A DNA stretch of 64,000 nucleotides from Gammaproteobacteria bacterium. Its GTDB lineage: Bacteria; Pseudomonadota; Gammaproteobacteria; Steroidobacterales; Steroidobacteraceae. Shown here in pieces: positions 1-64,000 of this stretch. The DNA lies in NCBI GenBank assembly GCA_028293745.1, contig JAQGOF010000127.1:1-64000 (forward strand), in the 5' to 3' direction. The notes beneath the pieces were generated by a model. The model was not told where the DNA came from, did no database searches, and was given only the letters and a program-made list of their open reading frames with translations. Within the stretch, counting starts at the first letter, position 1. Each line of letters begins with the position of its first letter. A program made the position numbers and the translations under genes.

Positions 1-2
1 AT

Positions 3-155
3 GCCCGGGATCTGCTCGGCGGCGCCGGCATCAGCGCCGAGTACGTCCCCATCCGCCACATGCTCAACCTGGAAAGCGTCATCACCTACGAAGGCACCGA
101 GACCATCCATCAACTCACCATCGGACGCGAGCTGACAGGCATCAACGCTTTCTGA
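3..155 (+). CDS. acyl-CoA dehydrogenase, glutaryl-CoA dehydrogenase-like (3' end only)
   Basis: Only the last 50 residues are in the window; the gene starts to the left. The fragment carries the C-terminal acyl-CoA dehydrogenase signature: a LLGGAGIS segment, then [17 protein letters not shown], whose Glu in YEGT is the usual position of the catalytic base in this subgroup, then a GREL-TGI-AF ending. The GI-x-AF terminus and the LGG-GIS segment resemble glutaryl-CoA dehydrogenase, a flavoprotein that oxidises and decarboxylates glutaryl-CoA to crotonyl-CoA. The fragment is too short to exclude another acyl-CoA dehydrogenase. It converges on iorB and overlaps its 3' end by 46 bases. Because the neighbours form an aromatic CoA pathway, it may act in the lower part of that route; this is inference. 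Confidence 0.8.
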
Positions 156-1705
156 GCCGAGCATTCTGAGGCGCACGCCGGGTGACTCGCCGCACCCAGC
201 GCGCTGATCTCGCGACGCAGAGTCACCCCTTCCTCATCCGCCAACGCCGCCTCGATCAGCCGCGCCAACACGGTGCCGCCATCCGACCTGGCTGCCAGCA
301 AGTCAACCTGCTCCAACAACGTCGAGAAGTTCCGCCATCCGCGCTCGTACGTCTCGCCGTATCCCTTGACGAGACGCTGTGCCTTGGCTAACTCCACCGC
401 GACCAGGTAATTGTCGGCGCCCAAACCCTCCATGCGGGCCAGCCAGGCTTCGATGCGGGCATTCTCCTCGTGGAAGCGCAAAGTCCCGCGCCGCCACCGT
501 TTCAATCCGCCCAGCATGTACAACATCAGGAAGCCGCTCAGGGTGCGTGTCCTGATCTGCCGCCCGGCGGTGAAATTCGCCAGCCACCGCCTGACCCGGG
601 GCGAGCCCAGAATCCAGGTACCCAGCCCAGCCGGCATCGTTCCGGCAATCTCCTCCACCCGCGGCTTCACGAACTCCGTGATGCCGAACAACTGACCGGG
701 TTCCGCGCGAATCTCGTCTTGCACCCGCGCGAATCGCGAACCGCGCGTCTTGAGATCTGCAACCCGAATGGTGTCTTCGAACGTCATCCACAATGCCAGA
801 CTGCGGGCTGTTGCCTGCAATAACGCGTACGAGCTCGCATCCGCCCAGAGGCGCGCCTCGAGAGCAGCGATGCGTTCCACGCGATCCAGGTAGACATCCG
901 CATAAGCAGGGTCCTGATAATCCAGCGTACGACGCGCCCCTTCCAACACGACAGGTTGTACCGCGGCCGGTAGTCGTCTGATGCGTTCCAGCAAGGGCTG
1001 CAGTACCGGTGTGCGGGCCTGCGTCGGCACTTCCTGCGACAACGCGCTCTTAACCTTTCCGGTGAATCCGCTATCGCCCCGCTGAGCGCGCTGACAGGCA
1101 TCCTCAAACGCCGCAAGATTCGTCGCGACCGCGATCCCGCTTTTCTTGATGGTCTCCTGGAAGTTCGTCTTGCGAAATGGCAACACGCCGGCGCCGCACA
1201 GAGCGCCCAGCAGGACCGAGCTGATCACGCTGTGATTGCGTTCCGCCGTTTCCTCCATGTCGAACAGGACCGCACGTTTTGCCTGGCTGCGCACGAGGTC
1301 CGTCAATCCTTCCGCATCCGCCGCTCCGCGACCCATCGCGCTCTTTTCGGCAATGGCGTAAGTGCGATGCGTGGAGGCAATGAGCGTGGTACGGTCGGGA
1401 GTCACCAGGCCGCGTTGGATTGCGCGGCCAGCCTCGGCGAGCTCAGATGCAATGACACAATCCACGTCGCCGGGAACCGGCATCAACGCCATGACGGGCG
1501 CGCGCCCTGCCTGCTCGGCAAGCGTACGCGGAAAGAACTCCAGGTAGTAGATTGTCGCGCCCGTGCGCTGAGCGACCCCGGGTACCGAGGTGGACTGCGC
1601 GATATAACCTTCCGCCTCGGCGATCTCGATGAGCCAGTCAGCGAGAACACCGCCGCCCTGCCCTCCAAGGGCCGCGATCGTGAGCTTGATCGGTCGCTCG
1701 GCCAT
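110..1705 (-). CDS. iorB: indolepyruvate oxidoreductase, beta subunit
   Basis: Protein of 531 residues. The N-terminal third is the gamma-type domain of 2-oxoacid:acceptor oxidoreductases, with the glycine-rich [12 protein letters not shown] segment near residues 14-25. A long C-terminal extension (roughly 200-500) is typical of the large IorB form in proteobacteria. It pairs with the alpha subunit just upstream (18-base gap) to decarboxylate an aryl 2-oxoacid to the aryl-acyl-CoA. In known family members the substrates are indolepyruvate and related arylpyruvates. Context (isatin-hydrolase-like gene upstream, 2-aminobenzoyl-CoA-type oxygenase divergent) raises the possibility that the real substrate is isatinate. 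The start ATG at 1705 begins [15 protein letters not shown]; its 3' end overlaps the convergent acyl-CoA dehydrogenase gene. Confidence 0.88.
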
Positions 1706-1723
1706 AGTGTGCTTCGATAGCCT

Positions 1724-3889
1724 CTAGAGTGCGTAGCGGAGTCGATTTCGCTCGCTGCGCCTTTGTAAACTGCCGATCACAGCGGACCGCACGGCGTTCG
1801 CGAAGCGATCCCACCGCGATGGGTTGTAAACCAACTCCGCGCGATAGAACGACGGGCACAGCACCGCCGCGTGCGCCACCTCGCCGCAAACGCCGCACCC
1901 GACACAACTATTGTCAACGTGGGCCACCGGATCGGTGCGCAAAGGATCCGGATTTTCCTTCACCGTCAGTGACGGACAGCCCGACAGGCGAATGCACGAG
2001 TGGTCTCCGGTACACGTATCCGGGTCAACCCCGAAACGCTCGCGAACGACGCGCTGGCCCTCCTTGATCGCCTTTCGCATGAGCGGTTTCACACGCCGCT
2101 GGCGGTTCAGCATGCATTCGCCATCGGCGACAATGACCTTGGGACCCCGAAATGGCGTGCTCAGCGCCTCGCGGAGCAGCTTCAGCGTTCCCTGCATATC
2201 GTATGTATGCGTCCGCCTGACCCATTTGACGCCAACACCCTTTACGGCATCGACGATCGAGTTGTTACCCTGTCGGTGCTCGTTAGCGGCGCGGGAAGAT
2301 GGAATGTCCTGTCCGCCAGTGGCCGCCGCGTAACCGTTATCGATGATGACGGTCAGATCGTCATGCTTGTTGAAGACGGCATTGCCGATTCCGCTGGTCA
2401 ATCCGTTATGCCAGAAACCACCGTCGCCCATGATGGATACTGCGCGCTTGCCGCCGTCCGTCCCGAACGCAGACGCACCCGCAGCGCCCAGGCCGTAGCC
2501 CATTATGCTGTTGCCCATGTTGAATGGCGGCAAGGTCGCGAAGGAATGACAGCCGATGTCCGCGCTGATGTGCAGCGGACCGGTTTCCTTCTGCAGGATC
2601 TTCATGGCTGCGAAGAATGGCCGCTCGGGACAGCCGGTGCACAGCCCCGAGGGCCGCGCAGGCACCAGGGCCGCAAGCTTGGCAGCAGCTTCCGCCGAAA
2701 CTGCAGGCTTGCGCGCGGGCACCGCTGCCTTGCTACCGGCCGCCAACTGCGCAGCCCATTGGTCGATGAATGCGCCAATGCCTTTGCGCAGCGCATCAAC
2801 CGTGTATTCACCGAACCGGGGCAGGACTTCCTTGCCGACTATCCGGGTGCTCAGGTCGTGCTGGTGAAGAATCTGGGTCGCGGCCTGCTCGATGAACTCC
2901 GGCTGCCCTTCTTCGACGATCAGTACCGCGCGCTTGCCGCTGCAGAACTGCACCCACTCCGCGGGTACGAGCGGATAGGTTGCATTCAATACATACAGTG
3001 GAATGCTGCTGTTGCCGAACGTATCGGCGCAACCCAGCAGTTCCATCGCACGCAGCGTATTGTTGTAGAGACCGCCCTGCAGAACGATGCCGATTGCCTG
3101 TGTCTCGGCTCGTCTTTCGCCGTCGATCAGCTCATTCAGCCCCGTTTCCGCAATGAAGCGGATGGCGGCCGGCAAGCGCTTCTCGATCTTTTCCTTCTCC
3201 TGCGCATACGTGGACGGTGGAAGAATGATCCGACTATAGTCACGTGAAGGAGCGGCCAGCGCATCGGCCGCCGAAAACGACGGCTTGCGGTTGTTCCTGG
3301 TGAAGAACCGGCCGTAAACGTGACAGGCCCGGATGCGCAGCATCAACATCACCGGCGTGTTGCTGGCTTCCGAGAGCTCGAAGGCCTTTTCGACCATGCG
3401 CGTGATGGCCGGCAACTGCGGCCGCGGATCGAGCAGCCACATCTGCGATTTCATCGCAAACGCATGCGTCCTCTCCTGCATGATGCTGGCGCCTTCGCCA
3501 TAATCCTCGCCGAGGATGATGAGCGCTCCCCCCTTCACGCCCGAAGAGGCGAGATTCGCGAGTGCATCGGACGCTACGTTCGTTCCAACAGTGGACTTCC
3601 AGGTGACGGCGCCGCGTAGCGGATAGTTGATCGACGCAGAGAGCATTGCCGCGGCAGTCGCCTCGGAAGCGCTGGCTTCGAAGTGCACCCCGAGCTCCTC
3701 GAGGATGCTCTGCGCGTCGGCGAGCACATCCATGAGGTGCGAAACGGGTGCGCCCTGATAGCCGCCGACATAGGCGACACCGGACTGCAACAGCGCCTTG
3801 GTAACGGCCAGAATTCCCTCACCGTGGAATTCCTCGCCCTCACCCAGGCGCAGTGTCTGGACTTCCTTGGCGAATGAGCGCTCGGCCAT
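1724..3889 (-). CDS. iorA: indolepyruvate ferredoxin oxidoreductase, alpha subunit
   Basis: Protein of 721 residues, the thiamine-diphosphate subunit. An N-terminal pyrimidine-binding domain is followed by the central region. The thiamine-diphosphate motif starts at GDGGFWHNG (about residue 488) and runs to VIIDN (about 519). The C-terminus is a ferredoxin-like domain with cysteines at about 626, 632, 638 and a second group C-x2-C-x2-C-x9-C-P at 662-678. The family oxidatively decarboxylates arylpyruvates with CoA. It is the second gene of a three-gene leftward unit: cyclase, iorA, iorB, with gaps of 28 and 18 bases. The first iron-sulfur motif shows only three cysteines in C-x5-C-x5-C-P spacing, which differs from a standard two-cluster ferredoxin. 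Substrate assignment beyond aryl 2-oxoacid is open. Confidence 0.9.
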   Translation of the reverse strand: MAERSFAKEVQTLRLGEGEEFHGEGILAVTKALLQSGVAYVGGYQGAPVSHLMDVLADAQSILEELGVHFEASASEATAAAMLSASINYPLRGAVTWKSTVGTNVASDALANLASSGVKGGALIILGEDYGEGASIMQERTHAFAMKSQMWLLDPRPQLPAITRMVEKAFELSEASNTPVMLMLRIRACHVYGRFFTRNNRKPSFSAADALAAPSRDYSRIILPPSTYAQEKEKIEKRLPAAIRFIAETGLNELIDGERRAETQAIGIVLQGGLYNNTLRAMELLGCADTFGNSSIPLYVLNATYPLVPAEWVQFCSGKRAVLIVEEGQPEFIEQAATQILHQHDLSTRIVGKEVLPRFGEYTVDALRKGIGAFIDQWAAQLAAGSKAAVPARKPAVSAEAAAKLAALVPARPSGLCTGCPERPFFAAMKILQKETGPLHISADIGCHSFATLPPFNMGNSIMGYGLGAAGASAFGTDGGKRAVSIMGDGGFWHNGLTSGIGNAVFNKHDDLTVIIDNGYAAATGGQDIPSSRAANEHRQGNNSIVDAVKGVGVKWVRRTHTYDMQGTLKLLREALSTPFRGPKVIVADGECMLNRQRRVKPLMRKAIKEGQRVVRERFGVDPDTCTGDHSCIRLSGCPSLTVKENPDPLRTDPVAHVDNSCVGCGVCGEVAHAAVLCPSFYRAELVYNPSRWDRFANAVRSAVIGSLQRRSERNRLRYAL

Positions 3890-3917
3890 CTTCGGTGACC
3901 CACCTTGTTCTAACGAT

Positions 3918-4706
3918 TCAGGCCGGCACCAGCGCCAACACGCGCAGCGGGCTGCCGGAGCCGTTGACGATCTTCAATGGAGGCGCAAACACCACAGCCC
4001 CGACCGGAGGCAATTGATCCAGGTTGGTCAAACTGGCCAGCCCGAATTTGTTGGAGCCGTGCATGATGGTATGGCACGGGAACGTCGGATCGAACCGGTA
4101 CGCCTGGCCGGCGTCCGTGCCGACAGTCTCGACGCCCACTCCGAGAATGTCGCGCTCCTTGGCAAGGAAGGGTACGCACTTCGGATCGAACCCCGGGGTG
4201 TGGGATCCGTCGGCGCCTGCATTCAGATAGGCCGCGGCGCCCTTGCGTTGCGACCAGTCAGTCCTGATCAGCACCCAGGCATGTGCGGGAATGCGCCCAT
4301 GCCGGCTCTCCCACTCCTCGACCACCTCGCGTGTCAGGAGGAAATCCGGATCGGCTTTCGCCTTGGCCGCAACATCGATGACGCAGGCCGGGCCAATGAA
4401 CCGGTCGACCGGGATGTTGTGCGTCGCGTTGTTGGCGTAATCCTTGCCCGTAACCCAGTGAATGGGGGCATCGAAGTGCGTGCCGGTGTGCTCGCCACAT
4501 TCGATATTGTTCCAGTACCAGGCAGGTCCCCGCTCGTCATACCGCGAGATTTCCTGAAGTGCGAACGCCTTCGAGTTCGCGAAAGGGGGCGGCAGCTGGA
4601 TGACCGGTGTCGCAGGCTCCAGTGGGACGGTCAGGTCGACTACCCGAATCCCCCCGCCGACGATGCCACCGACCAGTTGTGCCAAGGTTTGAAGAGAAGT
4701 GCTCAT
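3918..4706 (-). CDS. cyclase-family metal hydrolase, isatin hydrolase-like
   Basis: Protein of 262 residues in the cyclase / kynurenine-formamidase superfamily. The metal-site motif H-T-G-T-H-F-D-A-P-I-H spans residues 73-83 (His73, His77, Asp79, His83). It is preceded by an aromatic segment, RGPAWYWNN, at 59-67. That segment with the following CGEHTGTH and a later ETVGTDAGQA is, from memory, the pattern of isatin hydrolases, manganese enzymes that open isatin to isatinate. Kynurenine formamidase is the main alternative. The start ATG at 4706 has GGAAG five bases upstream; a longer open frame upstream lacks homology. It leads the iorAB unit and is divergent from the monooxygenase operon, so it likely supplies the aryl 2-oxoacid used next. 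Confidence 0.72.
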   Translation of the reverse strand: MSTSLQTLAQLVGGIVGGGIRVVDLTVPLEPATPVIQLPPPFANSKAFALQEISRYDERGPAWYWNNIECGEHTGTHFDAPIHWVTGKDYANNATHNIPVDRFIGPACVIDVAAKAKADPDFLLTREVVEEWESRHGRIPAHAWVLIRTDWSQRKGAAAYLNAGADGSHTPGFDPKCVPFLAKERDILGVGVETVGTDAGQAYRFDPTFPCHTIMHGSNKFGLASLTNLDQLPPVGAVVFAPPLKIVNGSGSPLRVLALVPA

Positions 4707-4736
4707 GAGTCTTCCGGGTGAGGGTCGTGAGGTCAA

Positions 4737-4772
4737 AGAATAATTGACACTTGAAGTACTTGGCAATATAAC
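4737..4772. promoter_or_regulatory. overlapping divergent promoters with shared palindrome
   Basis: Rightward: TTGACA at 4744-4749, a 17-base spacer, and TATAAC at 4767-4772, a near-consensus sigma-70 promoter for the monooxygenase operon. Leftward: TTGCCA reads from 4766 to 4761, and 17-18 bases further is TTATTC/TATTCT (4743-4737), a weaker promoter for the cyclase-iorAB unit. The two -35 boxes face each other and form the arms of an imperfect palindrome, TTGxCA...TGxCAA (4744-4766), with AAGTACTT (4754-4761) inside. One bound regulator could block both; the MarR protein encoded at 7949 is the obvious candidate. The sequence match is observed; regulation is inferred. Confidence 0.7.
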
Positions 4773-4845
4773 ATACGGCCGATGCTGGTGCCTATGATAG
4801 TGATATAGCGCTGGCGATATGGCTGCAACGAGGGGAACTGCCAGG

Positions 4846-7149
4846 ATGAGGCGAATCGTGTGCCTGGGCGGCGGCCCTGCCGGACTGTACGCCGCTATTC
4901 TGCTGCGCAAGGCGCTGCCGTCGGTACGCGTCGAAGTATACGAGCGGAACCGGCCCGACGACACTTTCGGCTGGGGAGTGGTCTTTTCCGATGAGACCAT
5001 GGGGAATTTCCAGGCCGCGGACCCCGAGACGCACGCCTCCATCCTTGCCAGCTTCCACCATTGGGACGACATCGCCATTCATTTTGGTGGCCGCCGCTTC
5101 ATGAGCGGAGGTCACGGTTTCGCTGGCATCAGCCGCAAGCGGCTGCTGAACCTGCTCCAGGAGCGGGCACGGGAGCTGGGCGTGCAGCAGTCCTTCCAGC
5201 ACGAAGTGGCCCCCGAGATGGGCCCCGAGATGAACAATATGGCCGCCTTTGAGGACGCCGATCTCATCATCGCGGCGGACGGCATCAACAGCCGGACCCG
5301 CAACGCCAATCCGGGGATCTTCGAGCCCAATGTCGATGTGCGGAAATGCCGTTTCATCTGGCTGGGCACAACCCAGAAATTCGATGCCTTCACCTTCGCC
5401 TTCGAACAGACGGAGCATGGTTGGTTCCAGATCCATGCGTATCAGTTCAGCAAGGATCTCTCGACAGTGATCGTCGAGACGCGCGAAGAGACCTGGAAGG
5501 CTCACGGGTTGGATCGCGCGAACACGGCGCAGTCCATCACCTTCTGCGAAAATCTCTTTGGCCGGTACCTCGGCGGTCACCGCCTGCAGAGCAACGCGAA
5601 TCACCTACGCGGCTCTGCTTGGCTGAATTTCAACCGGGTGACATGTAAGAAGTGGCATCACGGAAGGACCGTCCTTATCGGGGATGCCGCGCACACCGCA
5701 CATTTCTCCATTGGCTCGGGTACGAAGCTGGCCATGGAAGACGCCATCTCCCTGGTAAAGCACATCAGTGCGACGAACGATCTCGATGCCGCGCTCGGGG
5801 CGTATCACAAGGAACGTAACGTCGAAGTTCTCAAACTCCAGAGCGCCGCGCGCAATCGGATGGAGTGGTTTGAGAACGTTGCGCGCTATGTCCACCTGCC
5901 ACCTGAGCAATTTGCCTACAGCCTGCTGACCGGGAGTCAACGTATCGGTCATGAGAACCTGAAGCTGCGAGATCCCAGTTTCGTTGAAAGCTACGAGCGC
6001 TGGCTCGCGGGACGTGACGGTGCGGATGGACCCCGTCCGCCCATGTTCCTACCGTTCAAGCTACGGGGCCTGGAGCTCGCCAATCGCATCGTGGTGTCGC
6101 CGATGGCTCAGTACTGTGCGAAAGACGGTGTTCCGGATGACTGGCACCTCGTTCACTACGGCCATAGAGCGCTCGGCGGAGCTGGCCTCGTCTACACCGA
6201 GATGACCTGCGTTTCTCCGGAGGGCCGCATAACTCCCGGCTGCACGGGCCTGTGGAATGAGACACAACGGGATGCATGGAAGCGGATCGTGGAATTCGTA
6301 CGCCGCAACTCGCCCGCGAAGTTTTGCCTACAGTTGGGGCATTCCGGACGGAAAGGCTCCACGCAGGTCGGGTGGGAGAGCATGGACTACCCGCTTCCGC
6401 AGGGTAACTGGCCGATCTACGCGCCCTCGCCCATTCCTTATTATGAGGGCATCAGCCAACGGCCGCTCGAAATGACTCGCTCCGACATGGACAAGGTACG
6501 GGAAGATTTCGTCCGTGCGACTCGCCTTGGGCTGCAGGCGGGCTTCGATATGCTCGAGCTGCACATGGCACACGGGTACTTGCTTGGCTCGTTCCTATCT
6601 CCGCTGACCAACGTACGTACCGATGAATACGGCGGCAGTGTCGAGAACCGGCTGCGATTCCCGCTGGAGGTGCTCGAGGCAGTCAGGCATCAGTGGCCTG
6701 CTGACAAGCCGCTGTCGGTGCGCATCTCGGCGACTGACTGGGCCGAAGGTGGTTTGAGCGATGAGGATGCGCTGACCATCGTTCGTGCGTTCCGTGCCGC
6801 TGGCATCGACATGGTCGATGTGTCCACGGGGCAGACAGTCCCGTCGCAGAAGCCGGTGTATGGCCGCATGTGGCAGACACCCTTTGCCGATAAGATCCGC
6901 AACGAGATCGGCATCGCCACGATGGCCGTGGGCAACATCTACGAATGCGATCACGTCAATTCCATCATTGCGGCTGGACGGGCGGATCTGTGCGCGATCG
7001 CCCGCCCCCACCTGGCGAATCCGGCCTGGACCCTGGAAGCGGCCGCCAGCCAGGGCTATCGCCCGCAGTGGTGGCCGAAGCAGTATCTGTCGGGTAAGAG
7101 CCAGCTCGAGCGCAACTTCGAGCGCACGGCACAAGGGGGCCAGGTATGA
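4846..7149 (+). CDS. 2-aminobenzoyl-CoA monooxygenase/reductase type fusion (salicylyl-CoA 5-hydroxylase/oxidoreductase)
   Basis: Two enzymes in one chain of 767 residues. The N-terminal half is a class A FAD monooxygenase: a Rossmann [10 protein letters not shown] segment, a [11 protein letters not shown] segment, and [14 protein letters not shown] for the flavin ribityl site. The C-terminal half, from about residue 390, is an Old Yellow Enzyme-like NADH:flavin oxidoreductase ([11 protein letters not shown], later [10 protein letters not shown]). This order matches 2-aminobenzoyl-CoA monooxygenase/reductase of Azoarcus evansii, which hydroxylates and then reduces anthraniloyl-CoA to a non-aromatic oxo-cyclohexene acyl-CoA. 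Databases often name homologues salicylyl-CoA 5-hydroxylase. I chose ATG 4846 ([10 protein letters not shown]) because GAGGGG lies 10 bases upstream; ATG 4819 has no ribosome site. It overlaps the next gene by ATGA. Confidence 0.85.
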
Positions 7150-7934
7150 CTTCGAGCTCCGAATCGTCACGGCTTGCGGGCCTGCATGCGGTTGTCACCG
7201 GTGCGAACCGCGGAATCGGTGCGGTCATCGCCGCTGCGTTGGCAGCCGACGGCGTGCGCGTGTCCTTGCTGGGACGTGACGCGAGAACTCTCGAGCGGGT
7301 CGCACAGGAGTTGGGGGATTCACGCGCACTCGCGCTCACGACGGATGTGACCGACTCCACATCGGTCCGGAGTGCATTCGCTGCAGCACGCGAGCGCTTC
7401 GGCCCGATACAGATCCTGATCAACAACGCCGGCCAGGCTGCGAGCGCAAAGTTCACCGAAACCGACGAGGCGCTCTGGAACAGGTTGATTGCGGTCAACC
7501 TGAACGGCACGTATTTGTGTTCCCGGCAGGCCGTTCCCGACATGTTGCAAGCTGGATTCGGGCGGATCGTCAACATGGCGAGCATCGCCGGGCTGCGGGG
7601 AGCCCCGTATATTTCGGCCTATGTCAGCTCGAAGCACGCCGTCATAGGCCTGACGAGATCGTTGGCGTTGGAATACGCCGCGCGCAACATCACGGTGAAT
7701 GCAGTCTGCCCGGGCTATGTGGACACGGACATGGTCAAGAACGCGATTGCTAACATCGTGAGCAAGACAGGGCGCAGCGAGAGCGAAGCGCTTGCTGCGC
7801 TCGTTTCGGGCAATCCGCAGCGGCGCCTGATCGAGCCGCGCGAGGTTGCCGACACCGTAATGTGGCTGTGCCGGCCCGGCTCGGAGAGCGTGACCGGCCA
7901 GAGCATCGCACTGGCTGGTGGCGAAGTGACTTGA
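7146..7934 (+). CDS. short-chain dehydrogenase/reductase
   Basis: Protein of 262 residues of the classical SDR fold. Visible are the cofactor motif GANRGIG, the NNAG motif, a catalytic Ser in NMASIAG and the Y-x3-K pair in [10 protein letters not shown]. The pattern resembles 3-hydroxyacyl and 3-hydroxybutyrate dehydrogenases that use NAD(H). It is translationally coupled to the monooxygenase/reductase gene through an ATGA overlap, so it very likely acts on a CoA-bound intermediate after ring reduction, for instance oxidising or reducing a ring hydroxyl or keto group. The exact step cannot be read from the sequence. Confidence 0.85.
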
Positions 7935-7948
7935 GAAGGGGGAAACAA

Positions 7949-8461
7949 ATGTCGAAGGACAAGAGCACGCTCAAGCTGGTCGAGCCGCACGTGGATGCGG
8001 AAACCCGGGTGCATGACGATCATCACCTGTCGGTGCGGCTGTGGCTGCGCATGTTGAGTTGCACCAACCGCATCGAGAATTTCGTCCGCCAGAACCTGCA
8101 GGCCAATTTCGATACCACGCTGCCGCGATTCGACCTCATGGCACAGCTCGAGCGCGCCCCGCAGGGTCTGAAGATGAGCGAGCTGTCGCAGCGCATGATG
8201 GTCACGGGCGGCAATGTCACCGGCATCACGGACGGGCTGGAGAAAGAAGGCCTGGTAGTCCGCGAGGTGGATCCGGCCGACCGGCGCGTGTTCCGGGTGA
8301 AGCTGACGCCGGAGGGACAGAAGCAGTTCCGGCGCATGGCGGCCGAGCACGAGCAATGGATCATCGGATTGTTCGATGGCATGAGCTTGAAGCACAAGAA
8401 TCAGCTCGCCGAGCTGTTGGGCGATCTGAAGCGCCACATCAGCCAGTCATCCGAAGGGTAA
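7949..8461 (+). CDS. MarR-family transcriptional regulator
   Basis: Protein of 170 residues with a winged-helix MarR core. The recognition helix region reads [20 protein letters not shown], and the wing is [13 protein letters not shown]. The acidic-basic N-terminus of about 30 residues is common in MarR proteins that control aromatic-CoA operons (such as the BadR, CouR and HcaR groups), many of which respond to an aryl-CoA thioester. It lies inside the operon with a purine-rich ribosome site (GAAGGGGGAA) upstream of ATG 7949. Its probable target is the shared palindrome between the divergent promoters near 4744-4766, giving feedback control of both units. Target and ligand are inference. Confidence 0.88.
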
Positions 8462-8474
8462 GGGCTGCGTAACC

Positions 8475-9278
8475 ATGGCTGACTTCAATCCCGCACATTT
8501 TCAGTGGCGTCAGGAGGGCCGGGTGGGTGTCATTACACTCAACCGTCCCGACCGCAAGAATCCGCTGACGTTCGAATCGTATGCTGAGTTACGGGATTTG
8601 TTCCGCGCACTAATCAAGGTGGACGATGTCCGGGCCATCGTCCTGACCGGGGCGGGCGGCAACTTCTGCTCCGGCGGCGATGTGCACGAGATCATCGGGC
8701 CGCTCACGAAGATGAACTATCAGCAGTTGCTGGATTTCACGCGCATGACCGGCGACCTGGTCAAGGCAATGCGCCATTGTCCGCAGCCGATCGTGGCGGC
8801 CGTCGATGGAGTGTGTGCAGGTGCCGGTGCAATTCTCGCAATGGCATCCGACCTTCGTCTCGGGACAGCCCGGACGAAGACAGCCTTCCTGTTCACGCGT
8901 GTCGGTCTCGCCGGATGCGACATGGGCGCCTGCGCCCTGTTGCCCCGGATCATCGGTCACGGCCGCGCGTCCGAGCTGTTATTCACTGGCCGGTCAATGT
9001 CCGCTGACGAGGCAGCGGCGTGGGGCTTTTTCAATCGGATTGTTGCGGCCGAGAGCGTGTTGGATGAGTCGTTGCAACTCGCTGCCGAACTTGCTACGGG
9101 TCCGACATTTGCGCACGCAATGACCAAGAAGATGCTGCACGCGGAATGGGACATGTCCGTGGATGAAGCGATCGATGCGGAAGCCACGGCGCAGGCCATC
9201 TGTATGCAGACCGAGGACTTTGGCCGCGCGTACCGCGCGTTTGCGGCCAAGCAGAAGCCGCAATTCGAGGGAAATTGA
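8475..9278 (+). CDS. enoyl-CoA hydratase/isomerase family protein
   Basis: Protein of 267 residues with the crotonase fold. The oxyanion-hole segment GNFCSGGD and the second one, [17 protein letters not shown], are present. Of the two catalytic glutamates of true hydratases, the second aligns with Glu in RASELLFTG. The first is not evident: the segment [18 protein letters not shown] has Thr or Arg there and places an Asp (in GCDMG) near the active site instead. It could therefore be a hydratase with altered chemistry or a hydrolase that opens the reduced ring, as crotonase-fold ring-cleaving enzymes do. It is 13 bases after marR and 4 bases before the acyl-CoA dehydrogenase gene, in one operon. 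Confidence 0.85.
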
Positions 9279-9282
9279 AACC

Positions 9283-10482
9283 GTGCGCAGGCGTGACTTC
9301 CTCGAATGGCCCTTCTTCACGACGGCGCACCGTGACCTGGCCGAACGGGTGGACTCATGGGCCACACAGCACTTCAGTGGCGAGGCGCACGCGGAAGATC
9401 GCGATTCCGTCGACGCAGCCTGCCGCGAACGGGTGCGCGATCTCGGTCGTGCCGGCTGGACACGTTACTCGGTGCCCTTTGACCCTGAGGCACCCGTTGC
9501 CGAGTTCGATGTTCGAGCGCTGGCCCTGATCAGGGAGACGCTCGCGTGGCACGACGGGCTTGCCGATTTCGCTTTTGCGATGCAGGGTTTGGGCAGCGGA
9601 GCCATCTCTCTCGCCGGCTCACATGAGATCAAGCATCGATACCTGCCGCGCGTCGCCGCTGGCGAAGCCATTGCCGCATTCGCGCTTTCGGAGCCCGATG
9701 CCGGCTCGGATGTTGCCGCGATCAACTGCAGCGCCCGCCGGGAGGGCGATGCGTACGTGTTGGACGGTCAGAAGACCTGGATCTCCAATGGTGGGATCGC
9801 AGACTTCTATTGTGTCTTCGCGCGTACCAGCCCCGCTGAGCATCGTCCGGATGGCTCGGTGACAGCCCGGGGAATCAGCGCCTTCGTCGTCGATGCCCAG
9901 ACTCCCGGATTCTCGATTGCCAAGCGCATCGATGTCATCGCGCCCCATCCGCTCGCCACCATTTCGTTCTCGGGGTGTCGCATCCCCGCGGCGCAGCGGC
10001 TGGGCCCTGAGGGCGAGGGCTTCAAGCTGGCGATGCGCACGCTCGATGTCTTTCGGACCTCGGTTGCCGGTGCCGCACTGGGCTTTGCGCAGCGTGCCCT
10101 CGACGAGGCACTCAAACATTCTCTCGCGCGCCCGATGTTCGGCAAAACACTTTCGGACCTGCAGTTGACGCAGGCAGCGCTGGCTGACATGGCAACTGAA
10201 GTTGACGCGGCTCGATTGCAGACGTACCGCGCGGCCTGGCTGCGCGACCGTGGCGAGACCGTAACCAAGGAAGTCGCGATGGCAAAGATGGCGGCGACCG
10301 AATCGGCGCAACGCGCAATTGACCGCGCGGTGCAGCTTTTTGGCGGCCGGGGTGTCGTTCACGGCGAGACCGTCGAGCGCCTCTATCGCGACATCCGCGC
10401 ATTACGTATCTATGAAGGGGCCACAGAAGTGCAGAAACTGATCATCGCGCGCGAGTTGCTCAACAGCGCGCGCAGGACTTGA
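9283..10482 (+). CDS. acyl-CoA dehydrogenase
   Basis: Protein of 399 residues with the standard three-domain flavoenzyme layout. Signatures are [12 protein letters not shown] in the middle domain, [14 protein letters not shown], and the C-terminal [11 protein letters not shown] and [18 protein letters not shown], whose YEG Glu is the expected catalytic base. The start is GTG 9283 ([12 protein letters not shown]) with GAGGGA ten bases upstream; a longer reading frame that extends back into the hydratase gene has no family similarity. It would desaturate an acyl-CoA in the ring beta-oxidation sequence, passing electrons to electron-transfer flavoprotein. Its substrate is unknown. Confidence 0.88.
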
Positions 10483-10485
10483 CCG

Positions 10486-10884
10486 ATGCAAGTTCTGAAA
10501 CCCGCCGATTGGCCGCGACCCAACGGTTACAGCAACGGCATCGCCGCCACGGGACGCCAGATCTTCGTGGCCGGCCAGGTGGGGTGGGACGCCGAATGCC
10601 GCTTCAACAGCACCCGGCTGGCCGACCAGGTGAAGCAGGCTCTGCGGAACATCTGTGCCGTGCTCGCGGAGGCGAAGGCCGGACCCGAGCACATCGTGCG
10701 GCTGACCTGGTATCTCACCAGCCGCGACGAGTATCTCTCGGAGCTGGAAAGCATCGGGGCGGCGTATCGGGATGTCATGGGTAAGAACTTCCCTGTCATG
10801 AGCGTCGTGCAGGTGGTTGCTCTGATGGAAGCACAGGCGAAAGTTGAAATCGAGGCGACCGCGGTCGTGCCTCCGCAAAACTAG
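10486..10884 (+). CDS. Rid-family (YjgF/YER057c/UK114) protein
   Basis: Protein of 132 residues with the Rid fold: N-terminal PRPNGYSNGI, GRQIFVAGQVGWD, and VEIEATAVV at the end. Archetypal RidA hydrolyses enamines and imines to ketones plus ammonia, using an Arg in a P-x-R-(S/T) segment. Here the matching segment is FPVMSVVQV, so that Arg is replaced by Met and the protein belongs to a divergent Rid subgroup. In this operon the ring-reduction product expected from anthraniloyl-CoA is an enamine, so a role in releasing the amino group as ammonia is attractive but unproven. It begins three bases after the acyl-CoA dehydrogenase stop. Confidence 0.85.
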   Translation: MQVLKPADWPRPNGYSNGIAATGRQIFVAGQVGWDAECRFNSTRLADQVKQALRNICAVLAEAKAGPEHIVRLTWYLTSRDEYLSELESIGAAYRDVMGKNFPVMSVVQVVALMEAQAKVEIEATAVVPPQN

Positions 10885-10891
10885 TGCCACC

Positions 10892-12343
10892 ATGTGGCGG
10901 CCACCCGAGCGCATTCGATACAACGCCCACGGCGGCCGGTGGCCGGATGCTGCCCAGGCCGCCGCCGCACGCCTCTTTTCCCCGATAAAGGTCGGGCCCA
11001 TCACGCTGGCCCAGCGAACCTGGGTGCCCGCGATGGTTCCCTGGCGGGCGAGCGAGACTGGATTCGTCACTCCCGAAGTGTTGGAGTGGTATGAACGCTT
11101 TGCGCGCGGCCGGCCGGGCGCGATTGTCGTGGAGGCCACGGGAATCAGGGATGTGCCCAGCGGGCCCTTGCTGCGCGCCGGTCACGATCGGTTCCTGCCC
11201 GGCCTGCGTGATCTGGTCCGTGTCGTGCGCACGGCCAGCGAGGGAGAGACCCGGCTGTTCATCCAGTTGATCGACTTCCTGGCGATCCGGCGTCGGCCGC
11301 TGCCCTCCCGATTTTTCGGCGAATTCCTGGCGATCACTGCGCAACACCGGGCCGCGTTCGCGGATCCGGAGGCGACGGACGCTGAAGTGCGTTCGTGGCT
11401 CGTTTCGCTGCCTCCGGAAGACGCCGCGAAAGTGCTCGATGCGCGTGAGCTCAACTCGCTCGAGTTTGGAGCGCGTGAGCGTGTGACAGACACACATCTG
11501 GATCAGATTCGGGATCTGCCGGCGCAATTGCCAATACTGTTCGGCAACGCTGCACGACGCTCTCGTGAGGCAGGATTTGACGGTGTGGAGCTGCATTTCG
11601 CTCACGCATACACGATGGCATCATTCCTGTCGCGGTCAAACACACGCGACGATGGCTACGGAGGCGCGCTAACCAACAGAGTGCGGCTTCCGTTGGAAGT
11701 GTATTCGCGCGTGCGGGCGGAGGTGGGGCAGGATTTTGTGGTTGGATGCCGGTTCCTTGCGGACGAGTGCATCGCAGGCGGCTCCAATGCCGATGATGCC
11801 GCATTCTTCGGAACCGAGTTTGCACATGCCGGAATGGACTTCCTGTCGCTGTCACGAGGGGGAAAGTTCGACGACGCAAAGCAGCCGAAGATTGGCGACG
11901 CGGCATATCCCTACACTGGCCGCAGCGGCTACGAGTGCATGCCCTCCTACTATTCCGATGCGGCCGGCCCCTTCGGCCGCAACCTGGAATCCACCGCGCG
12001 AGTCCGGGAGGCCGTGCGCCAGAGTGGATTTGCGACGCCCGTGGTGGCGGCCGGTGGCATCCACAGCTTTGAGCAGGCCGAAGCGTGCCTTGCCAGCGGG
12101 AAGGCCGACATTGTCGGTTTCGCGCGCCAGGCCCTTGCCGACCCTGATTGGTTCCGCAAGGTTGTTACGGGCCACGGCTCGCAGGTGCGACTGTGCCTGT
12201 ACACCAACTACTGCGAAGCCCTCGACCAGCGCCATCGCCAGGTGACCTGCGAGCTGTGGGATCGCGAAGCGCTCGATGAGCCGGGTGTCAGGCTATCCGC
12301 CGATGGTAAAAGGCGGTTGACCCCGCCGCCATGGAAGCCGTAA
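10892..12343 (+). CDS. NADH:flavin oxidoreductase, Old Yellow Enzyme family
   Basis: Protein of 483 residues, a TIM-barrel flavin oxidoreductase. It has LFSPIKVGPITLAQRTWVPA at the first strand, GFDGVELHFAHAYTMASFLS with the usual His, GYGGALTNRVRLPLEV, and the FMN-phosphate strand VVAAGGIHSF followed by VGFARQALADP. An insert of about 90 residues lies between strands (about 125-215). The C-terminal CLYTNYCEALDQ...VTC has three cysteines but not the complete CxxC-type cluster site of 2,4-dienoyl-CoA reductase. It is last in the rightward operon (7 bases after the Rid gene) and probably reduces an activated double bond. It is a stand-alone relative of the reductase half of the fusion protein. 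Confidence 0.83.
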   Translation: MWRPPERIRYNAHGGRWPDAAQAAAARLFSPIKVGPITLAQRTWVPAMVPWRASETGFVTPEVLEWYERFARGRPGAIVVEATGIRDVPSGPLLRAGHDRFLPGLRDLVRVVRTASEGETRLFIQLIDFLAIRRRPLPSRFFGEFLAITAQHRAAFADPEATDAEVRSWLVSLPPEDAAKVLDARELNSLEFGARERVTDTHLDQIRDLPAQLPILFGNAARRSREAGFDGVELHFAHAYTMASFLSRSNTRDDGYGGALTNRVRLPLEVYSRVRAEVGQDFVVGCRFLADECIAGGSNADDAAFFGTEFAHAGMDFLSLSRGGKFDDAKQPKIGDAAYPYTGRSGYECMPSYYSDAAGPFGRNLESTARVREAVRQSGFATPVVAAGGIHSFEQAEACLASGKADIVGFARQALADPDWFRKVVTGHGSQVRLCLYTNYCEALDQRHRQVTCELWDREALDEPGVRLSADGKRRLTPPPWKP

Positions 12344-12348
12344 CGGCC

Positions 12349-12654
12349 CTACTGCTTCTTATTCCACATCCGGCACCAACCGTTGGCGTCGACGCTCTTT
12401 CCCGGGAAAAACGTGCATGGACCGCCTGCGGGGTCGCCCGCCTTCCCCTGATACCAGGAGCAATTGGAACAGGTGGATCCGGCCTGGTAGGCCGGGCTTG
12501 CCTTCGTGTCAACGCGCTTCGCATCTGACACGTAGCCCAGCGCGGCAGACAGGGAGTCCTTCTCGTTGACTTTGGGCTGAGGCTCGCCTGCGAGTGCGCT
12601 ACCGGCGAAGAGCGTCAAAAATACCAACTGACGGCGCGAAATAGGATCAGTCAT
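12349..12654 (-). CDS. high-potential iron-sulfur protein (HiPIP)
   Basis: Protein of 101 residues. The N-terminus, SRRQLVFLTLFAGSALA, has twin arginines and a hydrophobic stretch, consistent with Tat export after folding with its cluster; cleavage is expected after about residue 22. The mature part has four cysteines at 62, 65, 80 and 94 in C-x2-C-x14-C-x13-C spacing, with the aromatic-rich surroundings of HiPIPs (NCSWYQG, GWCRMW). These proteins carry a [4Fe-4S] cluster cycling between +2 and +3 and move electrons in the periplasm. It follows the TetR gene by 9 bases on the same strand, with AGGA ahead of the ATG, so the two probably form one transcript. The partner is unknown. Confidence 0.88.
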   Translation of the reverse strand: MTDPISRRQLVFLTLFAGSALAGEPQPKVNEKDSLSAALGYVSDAKRVDTKASPAYQAGSTCSNCSWYQGKAGDPAGGPCTFFPGKSVDANGWCRMWNKKQ

Positions 12655-12663
12655 GGTGCCATC

Positions 12664-13299
12664 CTAAACGACCAAGTGTAGACCATCGAGCGCGCGGATG
12701 GCGAGAGCCTGGACCAGGCGGCAAACTGTCCCGACACTGCGGCCCTTGTCCGCGAGCCCGGAAAATACCGCGTGGCCGGTGAGAACAAACAGCACGTCCA
12801 CCGCTTCTTCAAAGACTGCAGGCGATACCCGGTCCGCAGCCTCGAGCCGCTTCAGAATGGCGGTAATCAGTTTCCGGCGCCGCTCGTTGCGCTCCCGGAT
12901 CGCGCGCTCCAACCGCGGATCCGCCACGCCGGCGCCGATGATCTGGCCAAGCATCCGCCGGTTGAAATACCAGAACTCGCAAAAAATCGTGACCAATCGC
13001 AGCAAGGCCACGCGCGGATCCTTTTCGGCCATTGCCGCGGGCAGGCGATACAGTCCGCCGCGGAACGCCACATCGTCGAATACCGCCTCGAGCAATCCGC
13101 GCCGCGATCCGAACTGGTTATAGACCGTCAGCCGTGTAACACCTGCCTGTGCGGCGACCGATTCCAGCGACAGGCTCCGCAAGCCTTTGGCCGACCGCAA
13201 CTGCCGGTTTGCGGCGGCAATGATGCGGGCGCGGGTCTTTTCAGCTGCGGAATCGCGCTTGGCGCTGCGATAGCCGCGCCTCTTCGCCGCCGGTCTCAT
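12664..13299 (-). CDS. TetR-family transcriptional regulator
   Basis: Protein of 211 residues. An N-terminal basic tail leads into the TetR DNA-binding domain: RARIIAAANRQLRSAKGL, then SLESVAAQAGVTRLTVYNQF, the typical helix-turn-helix with TVYNQFGSRRGLLEAV. The C-terminal ligand-binding domain is divergent and gives no clue to the ligand. I chose ATG 13299 (MRPAAKRRGYR), since a longer upstream frame crosses the divergent promoter region and shows no homology. It is divergent from a small membrane protein gene, with a perfect palindrome between them that is the likely operator, and it probably controls both that gene and its own unit with the HiPIP. Confidence 0.88.
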   Translation of the reverse strand: MRPAAKRRGYRSAKRDSAAEKTRARIIAAANRQLRSAKGLRSLSLESVAAQAGVTRLTVYNQFGSRRGLLEAVFDDVAFRGGLYRLPAAMAEKDPRVALLRLVTIFCEFWYFNRRMLGQIIGAGVADPRLERAIRERNERRRKLITAILKRLEAADRVSPAVFEEAVDVLFVLTGHAVFSGLADKGRSVGTVCRLVQALAIRALDGLHLVV

Positions 13300-13321
13300 T
13301 GCGCCCGCCGCATTAATTCGG

Positions 13322-13336
13322 TATACATCATGTATA
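13322..13336. promoter_or_regulatory. palindromic operator between tetR and the membrane-protein gene
   Basis: TATACATCATGTATA is a perfect 7+1+7 palindrome in the 64-base gap between two divergent genes. It overlaps -10-like hexamers on both strands (TATAGT rightward, TATACA leftward). A TetR dimer bound here would block both promoters. Palindrome seen directly; binding inferred from the neighbouring tetR. Confidence 0.65.
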
Positions 13337-13363
13337 GTTAATTTAGCGCGCCGGAGGCGTACG

Positions 13364-13723
13364 ATGCAAACTCTCCTCATTGTTTTGATCGGGCTGCATA
13401 TTCTCGCCGGCGTGTTCTGGGCCGGCTCCACGTTCGCAGTCGCCCGCTCCGGCGGCGCGGGTGCGCAGACACTGTTTCGTCCCCAGATGGGAGCTGCGAC
13501 GATTACGGTTCTTGCGGGCATCGGGCTCTGGGGAATCCTGCATCGCGGCGCGATGGGACCGATGGAGCACACGCTGGCGCTCGGCGCACTGTGCGCGATA
13601 GCAGCTGCGGGGGTTCAGGGCGCTACGCACAGGAAGAATCCGCTCAAGGGACAACGCATCGCAGCAGGGCTGCTGGCAGTTGCGGTAATCTGCATGGCGA
13701 TCGCACGCTTCGTCGGCTTTTGA
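13364..13723 (+). CDS. small integral membrane protein, unknown function
   Basis: Protein of 119 residues with about four hydrophobic segments: residues 3-25 (LLIVLIGLHILAGVFWAGST), roughly 42-60, 70-85 and 98-116. The first helix with LHILAGVFWAGS resembles the start of small CopD-like or DUF2269-type membrane proteins, but I do not recognise the family with confidence. A strong ribosome site, GGAGG, lies 6 bases before ATG 13364. It is divergent from tetR and only 14 bases ahead of apbE, so the two are probably co-transcribed and under TetR control. Confidence 0.7.
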   Translation: MQTLLIVLIGLHILAGVFWAGSTFAVARSGGAGAQTLFRPQMGAATITVLAGIGLWGILHRGAMGPMEHTLALGALCAIAAAGVQGATHRKNPLKGQRIAAGLLAVAVICMAIARFVGF

Positions 13724-13737
13724 CACGAGACCGCTTG

Positions 13738-14745
13738 ATGACCATTCGCTTCGCCGTTGTCGCCCTGCTCTTCGCCCTTGCGTCACTGCCCGTGCGCGCG
13801 GAATGGCGTGACCGCACGGAAGCGATCATGGGAACGCGTATCTATGTTGAGGTCTGGAGCGACGACGCTGCCAAGGGCGACGAAGCGAACGAGGCGGTCA
13901 TGGCGGAGATGCGCCGCATCGACGATCTGATGAGCCACTACAAGCCCGAGAGCCAGCTTTCACAGATCAATGCCCGCGCGGCGCAGGAGCCGGTGCAAGT
14001 CGATCCGGAGCTGTTCGACCTGATCAAATTGTCAACGCACTATTCGGTCATCACCGAAGGGGCGTTCGACATCACGTACGCAAGCGTTGGGCACTTGTAT
14101 GACTACCCCCATCATGTGAAGCCAACCGAGGAGCAGATCAAGGCCGCCCTGCCCGGGGTGAATTGGCGCAACATGTTGCTCGACCCTGTGCACCACACGG
14201 TGCGATTCGAGCGCCCTGGCATGCGTATCGACCTTGGCGGCATCGGCAAGGGGTACGCCGTGGATCGCGGGATAGCGATCCTGCAGGCGCGTGGATTCAA
14301 ACATGCGCTCGTGACCGCGGGCGGCGATTCGCGAATCATCGGCGACCGCATGGGACGGCCGTGGGTCGTCGGCATTCGCAACCCCGACGACAAAAACAAG
14401 GTGGTCACGCGCATCCCGATCGTCAACTCGGCGATGTCGACATCAGGCGACTATGAGCGGTACTTCGACGAAGGTGGAGTCAGGTATCACCACATCATCG
14501 ACCCGCGCACAGGTCACTCGGCGAGCAAAGTCCGTAGCGCAACAATCCTCGGGCCTACTGCGACTGAAACCGACGGCATGTCAAAGACGGCCTTCGTGCT
14601 GGGCCCGGAAAAGGCACTCGAGATCATCAACCGCATGCCGCAGTACGACGCGATATTCGTAACGCCGGAGGGGAAGATCCTTTACTCGAATGGCCTCGCT
14701 CCCCCGCCACCGCCGAAAGAGGCGGCGGCGCCCCGGAAGCATTGA
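13738..14745 (+). CDS. apbE: FAD:protein FMN transferase
   Basis: Protein of 335 residues. Residues 1-21 are a signal peptide ending VRA, so it is exported. The ApbE body includes IMGTRIYVEVWS, the DLGGIGKGYAVD segment, a GGDSRIIG strand, and HHIIDPRTGHSA for metal binding. ApbE proteins move FMN from FAD to a Thr in target proteins such as NqrB/NqrC, RnfG and urocanate-type flavoreductases. No target is encoded nearby. A proline- and alanine-rich tail of about 15 residues ends the protein. It starts 14 bases after the small membrane protein gene. Confidence 0.92.
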   Translation: MTIRFAVVALLFALASLPVRAEWRDRTEAIMGTRIYVEVWSDDAAKGDEANEAVMAEMRRIDDLMSHYKPESQLSQINARAAQEPVQVDPELFDLIKLSTHYSVITEGAFDITYASVGHLYDYPHHVKPTEEQIKAALPGVNWRNMLLDPVHHTVRFERPGMRIDLGGIGKGYAVDRGIAILQARGFKHALVTAGGDSRIIGDRMGRPWVVGIRNPDDKNKVVTRIPIVNSAMSTSGDYERYFDEGGVRYHHIIDPRTGHSASKVRSATILGPTATETDGMSKTAFVLGPEKALEIINRMPQYDAIFVTPEGKILYSNGLAPPPPPKEAAAPRKH

Positions 14746-14747
14746 CC

Positions 14748-15080
14748 CTACTGAGACGTGCTGCCGTGCCGCGCCTTGAGTAGCGCGTCGACCTCGGCTT
14801 CGGCTGCGAGCCAGTCCTCTTCCTCATAACCGGGAGCAAAACCCCGCCGCTCGGCGCGCAGATAAGCGCCCTCTGCGATCATCCCGCGTCTGACGTCCTC
14901 GCTGAGCGTGACGCGAGCTGGCGCCTTGGCAGTCATCTTGCGCACGCGGGGAGTCGGCGGCTTGGCGCGCGTACTTGCCGGCGCAGTCGGGGCGACCTTT
15001 TCTTCAGCCTTGATGATCTTCGGAATTTCCTTCGCGACTTCTGGGCTACGAGGGGGTTCGGTGGGACGGCGACTGGCCAT
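14748..15080 (-). CDS. DUF2934 domain protein
   Basis: Protein of 110 residues. The first two thirds are basic and rich in Pro, Ala and Lys. The C-terminal part (about 72-105) reads AYLRAERRGFAPGYEEEDW followed by LAAEAEV, the DUF2934 pattern of a short amphipathic region of unknown function. I chose ATG 15080 (MASRRPTEPPRS) because AGGAGG lies five bases upstream; a longer frame has no such site. It converges on apbE, with stops 2 bases apart, and its 5' side faces the exporter control region. Nothing in the sequence reveals its role. Confidence 0.75.
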   Translation of the reverse strand: MASRRPTEPPRSPEVAKEIPKIIKAEEKVAPTAPASTRAKPPTPRVRKMTAKAPARVTLSEDVRRGMIAEGAYLRAERRGFAPGYEEEDWLAAEAEVDALLKARHGSTSQ

Positions 15081-15251
15081 CAGATCCTCCTGGGTGGATG
15101 TTGGTGTGAGCTTGCGGGCAGGCGCACTCGCGCGCAAGCCAAAACGACAGCCGGGCCGAGACCTGCGCCGAAACTTGTACTATCGCGGGGCATGAACATG
15201 CGCTTGCGCTCCATGATCGAGCATCGCACGCAGGATGATCGTCCACCGACA

Positions 15252-15311
15252 TGTCCGCGACGTGTCCGCGATATGTCCGGTGCCCTGTCCGGTGTCCGGA
15301 GACCGGACACC
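15252..15311 (+). promoter_or_regulatory. TGTCCG repeats and inverted repeat: probable enhancer for sigma-54 activation
   Basis: TGTCCG occurs at 15252, 15263, 15274, 15286 and 15293, the first three exactly 11 bases apart and so on one face of the helix. A reversed copy, CGGACA, is at 15304-15309. The last pair lies in a perfect inverted repeat with 9-base arms GGTGTCCGG (15291-15299) and CCGGACACC (15303-15311). The cluster sits 57-113 bases ahead of the sigma-54 -24 element, where NtrC-type activators bind. This is the main content of the 313-base gap between 15081 and 15393. Confidence 0.7.
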
Positions 15312-15364
15312 CATCGCTTCTCAGCGCGGGACTCAACCATCTGATTTACAAAGATATTGTGAGT

Positions 15365-15380
15365 TGGCACATGGCGTGCA
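15365..15380 (+). promoter_or_regulatory. sigma-54 (-24/-12) promoter of the exporter operon
   Basis: TGGCAC at 15365-15370, five bases, then GTGCA at 15376-15380. This matches the sigma-54 consensus TGGCAC-N5-TTGCA with one mismatch and the required 12-base distance between the GG and GC pairs. Transcription would start near 15391, only about three bases before ATG 15394, so the first gene may be almost leaderless. Confidence 0.72.
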
Positions 15381-15393
15381 ATCCACCATTGCC

Positions 15394-16716
15394 ATGAAGA
15401 TCGCCGAACTCAAACGCCTCTCCAATTCGGATTCTGCGGCCGCATCGGTCCGGGGCACCGAGAAACAGGACACCGCGATCGCAGCTCCCAAGCGTCCTTG
15501 GCACCGACAGCGCTGGGTGTATGTTTGCGTCGTCGGCGGCATCATCCTGGCACTGCTCGTGGGCTGGCTGATACGCGCATGGTCCAACTCCAACCACGTT
15601 GTCGCTGCTGACCGACTGCGCATCGTTACAGTGACCAACGGGCGCTTTGTGCGCGATGTAGCGGCGCAGGGAACTGTCATTGCCGCCGTGAACCCGACCC
15701 TATTCGCCATCGCCCCCGGCACCGTCAGCTACTCGGTGCGTGCGGGCGATACCGTCACGAAAGGCCAGGTACTCGCGGCTATCGACAGCCCCGAGCTCAA
15801 CAACGAGTATCAGCGCGAGCACGCTACCCTGGACAGCCTCAACGCCGCGCTGTCTCGCCAGGAAATCGAAATCCGCAGACAACTGCTGACCAGCAAACAG
15901 CAGGCAGACCTTGCGCAAGTGGCGATCACCGCCGCGGAGCGCGAGCTCAAACGCGCTCAGTGGGCGTGGGATCAGCGGGCCATGAGCGAGCGCGACTATC
16001 GGCGCTCCATCGACGATGTCGCCACGGCCAAACTCAATTTCGAGCATGCGCGCGATACCGCGGGTCTCGAGCGCGACAGTGTCGTGCTGGATCTGCGGAC
16101 CCGCAGGTTGGAACGTGACCGCCAGGCGCTGGTGGTGGAAAACCTCAAGCGACGCGTCGAGGAGCTGAATGTCCGCTCGCCCGTGAATGGCATGGTCGCG
16201 AACCTCGGCCAAGCGGAGAAAGCGCGCATTCCCGAAAGCGCACCCGTCGTCACCGTGGTGGATCTCACCGCATTCGAGCTCGAATTCCAGGTTGCCGAAA
16301 CCTACGCGCGTGACATCAAGTCGGGGATGACCGCTGAGATCACGCTGGATGGCCGCCTCCAACCTGGCAGCGTCACCGCGATCTCACCCGAGGTTCGCCA
16401 GAGCCAGGTGACCGGCCGGGTCCGTTTCAGCGGCGGGCAACCTCCGGGGTTGCGCCAGAACGAGCGTGCTTCCGTGCGCATCGTCCTTGATGAGCGCGAC
16501 CAGGTGTTGAAGTTTGAACGCGGCCCGCTGATCGACGAAGGCACACACAACGTCTACGTAGTACACGGCGATCACGCCGCGCGCACTCCCGTACAACTGG
16601 GTGCGGCCTCGGTTGCAGAAATCGAAGCCCTCCACGGTCTCGCCGCAGGCGACCGCGTCATCGTTTCGGACACGCGCGACTTCAATGATGCGCCTGATCT
16701 GTTGATAGCCAATTGA
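15394..16716 (+). CDS. HlyD-family periplasmic adaptor of an ABC exporter
   Basis: Protein of 440 residues. A cytoplasmic N-terminus precedes one membrane segment (about 48-66, VYVCVVGGIILALLVGWLI). The periplasmic part has the split biotinyl-lipoyl domain (GTVSYSVRAGDTVTKGQVL and a later NVRSPVNGMVANL) around a long helical hairpin (about 160-255, heptad-rich and charged). The barrel domain with VAETYARDIKSGMTAEI follows. Such adaptors link an inner-membrane MacB-like transporter to an outer-membrane channel; no TolC-type gene is in the window. The only sensible ATG is 15394 (MKIAELKRLS), which lacks a ribosome site and lies just behind the sigma-54 promoter. First gene of a six-gene operon. 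Confidence 0.88.
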   Translation: MKIAELKRLSNSDSAAASVRGTEKQDTAIAAPKRPWHRQRWVYVCVVGGIILALLVGWLIRAWSNSNHVVAADRLRIVTVTNGRFVRDVAAQGTVIAAVNPTLFAIAPGTVSYSVRAGDTVTKGQVLAAIDSPELNNEYQREHATLDSLNAALSRQEIEIRRQLLTSKQQADLAQVAITAAERELKRAQWAWDQRAMSERDYRRSIDDVATAKLNFEHARDTAGLERDSVVLDLRTRRLERDRQALVVENLKRRVEELNVRSPVNGMVANLGQAEKARIPESAPVVTVVDLTAFELEFQVAETYARDIKSGMTAEITLDGRLQPGSVTAISPEVRQSQVTGRVRFSGGQPPGLRQNERASVRIVLDERDQVLKFERGPLIDEGTHNVYVVHGDHAARTPVQLGAASVAEIEALHGLAAGDRVIVSDTRDFNDAPDLLIAN

Positions 16717-16730
16717 AAAGGACAAGCCCC

Positions 16731-17450
16731 ATGCTCAAGATGCAGAACGTCGGCAAGGTCTACCGGACCGATCTGATCGAGACGCACGCGCTGCGCGACT
16801 TCTCTCTCGAGGTCGCCGCGGGTGAATTCGTCGCCGTCACGGGCCCCTCCGGCTCGGGCAAGACGACCTTCCTGAATGTCGCCGGCCTGCTCGAGACATT
16901 CGAAACGGGTCAGTACCTGCTGGATGGAGGCGACGTGAGCAGGCTCTCGGACGATGCCCGTTCCCGCCTGCGCAACGAGAAGATCGGCTTCATCTTCCAG
17001 AGCTTCAATCTCATCCCCGATCTCAACATCTACGACAACGTAGACGTTCCGCTTCGCTACCGCCGATTGAAGGCTTCCGACCGGCACGAGCGGATCTCGA
17101 GCGCCCTGGACCTCGTCGGGCTGGCGTCGCGCGTGAAGCACATGCCCTCACAGCTCTCGGGCGGTCAGCAGCAACGTGTAGCCATCGCACGCGCAATAGC
17201 GGGCGACCCCTCGTTCCTGCTGGCGGACGAGCCGACCGGCAATCTCGACTCGCTCATGGCGCGCCAGGTGATGGACCTGTTGGAACAGATCAACGAAATG
17301 GGCACCACCATCGTCCTGGTCACTCACGACCCCGAGCTGGCGCGCCGGGCCCACCGGAATGTGCACGTCGTGGACGGCCAGATCTGCGATCTCAAGGTCT
17401 ATGAAGCGCGGCCCGCGCCGGCCTCCACACTCGGTGCGGCCAGAGCCTGA
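16731..17450 (+). CDS. ABC transporter ATP-binding protein, MacB/LolD type
   Basis: Protein of 239 residues. Walker A is GPSGSGKTT, the signature is QLSGGQQQRVAIARAI, Walker B is FLLADEPTGNLD, and the switch His is in VTHDPE. The sequence around Walker A and the TGNLDS segment is that of the LolD/MacB/FtsE group, which drive substrate extraction or export through FtsX-type permeases rather than classical import. ATG 16731 has AAGGA nine bases upstream; an upstream TTG at 16713 overlapping the adaptor stop is possible but less likely. The two permease genes follow directly. Confidence 0.93.
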   Translation: MLKMQNVGKVYRTDLIETHALRDFSLEVAAGEFVAVTGPSGSGKTTFLNVAGLLETFETGQYLLDGGDVSRLSDDARSRLRNEKIGFIFQSFNLIPDLNIYDNVDVPLRYRRLKASDRHERISSALDLVGLASRVKHMPSQLSGGQQQRVAIARAIAGDPSFLLADEPTGNLDSLMARQVMDLLEQINEMGTTIVLVTHDPELARRAHRNVHVVDGQICDLKVYEARPAPASTLGAARA

Positions 17451-17461
17451 GGAAAGACCCC

Positions 17462-18826
17462 ATGTACGCCTATTATATGCGACTCGCCTTGAAGAGTTTC
17501 CGCCGCAACCCGGGGCTCACAGCACTCATGCTCGGTGCAATTGCGCTGGGTATCGCGGTGTGCATCATGACAATGACGGTCTACCACGCGATGTCCGGCA
17601 ATCCGATCTGGTGGAAGAACGACCGGTTGTACGCCGTGACGATGGACAATTGGGATCCGAGTCGGCCCGAGGACCGGCAACATCCAGACCTGCCGCCCCC
17701 GCAACTCACATACAAGGATGCCGTTTACCTGCTCGGATCGCACATCCCCGAGCGGAAGGTGGTCATGTATGCGAGGCAATCGGTTCTCACGGGAGGTGTT
17801 GCGCAGCGCAAGCCGTTGCCTGTGACCACGCGCGTGACAACATCTGATTTCTTCGCGATGTTCGACGTGCCGTTCCTGTATGGCAGCGGCTGGGACGCCG
17901 GCGGGGACCAGAACGCTACCCCCGTAATCGTGCTCAGCAAGCAGCAGAACGAAAAACTGTTTGGCGGAATCAACAGCGTGGGCCGCACGATCCGCTGGGA
18001 CGACCGCGAGTTCCGGGTCGTAGGTGTGCTGGATGCCTGGTCGCCCACGCCCCGCTTCTATGACCTGAACGACGGGGCCTTCAGCACACCCGATGACGTG
18101 TACATTCCCTTCGGTTGGACTCGCCCGCTCGACCAATATCCGAACGGTGGAAGCACAGACTGCTGGAAACCCGAAACGGTCAACACCTTTGCGGACTTCC
18201 TCGGCTCCGACTGCGTCTGGACACAGATGTGGGTCGAACTGCCGAATAAAGCGAGCCGCGAGCGCATGCAGGGGCTGATGGACGGGTACTGGGCCGAGCA
18301 ACGCAAGGCCGGACGCTTCCCCCGCCCGCGCAACAATCGCCTCACCAACGTCGGCCAGTGGCTGAAAGATCAAGGTGTGGTTCAGAACGACAATCGCATG
18401 CTCGTTGGAATCGCATTCGCGTTCCTTGCAGTGTGCCTGCTCAACACGGTTGGCATACTGCTGGCCAAATTCCTCAATGCCGCTGCGATTGCAGGCGTGC
18501 GCCGCGCGCTCGGGGCAAGCCGCCGGCAGATCTTCATACAACATCTCATTGAGGTTGGAATGCTCGCGGCCGCCGGGGCTGTGCTCGGCCTTGGCTTCGG
18601 GGCGCTCGGCCTCTGGGGCGTTCATGCCCTGTATGTCACCAAGAATGAGGTGGATACCGTGGACGTGGCGAACCTTACAGGGGGGTACCAGCAACTGACG
18701 CATTTCGACGCAATCAGCGTCTTTTGGGCGGTCATGCTGGCGATGGTGTCAGCTCTGGCCGCGGGTCTGTACCCGGCCTGGCGTATCGGCCGTGTAGCCC
18801 CCGCAGTGTATTTGAAGAGCCAGTAA
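17462..18826 (+). CDS. ABC transporter permease, MacB/FtsX type
   Basis: Protein of 454 residues with the FtsX-type arrangement: one N-terminal membrane helix (about 20-42), a large periplasmic domain (about 45-320), and three C-terminal helices (about 325-347, 370-395 and 420-440). The cytoplasmic coupling segment GVRRALGASRRQIF between the second and third helices is the usual contact with the ATPase. The periplasmic domain carries a Trp- and Tyr-rich part (DAWSPTPRFYDLNDG, then several cysteines at SDCWK and GSDCVW) that might form a disulfide. It pairs with the next permease as a heterodimer. Confidence 0.9.
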   Translation: MYAYYMRLALKSFRRNPGLTALMLGAIALGIAVCIMTMTVYHAMSGNPIWWKNDRLYAVTMDNWDPSRPEDRQHPDLPPPQLTYKDAVYLLGSHIPERKVVMYARQSVLTGGVAQRKPLPVTTRVTTSDFFAMFDVPFLYGSGWDAGGDQNATPVIVLSKQQNEKLFGGINSVGRTIRWDDREFRVVGVLDAWSPTPRFYDLNDGAFSTPDDVYIPFGWTRPLDQYPNGGSTDCWKPETVNTFADFLGSDCVWTQMWVELPNKASRERMQGLMDGYWAEQRKAGRFPRPRNNRLTNVGQWLKDQGVVQNDNRMLVGIAFAFLAVCLLNTVGILLAKFLNAAAIAGVRRALGASRRQIFIQHLIEVGMLAAAGAVLGLGFGALGLWGVHALYVTKNEVDTVDVANLTGGYQQLTHFDAISVFWAVMLAMVSALAAGLYPAWRIGRVAPAVYLKSQ

Positions 18827-18837
18827 GGAGAGAGAAC

Positions 18838-20058
18838 ATGAGCCTCGACATCCGACCCGTCGTATCCTCCCTGCTGCGCAATCGCACTGGCGCAGTGCTC
18901 GTGGCCTTTCAGATCGCGATTGCGCTCGCGGTGCTGGTCAACGCGGTCTTCATCGTGCACCAGCGCATCGAGAAGATGAGCCGGCCCACGCGAATCGATG
19001 ATCAGAACCTGTTCGGCGTCCGGACCGCCGAGTTTACGAACCGGTTCAACTACGATGCATCCGTGCATGAGGATCTGGCTTATCTGCGAGGCCTCCCCGA
19101 TGTGGTCAGCGCGTCGGTGAGCAATTCTGTTCCGTTAGGTATAAGCGGAAGCGCGACAACGGTGTGGACCCAACCGGACAACAAAGGCGAGCGGGCACAG
19201 ATCAACTACTTCGCGATGGACGAGCAAGGTTTGAATACACTCGGCGTGCGCTTGATCGCCGGACGGGGTTTTCGGGCGGAAGAGATCCTCCCGCCGGTGA
19301 CACCGACAAACACCGCCGACTTCGTCCCGCAGCTCATCGTGACCCAAGCGGTCGCCGAAGTGCTGTTTCCCCACCAGAATGCGCTTGGCAAAACTGTCTA
19401 CGATTCCTGGGGAAAGCCTTCAACCATCACCGGCATCATCGACAATATGATCGGTACGGGATGGTCGGGATACGAAGCGTTGGACCACGTAGCAATCATG
19501 CCGCGCATGCCGAGAATGTACGGCTTCGACTATCTCGTACGTACCAAGCCGGGACGGCGCGACGCCATCATGCGTACGGTGGAGGAGCACTTGTCGACGT
19601 CCAACCCCGACCGCGTCATCCAGTATGTGCGCTCGGTAGAGTACTTCAAGAAGCTCCTGTATCGCGACGATCGCAACATGGGAGTGTTCCTGATCACCGT
19701 GACCGCGCTTCTGCTGGCTGTCGCATCGCTCGGTATCTTCGGCCTCGCCACATTCAACGTGAGTGCCCGAACCAAGCAGATCGGGACACGCCGGGCAGTA
19801 GGCGCGCGCAGAGCCGATATCGTGCGTTACTTCATGGTCGAAAATGGGTTGATCACCACGGCCGGCATCGTTGTGGGGTGCGCTCTTGCCTTGGCGATCG
19901 GCTACTGGCTTTCCTTGCAATATCAGCTGCCTCGCCTGGACCTCTATTACCTGGTCGGCGGCGTGCTCGCGCTGTGGCTGATTGGTCAACTTGCCGCGTG
20001 GCAGCCGGCGCGTAAAGCTTCGGCGGTATCCCCGTCAGTGGCTACCCGAACGGTGTAA
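18838..20058 (+). CDS. ABC transporter permease, MacB/FtsX type (second subunit)
   Basis: Protein of 406 residues of the same type as its upstream neighbour: N-terminal helix about 17-40 (GAVLVAFQIAIALAVLVNAV), periplasmic domain with GVRLIAGRGF and FPHQNALGKTVYD typical of the MacB periplasmic core, and three C-terminal helices. The coupling segment is IGTRRAVGARRADIVRYF. Two different permeases plus one ATPase and one adaptor indicate a heterodimeric exporter. ATG 18838 has GGAGAG upstream. Substrate unknown; related systems export peptides, macrolides or lipoprotein-linked compounds. Confidence 0.9.
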   Translation: MSLDIRPVVSSLLRNRTGAVLVAFQIAIALAVLVNAVFIVHQRIEKMSRPTRIDDQNLFGVRTAEFTNRFNYDASVHEDLAYLRGLPDVVSASVSNSVPLGISGSATTVWTQPDNKGERAQINYFAMDEQGLNTLGVRLIAGRGFRAEEILPPVTPTNTADFVPQLIVTQAVAEVLFPHQNALGKTVYDSWGKPSTITGIIDNMIGTGWSGYEALDHVAIMPRMPRMYGFDYLVRTKPGRRDAIMRTVEEHLSTSNPDRVIQYVRSVEYFKKLLYRDDRNMGVFLITVTALLLAVASLGIFGLATFNVSARTKQIGTRRAVGARRADIVRYFMVENGLITTAGIVVGCALALAIGYWLSLQYQLPRLDLYYLVGGVLALWLIGQLAAWQPARKASAVSPSVATRTV

Positions 20059-20076
20059 TTGATAGCATGGAAGCTT

Positions 20077-21432
20077 ATGCCTGCGTTGCCCAATGCTGCT
20101 GTCCTCGTCATCGACGACAATGAAGCCGTCCGTACGGCCTTCGATGTCCTGTTGTCGATTCACGGGGCGCGGGTGCTGACTGCCGCGTCACCCGCAGACG
20201 GCTTGGTCCGTCTGGGCCGTGACGCGGTGGACCTCGTGATCCAGGACATGAACTTCCGCCGGGAGGCGACGACCGGCGAAGAAGGCGTGGCCCTGTTTCA
20301 CACGATACGCACAAAGTATCCCGATGTGCCCATCATCCTGTTGACGGCTTGGACGCACCTCGAGACTGCAGTTGAGCTTGTGAAAGCCGGCGCCGCTGAT
20401 TACATCGCAAAGCCGTGGGATGACGCCCGCCTGCTGACGACCGTTCGAAATCTCCTCGATCTTCGAAGCGCCCGGGCCGAGGCGCAGGCTTTACGAGCAC
20501 AACGGCGGCAGGCCCGCGAAACGCTGACCGGCCAATTCGATCTGCGTGGCATTGTGTACGAGAGCGAAGCGATGCACACCCTGGTGTCCACTGCTACGCA
20601 CATCGCTCATGCAGACGTACCTGTGCTCATCACCGGGCCAAACGGCGCCGGCAAGGAGGTACTGGCCGATATCGTGCAAGCCAACTCGTCCGTTCGAACG
20701 AAGCCCTACCTGAAGGTAAACCTGGGGGCATTGCCTAACGAGCTGATCGAGGCCGAGCTCTTCGGCACTGAGGCGGGCGCCTTCACAGGTGCACGCGCTC
20801 GCATAGGACGCTTCGAAGCTGCCGATGGCGGCACATTGTTCCTGGACGAGCTCGGCAACCTGTCCGGCGGCGGCCAGGCGAAGTTGCTGCGCGTCCTGCA
20901 GACGGGAGAGTTCGAAAGATTGGGTTCCAATACCACGCGCCGGACCCGGGTCAGAGTCATAGCGGCCACGAACAGCAACCTGCGACTCGCGATCCGCGAG
21001 GGCCGTTTCCGTGAGGACCTGTTCTACCGCTTGAACGTCATCGAGCTGGAAATCCAAGCGTTGGCAGACCGCCGCGACGATATAGGCGCGCTGGCCCGTC
21101 ACTTTCTCGAGCCAGGATTCACGCTTGCACAGGATGCGTTGGACGCTCTTTCGCGCCACCCATGGTCGGGTAACGTGCGGGAATTGCAGAACACGATTCG
21201 CCGTGCGTGCCTGCTGTCATCCGGCAAGACGATTGCAGCCTCTGCTCTCGTTCTGCCGGTGGTTGCAACGCAACTGGTGGCCACCGAGGAGACCACATTG
21301 GATCGCGGTACTATCGAACAGGCGCTGGAGCGCGCGCAGGGTGTCGTAGCGCAAGCGGCGCGCGAGCTCGGTCTGTCCCGGCAGGCGCTTTATCGGCGCA
21401 TGGAGAAACTGGGACTCAGGCCCCAGCCATGA
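20077..21432 (+). CDS. NtrC-family sigma-54 response regulator
   Basis: Protein of 451 residues. The receiver domain (1-125) has the acidic pocket Asp13-Asp14, phosphorylation site Asp57 in VIQDMNF, Thr90 and Lys112. The AAA+ domain has Walker A GPNGAGKE at 187-194, the sigma-54 contact loop GAFTGA at 234-239, and Walker B FLDELGNL. The C-terminus is a Fis-type helix-turn-helix (VVAQAARELGLSRQALYRRM). All parts needed to open a sigma-54 promoter are intact. I chose ATG 20077 with GGAAG upstream; a TTG at 20059 would overlap the permease stop. It most likely activates the promoter at 15365-15380. Confidence 0.93.
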   Translation: MPALPNAAVLVIDDNEAVRTAFDVLLSIHGARVLTAASPADGLVRLGRDAVDLVIQDMNFRREATTGEEGVALFHTIRTKYPDVPIILLTAWTHLETAVELVKAGAADYIAKPWDDARLLTTVRNLLDLRSARAEAQALRAQRRQARETLTGQFDLRGIVYESEAMHTLVSTATHIAHADVPVLITGPNGAGKEVLADIVQANSSVRTKPYLKVNLGALPNELIEAELFGTEAGAFTGARARIGRFEAADGGTLFLDELGNLSGGGQAKLLRVLQTGEFERLGSNTTRRTRVRVIAATNSNLRLAIREGRFREDLFYRLNVIELEIQALADRRDDIGALARHFLEPGFTLAQDALDALSRHPWSGNVRELQNTIRRACLLSSGKTIAASALVLPVVATQLVATEETTLDRGTIEQALERAQGVVAQAARELGLSRQALYRRMEKLGLRPQP

Positions 21433-21442
21433 TATCAAGCTC

Positions 21443-22768
21443 ATGATGCGTACCTCCCTGGCTGGCCGCACAGCCGTTGGCCTCGGGCTGGTAGCCCTGG
21501 TTGTGGCCGCCGCCACGGCCGTTGTTGGAAACTATTTCCGCGCTCCATTCGTAGCGGCTCTGGCGGGGCTGCTCGCCTCGGCGCCCCTGGTTCTGTGGAT
21601 GGCGACTGTCGTTACCCGCCCCTGGTCGCGCGTCCTGCGCGCGGTGAGTGACGGTATCGTCAGCATGCGTGATCACGATTTCAGCGTGAGCATCCGGCGC
21701 ATCTCCAACGACGAGCTTGGGGACCTCGTCACTGCCTACAATGCGCTCGGCGATCTCCTGCGCCGCGAGCGCCTCGACCTCCATCAGCGCGAACTGCTCC
21801 TGGACACTGTGATCCAGACGACTCCGCTGGTCATGGTGTTGACCAACTCGGCAGGCCGGATCGTGTATAGCAACATTGCGGCCCGCCAGCTGTTTCATGG
21901 TGGCCGCAAGCTCGAAGGACTCGACTTCATGGCGCTCCTCGAGCAATCCCCTGCGCCCCTGCGCGAGGCGCTGACGGGCAATGCCGACACGCTCTTCACG
22001 ATGGAGGTGGATGGCGAGCCGCAGGTCTACCACCTCTCGCAGCGCCGTTTTCACCTGAATGCGCAGCCACAGCAATTACTGTTGTTGAAACAGCTCACAC
22101 GCGAGCTCGCGGCCCAGGAAGTGGTCGTGTGGAAGAAGGTCATCCGGGTGATTGCGCATGAGCTCAACAACTCATTGGCGCCCATCACTTCCCTCGCCCA
22201 CTCGGGTCAGTTGTTGGCCCGTCAGCCCGATCCGGCGCAGCTGGACAGAGTGTTCACCACGATCGGCGAGCGCGCGGCGCACCTCGCGTCGTTCATCGAT
22301 GGGTATGCGCGTTTCGCCAAGCTGCCCACCCCGCGCGCGGCTCCCGTTGAGTGGTCACAGTTCATGGCCAGGTTGCAGGGAGCGATGCCATTCCATGTCG
22401 AAGGGTCCCTGCCCTTGCGCGAGGGAAGCTTCGACGCCAGCCAGATGCAACAGGTGATGATCAATCTGTTGAAGAATGCAGCGGAATCAGGTTCGCGACC
22501 CGATGACATCACCGTCTGCGTCCGCGATCGCGCGGACAGCTTTGTAGTCGAAGTCGCCGACCGCGGTACCGGGCTTGCGGAGAACGTGCTTCGAGATGCG
22601 CTCCTGCCGTTCTACTCCACGAAGGCAACAGGTACGGGCCTCGGCCTGACCCTATGCCGGGAAATCGTGGAAGCGCATGGCGGTCGGCTCAGCTTGGCCA
22701 ACCGCCCCGATGGCTCACCGGGCGCAGTCGTTACGCTGTGGCTCCCTTACGCCGTCCAGAGGCCTTGA
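21443..22768 (+). CDS. sensor histidine kinase
   Basis: Protein of 441 residues. Two membrane helices (about 10-30 and 35-55) are separated by a few residues only, so there is almost no periplasmic sensor. A HAMP-like linker, a PAS-like region (about 110-200), and the kinase core follow. The phospho-acceptor His is in [12 protein letters not shown], the N box is [11 protein letters not shown], the G1 box is DRGTGL, and the G2 box is [19 protein letters not shown]. It should phosphorylate the NtrC-type regulator encoded 10 bases upstream. With so little outside the membrane, it may sense membrane state or the transporter itself. The 3' end overlaps galU (convergent) by 38 bases. Confidence 0.92.
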
Positions 22769-23828
22769 CCTCGCGGGCTGCAGGTCTTTCCACCTGGCGC
22801 CCGTTCGCGCGCCCCCCGTTGGGGCGAGCCCCGTTCGGACGCCCCCCCTCCTGACGAGCACTCGCACCGCTGCCATTGGCGACCGCCTTCCGGCGGTCGA
22901 TCGGGGTGTACTCATTGCCCTTGGCGGCAATCGAATTGATGGTTTCGCGACTCAGGCTCTGCAGGTAGCGGCCAAAGTCCTTGCCCAGCTGAGGATGGCC
23001 CAGGGCGAACTCGACAGTGGCCTGCAGGTATCCGAGCTTGCTGCCGCAGTCATAGCGTTTGCCCGTGAAGCGGTGGGCGTAGACGGCCTCTTCCTTCATC
23101 AGCGCCGCAATTCCGTCGGTCAGCTGAATCTCCCCGCCCGCGCCTTGCCCGATCTTCTCCAGGTGCTCGAAAATCGCGGGCGACAGAACATACCGGCCCA
23201 CCACGGCGAGATTTGACGGCGCATCGGCAGGCTTCGGCTTCTCGATGATGCTGTTCACGCGGCTGGTGGCCGACTTGTCAGCGTCGACAGCGACTATGCC
23301 GTACTTGTCGGTATCGGTCTTTGGAACGATCTGAACCCCGAGCACGCTGGCGCGCTTAGCTTCGTAAACGTCCGCCATCTGCCGCAAGCAGGCGATCTCG
23401 CTCTTGATCAGGTCGTCCGCCAGATGCACGAAGAAAGGCTCCGCGCCCACAGCGGGCTGGGCGCACAGCACCGCGTGGCCCAATCCAAGTGGTGCCGGCT
23501 GCCGGATGTAGATGCAAGACGCGTAGGACGGCAGAACGCTGCGCAATTGGTTGAGCAGATCGCTTTTACCCTGCGCTTCGAGCATGTGCTCGAGCTCCTG
23601 GTCGGAGTCGAAGTGGTCCTCAATGGCGCGCTTCGAGGCGCCCGTGATGAATACCAGTCGGGTCGCCCCCGCCGAAAGCGCCTCTTCCACCGCGTATTGG
23701 ATCAGGGGCTTGTCGACGACGGGCAGCATCTCCTTGGGGCTCGCTTTGGTGGCAGGTAGGAACCGCGTACCTCGGCCGGCCACCGGAAATACGGCCGTGC
23801 GAATGGCCGACGTGGAGTTCGTCCTCAT
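22731..23828 (-). CDS. galU: UTP-glucose-1-phosphate uridylyltransferase
   Basis: Protein of 365 residues making UDP-glucose from UTP and glucose-1-phosphate in the cytoplasm, for envelope polysaccharides. Motifs are [23 protein letters not shown] with the nucleotide loop, [20 protein letters not shown], and [15 protein letters not shown]. GalU proteins are normally about 290-300 residues; this one has an added basic, low-complexity tail of about 65 residues with short RPNG/GRANG repeats that is read on the strand opposite the end of the histidine kinase gene. ATG 23828 has AGGAG upstream. Catalytic function is not in doubt; the tail is unusual. Confidence 0.93.
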
Positions 23829-23909
23829 CAAATTCTTCTCCTGCGGACTGCTGTTTGAGTCTTCAGTCTAACGTCCGGATATGCAGCAAAGTATATGCCA
23901 GCGCACAAA

Positions 23910-25028
23910 TCACCCCTCGGTGCGCTCGGCCCATTTGAAAACGGCAGGGCGCATGCTGTCCCACGAGCGGCACTTGGGACAATGCCAATACCAGCCCACA
24001 CTGTTAAGCCCGCAGTCATCACATTGATAACGCCCACCGGCATCCCCGATGCGGGTCAACAGAGCGCCCAATGAGGCCGCATCGGCAGCGGAATCGATGC
24101 CAGCGTCAAACTCGCGCGTGACCGACGGCAAACGACGGACGTCCTGCGGCGGAAGGGCTGTCGCGAGCAACCAGGCTAGCTGGCGCCCGCTGACGCGGCC
24201 GTTACGTTGCAGGCGACGCGCGACCTGACCCAGCACATCGCTTTCGCCCACCAGTTTTGCCAACGTGAGAACACGGGGGATGATCTCGAGTGCGAGGCCA
24301 GGAAACGCTTCCAGCGCGCCCAGATAAAGGGTCAGCGACTCGCCCGAGTTGCCGCCCAGCTCGGTGATACGGGCGGTCAGGATCTGTGCACGTGGCAGAT
24401 CCGCGTCGTGTGTACCCGCCTGACGCAGCAACGTCCTGGCGCGATCGGTATCGCCTTGAATCAGAGCATGTTCGGCCAGCTCGCACAAATAGTGGGCTGC
24501 CACCGTGCGCCTTTCGAGTTGTAGTGCAGGCGACAGGTCGTGGAATATCTTCAGTGCGTTGGCCCACTCGCCCTGCTGTTCGTAGATGCGCAGCAGATGA
24601 TCCAATGCGGCATTGCGGTACTCCCGTGACGCTGCCAACTCCTCCAGTAAGCGCTCCGCGCGGTCCATCAGCCCGGCACTCAGGTAGTCGAGCGCAAGGG
24701 CAAATGCCGCCTTGTCCCGCAGGACCACGGCACCGTGCTCGCGCAGCCGCGAATGAATGGCAATGGCACGGTCAACTTCGCCACGCCGGCGAAACAGGCT
24801 CCCCAGGGCGAACTGGATTTCTGCGGCATCGCCGTCAGCCTGCGCCATGCGCGAAAAGATCTCGGCCGCATGGTCGAAGCGATCATTGATCAAATGGTCG
24901 AGGCCGACGTAGTAGTCGCGCGGCAGCCTTACGGTTCGCGCCGCGCCGTTACGGCGGCCCAGTATCCAGGCGGCGATGCCGACTGATACGAAAGCCAGTG
25001 CGAGCAGGATGGGTGGCAGCTCGATCAC
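23910..25028 (-). CDS. lapB: lipopolysaccharide assembly protein B
   Basis: Protein of 372 residues. An N-terminal membrane helix (3-24) is followed by tetratricopeptide-like repeats through about residue 300, and a C-terminal rubredoxin-type metal site CDDC...CPKC (about 338-354). This is the LapB/YciM layout; the protein regulates LpxC turnover with FtsH and helps coordinate LPS synthesis. It begins at GTG 25028 (MIELPPILLALAF). In many gammaproteobacteria the small lapA lies between ihfB and lapB; here the gap is only 59 bases, so lapA is missing at this site. Confidence 0.92.
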   Translation of the reverse strand: MIELPPILLALAFVSVGIAAWILGRRNGAARTVRLPRDYYVGLDHLINDRFDHAAEIFSRMAQADGDAAEIQFALGSLFRRRGEVDRAIAIHSRLREHGAVVLRDKAAFALALDYLSAGLMDRAERLLEELAASREYRNAALDHLLRIYEQQGEWANALKIFHDLSPALQLERRTVAAHYLCELAEHALIQGDTDRARTLLRQAGTHDADLPRAQILTARITELGGNSGESLTLYLGALEAFPGLALEIIPRVLTLAKLVGESDVLGQVARRLQRNGRVSGRQLAWLLATALPPQDVRRLPSVTREFDAGIDSAADAASLGALLTRIGDAGGRYQCDDCGLNSVGWYWHCPKCRSWDSMRPAVFKWAERTEG

Positions 25029-25087
25029 ACTGCCGAAGATAACAGTGGCAGTGTTACAGCGCTAATCCACCGGCGCCCTCGCGCCGG

Positions 25088-25408
25088 TCAATCTCTAATC
25101 GGCCGGTCAGCTCCGTCATTGACCCGCTCCCGCAGGTCCTTTCCGGGCTTGAAATGCGGCACGTACTTGCCTGACAACGCGACCGCCTCGCCCGTTTTCG
25201 GGTTGCGTCCCTGGCGAGGCGGCCGGAAGTGCAGCGAAAAACTGCCGAAACCGCGGATTTCGATGCGCTCTCCCTGCGAGAGCGCATCGCTCATGATCTC
25301 GAGTATCTGCTTCAGCGCGAGCTCCACATCCTTGGCTGGCAGGTGCTTCTGCTTCGCAGTGATGATCTCGATGAGTTCCGATTTCGTCACGAGTTTGACA
25401 GTACTCAT
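25088..25408 (-). CDS. ihfB: integration host factor subunit beta
   Basis: Protein of 106 residues of the HU/IHF family. The DNA-binding arm region [23 protein letters not shown], with the intercalating Pro in the arm, is clear, and the N-terminus has [14 protein letters not shown] sharply bends DNA as an alpha/beta heterodimer, often to help sigma-54 activators such as the one in this window. It lies 21 bases after rpsA, the conserved gammaproteobacterial position. The C-terminal tail after RERVND is a few residues longer than in E. coli. Confidence 0.95.
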
Positions 25409-25429
25409 GCGGTCAAGGCAGTCGTCGCA

Positions 25430-27109
25430 TCAGTCGCGGTCCGAGCCGATCTGTTCCTTGAGCAGATCGCCCAGGCTCGTGCCCGAGGAAGTGGAGGTTT
25501 CGGACCGGTAGCTCTGCACGGCTTCCTGTTCCTCGTGCATCTCCTTGGCCTTGATCGACAGCGAGATAGTGCGGGACTTGCGGTCCACGCCGGTGAACTT
25601 CGCCTCGATCTCTTCGCCGACCTTCAGAACCGTACGTGCATCCTCGACGCGGTCGCGACCAAGCTCGGAAGCCCGTAGCTGGCCATCGATCCCGTTGCCG
25701 AGGTCGATGACGGCTCCGCGAGCATCCACTTCCTTGACCACGCCCTTGACGATCGTGCCCTTGGGGTTCTCGGCGATGTAGGCCGAGAACGGGTCCTTGG
25801 CAAGCTGCTTGATCCCCAGGGAAATGCGCTCCCGCTCCGGATCGATGGACAGCACCATGGCCTCGAGCTGCTGGCCCTTCTGGTAGTTGCGCACCGCCTC
25901 TTCTCCCGGCAGATCCCAGGAGATGTCGGACAGGTGCACCAGGCCGTCGATGTTGCCCGGCAGGCCGATGAAGATGCCGAAGTCCGTAATGGACTTGATC
26001 TGGCCCGACACCTTGTCGCCGCGGTTGTAGTTCTCGGCGAACTCCTTCCACGGGTTGGCCTTGCACTGCTTGAGACCCAGCGAAATGCGGCGGCGCTCCT
26101 CGTCCACGTCGAGAACCATGACCTCGACTTCCTGGCCGGTGTGCACCACCTTCGCGGGGTTGACGTTCTTGTTGGTCCAGTCCATCTCGGACACGTGGAC
26201 CAGGCCTTCGACGCCGTCCTCGATCTCGACGAACGCGCCGTAGTCGGCAATGTTGGTGACCTTGCCGAACACGCGGGTGTGCGGCGGGTAACGGCGGGAA
26301 ATGTTCTCCCACGGATCCGCCCCGAGCTGCTTGAGGCCCAGGCTCACGCGCGAACGCTCGCGGTCAAACTTGAGAATGCGCACGTCGATCTCGTCGCCAA
26401 CTTTGACGACTTCCGAAGGATGCTTGACGCGCTTCCACGCCATGTCCGTGATGTGCAGCAGGCCGTCGATACCGCCCAGGTCAACGAACGCACCGTAGTC
26501 GGTGAGGTTCTTGACCGAGCCGCGCACGACTGCGCCTTCCTGCAGGTTGTCCATCAGGGCGCTGCGTTCGGCGGAGAATTCCTGCTCCACGACGGCACGC
26601 CGTGAAACCACGACGTTATTGCGCTTCTGATCGAGCTTGATGACTTTGAATTCGAGCGGCTTGTTCTCGAGGTACGACGTATCACGCACCGGACGGACAT
26701 CGACGAGAGAGCCCGGCAGGAACGCGCGGACGTTGTCGATCTCGACGGTGAAGCCGCCTTTGACGCGGCCTGTAATGATGCCAGTGACGATCTCGGAGTT
26801 GTTGAAAGCCGTTTCCAGGCGCGTCCAGGTGCGCGCGCGCTTGGCCTTCTCGCGTGACAGGCGGGTCTCACCGGTTCCGTCCTCGACGGAATCCAATGCA
26901 ACTTCCACCTCGTCGCCGGGCTTGACCTCCACCTCGCCGCGTTCATTCTTGAACTGCTCGAGAGGGATGACTGCCTCTGACTTGAGACCGACATTGACGA
27001 TGACGACGTCGTCTGTGACGTCCACGATGAGCCCGGTCAGGATCATTCCCGGGCGGATACGCTGGTTGGCGAGACTTTGCTCGAAGAGCTGGGCGAAACT
27101 TTCTGTCAT
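25430..27109 (-). CDS. rpsA: 30S ribosomal protein S1
   Basis: Protein of 559 residues with six S1 (OB-fold) domains, the normal number and length for this group. Domain beginnings can be seen at [69 protein letters not shown] and [15 protein letters not shown]. It brings mRNA to the 30S subunit, especially messages with weak ribosome sites. ATG 27109 has only a poor Shine-Dalgarno (AAGG very close to the ATG), as is known for rpsA elsewhere, where the protein represses its own translation through a structured leader. It lies between cmk and ihfB. Confidence 0.97.
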
Positions 27110-27119
27110 ACCTTCACTC

Positions 27120-27207
27120 GCACGGTAAACAAGTGCCGTGCATGTACTGGACCCTCATCCGCTGCGGCCCAGGCAGATTGAATAAAGCACGCGCTTCCTG
27201 CACGTGC
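27120..27207 (-). promoter_or_regulatory. structured rpsA leader (two hairpins)
   Basis: In the 140-base gap between cmk and rpsA, two stems are visible on the minus strand. The nearer one is GCACGG (27141-27136) pairing with CCGTGC (27125-27120) across a 10-base loop, ending just ahead of the rpsA ribosome site. The farther one is GCACG (27207-27203) with CGTGC (27191-27187). The layout recalls the E. coli rpsA leader, where S1 regulates itself. Pairing is seen; regulation is inferred. Confidence 0.5.
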
Positions 27208-27249
27208 CGGTTTGAAATCGCACTTCCCCCCGCATCGGACCCGAGCGCT

Positions 27250-27936
27250 TCACGCCCAAAGAGCGCGCATGCGTCCCGCAGCCATGACCCGATCAACGAC
27301 CTGCTCAATGGTGAGACCTGTCGAGTCGATCACTTCGGCATCGGGCGCGGGCTTCAATGGGGCGACCGTACGGGTCGAATCCCGCAGGTCCCGCTCGGTG
27401 ATCTCGCGCGAAAGGGCGGCAAGGCTAACATCCGACCCCTTGTCTTTCAACTGCTTATAGCGGCGAAGGGCCCGCTCGTCGGGGGTTGCGGTGAGAAATA
27501 TCTTGAGGTCGGCCCCTGGAAATACAACCGTGCCCATGTCCCGGCCGTCGGCTACCAGGCCAGGGGGCCTGGCAAAGGCACGCTGACGGTCCAGAAGCGC
27601 GCTGCGGACGCCTGGCCAGGCGGCAACGCGCGAGGCCCCCTGCCCAGCCACCTCGGACCGGATTTCGTCCGTGACGACCTCCCCTTCGAGCAGCACTAGC
27701 TCGCCCCCATCGGGTGTGACCTCAAACCGGACGTCCAGGGAGGCTGCAACCCGGGCGTGACCTTCCACATCATCGGGCTTCAATCCCCGTTTGAGCCCCG
27801 CGAGCGCCACGAGGCGGTACAGGGCTCCGCTATCCAGAAAGTGCCAGCCGAGTCGGATGGCAACTGCGCGGCTGATCGTTCCTTTGCCGGACCCGCTGGG
27901 GCCGTCGATCGTCACAATCGGTGTGCGTGGCGTCAT
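27250..27936 (-). CDS. cmk: cytidylate kinase
   Basis: Protein of 228 residues that phosphorylates CMP and dCMP using ATP. The P-loop GPSGSGKGT is at residues 12-20. Other marks are [16 protein letters not shown], the [11 protein letters not shown] segment, and the lid with [13 protein letters not shown]. Length and order match the family. It sits between aroA (15-base gap) and rpsA, as in most gammaproteobacteria. Confidence 0.96.
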
Positions 27937-27951
27937 TCCGGAAAGCGTGGG

Positions 27952-29259
27952 TCAGGCGGTCTCGATCCGCAAGCCCGCAGCACGAGCGATCTCGACGAAG
28001 CCGGGAAACGAGGTTGCCACATTCGCGGTATCCAGGATTTCGATCTCTTCCCGCGCCCGCAGGCTGGCCACCGCAAAGGCCATTGCGATCCGGTGATCGC
28101 TTCTGCTGTCCACCGTGCCACCCTTGAAGCCATCGCCCCCGCGAATCGAGAGGCCGTCGGGGTACAGACGGTTCTGCACTCCGAGGACCGTCAAGCCGTC
28201 GGCCATGGCCGCCAGACGATCCGTCTCTTTGACCCGCAGCTCTTCGGCTCCCCTGACGAGGGTTTCGCCTTCGGCACAGGCGGCGGCGATGAAGAACACC
28301 GGGAACTCGTCTATCGACAACGGTACGAGGCTCTCGGACACCCGGATGCCTTTCAGGCGACTCTTGCGGACCTCCAGATCGGCGATCGGCTCGGCATTCG
28401 TCCCGTCCTCCGGATGGGCATGGATTTTGATGTCCGCTCCCATTTGCAGCAGGAGCTCCAGGAGACCGGTGCGAGTCGGGTTGATGCCTACGTTGCGCAA
28501 AAGCAGCGGCTTTTCGGCTGCCAGGCATCCCGCGACGAGGAAGAATGCAGCGGACGAGAAGTCAGCGGGAACCACGATCTCGGTCCCACGCAAGGTCTGG
28601 CCGCCCTCGATGGCAGCGGTCGCGCCCTGTTGGACCACGTTGACCCCGAATGCACGCAACATTCTTTCGGTGTGGTCTCGTGTCGGGGTCGGCTCGGTCA
28701 CACGTGTGCAGCCGGAGGCCTGCAGTCCAGCGAGCAATACAGCCGATTTGACCTGCGCGCTCGCGACCGGCAGGGCATAGTCGATCGCGTTCATCCGTGT
28801 GCTGCCCCGAATCTCAACGGGCGGCCGGCCGTTTTGCGTCTGTATGTTCGCGCCCATCAGCCTGAGAGGCGTCGCCACGCGCTCCATCGGGCGGCGCATC
28901 AGCGATTCGTCACCTATCAACGTTGAATCGAAGTTCTGCGGCGCGAGCAGTCCCATCGAAAGGCGCATTGCCGTGCCTGCATTCCCCATATCGAGAGGGG
29001 CGGAGGCAGCACTCAAGGCCTTCGGACCGACGCCGTGTACGATCACGTGTTGGTCCTGGGGACGTTCGATGCGCACACCCAGGGCCTGCAAGGCGCGCAG
29101 CGTAGCCAGGCAATCTTCGCCCGCCAGGAACCCGGTGATGTCGGTGATGCCCTGCGCAATTCCTCCCAACATCAAGGCGCGATGGGAGATCGATTTATCG
29201 CCGGGAACCGTCAGCTCACCCGCGGCCGCACCGCCCGGACCTGCGTGATAGTTCGCCAT
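27952..29259 (-). CDS. aroA: 3-phosphoshikimate 1-carboxyvinyltransferase (EPSP synthase)
   Basis: Protein of 435 residues, the sixth step of the shikimate pathway: shikimate-3-phosphate plus PEP gives EPSP. Signatures are ELTVPGDKSISHRALMLGGI at the N-terminus, LDMGNAGTAMRLSMGLLA, SAQVKSAVLLAGL, and RVKETDRLAAM. The NAGTAMR form, with Ala after the Gly of NAG-TAMR region in place, resembles the usual glyphosate-sensitive or class II-like enzymes; I do not assign a class. ATG 29259 (MANYHAGPGG) starts 2 bases after the pheA stop. In Pseudomonas relatives aroA is fused to tyrA; here it stands alone. Confidence 0.95.
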   Translation of the reverse strand: MANYHAGPGGAAAGELTVPGDKSISHRALMLGGIAQGITDITGFLAGEDCLATLRALQALGVRIERPQDQHVIVHGVGPKALSAASAPLDMGNAGTAMRLSMGLLAPQNFDSTLIGDESLMRRPMERVATPLRLMGANIQTQNGRPPVEIRGSTRMNAIDYALPVASAQVKSAVLLAGLQASGCTRVTEPTPTRDHTERMLRAFGVNVVQQGATAAIEGGQTLRGTEIVVPADFSSAAFFLVAGCLAAEKPLLLRNVGINPTRTGLLELLLQMGADIKIHAHPEDGTNAEPIADLEVRKSRLKGIRVSESLVPLSIDEFPVFFIAAACAEGETLVRGAEELRVKETDRLAAMADGLTVLGVQNRLYPDGLSIRGGDGFKGGTVDSRSDHRIAMAFAVASLRAREEIEILDTANVATSFPGFVEIARAAGLRIETA

Positions 29260-29261
29260 GT

Positions 29262-30404
29262 TCAAACCACCGCGCGGGGGTAAGAGCCGAGAATGCGAAA
29301 CAGCGAGGAACGCTTCTTCAACTCTTCCAGCGCCTTCGCGACATGCGCATCGTCCGCATGACCTTCGATATCGATGAAGAACACGTAGTCCCACTTCTTC
29401 CGATGCGAGGGACGCGACTCGATCCGTGTCATGCTGACCCGATGGTCTGATAGAGGTTGCAGCAGGCGGTGCAGCGCACCGGGCGAATCGGTGTGGCTGA
29501 TCGATATCAGCAGCGTCGTCCGGTCCTCGCCGCTGGGAGTGAACAACTTGCGGCCCAGAACGAAAAAGCGCGTCGTGTTATCTGGACGGTCCTCGATTTC
29601 CGCGGCCAATATCTTGAGGCCGTACACCTCGGCCGCTGTCTCGCCGGCAATTGCCGCGGTTCCCTTCTCGTCACGGGCGCGCCGCGCGCCTTCCGCGTTG
29701 CTCGAAACAGGAACCCGCTCGACGTTGGGCAGATGCTCATCCAGCCACACCCGGCATTGGGCCAGCGACTGGGTATGCGAGCAGATCCGCACGATGCGGC
29801 CCAGCGATCCCATCAACCCCATGACGGAATGATGGATGCGCAGCTCGACTTCCCCGCAGATTTTCAGCGGCGATGCGAGGAACCGGTCCAACGTATGATT
29901 GACCGTCCCTTCGGTGGAATTCTCGATGGGCACGACGCCGAAGTCAGCACTGGCGGCCTCCACCTCGTGGAAGACCTCATCTATGGAAGCCAGCGGCAGG
30001 CCGCGCACGGAATGACCGAAGTGCGTCAGGACCGCAGCCTGGGTGAAGGTCCCTTCCGGCCCGAGGAAAGCAACCTTCAACGGCTCCTGCTGGGCAAGAC
30101 AGGCTGACATGATCTCGCGAAACAGCCGCAGGATCTCCTCATCCCGCAGCGGCCCGTTGTTACGCGCCCGGGCCATGCGAAGCACCTGTGCCTCGCGCTC
30201 CGGACGATAGAAATCAACGGTCTTGCCCTCGCGGGTCTTCGAGATCCCGACCAGTTGGGCCAGGCGTGCGCGATCATTGATCAGCGCATGGATCTTCTCG
30301 TCGATGGTGTCGATCTGGCCGCGCACCTTCTCCAGGTCGAGGGGTGCGGCGGCAGGCCCCTTCCCGGTAGATGATTGCGCGGTAACCTTCTTACCGCGAG
30401 CCAT
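29262..30404 (-). CDS. pheA: bifunctional chorismate mutase / prephenate dehydratase (P-protein)
   Basis: Protein of 380 residues. An AroQ chorismate mutase domain (about 20-105, VRGQIDTIDEKIHALINDRA, QVLRMARARNNG) is followed by prephenate dehydratase (about 110-290, VAFLGPEGTFTQAAVLTHFG, NSTEGTVNHTLD) and a C-terminal ACT domain (about 300-375, SPGALHRLLQPLSDHRVSMT, IESRPSHRKKWDYVFFID), the phenylalanine feedback site. It converts chorismate to phenylpyruvate. ATG 30404 shares its first base with the serA stop (TGATG), so the two are translationally coupled. Confidence 0.95.
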   Translation of the reverse strand: MARGKKVTAQSSTGKGPAAAPLDLEKVRGQIDTIDEKIHALINDRARLAQLVGISKTREGKTVDFYRPEREAQVLRMARARNNGPLRDEEILRLFREIMSACLAQQEPLKVAFLGPEGTFTQAAVLTHFGHSVRGLPLASIDEVFHEVEAASADFGVVPIENSTEGTVNHTLDRFLASPLKICGEVELRIHHSVMGLMGSLGRIVRICSHTQSLAQCRVWLDEHLPNVERVPVSSNAEGARRARDEKGTAAIAGETAAEVYGLKILAAEIEDRPDNTTRFFVLGRKLFTPSGEDRTTLLISISHTDSPGALHRLLQPLSDHRVSMTRIESRPSHRKKWDYVFFIDIEGHADDAHVAKALEELKKRSSLFRILGSYPRAVV

Positions 30405-31573
30405 CAAACTATCCGGGCGGATAACACGCCCTCGATCCCCCGGATCTGGCGAAGAATCTCCTCGCTCACCGCGCCATCAGTGTCGATAAGGGTGTACGCG
30501 TACTCCCCGCGCGACTTGTTCAGCAGGTCCGCGATGTTGATTCGCGCCGCCGCAAGACAGGTCGAGATCTGGCCTACCATGTTCGGGACGTTGCTGTTGG
30601 CGATGACGATCCGCGTCGTGTTGGGCGCGCGCGGCATGACGCTTTCAGGATAGTTGACGCTGTTGCGGATGTTGCCGTTTTCCAGGAAATCCCGCACCTG
30701 CTCGGAAACCATGACTGCACAGTTCTCTTCGGCTTCCCCGGTAGAGGCGCCCAGATGCGGCAGCGTAATGACTTTCGCGTGATCCTTCAGGGCGTTGTTC
30801 GGGAAATCACAGACATAGGAAAGCAGCCGGCCCGCGTCCAATGCGGCCACGATCGCTGCATCATCGACGATCGCGGCACGCGCGAAGTTCAGAATGATGC
30901 CGCTCTTCTTCATGAGCTTGAGGCGGGCCTCGCTCACCAGCTTCCGGGTCTGATCGTTGAGGGGCACGTGCACGGTGATCGCATCCGCCCGCGCGAACAG
31001 ATCATCGAGCGACAGTGCCTGCTCGACGCTCGAAGACAGCTGCCAGGCGCGCTGCACGGTGATCTGCGGGTCATAACCCAGAACCTTCATGCCGAGTGCG
31101 AGCGCCGAGTTGGCCACCTCCACTCCAATCGCTCCCAGCCCCACGACACCCAGCGTGCGGCCGGGAAGCTCGAAGCCTACGAACTTCTTCTTGCCCTTCT
31201 CCACCGCTTCGTCAATTGCATGATCGTCGCCGTTCAGCGAGCGCGAGAACGACCATGCGGGACAGATGTTGCGTGCCGCGAGAAACAGGCCCGCGAGCAC
31301 CAGCTCCTTGACCGCGTTCGCATTGGCGCCCGGCGAGTTGAAGACCGGGATGCCGCGCTTGCTGAGCTCGGCCACCGGAATGTTGTTGACTCCCGCGCCG
31401 GCGCGGCCGACCGCGCGCACCGAATCGGAGATCGGCGTGCCGTGCATGTCGGCCGAGCGCACCAGGATGGCATCCGGATGGTCGAGGTCCGAAGCGATTT
31501 CGTATCGATCCCGCGGCAGGCGTTCCAGGCCACGGGCGCTGATGTTGTTCAGAGTCAGGATTCGGTAACGCAT
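30404..31573 (-). CDS. serA: D-3-phosphoglycerate dehydrogenase
   Basis: Protein of 389 residues. It oxidises 3-phosphoglycerate to phosphohydroxypyruvate with NAD, the first step to serine. The Rossmann motif GVVGLGAIGVEVAN is in place. The substrate Arg is in NFARAAIVDD, and the catalytic His in LPHLGASTGEAEENC. A short ACT-like domain of about 75 residues ends the protein (RINIADLLNKSRGEYAYTLID), as in the shorter bacterial forms. It is inserted between serC and pheA, next to the enzyme that uses its product. ATG 31573 lacks a strong ribosome site, so it may depend on coupling to serC. Confidence 0.94.
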   Translation of the reverse strand: MRYRILTLNNISARGLERLPRDRYEIASDLDHPDAILVRSADMHGTPISDSVRAVGRAGAGVNNIPVAELSKRGIPVFNSPGANANAVKELVLAGLFLAARNICPAWSFSRSLNGDDHAIDEAVEKGKKKFVGFELPGRTLGVVGLGAIGVEVANSALALGMKVLGYDPQITVQRAWQLSSSVEQALSLDDLFARADAITVHVPLNDQTRKLVSEARLKLMKKSGIILNFARAAIVDDAAIVAALDAGRLLSYVCDFPNNALKDHAKVITLPHLGASTGEAEENCAVMVSEQVRDFLENGNIRNSVNYPESVMPRAPNTTRIVIANSNVPNMVGQISTCLAAARINIADLLNKSRGEYAYTLIDTDGAVSEEILRQIRGIEGVLSARIV

Positions 31574-31583
31574 GGGCAACGTT

Positions 31584-32663
31584 TCAGCCGTGACGGCGTT
31601 GAAACTCCTTCATGAATGCGGCGAGTGCCTGGACTCCCTCGAGTGGCATCGCATTGTAAATGCTGGCGCGCATGCCGCCCACCGAGCGGTGGCCTTCCAG
31701 GTTGGTGAGCCCGGCAGCGCCGGCTTCGCTCAAAAATGTTTTATCGAGCTCCGGCTTCGCGAGCGTGAACGGTATGTTCATCCACGAGCGTGCGTTCTTT
31801 GACACTGGATTGCGGTAAAACCCGGAATCATCGATGGCCCGATACAACGTATCGGCCTTGGCGCGATTGCGCTCGCCCATCGCGGCGAGCCCGCCGAGGG
31901 ACTTGAGCCACTTGAACACGAGGCCTGCAAAGTACCAGCCGAAAGTCGGGGGCGTGTTGAGCATGGAGCCTTCATCGGCCATGGCCTTGAAGTCCCAGAC
32001 CGAGGGGGTGCCGGGACGCGCCTTGCCGATCAGGTCTTCGCGGACGATCACGACACACAGGCCGGACGGACCGATGTTTTTCTGCGCGCCCGCGTAAATG
32101 AGGCCAAACTTCGACACATCGATGGGCCGCGACAGGATCGTCGAGGACATGTCCGCCAACAGCGGCACGCCGCCGGTTGCCGGCACATAGGGAAATTCCA
32201 CGCCTCCAATGGTTTCATTGGGCGTGTAGTGAACGTAGGCTGCGCCGGCAGTCAGTTTCAACGAGCCCTGCCCGGGTACGGTGCAGTAGCTCGAGGCCGC
32301 CTCGTCGGCCGCCACGTTGACCTTCGTCAGACGCTTGGCTTCGCCGATCGCCTTTTTCGACCAGGCACCGGTGTTGATGTAGTCAACGGTGGAGTCCGCC
32401 GTCGCAAGATTCAGCGGGATGGCCGAAAACTGGCCTGTGGCTCCGCCCTGCAGGAACAGTACCTTGTAGCTGTCCGGCACACCCAGCAGCTCGCGCAGCA
32501 AGCTCTCCGCCTCCTGCGCAACACCGATGAAGGCCTTGCTGCGATGACTGACCTCCATGACGGACATGCCGGACCCACGCCAGTCAATCAGCTCGTCACG
32601 AACCTGTTGCAGAACTTCCAGGGGCAGCGTAGCCGGCCCCGCGGCGAAATTGTAAACACGCAC
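31584..32663 (-). CDS. serC: phosphoserine aminotransferase
   Basis: Protein of 359 residues. It transaminates phosphohydroxypyruvate to phosphoserine and also acts in pyridoxine synthesis. It begins RVYNFAAGPATLPLEVLQQV, the classic SerC N-terminus, which fixes the start at GTG 32663 with AAGGG about ten bases upstream; an upstream in-frame ATG would add about 20 non-conserved residues. The pyridoxal-phosphate Lys lies in LIYAGAQKNIGPSG. It directly precedes serA (10-base gap) and follows gyrA by 106 bases. Confidence 0.95.
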   Translation of the reverse strand: MRVYNFAAGPATLPLEVLQQVRDELIDWRGSGMSVMEVSHRSKAFIGVAQEAESLLRELLGVPDSYKVLFLQGGATGQFSAIPLNLATADSTVDYINTGAWSKKAIGEAKRLTKVNVAADEAASSYCTVPGQGSLKLTAGAAYVHYTPNETIGGVEFPYVPATGGVPLLADMSSTILSRPIDVSKFGLIYAGAQKNIGPSGLCVVIVREDLIGKARPGTPSVWDFKAMADEGSMLNTPPTFGWYFAGLVFKWLKSLGGLAAMGERNRAKADTLYRAIDDSGFYRNPVSKNARSWMNIPFTLAKPELDKTFLSEAGAAGLTNLEGHRSVGGMRASIYNAMPLEGVQALAAFMKEFQRRHG

Positions 32664-32769
32664 GGCGGAATACCCTTTTCGGGCTCGAGTGGCTTCAGGG
32701 AGTCCGCCATTGCGGGCGGACAACGAATACTACCAACGGAATGTCGCCATCGTCATAACTTTTGGCGCT

Positions 32770-35400
32770 TTAGTTCTCGCTATCGGGCGGACTTTCCGCC
32801 AGCGGCTCTGCACCTTCTGCGGGCGTCGCGGTGAGGTCCCCGGAGGCAGCTTCGTCGACTACTTCGCCCTCCAGGTGCTCGATACGCTCGATGCCGGTCA
32901 ACCGCTCGCCCTCAGCGAGCCGGATCAGCCGCACGCCTTGCGTGTTGCGCCCGAGTACCGATATCTCGTCCACCGGTGTTCGAACGAGCGTGCCGGTCGA
33001 GCTGATCAGCATGATTTCCTGACCGGCAACCACCTGCAGCGCAGCCACGGTCGTGCCGTTGCGATCGGAAGTTTGCAGCGCAATCACGCCCTGGCCGCCG
33101 CGGCCGTGCGACGGAAACTCTTCCAGAGGGGTCAGCTTTCCGTAACCGGTGGCCGAGGCTGTCAGAACGTTTCCTTCGCCAACCACGATCAAGGCAATGA
33201 GCTCCTGTCCCTCGCCGAGCTTGATGCCACGGACACCCGCAGCCTCGCGGCCCATCGGGCGCACTTCCTCTTCGTGGAAGCGGATGGCTTTGCCGCCGCT
33301 CGAGACCAGGATGACCTCGCGCTGCGAGTCGGTGAGCGCAACACCCACGAGCCGGTCGTTGTCGCGCAGATCGACACCGATGATTCCACTCGAGCGGGGG
33401 CGCGAGAAGGCCGTGAGCGGGGTCTTCTTCACAGTGCCCTGGCTGGTCGCCATGAACACGAAATGCTGCTCGTCATATTGCTTGATGGGCAGCAGCGCGT
33501 TGATCTTCTCGCCCTCGCCCAGCGGCAGCAGATTCACCATGGGACGACCGCGGGCATTGCGTCCCGCCTGTGGCACTTCGTATACCTTCAGCCAGTAGAC
33601 TTTGCCGCGGTTGGAGAAGCACAGCACAGTGTCATGTGTGTTCGCTACGAACAGCTTCTCCACGAAATCTTCGTCTTTCACCGAAGTCGCCGCTTTACCG
33701 CGGCCGCCACGGCGTTGGGTCTGATATTCAGTCAGCGGTTGCGACTTCGCGTAACCCGTGTGCGACAACGTGACCACGACGTCCTGCGGCTCGATCAGAT
33801 CCTCGGTCGTCAGGTTCAGATGATCTCGGTTGATTTCGGTCCGCCGGGCATCGCCATACGCCTCGCGGATCTCGATGAGCTCGTCGCGAACGACCTGCGT
33901 GAGCCGCTCGGGCCGCGCCAGGATGTCGCCCAGATCGCGGATCTTCTCCAATAGCTCCTTGTACTCGGCGATGATCTTGTCCTGCTCGAGCCCTGTCAGG
34001 CGGTGCAGGCGCATGTCCAGGATCGCCTGGGCCTGAGCCTCGGAGAGATGGTACCCGCTGCCGTTCAGTCCAAAATCCGCGGCCAGTCCGTTCGGACGAG
34101 TGGAAATCGCGCCGGCGCCATCGAGAAGCTGCGGGACGATTCCCGCCGGCCACGGACGCGCCAGCAATGACGTACGCGCCTCAGCAGGTGACGGCGCCGC
34201 CTTGATCAACGTGATGATGTCGTCGATGTTCGCAAGCGCAATCGCAAGTCCTTCGAGGATATGAGCGCGCTCGCGGGCCTTGGCGAGATCGTAGATCGTC
34301 CGGCGGGTAACAACTTCGCGCCGATGCCGGATGAACGCATCCAGCATCTCTTTCAGAGACATCAACTTTGGCTGCCCGTCCTGCAAGGCGACCATGTTGA
34401 TGCCAAACACCGTTTCCATCGGTGTCTGCGCGTAGAGGTTGTTGAGGACGATCTCGGTTACCTCACCGCGCTTGAGCTCGATGACGATCCGCATGCCGTC
34501 CTTGTCGGACTCGTCACGCAGACCGTCGGAGGCGATACCGTCGAGCAGTTTCTCGCGAACGAGTTGCGCAATGCGCTCGATCAGCCTCGCCTTGTTGACC
34601 TGAAACGGCAGCTCCGTGACGATGATAGCCTGTCGATCACCTTTACCGACGTCCTCGATCGACACGCGCGCGCGCACAGACAATCGCCCGCGCCCGGTTC
34701 GATATGCGGTCGCGATTTCCTGTGCGCCGTTGATGATTCCGGCAGTCGGGAAATCCGGCCCCGGCACATACTGCATGAGTGCCGCAAGCGGCAACGAGGG
34801 GTCATCCAGCAGCGCGAGGCATGCGTTGACGATTTCGGTCAGGTTGTGGGGCGGGATGTTGGTCGCCATGCCCACCGCGATGCCCGTCTGGCCGTTGACC
34901 AGCAGGTTGGGGATGCGGGCAGGCAGGACCGAGGGCTCAGTCTCGGATTCGTCGTAGTTCGGGGTGAAATCGACCGTTTCCTTGTCGATGTCAGCGAGCA
35001 GCTCGCTCGCGATGCGCGACATGCGTACTTCGGTGTAGCGCATGGCCGCGGGCGCGTCGCCATCGACCGAGCCGAAATTGCCCTGACCGTCCACGAGCAA
35101 ATAGCGCATGGAAAACGGCTGCGCCATGCGAACGATAGTGTCGTAGACGGCCGTATCGCCGTGCGGATGGTATTTACCGATAACGTCGCCGACGACGCGC
35201 GCGGACTTCTTGTAGGACTTGTTCCAGTCATTGCCGAGCTCCCGCATGGCGTGCAGGACGCGACGATGGACGGGCTTCAGGCCGTCGCGTACGTCGGGCA
35301 GTGCGCGCCCGACGATCACGCTCATGGCATAGTCGAGATAGGACTGCCGCATCTCGTCTTCGAGAGTGACGGTCAGAATTTCGCGTGCAATTTCGGCCAT
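32770..35400 (-). CDS. gyrA: DNA gyrase subunit A
   Basis: Protein of 876 residues, the DNA-breaking subunit of gyrase. It starts [17 protein letters not shown], the catalytic Tyr is in [11 protein letters not shown], and the GyrA box is QRRGGRGK ahead of the C-terminal wrapping domain. In the quinolone region the sequence is [11 protein letters not shown], so Thr stands at the position equivalent to E. coli Ser83, as in Pseudomonas aeruginosa wild type, and Asp87 is kept. ATG 35400 has no strong ribosome site; the track upstream to 35580 is not conserved. The C-terminal tail is acidic. It is divergent from the MtaD-like gene, with 112 bases between. Confidence 0.97.
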
Positions 35401-35512
35401 TAAAAAAAGGCGCCCACAAAGGCTTGGTGAAAACGCCAATCTTAACACATAGGCACGTTCTCGACCCCTTTCGATATACTGCGCACTGCCATTTTCAAGC
35501 GCTTTCGCGCAA

Positions 35513-36796
35513 ATGCCGCCTGAACCCGCAGATCTGCTGATAGAAGCCCGCTGGGTGCTGCCGATAGCGCCTGTCAACACCGTGCTCGCGGATCACGCCG
35601 TGGCCGTCACGTCGGGCCGGATCGTCGCTTTGGGGCCCATTGCGCAGATGAATGCGCGTTTCGAGCCGCGCGAGCGAGTGGTCCGTCGCGACCATGCGTT
35701 GCTGCCCGGATTCGTCAACGCGCACACACGTGCAGCCATGACGTTGTTTCGTGGGCTGCCTGTCCGCGGGCCACGGTCCCGGTGGCTCCGAGAGACAGTG
35801 CGTGCGGCTGAACAACGCTGCCTGAGTCCCGATTTCGTGCGCGAGGGAACGCAGCTGGCGATTGCAGAAATGTTGCGGGCGGGGATTACGTCATTTGCGG
35901 ACATGTATTCGTTTCCGGAAGAGGCCGCGCGCGCTGCGTCTGCGGCTCGCGTGCGTGCTGCAATCGGACTACCTGTCGCTGACGCGCCTAGTGTTTGGGC
36001 CGATAGCGCCACTGCGTACTTCGAGAAGGCGGAACAACTCTGGGACGAGTACAAGGCGGATCCCTGGGTGTGTCTCTACTTTGCGCCGCACGACGCCGCC
36101 GAGGTCTCGGATGAGACCCTGATCAGAGTGCGGCGCGTCGCCGATGAATTGGATGCCCGCGTCGCGATGGAATCTCCGCCGCTCCAGCGGTTGCATGAGC
36201 TGGGACTACTGCGGCCTGGCTTTACCGCGATCGGCCTGAAGGCTGGCCTGAAGAATAATGAAGATTCACCCCTCATTGCGACCACCGGAATTTGCGTGGT
36301 CGCGTGCGTGCAGTCGGCTCTCAGGCTCGGCGGTGGTGCCGCGTCGATTGCGCAATTGCCCCTTTCGAGCATGGTGGGGCAACACGTGACCGTGGGGTTT
36401 GGCACGGGCGACCCGCCCAGCGTCGGGGCGCTCGACTTACTCGCCGAGGGGCGCGTGGCAGCGCTGATCGACAATGGTCTGACTGCGGGAGAGACGCTGC
36501 GCATGGCGACCCTCGGTGGCGCAACGGCCCTTGGGCTTGGTCCCGTGACGGGCTCGATCGAACCCGGCAAATACGCCGACCTGGTCTGCTTCGATCTGAA
36601 TCGACTTTCATGTCAGCCGACATTGCGAATACCCGAGTCAATCTTGTTCGGCGCAGCGCGCGAGCAAGTAAGCGACGTATGGACCTCGGGCCGCGCTGCT
36701 GTCGCTGGCGGCCACGTCCTTGCGTTTGACGAGCAGGAACTCACCACATTTGCCCAGAAGTGGTCGCAACGTGTGGGTACAGGAGACTTATCATGA
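35513..36796 (+). CDS. MtaD/TRZ-ATZ family amidohydrolase homologue, metal site lost
   Basis: Protein of 427 residues, full length for 5-methylthioadenosine/S-adenosylhomocysteine deaminases and at their usual gammaproteobacterial place between gyrA and ubiG. The ends are well conserved ([41 protein letters not shown]). The metal-binding residues are not. The HxH motif is H71-T-R73, with Arg in place of the second His. The expected H-x-H-x-x-E strand reads [10 protein letters not shown]. The next His pair (normally in AVH and VVHCPESN) reads AIGLKAG and VVACVQSA. The GTDGAASNN Asp segment reads GFGTGDPP. Without these it should not bind zinc or deaminate. It overlaps ubiG by ATGA, so it is still translated with it. 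Confidence 0.82.
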
Positions 36797-37509
36797 ACGT
36801 ACCCGGGACGAATGCCGATCGCAGTGAGGTCGGAAAGTTCGATTCGTTATCCAGCCGGTTCTGGGATGCACGGGGCGAGTTTCGCCCCCTCCATATCCTG
36901 AACCCCGTCCGGGCGAAATTCGTGACCGAGCGGGCGGCGATTGCCGGTGCTCGTGTCCTCGACGTGGGATGCGGCGGTGGCCTGTTGTGTGAGGCGCTGG
37001 CGCGCGCCGGTGCCCAGGTGACGGGCATCGATCTGGCGCCGGGAATGATCGAAGTCGCGCGCTTGCACGCCGCGGAGCAAGGACTCGACATCACCTACAG
37101 GGTCGTGTCCGCCGAGGAGATCGCGAGCGCAAATCCGGCCGGTTTCGATGTAGTCACCTGCATGGAGATGCTCGAGCACGTGCCGGACCCTGAGCGGATG
37201 ACAGGGACATTGGGGACGCTGGTCAGGCCAGGGGGTGCCCTGTTCATCTCCACGATCAACCGCAATTTGAAATCCTTCCTGTTGGCGATCGTTGCGGCCG
37301 AATACCTTCTCAACCTGATTCCACGGGGCACGCACGAATACGAGCGTCTGATACGGCCTTCGCAGCTGGATCGTTGGGCACGGGGCGCGGGTCTGTCGCT
37401 GCGTGAGCTTGCGGGCCTCGAATTCAATCCGCTCACCTCGAGCTGTCACCTAAGCCGCGATCCCTCGGTGAATTACCTGGCGCACCTGGAGCGGACTGCC
37501 TCCGCGTAA
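36793..37509 (+). CDS. ubiG: bifunctional 2-polyprenyl-6-hydroxyphenol methylase / 3-demethylubiquinol 3-O-methyltransferase
   Basis: Protein of 238 residues that performs both O-methylations of ubiquinone synthesis. The SAM motif is LDVGCGGGLLCEALA, followed by VTGIDLAPGMIEVA and the post-motif TCMEMLEHVPDPE. UbiG markers are the N-terminal FDSLSSRFWDARGEFRPLHI-type segment and INRNLKSFLLAIVAAEYLL, ending near PRGTHEYERLIRPSQL. The start overlaps the stop of the MtaD-like gene. In Pseudomonas mupP follows; here rmuC does. Confidence 0.96.
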   Translation: MNVPGTNADRSEVGKFDSLSSRFWDARGEFRPLHILNPVRAKFVTERAAIAGARVLDVGCGGGLLCEALARAGAQVTGIDLAPGMIEVARLHAAEQGLDITYRVVSAEEIASANPAGFDVVTCMEMLEHVPDPERMTGTLGTLVRPGGALFISTINRNLKSFLLAIVAAEYLLNLIPRGTHEYERLIRPSQLDRWARGAGLSLRELAGLEFNPLTSSCHLSRDPSVNYLAHLERTASA

Positions 37510-37528
37510 TGCCTGATGAGCGCCTGAA

Positions 37529-38965
37529 ATGAGCGAACCGGCGTTGTGGGCGATCGTCGTGTTGGCGGCGTTGCTGACGGGGTCCCTGCTGGGATTCCTG
37601 GTAGCGCAGGTTCGTGCCGGCCAGCGGATTGGGCAGCTCAGGGTGGATCTCGAGGCGACCCGCGTGCGGCTCGAGAGCGAGACACGGCTGGAGGCGGAGC
37701 GCGTTGCGCTGCTGGAAGACTCCGAGGATCGGCTGCGTTCGGCGTTTGACTCACTTGCCGGACAAACGCTCCGCGACAACAGTGAGATGTTCCTGCGCAT
37801 GGCCCGGGAGGCTCTCGGGCGCGATCAGGTAGTCGCCCAGGCTTCGTTGAAGGAGCGCGAAACAGCTATCGCACAGCTGGTTGAGCCGTTGCGCGCGGCG
37901 CTCGAGAAAACAGAAGCGCAAGTGCAGGCGTTGGAGCACGAACGTCGCGACGCGTTTGCCAGCCTGCGCACTCAGATCGAGATGCTCACCACCGGCCAAT
38001 CTTTATTACAGCGCGAGACGCGCAACCTGGTGACAGCTCTGCGCCGTCCGGAGGTACGCGGTCGGTGGGGTGAGCTGACCTTGCGTCGAATCGTCGAACT
38101 CGCCGGGATGTCCGCGCATTGCGATTTCACCGAACAGTTACACGTCGTTGGTGACGAGGGTGCATTGCGGCCCGATTTGGTTGTGCACATGCCCGACGCT
38201 CGCGACTTGGTCGTGGATGTGAAAACTCCACTGGATGCCTTCCTCGAGGCCCTCGAGGCCACAACCGAGGAAGGACGCCTGTTCCAACTCAAGCGCCACG
38301 CGCAACACGTCGAAACCCGGGTGCGTCAACTGGCCTCGAAAAACTACTGGGCGCAATTCGAGCGCAGCCCTGAGTTCGCGATCCTCTTTCTACCGGGCGA
38401 CCAGTTCCTGGCTGCGGCGCTGGCAGAAAGAACCGACCTCCTCGAGACTGCTCTCAAGCAGAACGTGATCATCGCAACGCCATCAACATTGATTGCGTTG
38501 CTGAAGACGGTTGCGTACGGGTGGCGCCAATCGGCGGTGGCGCACAATACCGCCATCATTCGCGAGCTTGGTCAGGAGCTGTATCGGAGACTGGGGAATT
38601 TCACGAGCCATCTCGGCCGCGCCGGGGCCCGGTTGGGCGCCGCCGTGGAGGCGTATAACGCCGCGGTGGGGTCGCTGGAGCGGCAGGTGTTACCCCAGGC
38701 GCGACGGTTCACTGAGCTTGGAGTTACGGCGGACTCGCCGATAGCGGCTTTGGACTCGGTTGATGCGCTAGCGCGGGTGCCCCTGACAACTCCCACTCCA
38801 AGCGATGTGGCCGTGTCTGAGACCGACGTTGAGGCGCCGGCTACGCGCAGCATGAATGGCGCCTCGAACGCGGCTGCCGCGAGCGACCCAAACGCACCGG
38901 CGCACGCCAAGACATCTGGCAGTGACTCTACAGCCTCAGGCCAGAGTGATGCCTGTAACACCTGA
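37529..38965 (+). CDS. rmuC: DNA recombination protein RmuC homologue
   Basis: Protein of 478 residues. An N-terminal membrane helix (7-27, WAIVVLAALLTGSLLGFLVA) is followed by a long coiled coil (about 35-160) and the RmuC nuclease-like domain: GRWGELTLRRIVELAGM, then DLVVDVKTPLDAFLEAL and the YWAQFERSPEFAILFLPGD region. RmuC limits inversions at short repeats. The last 75 residues are Ser/Thr/Ala-rich and probably disordered. It starts 19 bases after ubiG and overlaps the next gene by 17 bases. Confidence 0.9.
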   Translation: MSEPALWAIVVLAALLTGSLLGFLVAQVRAGQRIGQLRVDLEATRVRLESETRLEAERVALLEDSEDRLRSAFDSLAGQTLRDNSEMFLRMAREALGRDQVVAQASLKERETAIAQLVEPLRAALEKTEAQVQALEHERRDAFASLRTQIEMLTTGQSLLQRETRNLVTALRRPEVRGRWGELTLRRIVELAGMSAHCDFTEQLHVVGDEGALRPDLVVHMPDARDLVVDVKTPLDAFLEALEATTEEGRLFQLKRHAQHVETRVRQLASKNYWAQFERSPEFAILFLPGDQFLAAALAERTDLLETALKQNVIIATPSTLIALLKTVAYGWRQSAVAHNTAIIRELGQELYRRLGNFTSHLGRAGARLGAAVEAYNAAVGSLERQVLPQARRFTELGVTADSPIAALDSVDALARVPLTTPTPSDVAVSETDVEAPATRSMNGASNAAAASDPNAPAHAKTSGSDSTASGQSDACNT

Positions 38966-39845
38966 GTCGCATTCGGCCCGATATTTCGCGCTGCTCTACT
39001 CGCCCGTACCCCAACGACTCGCACTCGATGCCCTGTTCGGTATCGAACGCGAAATCTCTGAGAGCCTGCGCCCTGGGCTCGACCATCACGTAGCGCATTC
39101 ACGCCTGCAGTGGTGGCGCGAGGAGTGCGAACGCGCGGCTGTCGGGCGTCCCGTGCATCCGCTGACGCGCGCGTTGGCAGATGCGGTGACCGCGGTATCA
39201 TCGTCCACCTCAGCCTCGAGATCGCCCGCGCGCGCCCGTGCAGATCCCCTCTCACAGCTCGGGGGTCTGTGCGGCCTCGTTGATGTCGCAGTGTGGGATC
39301 TCGCGGGCGCGACGTTTGAAACCCGTCGCGAACTGACCGCCTACTGCGAACGATGGTCTGCGGCGATGATTGAGCCGTTTGCCCCAAGGAACGCTCCGGA
39401 TACCGCAGCGACGCCAGACACGCGAATCGGGAACTGGAGTACCCTGGGTGCTGCAATGCGCGAGATCGAAATGCTCTCCCATTTGGCGCGCGAGGCACAT
39501 TACGGCAGGCTGCGCGTCCCCTTAGACGAACTCGAAAGCGCCAAAGCGGACCCCGGCGTGCTTGCGAAGCCACCGTGGCCTGCTGCGGTCGTAGAACTAC
39601 TTCGTGCCCGACACGAGTCACTCCGCGATGAGATCACGCGCGCCCTCAGCGACGTGGATGGCGCGCAACAACCGGGGCTGCGTGGTCTTCTCGTATGGGC
39701 TGGACTGGTTCGGCGATCATCGCAGCGCACCGAAGACGCTTTGCCAGACCGTTTACGTCTCGGACGATTCGACGCAGTCGCCGACGCCTGGCTCGCATGG
39801 CGTGTTGCGCGACGAGCAACAATTGGTCGATTCAGGTTGAATTGA
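38949..39845 (+). CDS. squalene/phytoene synthase-family protein (NDUFAF6-like)
   Basis: Protein of 298 residues. The N-terminus (SPVPQRLALDALFGIEREI, then SRLQWWREECERAAVGRPVH) fits the all-alpha terpene synthase family in its NDUFAF6-like branch. True synthases carry two Asp-rich motifs, the second normally like LTNILRDVGEDA ahead of GRLYLPLDEL. Here the stretch is MREIEMLSHLAREAHYGRLR, followed by VPLDEL, so the aspartates are absent and prenyl condensation is unlikely. I chose ATG 38949; longer frames run into rmuC. A role as an assembly or membrane factor, as for mitochondrial NDUFAF6, is only an analogy. Confidence 0.7.
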   Translation: MPVTPESHSARYFALLYSPVPQRLALDALFGIEREISESLRPGLDHHVAHSRLQWWREECERAAVGRPVHPLTRALADAVTAVSSSTSASRSPARARADPLSQLGGLCGLVDVAVWDLAGATFETRRELTAYCERWSAAMIEPFAPRNAPDTAATPDTRIGNWSTLGAAMREIEMLSHLAREAHYGRLRVPLDELESAKADPGVLAKPPWPAAVVELLRARHESLRDEITRALSDVDGAQQPGLRGLLVWAGLVRRSSQRTEDALPDRLRLGRFDAVADAWLAWRVARRATIGRFRLN

Positions 39846-39887
39846 CCCGACTATGGCCAAAGTGGAGTTAACTAGGGTGGAGTCAAG

Positions 39888-40649
39888 ATGAGCGATTCGT
39901 TCGATCCGCGTACTCATAACGCCCGCCCGGATGAACTTGCGGGACGTGTGATTGCAGTTACCGGTGCCAGCAGCGGAATTGGACGTGCGGTTGCTCTCGC
40001 CTGCGCACGTTTCGGCGCAACGGTAATCCTGGTCGGACGAAATGCGCGCAAGCTGGAAGCCGTGCACACCGAAATCGAAACCGCGGGCGGCCCCGAGCCG
40101 ACAATCGCTGTGTTGGATCTAGAGAAGGCAATAGCGTCCGATTATGACCAGCTCGCGGCTGCAGTGTTGGAACGCTTTGGCCGGCTCGACGGCCTTCTGC
40201 ATAACGCAGGTATCCTCGGAACCCTGTCACCCATCGAGCACTACGACGTACCCACATGGTGCCGGGTGATGCACGTCAACGTCACGGCAGCATTTGCGCT
40301 TACGCAGGTATTGCTGCCAGCACTTAAGAGATCACCAGACGCATCGGTTCTCTTTACTTCAAGCTCCGTTGGCCGACGGGGCCGTGCCTACTGGGGCGCG
40401 TACGCCGTTTCCAAGTTCGCAACCGAGGGCTTCATGCAGGTATTCGCGGCTGAATTGGAAAACATCACGTCCATCCGTGTGAACTCGCTGAATCCGGGGC
40501 GAGCGCGGACCATGATGCGACGGCAGGCCTATCCCGCCGAAGACCTCAACTCGCTGCCAATGCCCGAGACTTTGACGGGTCCCTACATCGCGTTACTCGG
40601 CCCCGCGAGTCGCGACGTCACGGGCAGAACATTCGACGCCCAGTCGTGA
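39888..40649 (+). CDS. yciK: YciK-type short-chain dehydrogenase
   Basis: Protein of 253 residues of the SDR fold. Cofactor motif TGASSGIGRAVA, HNAG in place of the usual NNAG, catalytic Ser in FTSSSVGRRGRAYWGAY and the Tyr-x3-Lys pair in YAVSKFATEGF. The H-N-A-G and RGRAYWGAYA segments are those of YciK, a conserved gammaproteobacterial protein near the ubiG/gyrA region whose substrate is not established. It lies alone after the synthase-like gene, with a 42-base gap. Confidence 0.9.
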   Translation: MSDSFDPRTHNARPDELAGRVIAVTGASSGIGRAVALACARFGATVILVGRNARKLEAVHTEIETAGGPEPTIAVLDLEKAIASDYDQLAAAVLERFGRLDGLLHNAGILGTLSPIEHYDVPTWCRVMHVNVTAAFALTQVLLPALKRSPDASVLFTSSSVGRRGRAYWGAYAVSKFATEGFMQVFAAELENITSIRVNSLNPGRARTMMRRQAYPAEDLNSLPMPETLTGPYIALLGPASRDVTGRTFDAQS

Positions 40650-40738
40650 ACGCATTCTGCGTTCAGTCAGAGCGCTGACCAAACAAAGGAGCCTTTGCGG
40701 CATATTGTCCGTCCAACTTGGTTTCCCAGGAAACTAAA

Positions 40739-41419
40739 ATGGCGCAAGACATATGTGTTGGAGGTTGCATGGAACGCAGATCTACCCATTTCCGCGGGCG
40801 CGGACTCGTGAGAACGACCTGGCAACCAATCACCCAGGCCCAGTGGCTCTGTAGCTACTGGTTGAAGCGCGCCGACAGGCGTATTTCGACGAGTTTCGCC
40901 GTGGACCTGAAGGCGTGGGGCATCATTGCTTCCGAGTGGGCAGCACTGCGTGAAATGTACAGGCCAGGTCGAAATTCGTCTCTCGGGCTCGCGACGGCAA
41001 TCGGGATGACCAAAGGAGGCGCGTCAAAGCTGGTTGACCGCCTGGTGAGGAAAGGTTTGGCAAGAAGGACGGTTGGAGAACTGGATCGGCGCTGTCGCCC
41101 AGTGGGACTCACCAGGCGCGGCAAGAATTTCGTATGGCATTTGGCGATGCGCGAGGAAGACATTGACCATGAGTTTTTCGGCAAGGACATCCGGCGCCGG
41201 GGCATGATGCGCGCACTGAAGCGCCTCGTTCATGCGTGGCGGGACAAGCGTGTGTACGTGTGGGACGTACCGGCATGGAAAGCGCCATCGGGCGAAGGCC
41301 TTCGTTATTATTCTGCTGCGGCTCGCCCACCCTCCGCCGCTCCCCCACCCTCTGCAGTCGCCAGCAATGCTTCCAACTCCTCGGACGATAGCTCGCGAAA
41401 TCTGCCGCGCGACAAATGA
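40739..41419 (+). CDS. MarR-family winged-helix regulator
   Basis: Protein of 226 residues. The core (about 65-150) shows LATAIGMTKGGASKLVDRLVRKGLARR, the MarR DNA-recognition helix, and ELDRRCRPVGLTRRGKNF as the wing. The N-terminus is basic. The last 35 residues are Ala/Pro/Ser-rich and overlap the end of the convergent rluB-like gene by 112 bases, so either tail could be non-native. ATG 40739 has AGGAAA eight bases upstream; a TTG 21 bases earlier is possible. No ligand or target can be read; it is transcribed alone. Confidence 0.78.
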   Translation: MAQDICVGGCMERRSTHFRGRGLVRTTWQPITQAQWLCSYWLKRADRRISTSFAVDLKAWGIIASEWAALREMYRPGRNSSLGLATAIGMTKGGASKLVDRLVRKGLARRTVGELDRRCRPVGLTRRGKNFVWHLAMREEDIDHEFFGKDIRRRGMMRALKRLVHAWRDKRVYVWDVPAWKAPSGEGLRYYSAAARPPSAAPPPSAVASNASNSSDDSSRNLPRDK

Positions 41420-43023
41420 CGATCCAACGCAAGGGATCCCATCTGGGTGCGCAGCACCCGGCTGACGAGCGCGCCCTGCCGCTCGAATAACTGCCGTACG
41501 TCCTTCCCACTCGCACCGCGCGCGACCAGCGAATACCAGCGATTCGAACCTTCACCACCGGCGGCATCACAGCGCTCGATCTGAAGCTTCTCGCCGTTGT
41601 CCAACGCGCCCTCAGCAATTGTCTCGAGACCTTTCGGACTCAACTCACCGTGTATTCGCACGCTGAACTCAGTCGTCAGTCCGCGCATCGAGCGCTGCAG
41701 TTTCGCCGCCAGATCACCGTCGGAGGTCACCAATTCCAGCCCGCCATCAACACGTGGCATGGGGCTTACGGGAATAAACCGGCGTCCGGCGCGACGCGGG
41801 ATGCGGTCGAGTATGGGAGTGCCGGGAGACGGGACTGTAGTCGCGCGAGTCCCTGACGACGCCTCGGTCCCTTCAGAAAACTCCGACGCCTCAATAGACG
41901 CCGATTGCTCGCCCGTCTCAACCGGCTGTTGCAAATTTTCACCGGGCGAGCGATGGATCAGAAACACCCGCGCAGCTCCGCCAACCTGGCGTTGGCGAAT
42001 CAGGCGGCCGTCGAGTCGCACATGGTCAGACGGTCCCACTCGAATGCCAAGTACGGCGGGCTCGCCATTAACGGTAATTCGTCCTGCGCGAATCCACTCC
42101 TCGACCTCGCGGCGCGATGCCAAACCGGCTCGTGAAAGCACCTTCTGGAGGCGCTCCCCTTCCTCGCCACGCTCGCGGCGTCCGCGAACATCGCCTGGCG
42201 CAAAATCGGAAACGCCACTTGCTGCAACACCGGATTCATCACGCGCTACATCGTTGCGCGTATGAGCAGGCGACTCTCCACTACGACCTCCACGGATCGT
42301 GTTTCGCCGCCCAGATTGTCCAACTCGGCGCCCCGTCGGCTCGCTCCGCCCAACATAACCGCCCGTTCGACCGCGAGAGCCAGGCCCCTGGGTCTCACGA
42401 TCGCCGCCGTACACTCCGCGATTACTGCCGCGGACTTCGTGACCACCGTGGCGAACTCCTCGCTCGCCCACGCGGCCAGCGCCACCGCCGGTGCGAATCC
42501 CACGCTCGCCTCCGCGCCCAGCGCCACCACCGGTGCGAATCCCGCGCTCGCCTCCGCCACCGGCACCGCCACCAGTGCGAATCCCACGCTCGCCTCCGCG
42601 CCCAGCGCCAGCGCCAGTGCGAATCCCGCGCTCGCCTCCGGCACCAGCGCCAGCACCGGTGCGCATTCCGCGCTCGCCTCCGCGCCCAGCGCCAGCACCA
42701 GCACCAGTACGCATCCCGCGCTCGCCTCCGCGCCCAGCGCCAGCACCAGTGCGAATCCCGCGCTCGCCTCCGCGCCCAGGGCCACCACCGGTGCGCATCC
42801 CGCGCCCGCCTCCGGCACCAGCGCCAGCACCAGTGCGCATCCCGCGCTCGCCAACACGGGCGCCACGCTCGCCGCCCCGGGCATTGCCGCCACCGGTGCG
42901 GGTCCCGTGCCCGCCGCCATGCGCAGCGCGGCTGCCGCTGCGGCTCGCGGAACTGCCCGCACTGCCGCGCCTCCGCCCTCCGCTGAAGGGCGAGTTGGAA
43001 TCGTCGCTGGATTTACGGCGCAT
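41308..43023 (-). CDS. RluB-type pseudouridine synthase homologue with repeat-rich N-terminus and altered active site
   Basis: Protein of 571 residues. Residues 1 to about 290 are Gly/Arg-rich with a 14-residue repeat close to GERGIRTGAGAGRG. An S4 RNA-binding domain follows (ERLQKVLSRAGLASRREVEE), then a pseudouridine-synthase fold. It lies directly after scpB, the usual place of rluB, whose product modifies 23S rRNA position 2605. The catalytic motif of RluB, G-R-L-D, aligns with S-P-M-P (about residues 420-423) in PVSPMPRVDGGLELVTSDG, so the nucleophilic Asp is Pro. The segment before it has an insert of about 35 residues. Activity is therefore doubtful; RNA binding may remain. ATG 43023 has AAGGG upstream. 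Confidence 0.8.
   Translation of the reverse strand: MRRKSSDDSNSPFSGGRRRGSAGSSASRSGSRAAHGGGHGTRTGGGNARGGERGARVGERGMRTGAGAGAGGGRGMRTGGGPGRGGERGIRTGAGAGRGGERGMRTGAGAGAGRGGERGMRTGAGAGAGGERGIRTGAGAGRGGERGIRTGGGAGGGGERGIRTGGGAGRGGERGIRTGGGAGRVGERGVRHGGHEVRGSNRGVYGGDRETQGPGSRGRTGGYVGRSEPTGRRVGQSGRRNTIRGGRSGESPAHTRNDVARDESGVAASGVSDFAPGDVRGRRERGEEGERLQKVLSRAGLASRREVEEWIRAGRITVNGEPAVLGIRVGPSDHVRLDGRLIRQRQVGGAARVFLIHRSPGENLQQPVETGEQSASIEASEFSEGTEASSGTRATTVPSPGTPILDRIPRRAGRRFIPVSPMPRVDGGLELVTSDGDLAAKLQRSMRGLTTEFSVRIHGELSPKGLETIAEGALDNGEKLQIERCDAAGGEGSNRWYSLVARGASGKDVRQLFERQGALVSRVLRTQMGSLALDRHLSRGRFRELSSEELEALLATAEGGGAAEGGRAAAE
42491..42832. repeat. 42-bp tandem repeat within the rluB-like gene
   Basis: Eight adjacent copies of a 42-bp unit beginning (plus strand) GTGCGAATCCCGCGCTCGCC, one of them 48 bp, at 42491, 42533, 42575, 42617, 42659, 42707, 42749 and 42791, with degenerate copies on both sides. 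On the coding (minus) strand each encodes 14 residues near GERGIRTGAGAGAG. All unit lengths are multiples of three, so the frame is kept. Confidence 0.9.
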
Positions 43024-43048
43024 GTAGCCCTTGAATGAGTCCGCGCAG

Positions 43049-44389
43049 CTAGTCGTCTATGTCGCGGGGTCCCGCGACGAGTTCGCTTGAGCCCGGCCCT
43101 GCAGCTGATAACTCGTCCTCGTCCGAACCGTCGTCATCGCCGGCTGCGAGATCAGCATCGATGCTCGCAGCAAACTCCTCTGCTTCATGAAGAGCGCTGT
43201 CGGGAGCTCCTCGCCGAGTAGGGGTAGGCTTCTTGTGATCGCCAGCTGATTGGCGTTCAGCCTTGGGGGTCGGGCGCTCATCGGCATTTCCGGTCGCAAC
43301 CGCTCCGGCCGGCGCACGTTCAGCACCGGGGCCATTGCCGCCCTCGCTGGCAACCGCTTGTCCATTAGCGCGATTACCAACAGAGCCCTCTGCCATTCGA
43401 TCTGCAGTGGCGTTGGTGCCCGTCACTCTATCCGCGCTGCCGGCGACAGGACCCTCGGCGCCTTCGCCGTCAGCCGCACCCGCGACATCCGGTGCAACAG
43501 CAGCCTGAGCCGCCGCCTCTGCGACCTCCGCCGCAACTGTGACCTCAGCCGCAGTGTCCGCGGCCTCCGCCGCAACAGCCTCAGCCGCTGCGTCCGCAAC
43601 CTCCGCCCCAACAGTGACCTCAGCCGCCGGGTGCGCGACATCCGCCGCAACAGCGACCCCAACCGCAGTGTCCGCGGCCTCCGCCGCAACAGCCTCAGCG
43701 TCCGCAACATCCGCCCCAACAGCGGCCTCAGCCGCCGCGTTCGCGACTTCCACTCCTGCACCTTCGACGCGACCGGCATCCGCTGCACCATCGGCACCGC
43801 TATCATCAGTTGCCAACGCAACCGGCCCAGGATCCGGCAAGTCAAACTGTACTTTAATGTCGCCGATGACTTTGAGCTCGGCGAGTGGTGGCAGTTCGTC
43901 CAGATTCTTCATGCCAAAGTAGTCCAGGAAGTCTCGAGTGGTGCCGAGGAGCTCGGGCCGTCCCGGAACGTCTCGGTGACCAACCACGCGAACCCAGTTG
44001 CGCTCGATCACCGTTTTCAGGATGTTGGGATTGACGGCTACTCCGCGCACCGCTTCGATCTCAGCGCGTGTTATCGGTTGTCGATAGGCGATCAGCGCAA
44101 GTGTCTCGAGTAGTGCACGGGAATACCGTGCGGGGCGCTCGGGCCACAAACGCGAGATCTCATTCGCCATCTCTCGCCGCACCTGGATGCGGAACCCCGC
44201 CGCGGTCTCTTTGATCTCGATACCGCGATTCGAATACTCAGCCATCAGGGCCGTAAGGGCGGCATGGATTTCCTGCAGCTCAGGCCGCGCGCCCTCATCG
44301 AACAGCTCGACGAGCTCCGCAAGGTGCAATGGCTTGCCGGCCGCCAGCAAGGCGGCTTCGATCACATTCCTGATGTGCGATTCATTCAT
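43049..44389 (-). CDS. scpB: segregation and condensation protein B with long Ala-rich tail
   Basis: Protein of 446 residues. The first 180 form the ScpB double winged helix: ESHIRNVIEAALLAAGKPL, SRALLETLALIAYRQPITRAE and the GRPELLGTTRDFLDYFGM ending. ScpB helps Smc and ScpA compact DNA. Family members are usually 190-250 residues; here about 240 extra residues follow, alternating Ala/Val/Glu with repeated AAEAADTA and EVTVAAEV-type segments and then an acidic end. ATG 44389 overlaps the scpA stop by 8 bases. The tail looks disordered or loosely helical. Confidence 0.9.
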   Translation of the reverse strand: MNESHIRNVIEAALLAAGKPLHLAELVELFDEGARPELQEIHAALTALMAEYSNRGIEIKETAAGFRIQVRREMANEISRLWPERPARYSRALLETLALIAYRQPITRAEIEAVRGVAVNPNILKTVIERNWVRVVGHRDVPGRPELLGTTRDFLDYFGMKNLDELPPLAELKVIGDIKVQFDLPDPGPVALATDDSGADGAADAGRVEGAGVEVANAAAEAAVGADVADAEAVAAEAADTAVGVAVAADVAHPAAEVTVGAEVADAAAEAVAAEAADTAAEVTVAAEVAEAAAQAAVAPDVAGAADGEGAEGPVAGSADRVTGTNATADRMAEGSVGNRANGQAVASEGGNGPGAERAPAGAVATGNADERPTPKAERQSAGDHKKPTPTRRGAPDSALHEAEEFAASIDADLAAGDDDGSDEDELSAAGPGSSELVAGPRDIDD

Positions 44390-45428
44390 CAGTTTCCTCA
44401 CCGGGCGCAGGCGGTTCGTCCGTGCCCGCAAACTCATCAACGTCCAATACTGGTGCTACTACTGTGGGTCCTTCTACTGCGGGACTTTCTGCAGCGAACA
44501 CCTGCTCATCAGCCGGGCCGGGAGCATCGTTGTCGGAAACAACGCGCAGCGTCCGGTTGGAGCTGGCAGCCCGTACATGCAGCGGTGCGAAAGGCTCGGC
44601 CTGCACAATATCGATCAACCCCTCGCGCACCAGCTCGAGGATGGCGACGAAAGTCACCGTTATGCCCATCCGTCCCTCCTCGGGCCGGAACAGGCGGATG
44701 AATTCTACGAAACTCGAGTGCTCCAGTGTGGAAAGGATGTCACCCATTCGCGCACGGACGGAGAGGCGTTCCCGCTGGATATGGTGATGCGCGAACATCT
44801 CCGAGCGCACCACGACTTCCTTGAATGCGATCAGCATTTCCTGCAGCGTGATCTGCGGCAGAAGGCGCACAACGTTGCGGTCCTTCAGCTCCGCGGACGT
44901 TGCCCAAACGTCGCGCTCGAGTCGGGGCAGCGCATCAATGCTTTCAGCAGCGCGCTTGAACCGCTCATATTCCTGCAGCCGGCGCACCAGCTCTGCTCGC
45001 GGGTCTTCTTCGTTGCCGTCCTCGTCAACCTTGGGCCGAGGCAGCAACATCCGCGATTTGATCTCGGCCAAGGTCGCGGCCATGACCATGTACTCGCCGG
45101 CCAGCTCGAGCTGCAACTCCGTCATCAGCTCGATGTACTTCATGTACTGGCGCGTGATCTCGGCCAGCGGGATGTCGAGGATGTTGAGGTTCTGACGGCG
45201 GATCAGGTACAGGAGCAGGTCGAGCGGTCCCTCGAAAGCCTCGAGAAACACTTCCATCGCCTGCGGCGGAATGTAGAGATCCCGCGGCATCTGCGTGATT
45301 GGCTCGCCGTTCACGATCGCGAAGGGCATCTCCACCTGCTCGGGTGGCGGCTCGGCAGCCGGCGCTTCCGCGGGAATGTTGGATACCACTATCTTCAGAT
45401 CAGGTTTGCTTTTCAGGGGCTTACTCAC
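44382..45428 (-). CDS. scpA: segregation and condensation protein A (kleisin)
   Basis: Protein of 348 residues. The kleisin N-terminal domain starts near FEGPLDLLLYLIRRQNLNILDIPLAEITRQY, and the C-terminal winged helix shows VTFVAILELVREGLIDIVQ. It bridges the Smc heads and binds ScpB; smc itself is at 53.6 kb. The start is GTG 45428 (MSKPLKSKPDL), just after the trpS stop; longer frames reach into trpS. N- and C-terminal extensions of about 60 and 45 residues are Pro/Glu/Ala-rich. Confidence 0.92.
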   Translation of the reverse strand: MSKPLKSKPDLKIVVSNIPAEAPAAEPPPEQVEMPFAIVNGEPITQMPRDLYIPPQAMEVFLEAFEGPLDLLLYLIRRQNLNILDIPLAEITRQYMKYIELMTELQLELAGEYMVMAATLAEIKSRMLLPRPKVDEDGNEEDPRAELVRRLQEYERFKRAAESIDALPRLERDVWATSAELKDRNVVRLLPQITLQEMLIAFKEVVVRSEMFAHHHIQRERLSVRARMGDILSTLEHSSFVEFIRLFRPEEGRMGITVTFVAILELVREGLIDIVQAEPFAPLHVRAASSNRTLRVVSDNDAPGPADEQVFAAESPAVEGPTVVAPVLDVDEFAGTDEPPAPGEETDE

Positions 45429-45435
45429 CTTCGGC

Positions 45436-46650
45436 TCACTCGGCGCGCAAATGCATCGCGCGGCGCACTTCATCGAGTGTCGCCCGCGCAGCATCGCGCG
45501 CCTTGTCAGCACCCTCGGCAACAATACCGCGCACCAGCTCGGGATTCTCCTCGAATTCCTGGGCGCGCCGGCGCAAGTTGGTGACTTCCTCGACCACCTT
45601 GTCGATGACGGGCTGTTTGCAATCGAGGCAGCCTATACCTGCCGAACGACAACCCTCGTTCACCCAGGCCCGGGTCGCATCATCGGAATAGATCTTGTGC
45701 AGGTCCCATACCGGGCATTTCTCCGGATTCCCCGGATCGGTGCGGCGGACGCGCGCCGGATCAGTGACCATGGCGCGCAGCTTCTTAGTGACAACCTCCG
45801 GCTCCTCGCGCATGCCGATCGTATTGCCATACGACTTCGACATCTTGCGGCCATCGAGGCCGGGCACCTTTGGCGCAGTAGTGAGCAATACGTGCGGCTC
45901 GGGCAGAATCGTTACGGCACCGCCCTCCAGAAATCCGAGCAGGCGCTCGCGGTCGGCCACTGTAATGCGGTTGTTGCTGGTGACCAGCACGCGTGCGCGC
46001 TCCAGCGCCTCCGTGTCACCTGATTCCTGAAATTTACGCCGTAACTGCTTGTATGTGGTACTGTTTCTTCCGCCCAAACTCTTGACCGCACGCTCCGCCT
46101 TTGCTTCGAAGTCTGGCTCGCGGCCATAGAGGTGATTGAAGCGTCGCGCGATTTCGCGAGTCATTTCAACGTGCGCCACCTGATCTTCGCCAACCGGCAC
46201 GTAAGCAGCGCGGTACACCAGGATGTCGGCACTCTGGAGCAGCGGGTAGCCAAGGAATCCATACGTTGCGAGGTCCTTCTCCTTCAGCTGCTCCTGCTGA
46301 TCCTTGTAGCTCGGCACGCGTTCGAGCCAGCCGAGCGGAGTGATCATTGACAGCAGCAGATGTAACTCGGCGTGCTCAGGCACGTGAGACTGTATGAACA
46401 GCGTCGCAACACCCGGATTCAGCCCAGCAGCGAGCCAGTCGATGAGTACATCGTGGATTTGCGCCGGCAGCTTCGAGGTGTCGTCGTAGCCAGTGGTGAG
46501 CATGTGCCAATCGGCAACAAAGAAGAAGCACTCGTACTCGTATTGCAGAGTCACCCAGTTCTTCAGTGCACCGTAGTAATTGCCCAGATGCAGTCGGCCT
46601 GTCGGGCGCATGCCCGAAAGCACGCGCCGAGCGGGAGCGGTGGAGCTCAA
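45436..46650 (-). CDS. trpS: tryptophanyl-tRNA synthetase
   Basis: Protein of 404 residues, a class Ic enzyme charging tRNA-Trp. The HIGH-type motif is GRLHLGNYYGA and the KMSKS motif is GRKMSKSYGN. It has an insert of about 70 residues before KMSKS seen in one proteobacterial TrpS group, which explains its length over the 335-residue E. coli enzyme. The start is TTG 46650 (MSSTAPARRVLSGMRPTG), with GAGGGA a few bases upstream; no in-frame ATG precedes the first motif. The C-terminus contains C-x-x-C (GCLDCK). Confidence 0.95.
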   Translation of the reverse strand: MSSTAPARRVLSGMRPTGRLHLGNYYGALKNWVTLQYEYECFFFVADWHMLTTGYDDTSKLPAQIHDVLIDWLAAGLNPGVATLFIQSHVPEHAELHLLLSMITPLGWLERVPSYKDQQEQLKEKDLATYGFLGYPLLQSADILVYRAAYVPVGEDQVAHVEMTREIARRFNHLYGREPDFEAKAERAVKSLGGRNSTTYKQLRRKFQESGDTEALERARVLVTSNNRITVADRERLLGFLEGGAVTILPEPHVLLTTAPKVPGLDGRKMSKSYGNTIGMREEPEVVTKKLRAMVTDPARVRRTDPGNPEKCPVWDLHKIYSDDATRAWVNEGCRSAGIGCLDCKQPVIDKVVEEVTNLRRRAQEFEENPELVRGIVAEGADKARDAARATLDEVRRAMHLRAE

Positions 46651-46813
46651 CTCATCCCTCGAATGGCCTGATGACCGATCGGATCGAAAATAGACACGGC
46701 TGTCCTGATGCTAGCTGGATTCGGCGGGCCCGAATTATAGCGCACGCGGGCCTGGCCCCGGACGGAGGACCGTCCGGGTGGGCCCGTCATGCACGATTAT
46801 CGCGAGCTGACGA

Positions 46814-47449
46814 TCAATGGCGGTCGCCGATCAATGGCTCGAGGCTGCCCTTCCCCTCGCGGACAATCACCGGAGGGGAGGACGAAAGATCCACGACGGT
46901 GGTCGGCTCGACACCGCAGTCGCCTCCATCGAGAACCGCGTCGACCGCATTCTCGAGGCGCTCCTGGATCTCGAGGCCGTGAGTAAGTGGCTGCGGATCA
47001 CCTGGCAGGATGAGCGTCGAGCTCATCAACGGCTCGCCAAGTTCGGTCAGCAGCATGTGCGGGACTGGATGATCGGGAATCCGCACTCCAATGGTGCGGC
47101 GACGCTCATGTTGCAATCGGCGCGGTGTCTCGCGCGTAGCGTGCAATAAAAACGTATATGGCCCCGGTGTGCATGCCTTCAGCAATCGAAATTGCCACGT
47201 ATCGAGGCGCGCGTAGCGCCCGACGTCAGTGAGGTCCGCGCACACGAGCGTGAAATGGTGATGACGATCCGCACCGCGAATCATGCGCAGTCGCTCAAGC
47301 GCGTTCTTGTCATTGATGTGACAACCGAGTGCGTAGCATGAATCCGTCGGATACGCGATGACGCCTCCCGCACGCACGATTTCCGCCGCTTGACGGATCG
47401 AACGCAATTGGGGGGTGACGGGGTGAAGCTCGAAATATTGGCTGGTCAT
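46814..47449 (-). CDS. L-threonylcarbamoyladenylate synthase-family protein (YciO/Sua5)
   Basis: Protein of 211 residues with the YrdC/Sua5 fold: GGVIAYPTDSCYALGC, the TLVCADLTDVGRYA segment, TPGPYTFLL and RRTIGVRIPDHP. Length and the H-H-H-F-T segment suit the YciO branch better than TsaC. TsaC makes threonylcarbamoyl-AMP for tRNA position 37; YciO-type activity is weaker. It lies downstream of trpS on the other side of a 163-base gap, in which I see nothing clear. Confidence 0.85.
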   Translation of the reverse strand: MTSQYFELHPVTPQLRSIRQAAEIVRAGGVIAYPTDSCYALGCHINDKNALERLRMIRGADRHHHFTLVCADLTDVGRYARLDTWQFRLLKACTPGPYTFLLHATRETPRRLQHERRRTIGVRIPDHPVPHMLLTELGEPLMSSTLILPGDPQPLTHGLEIQERLENAVDAVLDGGDCGVEPTTVVDLSSSPPVIVREGKGSLEPLIGDRH

Positions 47450-47556
47450 GCCCGCATGAGTAGGTGCCGGGGAGCAATCGAGGCACCCAAGGCTAATTCA
47501 GCTATGATACGCGGCCATTTTGGCCACCTAGTGCCTCAACCGGCAAACTTTCAATT

Positions 47557-48123
47557 ATGCAGGCTCTGCTCGAGTTCGCGCCGCTCGTAGCGTTCTTCGT
47601 CGCTTATCGCGTCTGGGGACTGTACACGGCGACGGCTGTCCTGATGGCCGCGATGGCGATTTTACTCGTCGTGGACTACGTGCGCCTGCGCCGTATCCCC
47701 GCGATGCATACATTGAGCGCGGTCCTCGTCTTTCTGTTCGGCACCGCCACACTGATTCTGCACGATCTGCGCTTCATCCAGTGGAAGCCGACGGTCTTTT
47801 TCTGGCTCGCCAGCATCGCCTTCCTCGCGAGTCATTGGATTGGCAGGCAGACGCTCACGCAACGCTTGCTCAGCGCAGCATTGGGCGGCGAGGAGATCCG
47901 CGTCGTGGAATCGACGTGGAAACGCCTTAATCTGCTGTGGGTAGTGTTTTACGCACTGCTGGGCGCATTGAACCTTCTTGTCGCGTTCAACTTCAGCGAG
48001 CACCTGTGGGTCACTTTCAAAGTCATTGGCCTGCCGGTCGCAAATCTCGTTTTTGTCGGTGCGCAGGTCGCATGGCTCGTGCGTCGCTCCGCAGCATCCG
48101 TCGAGCCCTCACCTCAGTCCTGA
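47557..48123 (+). CDS. yciB: inner membrane septation protein A
   Basis: Protein of 188 residues with five to six membrane helices. Conserved marks are LLEFAPLVAFFVAYRVWGLYTAT at the N-terminus, the RFIQWKPTVFFWLASIAF stretch, WKRLNLLWVVFYALLGALNL, and a TFKVIGLP segment. YciB/IspZ affects envelope integrity and division. It starts 107 bases from the divergent YciO gene. The gap has a TATGAT hexamer at 47503-47508 and a GGCCA-TTT-TGGCC palindrome at 47513-47525. bolA follows by 10 bases. Confidence 0.94.
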   Translation: MQALLEFAPLVAFFVAYRVWGLYTATAVLMAAMAILLVVDYVRLRRIPAMHTLSAVLVFLFGTATLILHDLRFIQWKPTVFFWLASIAFLASHWIGRQTLTQRLLSAALGGEEIRVVESTWKRLNLLWVVFYALLGALNLLVAFNFSEHLWVTFKVIGLPVANLVFVGAQVAWLVRRSAASVEPSPQS

Positions 48124-48133
48124 GCAGCACCCA

Positions 48134-48400
48134 ATGTCGTCAACCAAAGTTGAGCAGCTTCGCTTGGCACTGCAGCGCGAGTTGGCGCCGCTGTCACTCG
48201 AAATCATCGACGACAGCGCCAGGCACGCCGGTCACGCGGGCGCGAGCGAGGGCGGCCACTTCCGCGTCGTACTCGTTGCCGACGCTTTCAAAGGACGTTC
48301 GCAACTCGAACGCCACCGACTGGTCTATGCAGCCGTCGCACCGCTCATGGGGCAGGGTGTGCACGCCTTGAGCATCGTTGCCCACACTCCTGATGAATAG
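48134..48400 (+). CDS. BolA-family protein
   Basis: Protein of 88 residues with the BolA fold: SLEIIDDSARHAGHAG, GGHFRVVLVADAF, SQLERHRLVYAAVAPLM and VHALSIVAHTP. Members work with monothiol glutaredoxins in iron-sulfur handling or bind DNA. The HAGH segment carries the invariant His pair. It sits between yciB and the isomerase gene. I place it in the BolA family without deciding between BolA and IbaG. Confidence 0.9.
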   Translation: MSSTKVEQLRLALQRELAPLSLEIIDDSARHAGHAGASEGGHFRVVLVADAFKGRSQLERHRLVYAAVAPLMGQGVHALSIVAHTPDE

Positions 48401-48434
48401 TTTAATAATCGTGTTTAACTTACTGAGAAAGCAC

Positions 48435-49304
48435 ATGAATTACTTGCGAATTATCCTGTTGGGCGGACTCGTCGGCCTGGCGTCCTGCCAACCCAAAACC
48501 GACAGTAGCCTGAGCACGCCGGCGGACAACTCAGCGGCGGTCGCCACAGTGAACGGCACCAACATCTCGCAGAATTTCTTCGAGCAGTACATCAAGGCCA
48601 TCACCGGCAAAGCGTCCAGCGAGTTGACGGCCGAACAGCGCACCCAGGCGCTCGACAACCTGATCCGTGCGCAAGTGGTCGGACAGCAGGCGGCCAAGGA
48701 CGGCATCGACAAAGTGCCGGAGACGGCAGCTCTTCTCGAGCTGACCCGCCTGAATGTTCTGCAGCAGGCAGTAGCCGAGAAGTACCTGAAGGATCGCAAG
48801 CCCAGTGAACAGGAGCTTCGCGCCGAGTACGAAACTCAGGTCGGCTCGCTCGCCAAGCAGGAATACCACGCCAAGCACATCCTCGTTGCGACCGAGCCGT
48901 TTGCGCAGAAGGTCGTCGAGCGGCTGCAGAAGGGCGAGAAGTTCGAGGATGTCGCCAAGCATGAGTCCATGGACTCGTCCAAAGACAACGGTGGCGATCT
49001 CGGCTGGTTTACCCCCGACAAGATGGTCAAGCCCTTCTCCGACGCCATCCTGTCGCTCAAGCCCGGTGAATACACGCACAAGCCGATTCAGACCCAGTAC
49101 GGCTGGCATGTGATCGAGCTGGTGGAGACGCGCGATCTGCAGCCGCCTGCGTATGACAATGTTCGTCAGCGCCTCGAGCAGGTTGTCCAGGCGAAGAAGG
49201 TCAAGGCGTACACCGACGATCTGATGCGCAACGCCAAGATCGAGAAAAAGCTCGATGAGAAGAAGGCAGAGGGCCAGAAGCCGGCCGAGAAGAAGCCCGG
49301 CTGA
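48435..49304 (+). CDS. peptidyl-prolyl cis-trans isomerase, lipoprotein (parvulin type)
   Basis: Protein of 289 residues. Lipoprotein signal with lipobox GLASC, Cys at about residue 18. A SurA-like N-terminal helical region (about 40-135) precedes a parvulin domain (about 138-235: YHAKHILVATEPFAQKVVE, GGDLGWFTPDKMVKPFSDAI, QTQYGWHVIELVETRDLQPP). The C-terminus is Lys/Glu-rich. It is expected to fold outer-membrane or secreted proteins in the periplasm. I start at ATG 48435 (MNYLRIILLGGLVGLASC) because this gives a proper signal; an earlier ATG at 48393 adds 14 residues. Confidence 0.92.
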   Translation: MNYLRIILLGGLVGLASCQPKTDSSLSTPADNSAAVATVNGTNISQNFFEQYIKAITGKASSELTAEQRTQALDNLIRAQVVGQQAAKDGIDKVPETAALLELTRLNVLQQAVAEKYLKDRKPSEQELRAEYETQVGSLAKQEYHAKHILVATEPFAQKVVERLQKGEKFEDVAKHESMDSSKDNGGDLGWFTPDKMVKPFSDAILSLKPGEYTHKPIQTQYGWHVIELVETRDLQPPAYDNVRQRLEQVVQAKKVKAYTDDLMRNAKIEKKLDEKKAEGQKPAEKKPG

Positions 49305-49315
49305 GCCGCGGCAAT

Positions 49316-49350
49316 GTCCCTTGAGCGTCTTCGCCGAGCGCTCAAGGGAC
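49316..49350. terminator. strong hairpin downstream of the isomerase gene
   Basis: Arms GTCCCTTGAGCG (49316-49327) and CGCTCAAGGGAC (49339-49350) pair perfectly over 12 bases with an 11-base loop, 11 bases after the stop codon. No T-run follows, so termination would need Rho or the hairpin may only protect the 3' end. The rest of the 223-base gap to 49527 holds a ribosome site for the next gene and nothing else I recognise. Confidence 0.5.
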
Positions 49351-49527
49351 GATAGCCGAGCGCCAAGGGGCGATAGATGTTCCCCCCGGCCTACGATTTA
49401 CCATTTGCTGTCAGCGAGGGTGGCTGGCGTGCGTTTTGCTTGAACGCAGGCTCGTTTAAGCGGTCTAATCGGTGAGGCCAAAGGGCCGTGCCGGTGCGCA
49501 AGAAGTGGCCGGTGCCGGAGTAGCATC

Positions 49528-50643
49528 ATGAAGACGAAAGTAGGCTTTCTAACCCACAAGCCCTCGATATGGGCCATCGGTTCTCTTGCGGCGCTGCTGG
49601 CCGTAGGTGCCCCCGCCTTCGCTCAGCACGGCGGTGGCGGCGGACATGGTGGCGGTGGTGGTGGTGGCGGCCACGCATCGATGGGTGGTGGCGGTGGCGC
49701 CCGCGGCGGCGGTGGCGGTTTTGGTGGAGGGGCCCGCGGCGGTGGCGGTTTTGGTGGAGGGGCTCGCGGCGGTGCATTTGGCGGCGTTCGCGGCGGCGGA
49801 TTTGGTGGAGCTCCTACGGGGGCCTTTGGCGGTGGCGGAATCGGCGGAGCTCGCGGCGGAGTTGGCGGAGCCTATAGCGGCGGCCGCGCGGTCGGTTTCG
49901 CTGGTGGTAGCCACATCATAGCCAGCCGCCCTGGGTTCGCGGGCAGCAGTGGCTTCGCGGGCAACGCAGCCACGCACTACGCGCCTCGCGGCACCTCTTC
50001 AGGATTTCGCGGTGGATACGCCGGTGGGCGCGCCGCCGGGTCCGTCAACGTGTATCACAATGGTTACGCCGGTCGTTCCGGGTATGTCGGGCGCCCGGCC
50101 TACGGGTACGGCTATGGTCGCGGCGGCTTTGGCTGGCACCGTCCTTATTGGGGCGGCGGATACTGGCGCGGTGGCTACTGGCCCCGCAGCTACTATGGCT
50201 GGGGCTATCCCTGGTTCTTAGGCGCGCTCCCAGCGGTATACGCAACCTATTGGTGGGGCGGGATTCCCTACTACTACTCCAACAACGTCTACTACACGTG
50301 GAACGCTGGATCCAACGGCTATGTTGTGACCGATCCTCCGCCGGCCGACAGTGAGGACAGCGCATCCGCATCCTCGGACGGAGGCTACGACAGCACGGAA
50401 CCCGGTTCCACCAGCGGCAGCGGTTCAAGCAGCGGCAGTGGCGGCAGTGCAGAAGTCTACGCCTACCCCAAGAGCGGGCAGAGTGACGAACAGCAGGCAA
50501 CTGACCGCTACGAGTGCCATAAGTGGGCTGCAGCGCAGAGCGGCTTTGATCCCACTCGCGGGTCGCAGCCATCAGGCAACGTAGCCGACTATCGACGGGC
50601 CATGACCGCATGCCTCGATGGCCGCGGGTATAGCGCAAAGTAG
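49528..50643 (+). CDS. glycine-rich exported protein, unknown function
   Basis: Protein of 371 residues. Signal peptide of about 32 residues ending APAFA. Residues 33-130 are poly-Gly with repeated ARGGGGFGGG units; 130-210 are Gly/Ala/Tyr-rich with RGGYAGGRA. Residues about 195-245 are Trp/Tyr-rich (WHRPYWGGGYWRGGYW). A VYYTWNAGSNGYVVTDPP segment is a short motif I have seen in DUF6515-like proteins, and the C-terminus (YPKSGQSDEQQATDRYECH, then a Cys in MTACLDGRG) has two cysteines that could pair. Likely a surface or periplasmic structural protein. Ribosome site GGAG precedes ATG 49528. Confidence 0.78.
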   Translation: MKTKVGFLTHKPSIWAIGSLAALLAVGAPAFAQHGGGGGHGGGGGGGGHASMGGGGGARGGGGGFGGGARGGGGFGGGARGGAFGGVRGGGFGGAPTGAFGGGGIGGARGGVGGAYSGGRAVGFAGGSHIIASRPGFAGSSGFAGNAATHYAPRGTSSGFRGGYAGGRAAGSVNVYHNGYAGRSGYVGRPAYGYGYGRGGFGWHRPYWGGGYWRGGYWPRSYYGWGYPWFLGALPAVYATYWWGGIPYYYSNNVYYTWNAGSNGYVVTDPPPADSEDSASASSDGGYDSTEPGSTSGSGSSSGSGGSAEVYAYPKSGQSDEQQATDRYECHKWAAAQSGFDPTRGSQPSGNVADYRRAMTACLDGRGYSAK

Positions 50644-53642
<2,999 letters not shown>

Positions 53643-53643
53643 A

Positions 53644-56600
53644 TCAGACAGCGGCGAGGCGCAACGCCTCGTCGACATCCACGGCAACGAGACGCGACAC
53701 GCCCGGCTCGTTCATCGTGACACCCACCAGCTGAGACGCAAGCTCCATCGTCGTCTTGTTGTGTGTGATGAAGATGAATTGAACCCGGGCGGACATGTCT
53801 CTCACGATATCGCAGAATCGGCCCACGTTGTGTTCGTCCAGCGGTGCGTCCACCTCGTCCAGCAGGCAAAACGGCGCAGGATTGAGGTCGAATATGGAAA
53901 ACACGAGCGCCACCGCGGTCAGAGCCTTCTCGCCACCGGACAACAGGTGAATGGTGCTGTTCTTCTTTCCGGGGGGCCGCGCCATGATGGCCACACCGGC
54001 CGTGAGAATGTCCTCTCCCACGAGCTCGAGATAGGCGTGTCCGCCACCGAACAGCTGCGGAAACTTCTCCTTCAGGCCCGAGTTCACCCGCTCGAACGTC
54101 TCCTCGAAGCGAGCACGGGTCTCCTTGTCGATGCGGCGCATGGCCTGATCGAGCGTATCCAGTGCCGAAGTCAGATCCGCAAACTGGCGGTCCAGGTACT
54201 CCTTGCGCTCGGTCTGCTCCTTCAGCTCGTCGATCGCCGCGAGGTTCACCTGTCCCAGCTTTTCGAGGTCCGCCCGGACCTGCGCGAGTGAATGCTCCCA
54301 ATTGGGGACGCTGGCATCGGCAGTGAGGTTTTGTTGCACCTCGGCCAACTCGAAGTGTGTTTCGGCAAACTGCTCCGCAATCGCCTCGCGGCGGATCCGG
54401 GTCTCCTGCGCAGCCAGCCGCGCCGTATCCATGGCTTCGCGTGCTTCGTTGACCAGCCGCTCCGCGACCAGGCGCTTCTCATCCAGACCGCGCAGCTCAT
54501 TGTCGGCGTCTTCGAGCGCCCGCCGCGCAACCGCCAGATCAGACTCGACCTCGAGGCGGCGCGCCAGCGAATCATCCAGGCGTGACTCGAGCTGCAGTAT
54601 CGGCTCGTCGCCATTCGCAAGCTCCGCCTCCAACTCGTCGCGCCGGCGTGCAGCCTGCGCCCGCTGCTCGATCATGCGATTGACGCCGACGGCCATCGAG
54701 CTCTCGGTGGAGCGCCGCGATTCAATCCGGATCAGCAGATCCCTTGCCGCGTGTTGAGCGGCCTGCGCACGGCTGCGAGCCGCCGCCACCGCCTCCCGGC
54801 GCTCTTCGCGCTCCTCTTCGAGCTCATGTCGGCGCGAATCGAGCTCGCTCAACATGAACAGTCCCCGATCCAGTTCGGCGGTCGCCCGGGCCAGCGCGTC
54901 CGCCGCGGTTCCCTTCTCCTGGGCAACCTCCGCAGCCTCCTCTTCCAGCCTTTCACGGCGGAGCATGGATTCCTGCGCACGGGCACGTGTGGCCTCGAGT
55001 TGACTCAGCAGCTCGGCGTGGCGGCGGTGAGTGGCCTGGATGCCGGATTGCGCGTGGTCCCGTTGGGATTCGGACTGCGCCAGGGATTCGCGGACCGCTG
55101 CGAGGTGAGCCTCGACTTCGTTTGCGCGATCTTCGGTGAGAGCTACTGTTGCTCGCAACCCCTTCAGGCGGTGCTCGCGTTCGATTACACCGGCGTGATG
55201 ATCGGGACCCCGGCTGACACGAAGCCAATCCCTGCCCACCCACTCGCCACTTCGCGTGATGATCGACTGGCCGAACCCCAGCGAACCTCGAGCCTGTAAG
55301 GCCTCCGACAGCGTCTCCGCTGTGAACACAGAGGCAAGCGGTCCCACCACCGCAGCGGGTCCACGGACTTTTGCCGCAAGCGTCTCCCCCGTGACCGTCA
55401 CCGCGCCAGGGCCCGCTTCGGGGGCCGCTTGTGGGACTGCTACATGGCCCGCTTCGACCAGCGCAACGCGCCCCTTGGACAAACTCGCCAGAGCGTCCGC
55501 GAGCGTGTCGAGTCCGTCTACGCAAACAGCCTCGAGATAATCTCCCAGGGCAGTCTCAACCGCCCGCTCCCAGCCCGGCTGCACTTCCAGGGTTTCTGCT
55601 ACACGCGGACGCTTGGTCAGACCGGCGCCCGCCAGCCATTCCGTTGCACTTCCCGCGTCATGCGTGAGGGCTGCCTTCTGCAAGGCCTCCAGCGAAGTCT
55701 GCTCCGCGCGAGCGCGCTCCCGTTCCGCACGAGCGGCTTCGAGACTCTTCTCCGCCGAAAGCTGCTCCGTACGCAGCGATTGCACCTGCTCCAAGGCAGC
55801 ATTGAGTGCCTTCGCCAATTCGTCGCTTGCGGCACGCGCATTCGCTTCCTGCTCGGTCAGAAGCGCGAGCTGCTCGCTCGAATCGTGGGCGGCCAGTGCA
55901 TCGCGCTCGAGCGCAAGCCGGTCCGCCTGCGCGGTGTGGCGCCGCAGTTGATTTTCCAACTGCTCGATGCGCGCCCGCTCCACCTGGGTGGTTTGGCCCG
56001 CAGACCCCAGTGCACTATTGAACTGTTCCCAGCGCTGCTGCCAGTCCTGCAACTGGCGCTCAGCCGCTTCGAGGGCCTCGGCGGCTGCGCCTTCTGCGAG
56101 CTGCACTCCCTCGAGCTCGGGAGCGAGACGGGCGATCTCATCGCGCAGTTCTGTCAACTGTCGTTCGTCGCGCTCGATATGCGATGCGAGATCGGTGAGA
56201 GTCGAATGCGCTTGAGCGAGATCCGCCCGCTGCCGTTCGCGCAACGCACGCGTATGCTGAATAGTCTGCTCGAGTCGCGATATGTCCGCGCCTATCTCGT
56301 AGTAACGACCCTGAACGGCCGATACGCGATCACTCTGCTCGGTGTGAAATGCCCGCTGTTTCTCGATCGCAGCCTCGGCTGCGCGCTGGTCGGCGAGCGC
56401 CGCCTGCATCGAAAGCTCGCGCTCGCGCATCGCGCTGTCATGTACTTCCGCGCCGCTGTCGAGATCACGGAGCTTCAGTGCGAGCAGTTCGGCAGTCAGA
56501 CGCCGCTCCTGCTCCTTGAATGCCTGGTAGCGACGTGCCGTCGCAGCTTGCCGCTGCAGGTGCCTGATCTGCTTTTCAATTTCGTCGCGCAAATCCTGCA

Positions 56601-57180
56601 GGCGCTCGAGATTCTCGCGCGTGTCGGCAACGCGGCTCTCCGTTTCCTTGCGCCGCTCCTTATAACGGGAGATGCCCGCGGCTTCCTCGATGAACGCCCG
56701 CATGTCGTCGGACTTGGCCTCGATGACGCGCGAGATCATGCCCTGCTCGATGATCGCGTAGCTGCGCGATCCGAGGCCCGTGCCCAGGAACAGGTTGGTG
56801 ATGTCCTTGCGGCGGCAGCGCGATGAGTTGATGAAATAGCCGGAAGAACCGTCGCGTGAGACCTGCCGCTTCAACGAAACTTCGTTGTAGCTCGCGTACG
56901 GACCACCCAGCTTGCCGTCGGAATTATCGAACACGAGTTCGACCGAGGCGGTGCCTACAGGCTTCCTCGCACTCGATCCGTTGAACACGACGTCCGCCAT
57001 ATTGTCGCCACGCAAATGCTTCGCCGACAACTCGCCCATGACCCAGCGCACGGCGTCGATGACATTCGACTTGCCGCACCCATTGGGGCCTACGACTCCA
57101 GTGAGATTGCTGGGAAAGCTGACTTGGGTGGGATCTACGAAGGATTTGAAACCAGCGAGCTTGATCTTGGTCAGCCGCAT
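53644..57180 (-). CDS. smc: chromosome segregation protein SMC
   Basis: Protein of 1178 residues. Head halves: Walker A GPNGCGKSNVIDAVRWVMGE at the N-terminus; signature LLSGGEKALTAVALVF and Walker B CLLDEVDAPLDEHNV at the C-terminus. Between them are two long coiled coils and a hinge near residues 515-660, which includes GDYLEAVCVDGLDTL. It is the ATPase of the condensin-like complex with ScpA and ScpB (encoded at 43-45.4 kb). Long plus-strand frames opposite it are shadows. ATG 57180 is preceded by GAGAG. Confidence 0.97.
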   Translation of the reverse strand: MRLTKIKLAGFKSFVDPTQVSFPSNLTGVVGPNGCGKSNVIDAVRWVMGELSAKHLRGDNMADVVFNGSSARKPVGTASVELVFDNSDGKLGGPYASYNEVSLKRQVSRDGSSGYFINSSRCRRKDITNLFLGTGLGSRSYAIIEQGMISRVIEAKSDDMRAFIEEAAGISRYKERRKETESRVADTRENLERLQDLRDEIEKQIRHLQRQAATARRYQAFKEQERRLTAELLALKLRDLDSGAEVHDSAMRERELSMQAALADQRAAEAAIEKQRAFHTEQSDRVSAVQGRYYEIGADISRLEQTIQHTRALRERQRADLAQAHSTLTDLASHIERDERQLTELRDEIARLAPELEGVQLAEGAAAEALEAAERQLQDWQQRWEQFNSALGSAGQTTQVERARIEQLENQLRRHTAQADRLALERDALAAHDSSEQLALLTEQEANARAASDELAKALNAALEQVQSLRTEQLSAEKSLEAARAERERARAEQTSLEALQKAALTHDAGSATEWLAGAGLTKRPRVAETLEVQPGWERAVETALGDYLEAVCVDGLDTLADALASLSKGRVALVEAGHVAVPQAAPEAGPGAVTVTGETLAAKVRGPAAVVGPLASVFTAETLSEALQARGSLGFGQSIITRSGEWVGRDWLRVSRGPDHHAGVIEREHRLKGLRATVALTEDRANEVEAHLAAVRESLAQSESQRDHAQSGIQATHRRHAELLSQLEATRARAQESMLRRERLEEEAAEVAQEKGTAADALARATAELDRGLFMLSELDSRRHELEEEREERREAVAAARSRAQAAQHAARDLLIRIESRRSTESSMAVGVNRMIEQRAQAARRRDELEAELANGDEPILQLESRLDDSLARRLEVESDLAVARRALEDADNELRGLDEKRLVAERLVNEAREAMDTARLAAQETRIRREAIAEQFAETHFELAEVQQNLTADASVPNWEHSLAQVRADLEKLGQVNLAAIDELKEQTERKEYLDRQFADLTSALDTLDQAMRRIDKETRARFEETFERVNSGLKEKFPQLFGGGHAYLELVGEDILTAGVAIMARPPGKKNSTIHLLSGGEKALTAVALVFSIFDLNPAPFCLLDEVDAPLDEHNVGRFCDIVRDMSARVQFIFITHNKTTMELASQLVGVTMNEPGVSRLVAVDVDEALRLAAV

Positions 57181-57237
57181 TAAGGAACACTCTCTCGCAA
57201 GGCTTGAAACTTGGGGGCGTAGTGTAGAGTAAGTGGC

Positions 57238-57624
57238 ATGCCTTCAAAACCTTCAGATGATCTCGAGACGTTCGTCAATCCATCGCAGCGCGACTACACG
57301 ATCCGCATGCAGCTGCCTGAATTCACCTGCCTGTGTCCAAAAACAGGTCAACCCGACTTCGCGACGCTGGACCTCGAATACGTACCCGACCGCCTGTGCG
57401 TCGAGCTCAAATCCCTGAAGTTGTATATCTGGTCCTTCAGGGATCGCGGCGCCTTTCACGAGGCGATCACGAACGAGATTGCCGACCGGCTGACACGCGC
57501 CCTGGACCCGCGTTTCCTGCGCCTCACGGCCCGCTTCAATGTCCGGGGCGGGATCTATACCTCGGTCGTCGTCGAGCGACGACAGCCCTCCTGGCAGCCC
57601 CCGGCGGCTGTGACGCTCCCCTGA
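57238..57624 (+). CDS. queF: NADPH-dependent 7-cyano-7-deazaguanine reductase
   Basis: Protein of 128 residues, the short QueF form. It reduces preQ0 to preQ1 in queuosine synthesis. The catalytic Cys lies in [15 protein letters not shown] with the adjacent Asp, and [20 protein letters not shown] is the QueF motif. It is divergent from smc with 57 bases between. I see no preQ1 riboswitch upstream. Other queuosine genes are not in the window. Confidence 0.95.
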
Positions 57625-57705
57625 GGGATTAAACATGGACACGTAGGCCTTGGCCGGTATAATCCCGCGTCCTTTATGAGCCAGAGGCTTCTTTAGGAGC
57701 TGATA

Positions 57706-58506
57706 ATGCCGGCCAAGAAACCCGCGCCCAAGGCCGCGAAGGGTAAAAAGGCGGCAAGCCGACCACCGGCCCATAGGCCCACGGTGGCCCGCAAGCCCGC
57801 CGAGCGCGTCAAGGTCGTCGCGGCGGCACACGTGCGCCAAAGCGCGGTCGCGCCTAAAAAGGCGGTTCCGCACCGATCCACCCCCACGACGGAAGAAACA
57901 ATCGAGATGCGAAAGGCTGCAGAGCCGGTCCCCGAGACGCCTGTGAACCCGGTGCCGAGTGCTTCAAGTCAGGCTTCTTCTATTCAGATAGCGGTCCCGC
58001 CGCGTGCGAGCCCAGTGCTTCAGTCTGCCGTGGATTCCGACGACGGCGACTCCGGAGAGCCTGGTAGCCTGCTTGCGGGTCCCCGCAACGTACAGCCCTA
58101 TATCGTCAAGCGCGGCGAGCTCTACATGGGCAAGCCGCAGCTGGAACACTTCCGGCAGATTCTGGAAAGCTGGAAGCGCGACCTCATGGTCGAGGTAGAC
58201 AGAACTGTCTCCCACATGAAGGACGAAGCGGCGAACTTCCCCGATCCCAACGACCGAGCGACGCAGGAAGAGGAATTCAGCCTCGAGCTGCGTACGCGCG
58301 ATCGCGAGCGCAAGCTGATCCGCAAGATCGACGAAGCTCTCAAGCGGATCGAGGACGGCTCGTACGGCTATTGCCTCGAGACAGGCGAGGAAATCGGCGT
58401 GAAGCGCCTGGAAGCGCGGCCGGTGGCCACCCTGAGCATCGAGGCCCAGGAGCGCCGGGAGAGGCGCGAACGTCAGTACGGCGACCGAGACGACCGCTAC
58501 CGGTGA
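57706..58506 (+). CDS. dksA: DksA-type transcription factor with long N-terminal extension and reduced zinc site
   Basis: Protein of 266 residues; about 125 residues of Lys/Ala/Pro-rich extension precede a DksA core of normal length. The coiled-coil tip with FPDPNDRATQEEEFSLELRT keeps the two tip aspartates and Ala needed for action on RNA polymerase with ppGpp. The globular zinc finger reads C-L-E-T, 17 residues, then S-I-E-A, so only the first of the four usual cysteines remains. It should fold without zinc, like the Cys-poor DksA2 type. AGGAG lies six bases before ATG 57706. gluQ follows, an arrangement also seen in E. coli. Confidence 0.88.
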   Translation: MPAKKPAPKAAKGKKAASRPPAHRPTVARKPAERVKVVAAAHVRQSAVAPKKAVPHRSTPTTEETIEMRKAAEPVPETPVNPVPSASSQASSIQIAVPPRASPVLQSAVDSDDGDSGEPGSLLAGPRNVQPYIVKRGELYMGKPQLEHFRQILESWKRDLMVEVDRTVSHMKDEAANFPDPNDRATQEEEFSLELRTRDRERKLIRKIDEALKRIEDGSYGYCLETGEEIGVKRLEARPVATLSIEAQERRERRERQYGDRDDRYR

Positions 58507-58585
58507 TCGGCGTCCCGCCGACCAAGCCCTCGCGGCGCCAGCGGCCTGCGAGCGGGGGACTGCAGCCGGCCCATTAAGGCCGTAC

Positions 58586-59497
58586 ATAGGCCGCTTCGCC
58601 CCCTCCCCGACGGGCGACCTGCACCTCGGCTCGCTCCTGGCGGCCGTCGGAAGCTACCTCGATGCCCGCCACCACGGTGGCCAGTGGCTGCTGCGGATCG
58701 AGGATCTGGACAATCCCCGCGTCGTACCTGGCAGTGCCGACCGGATCATGCGCACGCTGGAGGGATTCGGCATGCATTGGGACGGCGAAGTCATCTACCA
58801 GAGCCGCCGGATCCCCCTTTACCGGGCGGCGCTGGAGCGGCTCGCGGCCGGCGGCCACACCTTCCAATGCAGTTGCTCGCGCCGGGAGTTGGGTAGCAAC
58901 GAAGACACCGGTTACCCTGGAACCTGCCGCGCGGGACCAACACGAAGCGGCGTTCCGACCGCCACCCGCTTCCGCTGCGCCGGCGAGTCCGTGGTGTTAT
59001 TTGACGATCGAGTACAAGGGCCCTGCCGGTTCGAGCAGCGTGAGCTGGGCGACTTTGTGATCAAACGCAAGGACGAAATCATCGCCTACCAACTCGCTGT
59101 GGTGGTGGACGACCAGGCGCAGCAGGTGTCAAACGTGGTGCGCGGCGCCGATCTGCTCCCCAGCACGGGGTGGCAAATCGCGCTGCAAGGGGCGCTCGGA
59201 AGCCCAACGCCGGGCTACGCACACCTGCCGCTGGTACTGCAGAAAAACCACGAAAAGCTCGGTAAATCCCGGCATTCCGTGCCTGTTGAGCCTGCACTCG
59301 CGAGTTCCTGCCTGACAGCCGTGCTGCGCCTGCTCACGCAACCGTTTCCGGCGGAGTTGGAAAATGACACACCGGCGCGGCTGCTGGCGTGGGCTGCACG
59401 CAACTGGAGTGTGGAAGCGTTCGCAGGTGTGCGCAGTGTCACGGCCTGTGACACTGCGCGCGCAAAAAAGTTGGGTCCAACGCGGAATATGGACTAA
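58586..59497 (+). CDS. gluQ: glutamyl-Q tRNA(Asp) synthetase (start uncertain)
   Basis: Product of about 303 residues homologous to GluQ-RS, which attaches Glu to queuosine in tRNA-Asp. The HIGH-type motif is in GRFAPSPTGDLHLGSLLAAV, followed by LLRIEDLDNPRVVPG, a Cys pair CSCSRREL, and an altered KMSKS-like GKSRHS. No ATG, GTG or TTG occurs in frame ahead of GRFAPSP; the first is ATG 58748, which would delete the active-site motif. ATA at 58586 lies six bases after an AAGG sequence and is my best guess. It follows dksA by 79 bases. QueF, upstream, makes the precursor of the modified base. Confidence 0.75.
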   Translation: MGRFAPSPTGDLHLGSLLAAVGSYLDARHHGGQWLLRIEDLDNPRVVPGSADRIMRTLEGFGMHWDGEVIYQSRRIPLYRAALERLAAGGHTFQCSCSRRELGSNEDTGYPGTCRAGPTRSGVPTATRFRCAGESVVLFDDRVQGPCRFEQRELGDFVIKRKDEIIAYQLAVVVDDQAQQVSNVVRGADLLPSTGWQIALQGALGSPTPGYAHLPLVLQKNHEKLGKSRHSVPVEPALASSCLTAVLRLLTQPFPAELENDTPARLLAWAARNWSVEAFAGVRSVTACDTARAKKLGPTRNMD

Positions 59498-59567
59498 GGT
59501 AGGTAGTCACGCCGATCCTGACGCCCTGGGACTGGGAACGTCCCGAACACACACGAGGGCTGTGAGA

Positions 59568-60059
59568 ATGAGCGAACCGCGAACGATCAAGAAATACCCT
59601 AACAGACGGTTGTACGACACAGTTGAAAGTCGTTACATCACGCTTGCTGACATCCGGAGGTTGGTCATCGATCGAATTGATTTCGTGGTAATGGACAAAA
59701 AAACACAGGAGGACATTACACGCTCGATTCTGTTGCAGGTCATCGCCGAGCAGGAACATGGCGGCGAGCCCCTGATGAGCCGCGACTTTCTCTCGCAGAT
59801 CATCCGCTCCTACGGCGGTGCAATGCAGGGAATGATCGGAAGCTATCTCGAACAGAGCCTCAAGCTCTTTGCGGGCCAGCAGCGTGACGCTCGAGAGCGC
59901 ATCAAGAGCGTTGGCGATGCCGAATCCGCGGAAGCAGTGAATCACCTGGCGCAGCGCAATTACCAGCGCTGGCGTTCGGTGCAAGACGAGATCTACCGCA
60001 CGCTGATGAACGCAGCGGCGCGGGGGCGATCCGAGGTTGAGACCCTGGAGGGTCAGTAA
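59568..60059 (+). CDS. phaR: polyhydroxyalkanoate synthesis repressor PhaR
   Basis: Protein of 163 residues. The DNA-binding N-terminus EPRTIKKYPNRRLYDTVESR followed by YITLADIRRLV is the hallmark of PhaR, and the PHB-binding part continues with MDKKTQEDITRSILLQVI. It binds PHA granules and represses phasin genes. No phaC, phaA, phaB or phasin gene is in the window. ATG 59568 lies 70 bases after gluQ. The C-terminal 60 residues are helical and charged. Confidence 0.93.
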   Translation: MSEPRTIKKYPNRRLYDTVESRYITLADIRRLVIDRIDFVVMDKKTQEDITRSILLQVIAEQEHGGEPLMSRDFLSQIIRSYGGAMQGMIGSYLEQSLKLFAGQQRDARERIKSVGDAESAEAVNHLAQRNYQRWRSVQDEIYRTLMNAAARGRSEVETLEGQ

Positions 60060-60158
60060 CCTCGAAGCTGATGGGAAATCGATGCCCCTGGGGGTCTCGG
60101 GGGCATCGCATTCCTGCCATTTCTGCCAGGCCAGGCGGCACAGGTGCCGCCCCGCTGA

Positions 60159-62246
60159 CTAGGCAGCGTCCACGTCCCGCATGGACAGGCGGATACGCCC
60201 CTGGCGGTCCACTTCCAGCACCTTCACCCTGATCACATCCCCCTCCTTGAGCTTGTCGCTGACACGCTCGACCCGCTCGTTCGAGATTTGCGAGATGTGC
60301 ACCAGGCCGTCGCGGCCCGGCAGGATGGTTACGAACGCGCCGAAGTCCATCAGCCGCGCCACCTTGCCTTCGTAGATGCGACCGACTTCGACGTCGGCCG
60401 TGATCAGCTCGACGCGCCGCTGCGCTTCGCGCCCGGCAGCACCACTGACCGAAGCAATCTTGACGGTGCCATCGTTCTCGATGTCGATCGTCGTGCCGGT
60501 CTCTTCCGTGATCTGGCGGATGACGGCACCGCCTTTACCGATGACGTCACGGATCTTCTCCGGATCGATCTTCAACGTGATGATCGAAGGCGCCCACTCG
60601 GACATCTTGCCGCGCGGTTCCTGGATCACCTTGCTCATCTCGCCCAGGATGTGCAGGCGTCCGTCACGGGCCTGCTCGAGCGCCACCTTCATGATCTCGG
60701 GGGTGACGCCCTCGACCTTGATGTCCATCTGCAGGGCAGTCACGCCCTCTTTGGTGCCGGCAACCTTGAAATCCATGTCGCCGAGGTGGTCTTCGTCACC
60801 GAGGATATCGGTGAGCACCTTGAAACGGCCGCCTTCGAGCACCAGGCCCATCGCAACACCTGCGACTGGGGCCTTGATCGGGACGCCGGCGTCCATCAGG
60901 GACAACGACGTGCCGCAAACGCTGGCCATCGAGCTCGAGCCGTTGGATTCGAGAATCTCGGACACGATGCGAATGACGTAGGGGAAGGTCTCCATGTCGG
61001 GCATCACGGCCTTGACGCCGCGGCGCGCAAGGTTGCCGTGACCAATCTCACGACGCTTGGGTGACCCCATCATTCCCGTCTCGCCAACGGAGAACGGCGG
61101 GAAGTTGTAGTGGAGCATGAACGGCTCACGGTGCTCGCCCATCAGACCGTCAATGATCTGAGCATCGCGAGTCGTCCCGAGCGTCGTGACGACCAACGCC
61201 TGAGTTTCGCCACGTGTGAAGAGGGCGGAACCGTGAGTACGCGGCAGCACACCCACTTTGGTGGTGATCGGGCGAACCGTCTTGACGTCACGCCCGTCGA
61301 TGCGCGGCTCGCCATTCAGAATGCGCTGGCGAACGATGTTGCTTTCCAGCTTGAAGAGCGCGTTTTCGACCTGTTCCGCGGTGTATTTGGGGCTATCGCC
61401 GCTCGCAAGTGTGGCGAGAGTCTGGGCCTTGATCTCCCCGATCCGTGCATAGCGCTGCTGCTTCTCGCTGATGGAGTAAGCCTGACCCATTGCGGCATGC
61501 GCGTGCAGTGCGACGGCGCTGGCGAGATCGGCGTTCTCGGCCGGCGCTTCCCACGTCCAACGCGGCTTGCCGACCTCGGCCGCCAGCTCCTTGATCGCGC
61601 GGATCGCAACCTGCATCTGCTCGTGTCCAAACACGACCGAACCCAACATCACTTCTTCCGAAAGCCCGTTGGCTTCGGACTCCACCATCAGCACCGCCTT
61701 TTCCGTACCTGCGACCACCAGGTTCAGCGCGGATTCGGACAGTTCCTTGGCGGGGGGATTCAACAGGTACTTGCCGTCCTTGTAGCCGACGCGCGCAGCG
61801 CCGATCGGACCGTTGAAAGGAATGCCGGAGATTGCGAGTGCGGCCGACGCACCGATCAGTGCCGGAATGTCCGGATCGATCTCGGGATCCACTGACAGTA
61901 CGGTCGCAACAACCTGGACGTCGTTCAAGAAACCATCCGGAAACAACGGACGGATGGGACGGTCGATGAGACGCGAGGTGAGCGTCTCCTTCTCAGTGGG
62001 CCGGCCTTCACGCTTGAAGAAACCACCCGGAATTCTGCCTGCTGCGTATGTCTTTTCGACGTAGTTGACAGTCAGGGGGAAAAAATCGCGTCCTGGCCGG
62101 GGCGTACGCTCCCCAACAGCAGTGACGAGGACGGTGGTATCGCCCATGGAAACTTTTACGGCCCCGTCGGCCTGGCGTGCCATCTCGCCGGTCTCAATGG
62201 TGACGGTGTGCGGACCGTACTGAAATGACTTGCTAACAGCTCTCAA
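60159..62246 (-). CDS. pnp: polynucleotide phosphorylase
   Basis: Protein of 695 residues. Two RNase PH-like domains (about 1-230 and 310-545; [18 protein letters not shown] marks the second), then a KH domain ([19 protein letters not shown]) and an S1 domain ([20 protein letters not shown]). It degrades RNA by phosphorolysis in the degradosome and trims 3' ends. The start is TTG 62246 ([11 protein letters not shown]), with GAGGA eight bases upstream. It follows rpsO by 78 bases, with a strong hairpin between. Confidence 0.96.
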
Positions 62247-62283
62247 GCTTCAATCCTCGATTTGGAAAACGGTGGGCGAAAGC

Positions 62284-62317
62284 ACAAGGGCCGCTCGCGT
62301 GGTGCGGCGGCCCTTGT
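62284..62317 (-). terminator. rpsO-pnp intergenic hairpin
   Basis: ACAAGGGCCGC (62284-62294) and GCGGCCCTTGT (62307-62317) form a perfect 11-base stem with a 12-base loop. In transcript direction it follows the rpsO stop by 7 bases and is followed by only a weak T-rich stretch. In E. coli the same gap has the rpsO terminator and an RNase III site that controls pnp. Confidence 0.65.
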
Positions 62318-62324
62318 AGTTGCT

Positions 62325-62594
62325 TCAGCGACGAAGCCCCAGTCGCTCGACGAGCTCCTGGTACTTCTGTGGTTGGGTCGATTTCAGGTAATCGAGGAGC
62401 TTGCGGCGTTGGTTCACGAGCTTCACGAGCCCGCGCCGCGAGGAATGATCGCGCTTGTGTGCGGTAAAGTGCTCACCCAGTCCATTGATCCGCTCCGAGA
62501 GGAGCGCCACCTGAACTTCCGGGGAGCCGGTATCCGACGTGTCACGGCGAAACTGCGCGACGATTCCGCCTTTTTTCTCAACTGTTAAAGCCAT
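62325..62594 (-). CDS. rpsO: 30S ribosomal protein S15
   Basis: Protein of 89 residues, normal length. It binds the central domain of 16S rRNA; in E. coli it also represses its own mRNA through a pseudoknot. Segments are [40 protein letters not shown] and [17 protein letters not shown] 62594 ([15 protein letters not shown]) is fixed by the conserved N-terminus; the frame open to 62705 is not part of the gene. It lies 404 bases downstream of truB, with a small opposite-strand gene between. Confidence 0.97.
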
Positions 62595-62742
62595 TGCGCA
62601 AACACCTAAATACTTGTCTTGTGAGCCCTTTTGGGAAGCGCGGAATTCTACCCGGTGAAGCGCCTTCGCCACAAGTTCAAACGTGTGTGGAACCGCAAGC
62701 CCCAAGCTTCGTCAAACCAGCATCACCAGGAGAAAACCCGCC

Positions 62743-63015
62743 ATGCTGCGAACCTTGCTCATCTGTGCCGTAGTCTCGGCATCTGCCATGGGATGCAGCA
62801 GCACCCCCCAGCCTCGGCCGGACGCCCCGGCGGCTGCCGCGACGACGACTCGACCGTGCGCCCTGGGTAGCGCCTCCCGCATCCCAGCGAGGCCTGACCA
62901 ATGCTCTCCTTCGCCTGGACGGACTTATTCCCAGGAGGACGTGGAGCGGACCGGTCAGACAAATGTGGCCGATGCGTTGCAGATGCTGGACCCGTCTATC
63001 ACCGTGCATCATTGA
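62743..63015 (+). CDS. small lipoprotein with TonB-plug-like C-terminus
   Basis: Predicted protein of 90 residues. Residues 1-18 form a lipoprotein signal with lipobox SAMGC, then a Pro/Ala/Thr-rich stretch. The C-terminal 30 residues (YSQEDVERTGQTNVADALQM followed by LDPSITV) closely resemble the plug motif at the start of TonB-dependent receptors. No barrel follows. AGGAG lies 10 bases before ATG 62743. It is on the strand opposite rpsO-truB and overlaps the truB end by 17 bases. A real gene is likely given signal, ribosome site and motif; function unknown. Confidence 0.62.
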   Translation: MLRTLLICAVVSASAMGCSSTPQPRPDAPAAAATTTRPCALGSASRIPARPDQCSPSPGRTYSQEDVERTGQTNVADALQMLDPSITVHH

Positions 63016-63886
63016 AGAGCCGTTTCGGGCGGACGTTCCCGGTCCCGTCTGACTCTCCAATTCCGATAAACACTCCGGCAGCGTCGTAGAGCCGCACGCG
63101 CCCGGCTGTTCCGCAATCCACCGCAGTAATCGGCTGGCCATGCCGGATCATCTCGGTCGTCCTCGAGTCGAGTGAGACGGCAGCCATGTGTTGTAACGGC
63201 GCATCAGCCGGCAGGATCACAGGCACAGTTCCCGCCTCCAACGCACGGGCAATCGACTCGAGGGTCTCCATCGGTGCATCGCCAAACGGCTCCACGTAAA
63301 CGCGCCTCAGAGACTGGACGTGCCCGCATGTCCCGAGCGCCTTGGCTATGTCCTCAGCCAATGTGCGCACGTAAGTGCCCTTGGAACACATCACCTCCAG
63401 CTCCAGGCGAGAGGAGGAGGATGTCAGCAACGCGAGGCTGAAAATCTCGATGTTTCTTGGAGCTCGCTCCACTTCAATGCCCGCGCGTGCGAGCTTGTAG
63501 AGAGGCTGGCCGTCTCGCTTCAGAGCCGAATACATGGGCGGGACCTGAGTTTGTGGCCCGTGAAACTGGCTCAGCACGTGGCTCAGGCGCGGACCATCGA
63601 ACTCGGGCACGGTCGCCGTCTCTACGACGGCACCTTCGGTATCCCCGGTCGCAGTTCGTGAGCCGAGGGCGACCGTAAAGCGGTAGAGCTTGCGCCCGGA
63701 TAGGATGTCGCCCGCGATTTTGGTGGCCTCACCCAGGCAGATCGGCAGCATGCCGGTAGCGAGCGGATCGAGACTGCCGACGTGACCGGCTTTGTCGGCG
63801 CGGAGCATCCAACGGGTTTTCTGCAGTGCCGCGTTTGACGACAGGCCGGCTGGCTTGTCGAGGAGCAGTATCCCTGACTTAAGAAT
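62999..63886 (-). CDS. truB: tRNA pseudouridine(55) synthase (start uncertain)
   Basis: About 295 residues. Motif I is SGILLLDKPAGLSSNAALQ, motif II HVGSLDPLATGMLPI with the catalytic Asp, and the C-terminus has a PUA-like segment. It makes pseudouridine 55 in the T loop of tRNA. The first in-frame ATG (63808) lies after motif I, and a TGA sits 12 codons before the conserved GILLLDKP, with no ATG, GTG or TTG between. ATT 63886, six bases after GAGGA, is the best placed start. ATT is rare but used by a few genes, for example infC. The operon order rbfA-truB-rpsO-pnp is standard. Confidence 0.8.
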   Translation of the reverse strand: MLKSGILLLDKPAGLSSNAALQKTRWMLRADKAGHVGSLDPLATGMLPICLGEATKIAGDILSGRKLYRFTVALGSRTATGDTEGAVVETATVPEFDGPRLSHVLSQFHGPQTQVPPMYSALKRDGQPLYKLARAGIEVERAPRNIEIFSLALLTSSSSRLELEVMCSKGTYVRTLAEDIAKALGTCGHVQSLRRVYVEPFGDAPMETLESIARALEAGTVPVILPADAPLQHMAAVSLDSRTTEMIRHGQPITAVDCGTAGRVRLYDAAGVFIGIGESDGTGNVRPKRLFNDAR

Positions 63887-63914
63887 TGGCTGTCCTCACC
63901 AACTGGCTGTCCTC
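63884..63914. repeat. 17-base-period duplication at the rbfA-truB junction
   Basis: On the minus strand, GAGGACAGCCAGTT (63914-63901) is followed, 17 bases on, by GAGGACAGCCAATT (63897-63884), 13 of 14 identical. The duplicated unit includes a Shine-Dalgarno core. The second copy precedes the candidate ATT start of truB; the first lies at the rbfA stop. Confidence 0.8.
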
Positions 63915-64000
63915 AACTGGACTCGTCTTCGCTCGCGCCGTCCGGATCGTCAACGTGACCCGCGCGATCGTCCTTAACAGCGCGATCAATGAGCCCCGTC
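63913..64000 (-). CDS. rbfA: ribosome-binding factor A (3' end only)
   Basis: The last 28 codons of a gene that continues beyond the window. The reading TGLIDRAVKDDRAGHVDDPD then an acidic end fits the C-terminus of RbfA, with the LIDRA segment conserved in gammaproteobacteria. RbfA matures the 16S rRNA 5' helix in the cold. The position upstream of truB supports the call; the homology alone is short. Confidence 0.65.
   Translation of the reverse strand, partial: TGLIDRAVKDDRAGHVDDPDGASEDESS

Follow-up and report, generated by a model that had tools for sequence, protein, structure and literature searches.

Gene cluster and its products

The window, by which we mean the whole stretch of 64,000 nucleotides analyzed, opens with a divergent gene cluster (110-12343) in which a cyclase gene, iorA and iorB lie on the minus strand, and genes for a fusion protein of the 2-aminobenzoyl-CoA monooxygenase/reductase type (ACMR), a short-chain dehydrogenase (SDR), a MarR regulator, an enoyl-CoA hydratase, an acyl-CoA dehydrogenase, a RidA-family protein and an old-yellow-enzyme-type reductase (OYE) lie on the plus strand. 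A sequence-only reading had put three activities side by side here (isatin-hydrolase-like, IorAB-type and ACMR-type), and profile matches located all three genes where it had placed them, but the cluster runs on to 12343, past the position 7149 at which that reading stopped. The contig (C214) starts at window base 1, at the iorB end of the cluster, so anything situated 3' of iorB is absent from the assembly, which is 91% complete. The divergent intergenic region, as read from the sequence, spans 4707-4818. Between 4500 and 5000 there are two sigma-70-like sites where 0.1 would be expected, both facing the cyclase gene and both consensus matches only, and an Rfam search of the window gave no match.

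The same divergent arrangement is found at locus L036, where the entire cluster is kept, and at L037, which has a shortened cyclase and, 3' of iorB, additional thiolase-like and FadB-like genes. L037 is the second closest relative. No ligase match and no IadD match was found there in the 22 kb. The arrangement is more than chance, given that it recurs at both loci and that IorA lies about 12 kb away or nearer in 13 of 72 other ACMR loci.

The iorB gene (110-1705, minus strand) encodes an iadB-type oxidoreductase subunit with a POR domain and a C-terminal DUF6537 (both Pfam matches; NF006179, 660 bits, cut-off 348). The iorA gene (1724-3889, minus strand) encodes the iadA-type, TPP-binding subunit (TPP_enzyme_C), whose 276 bits to TIGR03336 fall under the cut-off of 651, and IorA is therefore considered a divergent subfamily. 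Its C-terminal iron-sulfur motif CxxCxxC..CP occurs in every one of the 111 IorA sequences used for the tree, and the TPP-binding subunit, this motif and the POR-domain partner together place IorAB among the 2-oxoacid oxidoreductases. A PDB search with IorA found no sequence relative at E<=1e-5. Phenylglyoxylate and indolepyruvate oxidoreductases convert an aryl 2-oxoacid and CoA to an acyl-CoA and CO2; the IorAB of the window is predicted to carry out the same kind of chemistry, while differing from them as a DUF6537-bearing subfamily.

The cyclase gene (3918-4706, minus strand; isatin hydrolase, iadI-type) starts at the ATG at 4706, and a longer ORF of 386 aa overruns the divergent gene. The best solved relatives of its product are isatin hydrolases, with phmmer scores of 335 bits to 5nmp, 330 to 5nnb (isatin hydrolase A) and 277 to 4j0n (isatin hydrolase B), compared with 26 bits to the kynurenine formamidase structure 4cog. 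It possesses the Mn motif HxG[T/A]HxDxPxH and the catalytic His/Asp residues of the isatin hydrolase family, and the motif was seen in all 47 cyclases that were examined in the neighborhood of IorA. Nine of the 11 LaIHA active-site residues are identical, and the remaining two (F for Y204 and A for Q219) are as in 4j0n. The phmmer scores and the conserved catalytic residues uphold the earlier assignment to the isatin hydrolase type. Sequence and metal-binding motif are common to LaIHA, LaIHB, RsIHA and the window cyclase, with no sequence difference that hints at another reaction, although the gene context is unusual; activity on isatin has been reported for LaIHA and RsIHA. The cyclase of L037 lacks about residues 117-220, which include catalytic residues, and this gap reflects either a true deletion or a fault of the assembly.

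On the plus strand, the ACMR-type gene (4819-7149, start possibly at 4846) encodes an FAD monooxygenase fused to an OYE-type reductase (FAD_binding_3 and Oxidored_FMN) and scores 1262 bits to NF006101, over the family cut-off of 1078. The NCBIfam name of this family is bifunctional salicylyl-CoA 5-hydroxylase/oxidoreductase. The ten genes of the cluster include a RidA gene but none of the gentisate type, which would fit an amino substrate, not salicylyl-CoA. Profile matches further identify the SDR (7146-7934), a MarR regulator resembling those encoded in other ACMR clusters (7949-8461), a protein of the enoyl-CoA hydratase family (8475-9278; NF006107, 486 bits, cut-off 330), an acyl-CoA dehydrogenase (9283-10482, GTG start by reading), a RidA-family protein, by family an enamine/imine hydrolase (10486-10884), and the OYE-type FMN reductase (10892-12343; PF00724, start by reading), the last of which is conserved in L036 and L037. 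A role of the MarR protein as an auxin sensor was set aside: with a query extending 60 bases upstream of the probable start, it scored only 23 bits to each of the IadR structures 3cdh (Ruegeria pomeroyi) and 7kfo.

CoA ligases and the survey of related loci

The host genome contains 38 AMP-binding (PF00501) matches. The earlier claim that no ligase gene is present held for the contig, which has none of the 38, but not for the genome, where one protein, on contig C86 beside boxB and boxC, exceeds the cut-off of the benzoate-CoA-ligase family (TIGR02262). The ligases of ACMR clusters (n=51) have a median mutual identity of 54%, while the best host protein is only 33.5-41.3% identical to them and is always this box-operon ligase (27 distinct proteins of the 38 were compared). 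A search of the whole host genome for an ACMR-type ligase again had the box-operon ligase as its best match, at 35%; a dedicated 2-aminobenzoate-CoA ligase was thus found neither on the contig nor elsewhere in the 91% complete assembly. An IadF-like ligase on contig C45 (58.6% identical to the Azospirillum one) was rejected, with no other iad reference match in 20 kb and a score below the benzoate-CoA-ligase cut-off.

Outside the host we examined 72 full-length ACMR loci from 70 genomes, seven of them scoring under the family cut-off. IorA and ligases were called by similarity to proteins of the host genome, so that distant ligases could be missed. Seven loci whose flank fell short of 5 kb on either side were dropped, and the remaining 65 had, within about 12 kb, only a benzoate-CoA-ligase-type gene in 47 cases, only IorA in nine, both in three and neither in six; G548 and G428 were moved from the last group to the ligase group because ligases were found 8.6 and 11 kb away. 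The mutual exclusion of ligase and IorA has a Fisher P=2.5e-5 by locus and P=0.077 at the genus level, and eight of the 13 other IorA-type genomes belong to one genus (g324). A cyclase was nearby in 7 of 12 IorA-type loci compared with 1 of 45 ligase-only ACMR loci. Starting from IorA, among the best 80 of 580 confirmed relatives, ACMR was seen at 22 loci, 18 of them without a gene of the benzoate-CoA-ligase type. Of the 13 other IorA-type genomes, 10 have an ACMR-type ligase somewhere, which in three cases belongs to the cluster itself. G555 and G635 have IorAB less than 4 kb from ACMR, and no such ligase was found in either at E<=1e-60 (54 of 69 candidates scored in G555). IorAB tends to replace the CoA ligase at ACMR loci. 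Cyclase, IorAB and ACMR occur together in several lineages, and the survey that the sequence-only reading had proposed is in favor of its idea. Gene content, homology, conservation and this ligase/IorAB pattern are direct observations.

An isatin route is not the only setting of the IorAB family, since 16 of 45 IorA loci with full flanks (among the best 80 of 580 relatives) have neither a cyclase nor ACMR nearby. No aromatic link is obvious at L113, an IorA locus lacking both, where carboxylase and acyl-CoA dehydrogenase genes are located. Box genes, the benzoyl-CoA oxidation partners, were found near none of the best 80 of 580 IorA relatives.

Relation to auxin degradation and to the 2-aminobenzoyl-CoA pathway

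According to the available parts of the published descriptions, iadA and iadB (iorA/iorB-type) are exclusive marker genes of the iad auxin-degradation loci, iadI is a cyclase annotated as kynurenine formamidase, the scheme leads from isatinate to anthranilate, which is a detected product, and no reaction is named for IadAB. The iad loci of Variovorax, Achromobacter and Bradyrhizobium share the iorA/iorB-type genes and the cyclase with the window. Identity to the counterparts at the Achromobacter locus L075 is 62% for the cyclase of the window and 63% for its IorA, and across L075, L076 and L077 identities are 63-66% for IorA and 47-55% for IorB. These three loci also carry IadCDE. The ligase-free route of the sequence-only reading is partly supported: the isatin hydrolase type and the survey pattern favor it, but the cyclase-IorAB pair also occurs in known iad loci, for which the published scheme gives anthranilate.

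The window differs from iad loci in that its cyclase-IorAB genes are divergent to an ACMR lower pathway, its MarR is not close to IadR, and the host has no close IadD homologue. The best Rieske protein of the host shares 38% identity with IadD (E=1e-97) and is encoded beside cobalamin genes; absence of IadDE is not certain at 91% completeness. The idea that the window belongs to a complete iad locus was accordingly set aside. A Rieske gene at the end of contig C146 was rejected as the missing iadD, since it sits among cobalamin genes. In none of the 14 IorA-type genomes (13 and the host) did an IadD match reach E<=1e-100, so the module does more than accompany auxin oxygenation.

In Variovorax, strong build-up of C8H7NO3 (the formula of isatinate) is confined to a strain that lacks the iad locus and overexpresses iadC-K2, and C8H7NO2 (the formula of dioxindole) accumulates without IadI. 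The iadC-K2 region, going by its name, leaves out iadAB, and in the same study it alone restores anthranilate, so iadAB is not needed for anthranilate formation in that organism. The aerobic 2-aminobenzoyl-CoA pathway of Azoarcus evansii is described as proceeding through ACMR and then beta-oxidation-type steps (PMC4539516). Both are predicted for the window cluster as well, but Azoarcus evansii uses a 2-aminobenzoate-CoA ligase, whereas the window contig has isatin hydrolase and IorAB in its stead.

Proposed route and its alternatives

Isatin arises when indole or auxin is broken down, and isatinate is 2-aminophenylglyoxylate. We consider the cluster to be probably an isatin catabolic module in which IorAB takes isatinate to 2-aminobenzoyl-CoA, replacing the ligase (probability about 0.7, judged from sequence). 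We infer every reaction in the host, as well as the substrate and product of IorAB in any organism. The Variovorax build-up of the compound with isatinate's formula speaks for this route. Against it speak the anthranilate restored there by iadC-K2 alone, the ligases kept in 10 of the 13 other IorA-type genomes, the genus-level P value, the shortened cyclase of L037 and the 16 IorA loci with neither cyclase nor ACMR. The cyclase would hydrolyze isatin to isatinate, and IorAB, with TPP and iron-sulfur centers, would convert isatinate and CoA to 2-aminobenzoyl-CoA and CO2 by oxidative decarboxylation. ACMR would then hydroxylate and reduce the ring, and SDR, enoyl-CoA hydratase, acyl-CoA dehydrogenase, RidA and OYE would bring about deamination and beta-oxidation-like cleavage, perhaps joined by thiolase-like and FadB-like proteins, as encoded 3' of iorB in L037.

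A variant that overlaps with this route is that the cyclase opens dioxindole to 2-aminomandelate, which is oxidized to isatinate before IorAB acts. The compound with dioxindole's formula that builds up in Variovorax without IadI is in its favor, but the best solved relatives of the cyclase are isatin hydrolases, two of them with reported activity on isatin, and we regard the variant as possible though doubtful. It is unlikely that isatinate instead gives free anthranilate, which a promiscuous benzoate-CoA ligase of the box operon then activates, with IorAB serving elsewhere. Detection of anthranilate in the iad route, the single host ligase over the TIGR02262 cut-off and the retention of an ACMR-type ligase in most other IorA-type genomes would all agree with it. 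However, the host ligase lies beside box genes and has low identity to the ligases of ACMR clusters, and the presence of IorAB near ACMR would be left unexplained, including in G555 and G635.

The family name of IorAB suggests that it could act on indole-3-pyruvate or another aryl 2-oxoacid, giving a different acyl-CoA and having a separate purpose in the cluster. The 16 full-flank relatives without cyclase and ACMR would be consistent with this, as would a deep-branching relative (L116, Variovorax boronicumulans) whose neighbors are genes for an alpha-hydroxy-acid oxidase and a member of the enolase superfamily. We nevertheless find it rather improbable, as clusters in genomes lacking a close IadD homologue continue to combine IorAB with isatin hydrolase and ACMR, and an arylacetyl-CoA would presumably be no ACMR substrate. 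A kynurenine formamidase role of the cyclase, in a cluster for breaking down tryptophan via kynurenine and anthranilate, has hardly any probability: the fold family is the same and there is a weak arylformamidase match, but this reaches 35 bits where the TIGR03035 cut-off is 223, and the assignment was set aside on 26 bits to such structures against 277-335 for isatin hydrolases.

Beyond this cluster, and with somewhat less confidence than for the isatin module itself, we favor the view, on comparative sequence grounds, that DUF6537-type IorAB is an isatinate:acceptor oxidoreductase (CoA-2-aminobenzoylating). This would be the role of IadAB in auxin degraders, and in several lineages of proteobacteria the enzyme would also feed the 2-aminobenzoyl-CoA pathway without a ligase, as part of isatin modules that stand alone and lack IadCDE. 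If this is true, the reaction of IadAB, whose genes are exclusive markers of iad loci, gets a defined substrate, and the feeding of ligase-free ACMR clusters is explained. Free anthranilate would then not be released, and the ATP of activation would be saved.

Results

Window and contig (86,480 bases) share their first base, and the assembly breaks just past iorB. A divergent cluster spans 110-12343. On its minus strand the isatin-hydrolase-type cyclase gene (3918-4706) is transcribed first, followed by iorA (1724-3889) and then iorB (110-1705), while the plus-strand arm is headed by the fusion gene of the 2-aminobenzoyl-CoA monooxygenase/reductase type (ACMR, 4819-7149) and continues with genes for an SDR, a MarR regulator, an enoyl-CoA hydratase, an acyl-CoA dehydrogenase, RidA and an old-yellow-enzyme-type reductase (OYE), ending at 12343. 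The observation of the sequence-only reading, namely cyclase, IorAB and ACMR fusion as neighbours, is confirmed at 110-7149, and the cluster runs on beyond these three activities. The arms are 112 bases apart; two sigma-70-like sites, found as consensus matches in 4500-5000 and both directed towards the cyclase, compare with 0.1 expected in shuffles. Cell-maintenance proteins, among them gyrase A, an S1-domain protein, NAD-dependent DNA ligase, SMC and polynucleotide phosphorylase, account for seven of the 10 larger proteins sampled from 15235 on, which suggests that the OYE gene is the last of the cluster.

IorA has a TPP-binding domain and the CxxCxxC motif, which is present in 111/111 IorA of the tree set, and IorB combines a POR domain with DUF6537. 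Scanning a genome collection, we considered the best 80 of 580 confirmed IorA relatives. The closest among them (locus L036, 83%) repeats the entire divergent cluster; the second closest (L037, 80%) repeats it with a shortened cyclase, and the window IorA clusters with both (SH-aLRT 99, quick tree). For the L037 cyclase gene (9492-9965) the match to the window cyclase is confined to about residues 3-116 and 221-262; about residues 117-220, catalytic residues among them, are missing, through either a deletion or an assembly error. After iorB, L037 carries a 3-oxoadipyl-CoA-thiolase-like gene, whose 335-aa product matches the initial 278-279 of some 400 profile positions, then a FadB-like gene and, at a greater distance, a gene for a LysR regulator; with 10 kb covered on each side, no CoA ligase and no IadD match was found. 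Among these best 80 of 580, 45 loci had flanks of 9 kb or more on either side; of these, 26 contained the cyclase, 16 ACMR, 13 both and 16 neither. An IadD-type Rieske protein (at least 55% identity) was present in 10 of the 45, and 12 of the 16 with ACMR had no Rieske match of at least 80 bits. Over all best 80 of 580, a benzoate-CoA-ligase-type gene accompanied 4 of 22 ACMR-bearing loci. Azospirillum plasmid L117 unites IorAB with the ACMR arm, IadCDE-type genes and an AMP ligase gene.

Other settings of IorAB were also observed. Five loci (L118 at 19378-27387, L190, L193, L102 and L107) join IorAB and ACMR to a thioesterase, a gentisate-dioxygenase-like cupin, a fumarylacetoacetate-hydrolase-family protein, a carbon-nitrogen hydrolase and, in some, an Asp/Glu-racemase, a set which suggests ring cleavage via 5-hydroxyanthranilate and not ring reduction; in L118, from Caballeronia, IorAB, thioesterase, ACMR and cupin dioxygenase stand together with the cyclase. 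In Variovorax boronicumulans (L116, 19998-30574) a deep-branching IorAB has genes for an alpha-hydroxy-acid oxidase and an enolase-superfamily protein as neighbours, a setting expected for a route from a mandelate-type compound through arylglyoxylate to aroyl-CoA. Three Comamonadaceae IorAB loci (L080, L089, L091) have an OYE 61-63% identical to that of the window and, about 8-10 kb upstream, a Rieske protein just 40-41% identical to IadD, which may oxygenate a different indole. At L120 (15001-21301), on a Variovorax plasmid that carries copies of IS1071, the next annotated gene after iorA, at the place expected for iorB, is an IS1071 transposase; the gene table there is incomplete.

ACMR matches over the cut-off occurred in 64 of 398 genomes of the phylum. 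We surveyed the surroundings of 72 full-length places in 70 genomes outside this one, seven of them below the cut-off, and counted 65 loci flanked by 5 kb or more on each side, taking ligases within the fetched stretches and IorA up to 12 kb away. The first count gave ligase only at 45, IorA only at 9, both at 3 and neither at 8 (P=1.1e-4). Two of the latter eight have ligases 8.6 and 11 kb off, which amends the count to 47, 9, 3 and 6 (P=2.5e-5). The cyclase was nearby at 7/12 IorA-type loci vs 1/45 ligase-only loci. These loci are not independent, one genus making up 8 of 13 IorA-type genomes, and by genus (n=41) both kinds occurred in 3, ligase only in 30, IorA only in 3 and neither in 5 (P=0.077). 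Ten of the 13 other IorA-type genomes encode an ACMR-cluster-type ligase somewhere (at least 52% identity to the query), in three cases within the same cluster and in one case next to a second ACMR; none was found at E<=1e-60 in genomes G555 (54 of 69 candidates scored), G319 and G635. The exclusion between ligase and IorAB is softer across whole genomes than at loci.

A close IadD homologue was not found in this genome (6.9 Mb, 259 contigs, estimated completeness 91%); the top Rieske hit, with 38% identity (E=1e-97), is encoded at an end of contig C146 amid cobalamin genes. At E<=1e-100 IadD was matched in 5 of 71 genomes searched and in none of 14 IorA-type genomes, this one included, so the module often occurs without a link to auxin oxygenation of the IadD type.

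Discussion

The best relatives of the cyclase among solved structures are isatin hydrolases (335 bits for 5nmp, 330 for 5nnb, 277 for 4j0n), with 26 bits for kynurenine formamidase 4cog. We take 5nnb as LaIHA because the residue numbers given in the available part of PMC6117287 all agree with it, and 4j0n, named isatin hydrolase B, as LaIHB. Nine of 11 LaIHA active-site residues are identical in the window cyclase, which at the remaining two positions has F and A, as does aligned 4j0n; the metal motif is present in 47/47 cyclases near IorA at the loci examined. By homology, these features together make isatin to isatinate a well-supported predicted reaction. The cyclase may also open dioxindole, since C8H7NO2 (dioxindole's formula) is reported to accumulate in Variovorax without IadI, the iad cyclase. 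As for CoA activation, the host's box-operon benzoate-CoA ligase could serve as an anthranilate activator. It is the only protein of its family over the cut-off and the best match to the ACMR-cluster ligase (35%), and it adjoins boxB and boxC in an operon for aerobic benzoate use that also encodes an aromatic acid transporter (L163, 6331-14219, contig C86). On contig C45 of this genome lies a gene for an AMP ligase (L242, 11742-13484) that shares 58.6% identity with the one of the Azospirillum iad locus, with no other match to iad reference proteins within 20 kb.

For the ligase-free entry proposed by the sequence-only reading, in which IorAB converts isatinate directly to 2-aminobenzoyl-CoA, the interpretation is strengthened by the way in which ligase and IorAB replace each other at ACMR loci; the central step we infer, with a probability of roughly 70% that IorAB here oxidises isatinate. 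In the titles and abstract beginnings covered, subscription journals thinly, this step was not found stated. In the accessible portions of the literature such genes are named iadA and iadB and are exclusive markers of iad loci (PMC9613470), IAA raises iotA 30.7-fold and iorB 7.64-fold in Bradyrhizobium japonicum (PMC3788728), iadA and iadB of Pseudomonas LY1 lie in a cluster compared by its authors with iac genes (PMC8383072), and no reaction for IadAB is given. Excerpts on Variovorax report that iadC-K2 without iadAB suffices to restore anthranilate, so IadAB is dispensable for making it there, and that strong accumulation of C8H7NO3, the formula of isatinate, is confined to strains overexpressing iadC-K2, which is consistent with an absent isatinate consumer. 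With somewhat less confidence, we predict that isatinate oxidation would also be the missing role of IadAB, and that it would serve as a stand-alone module across lineages.
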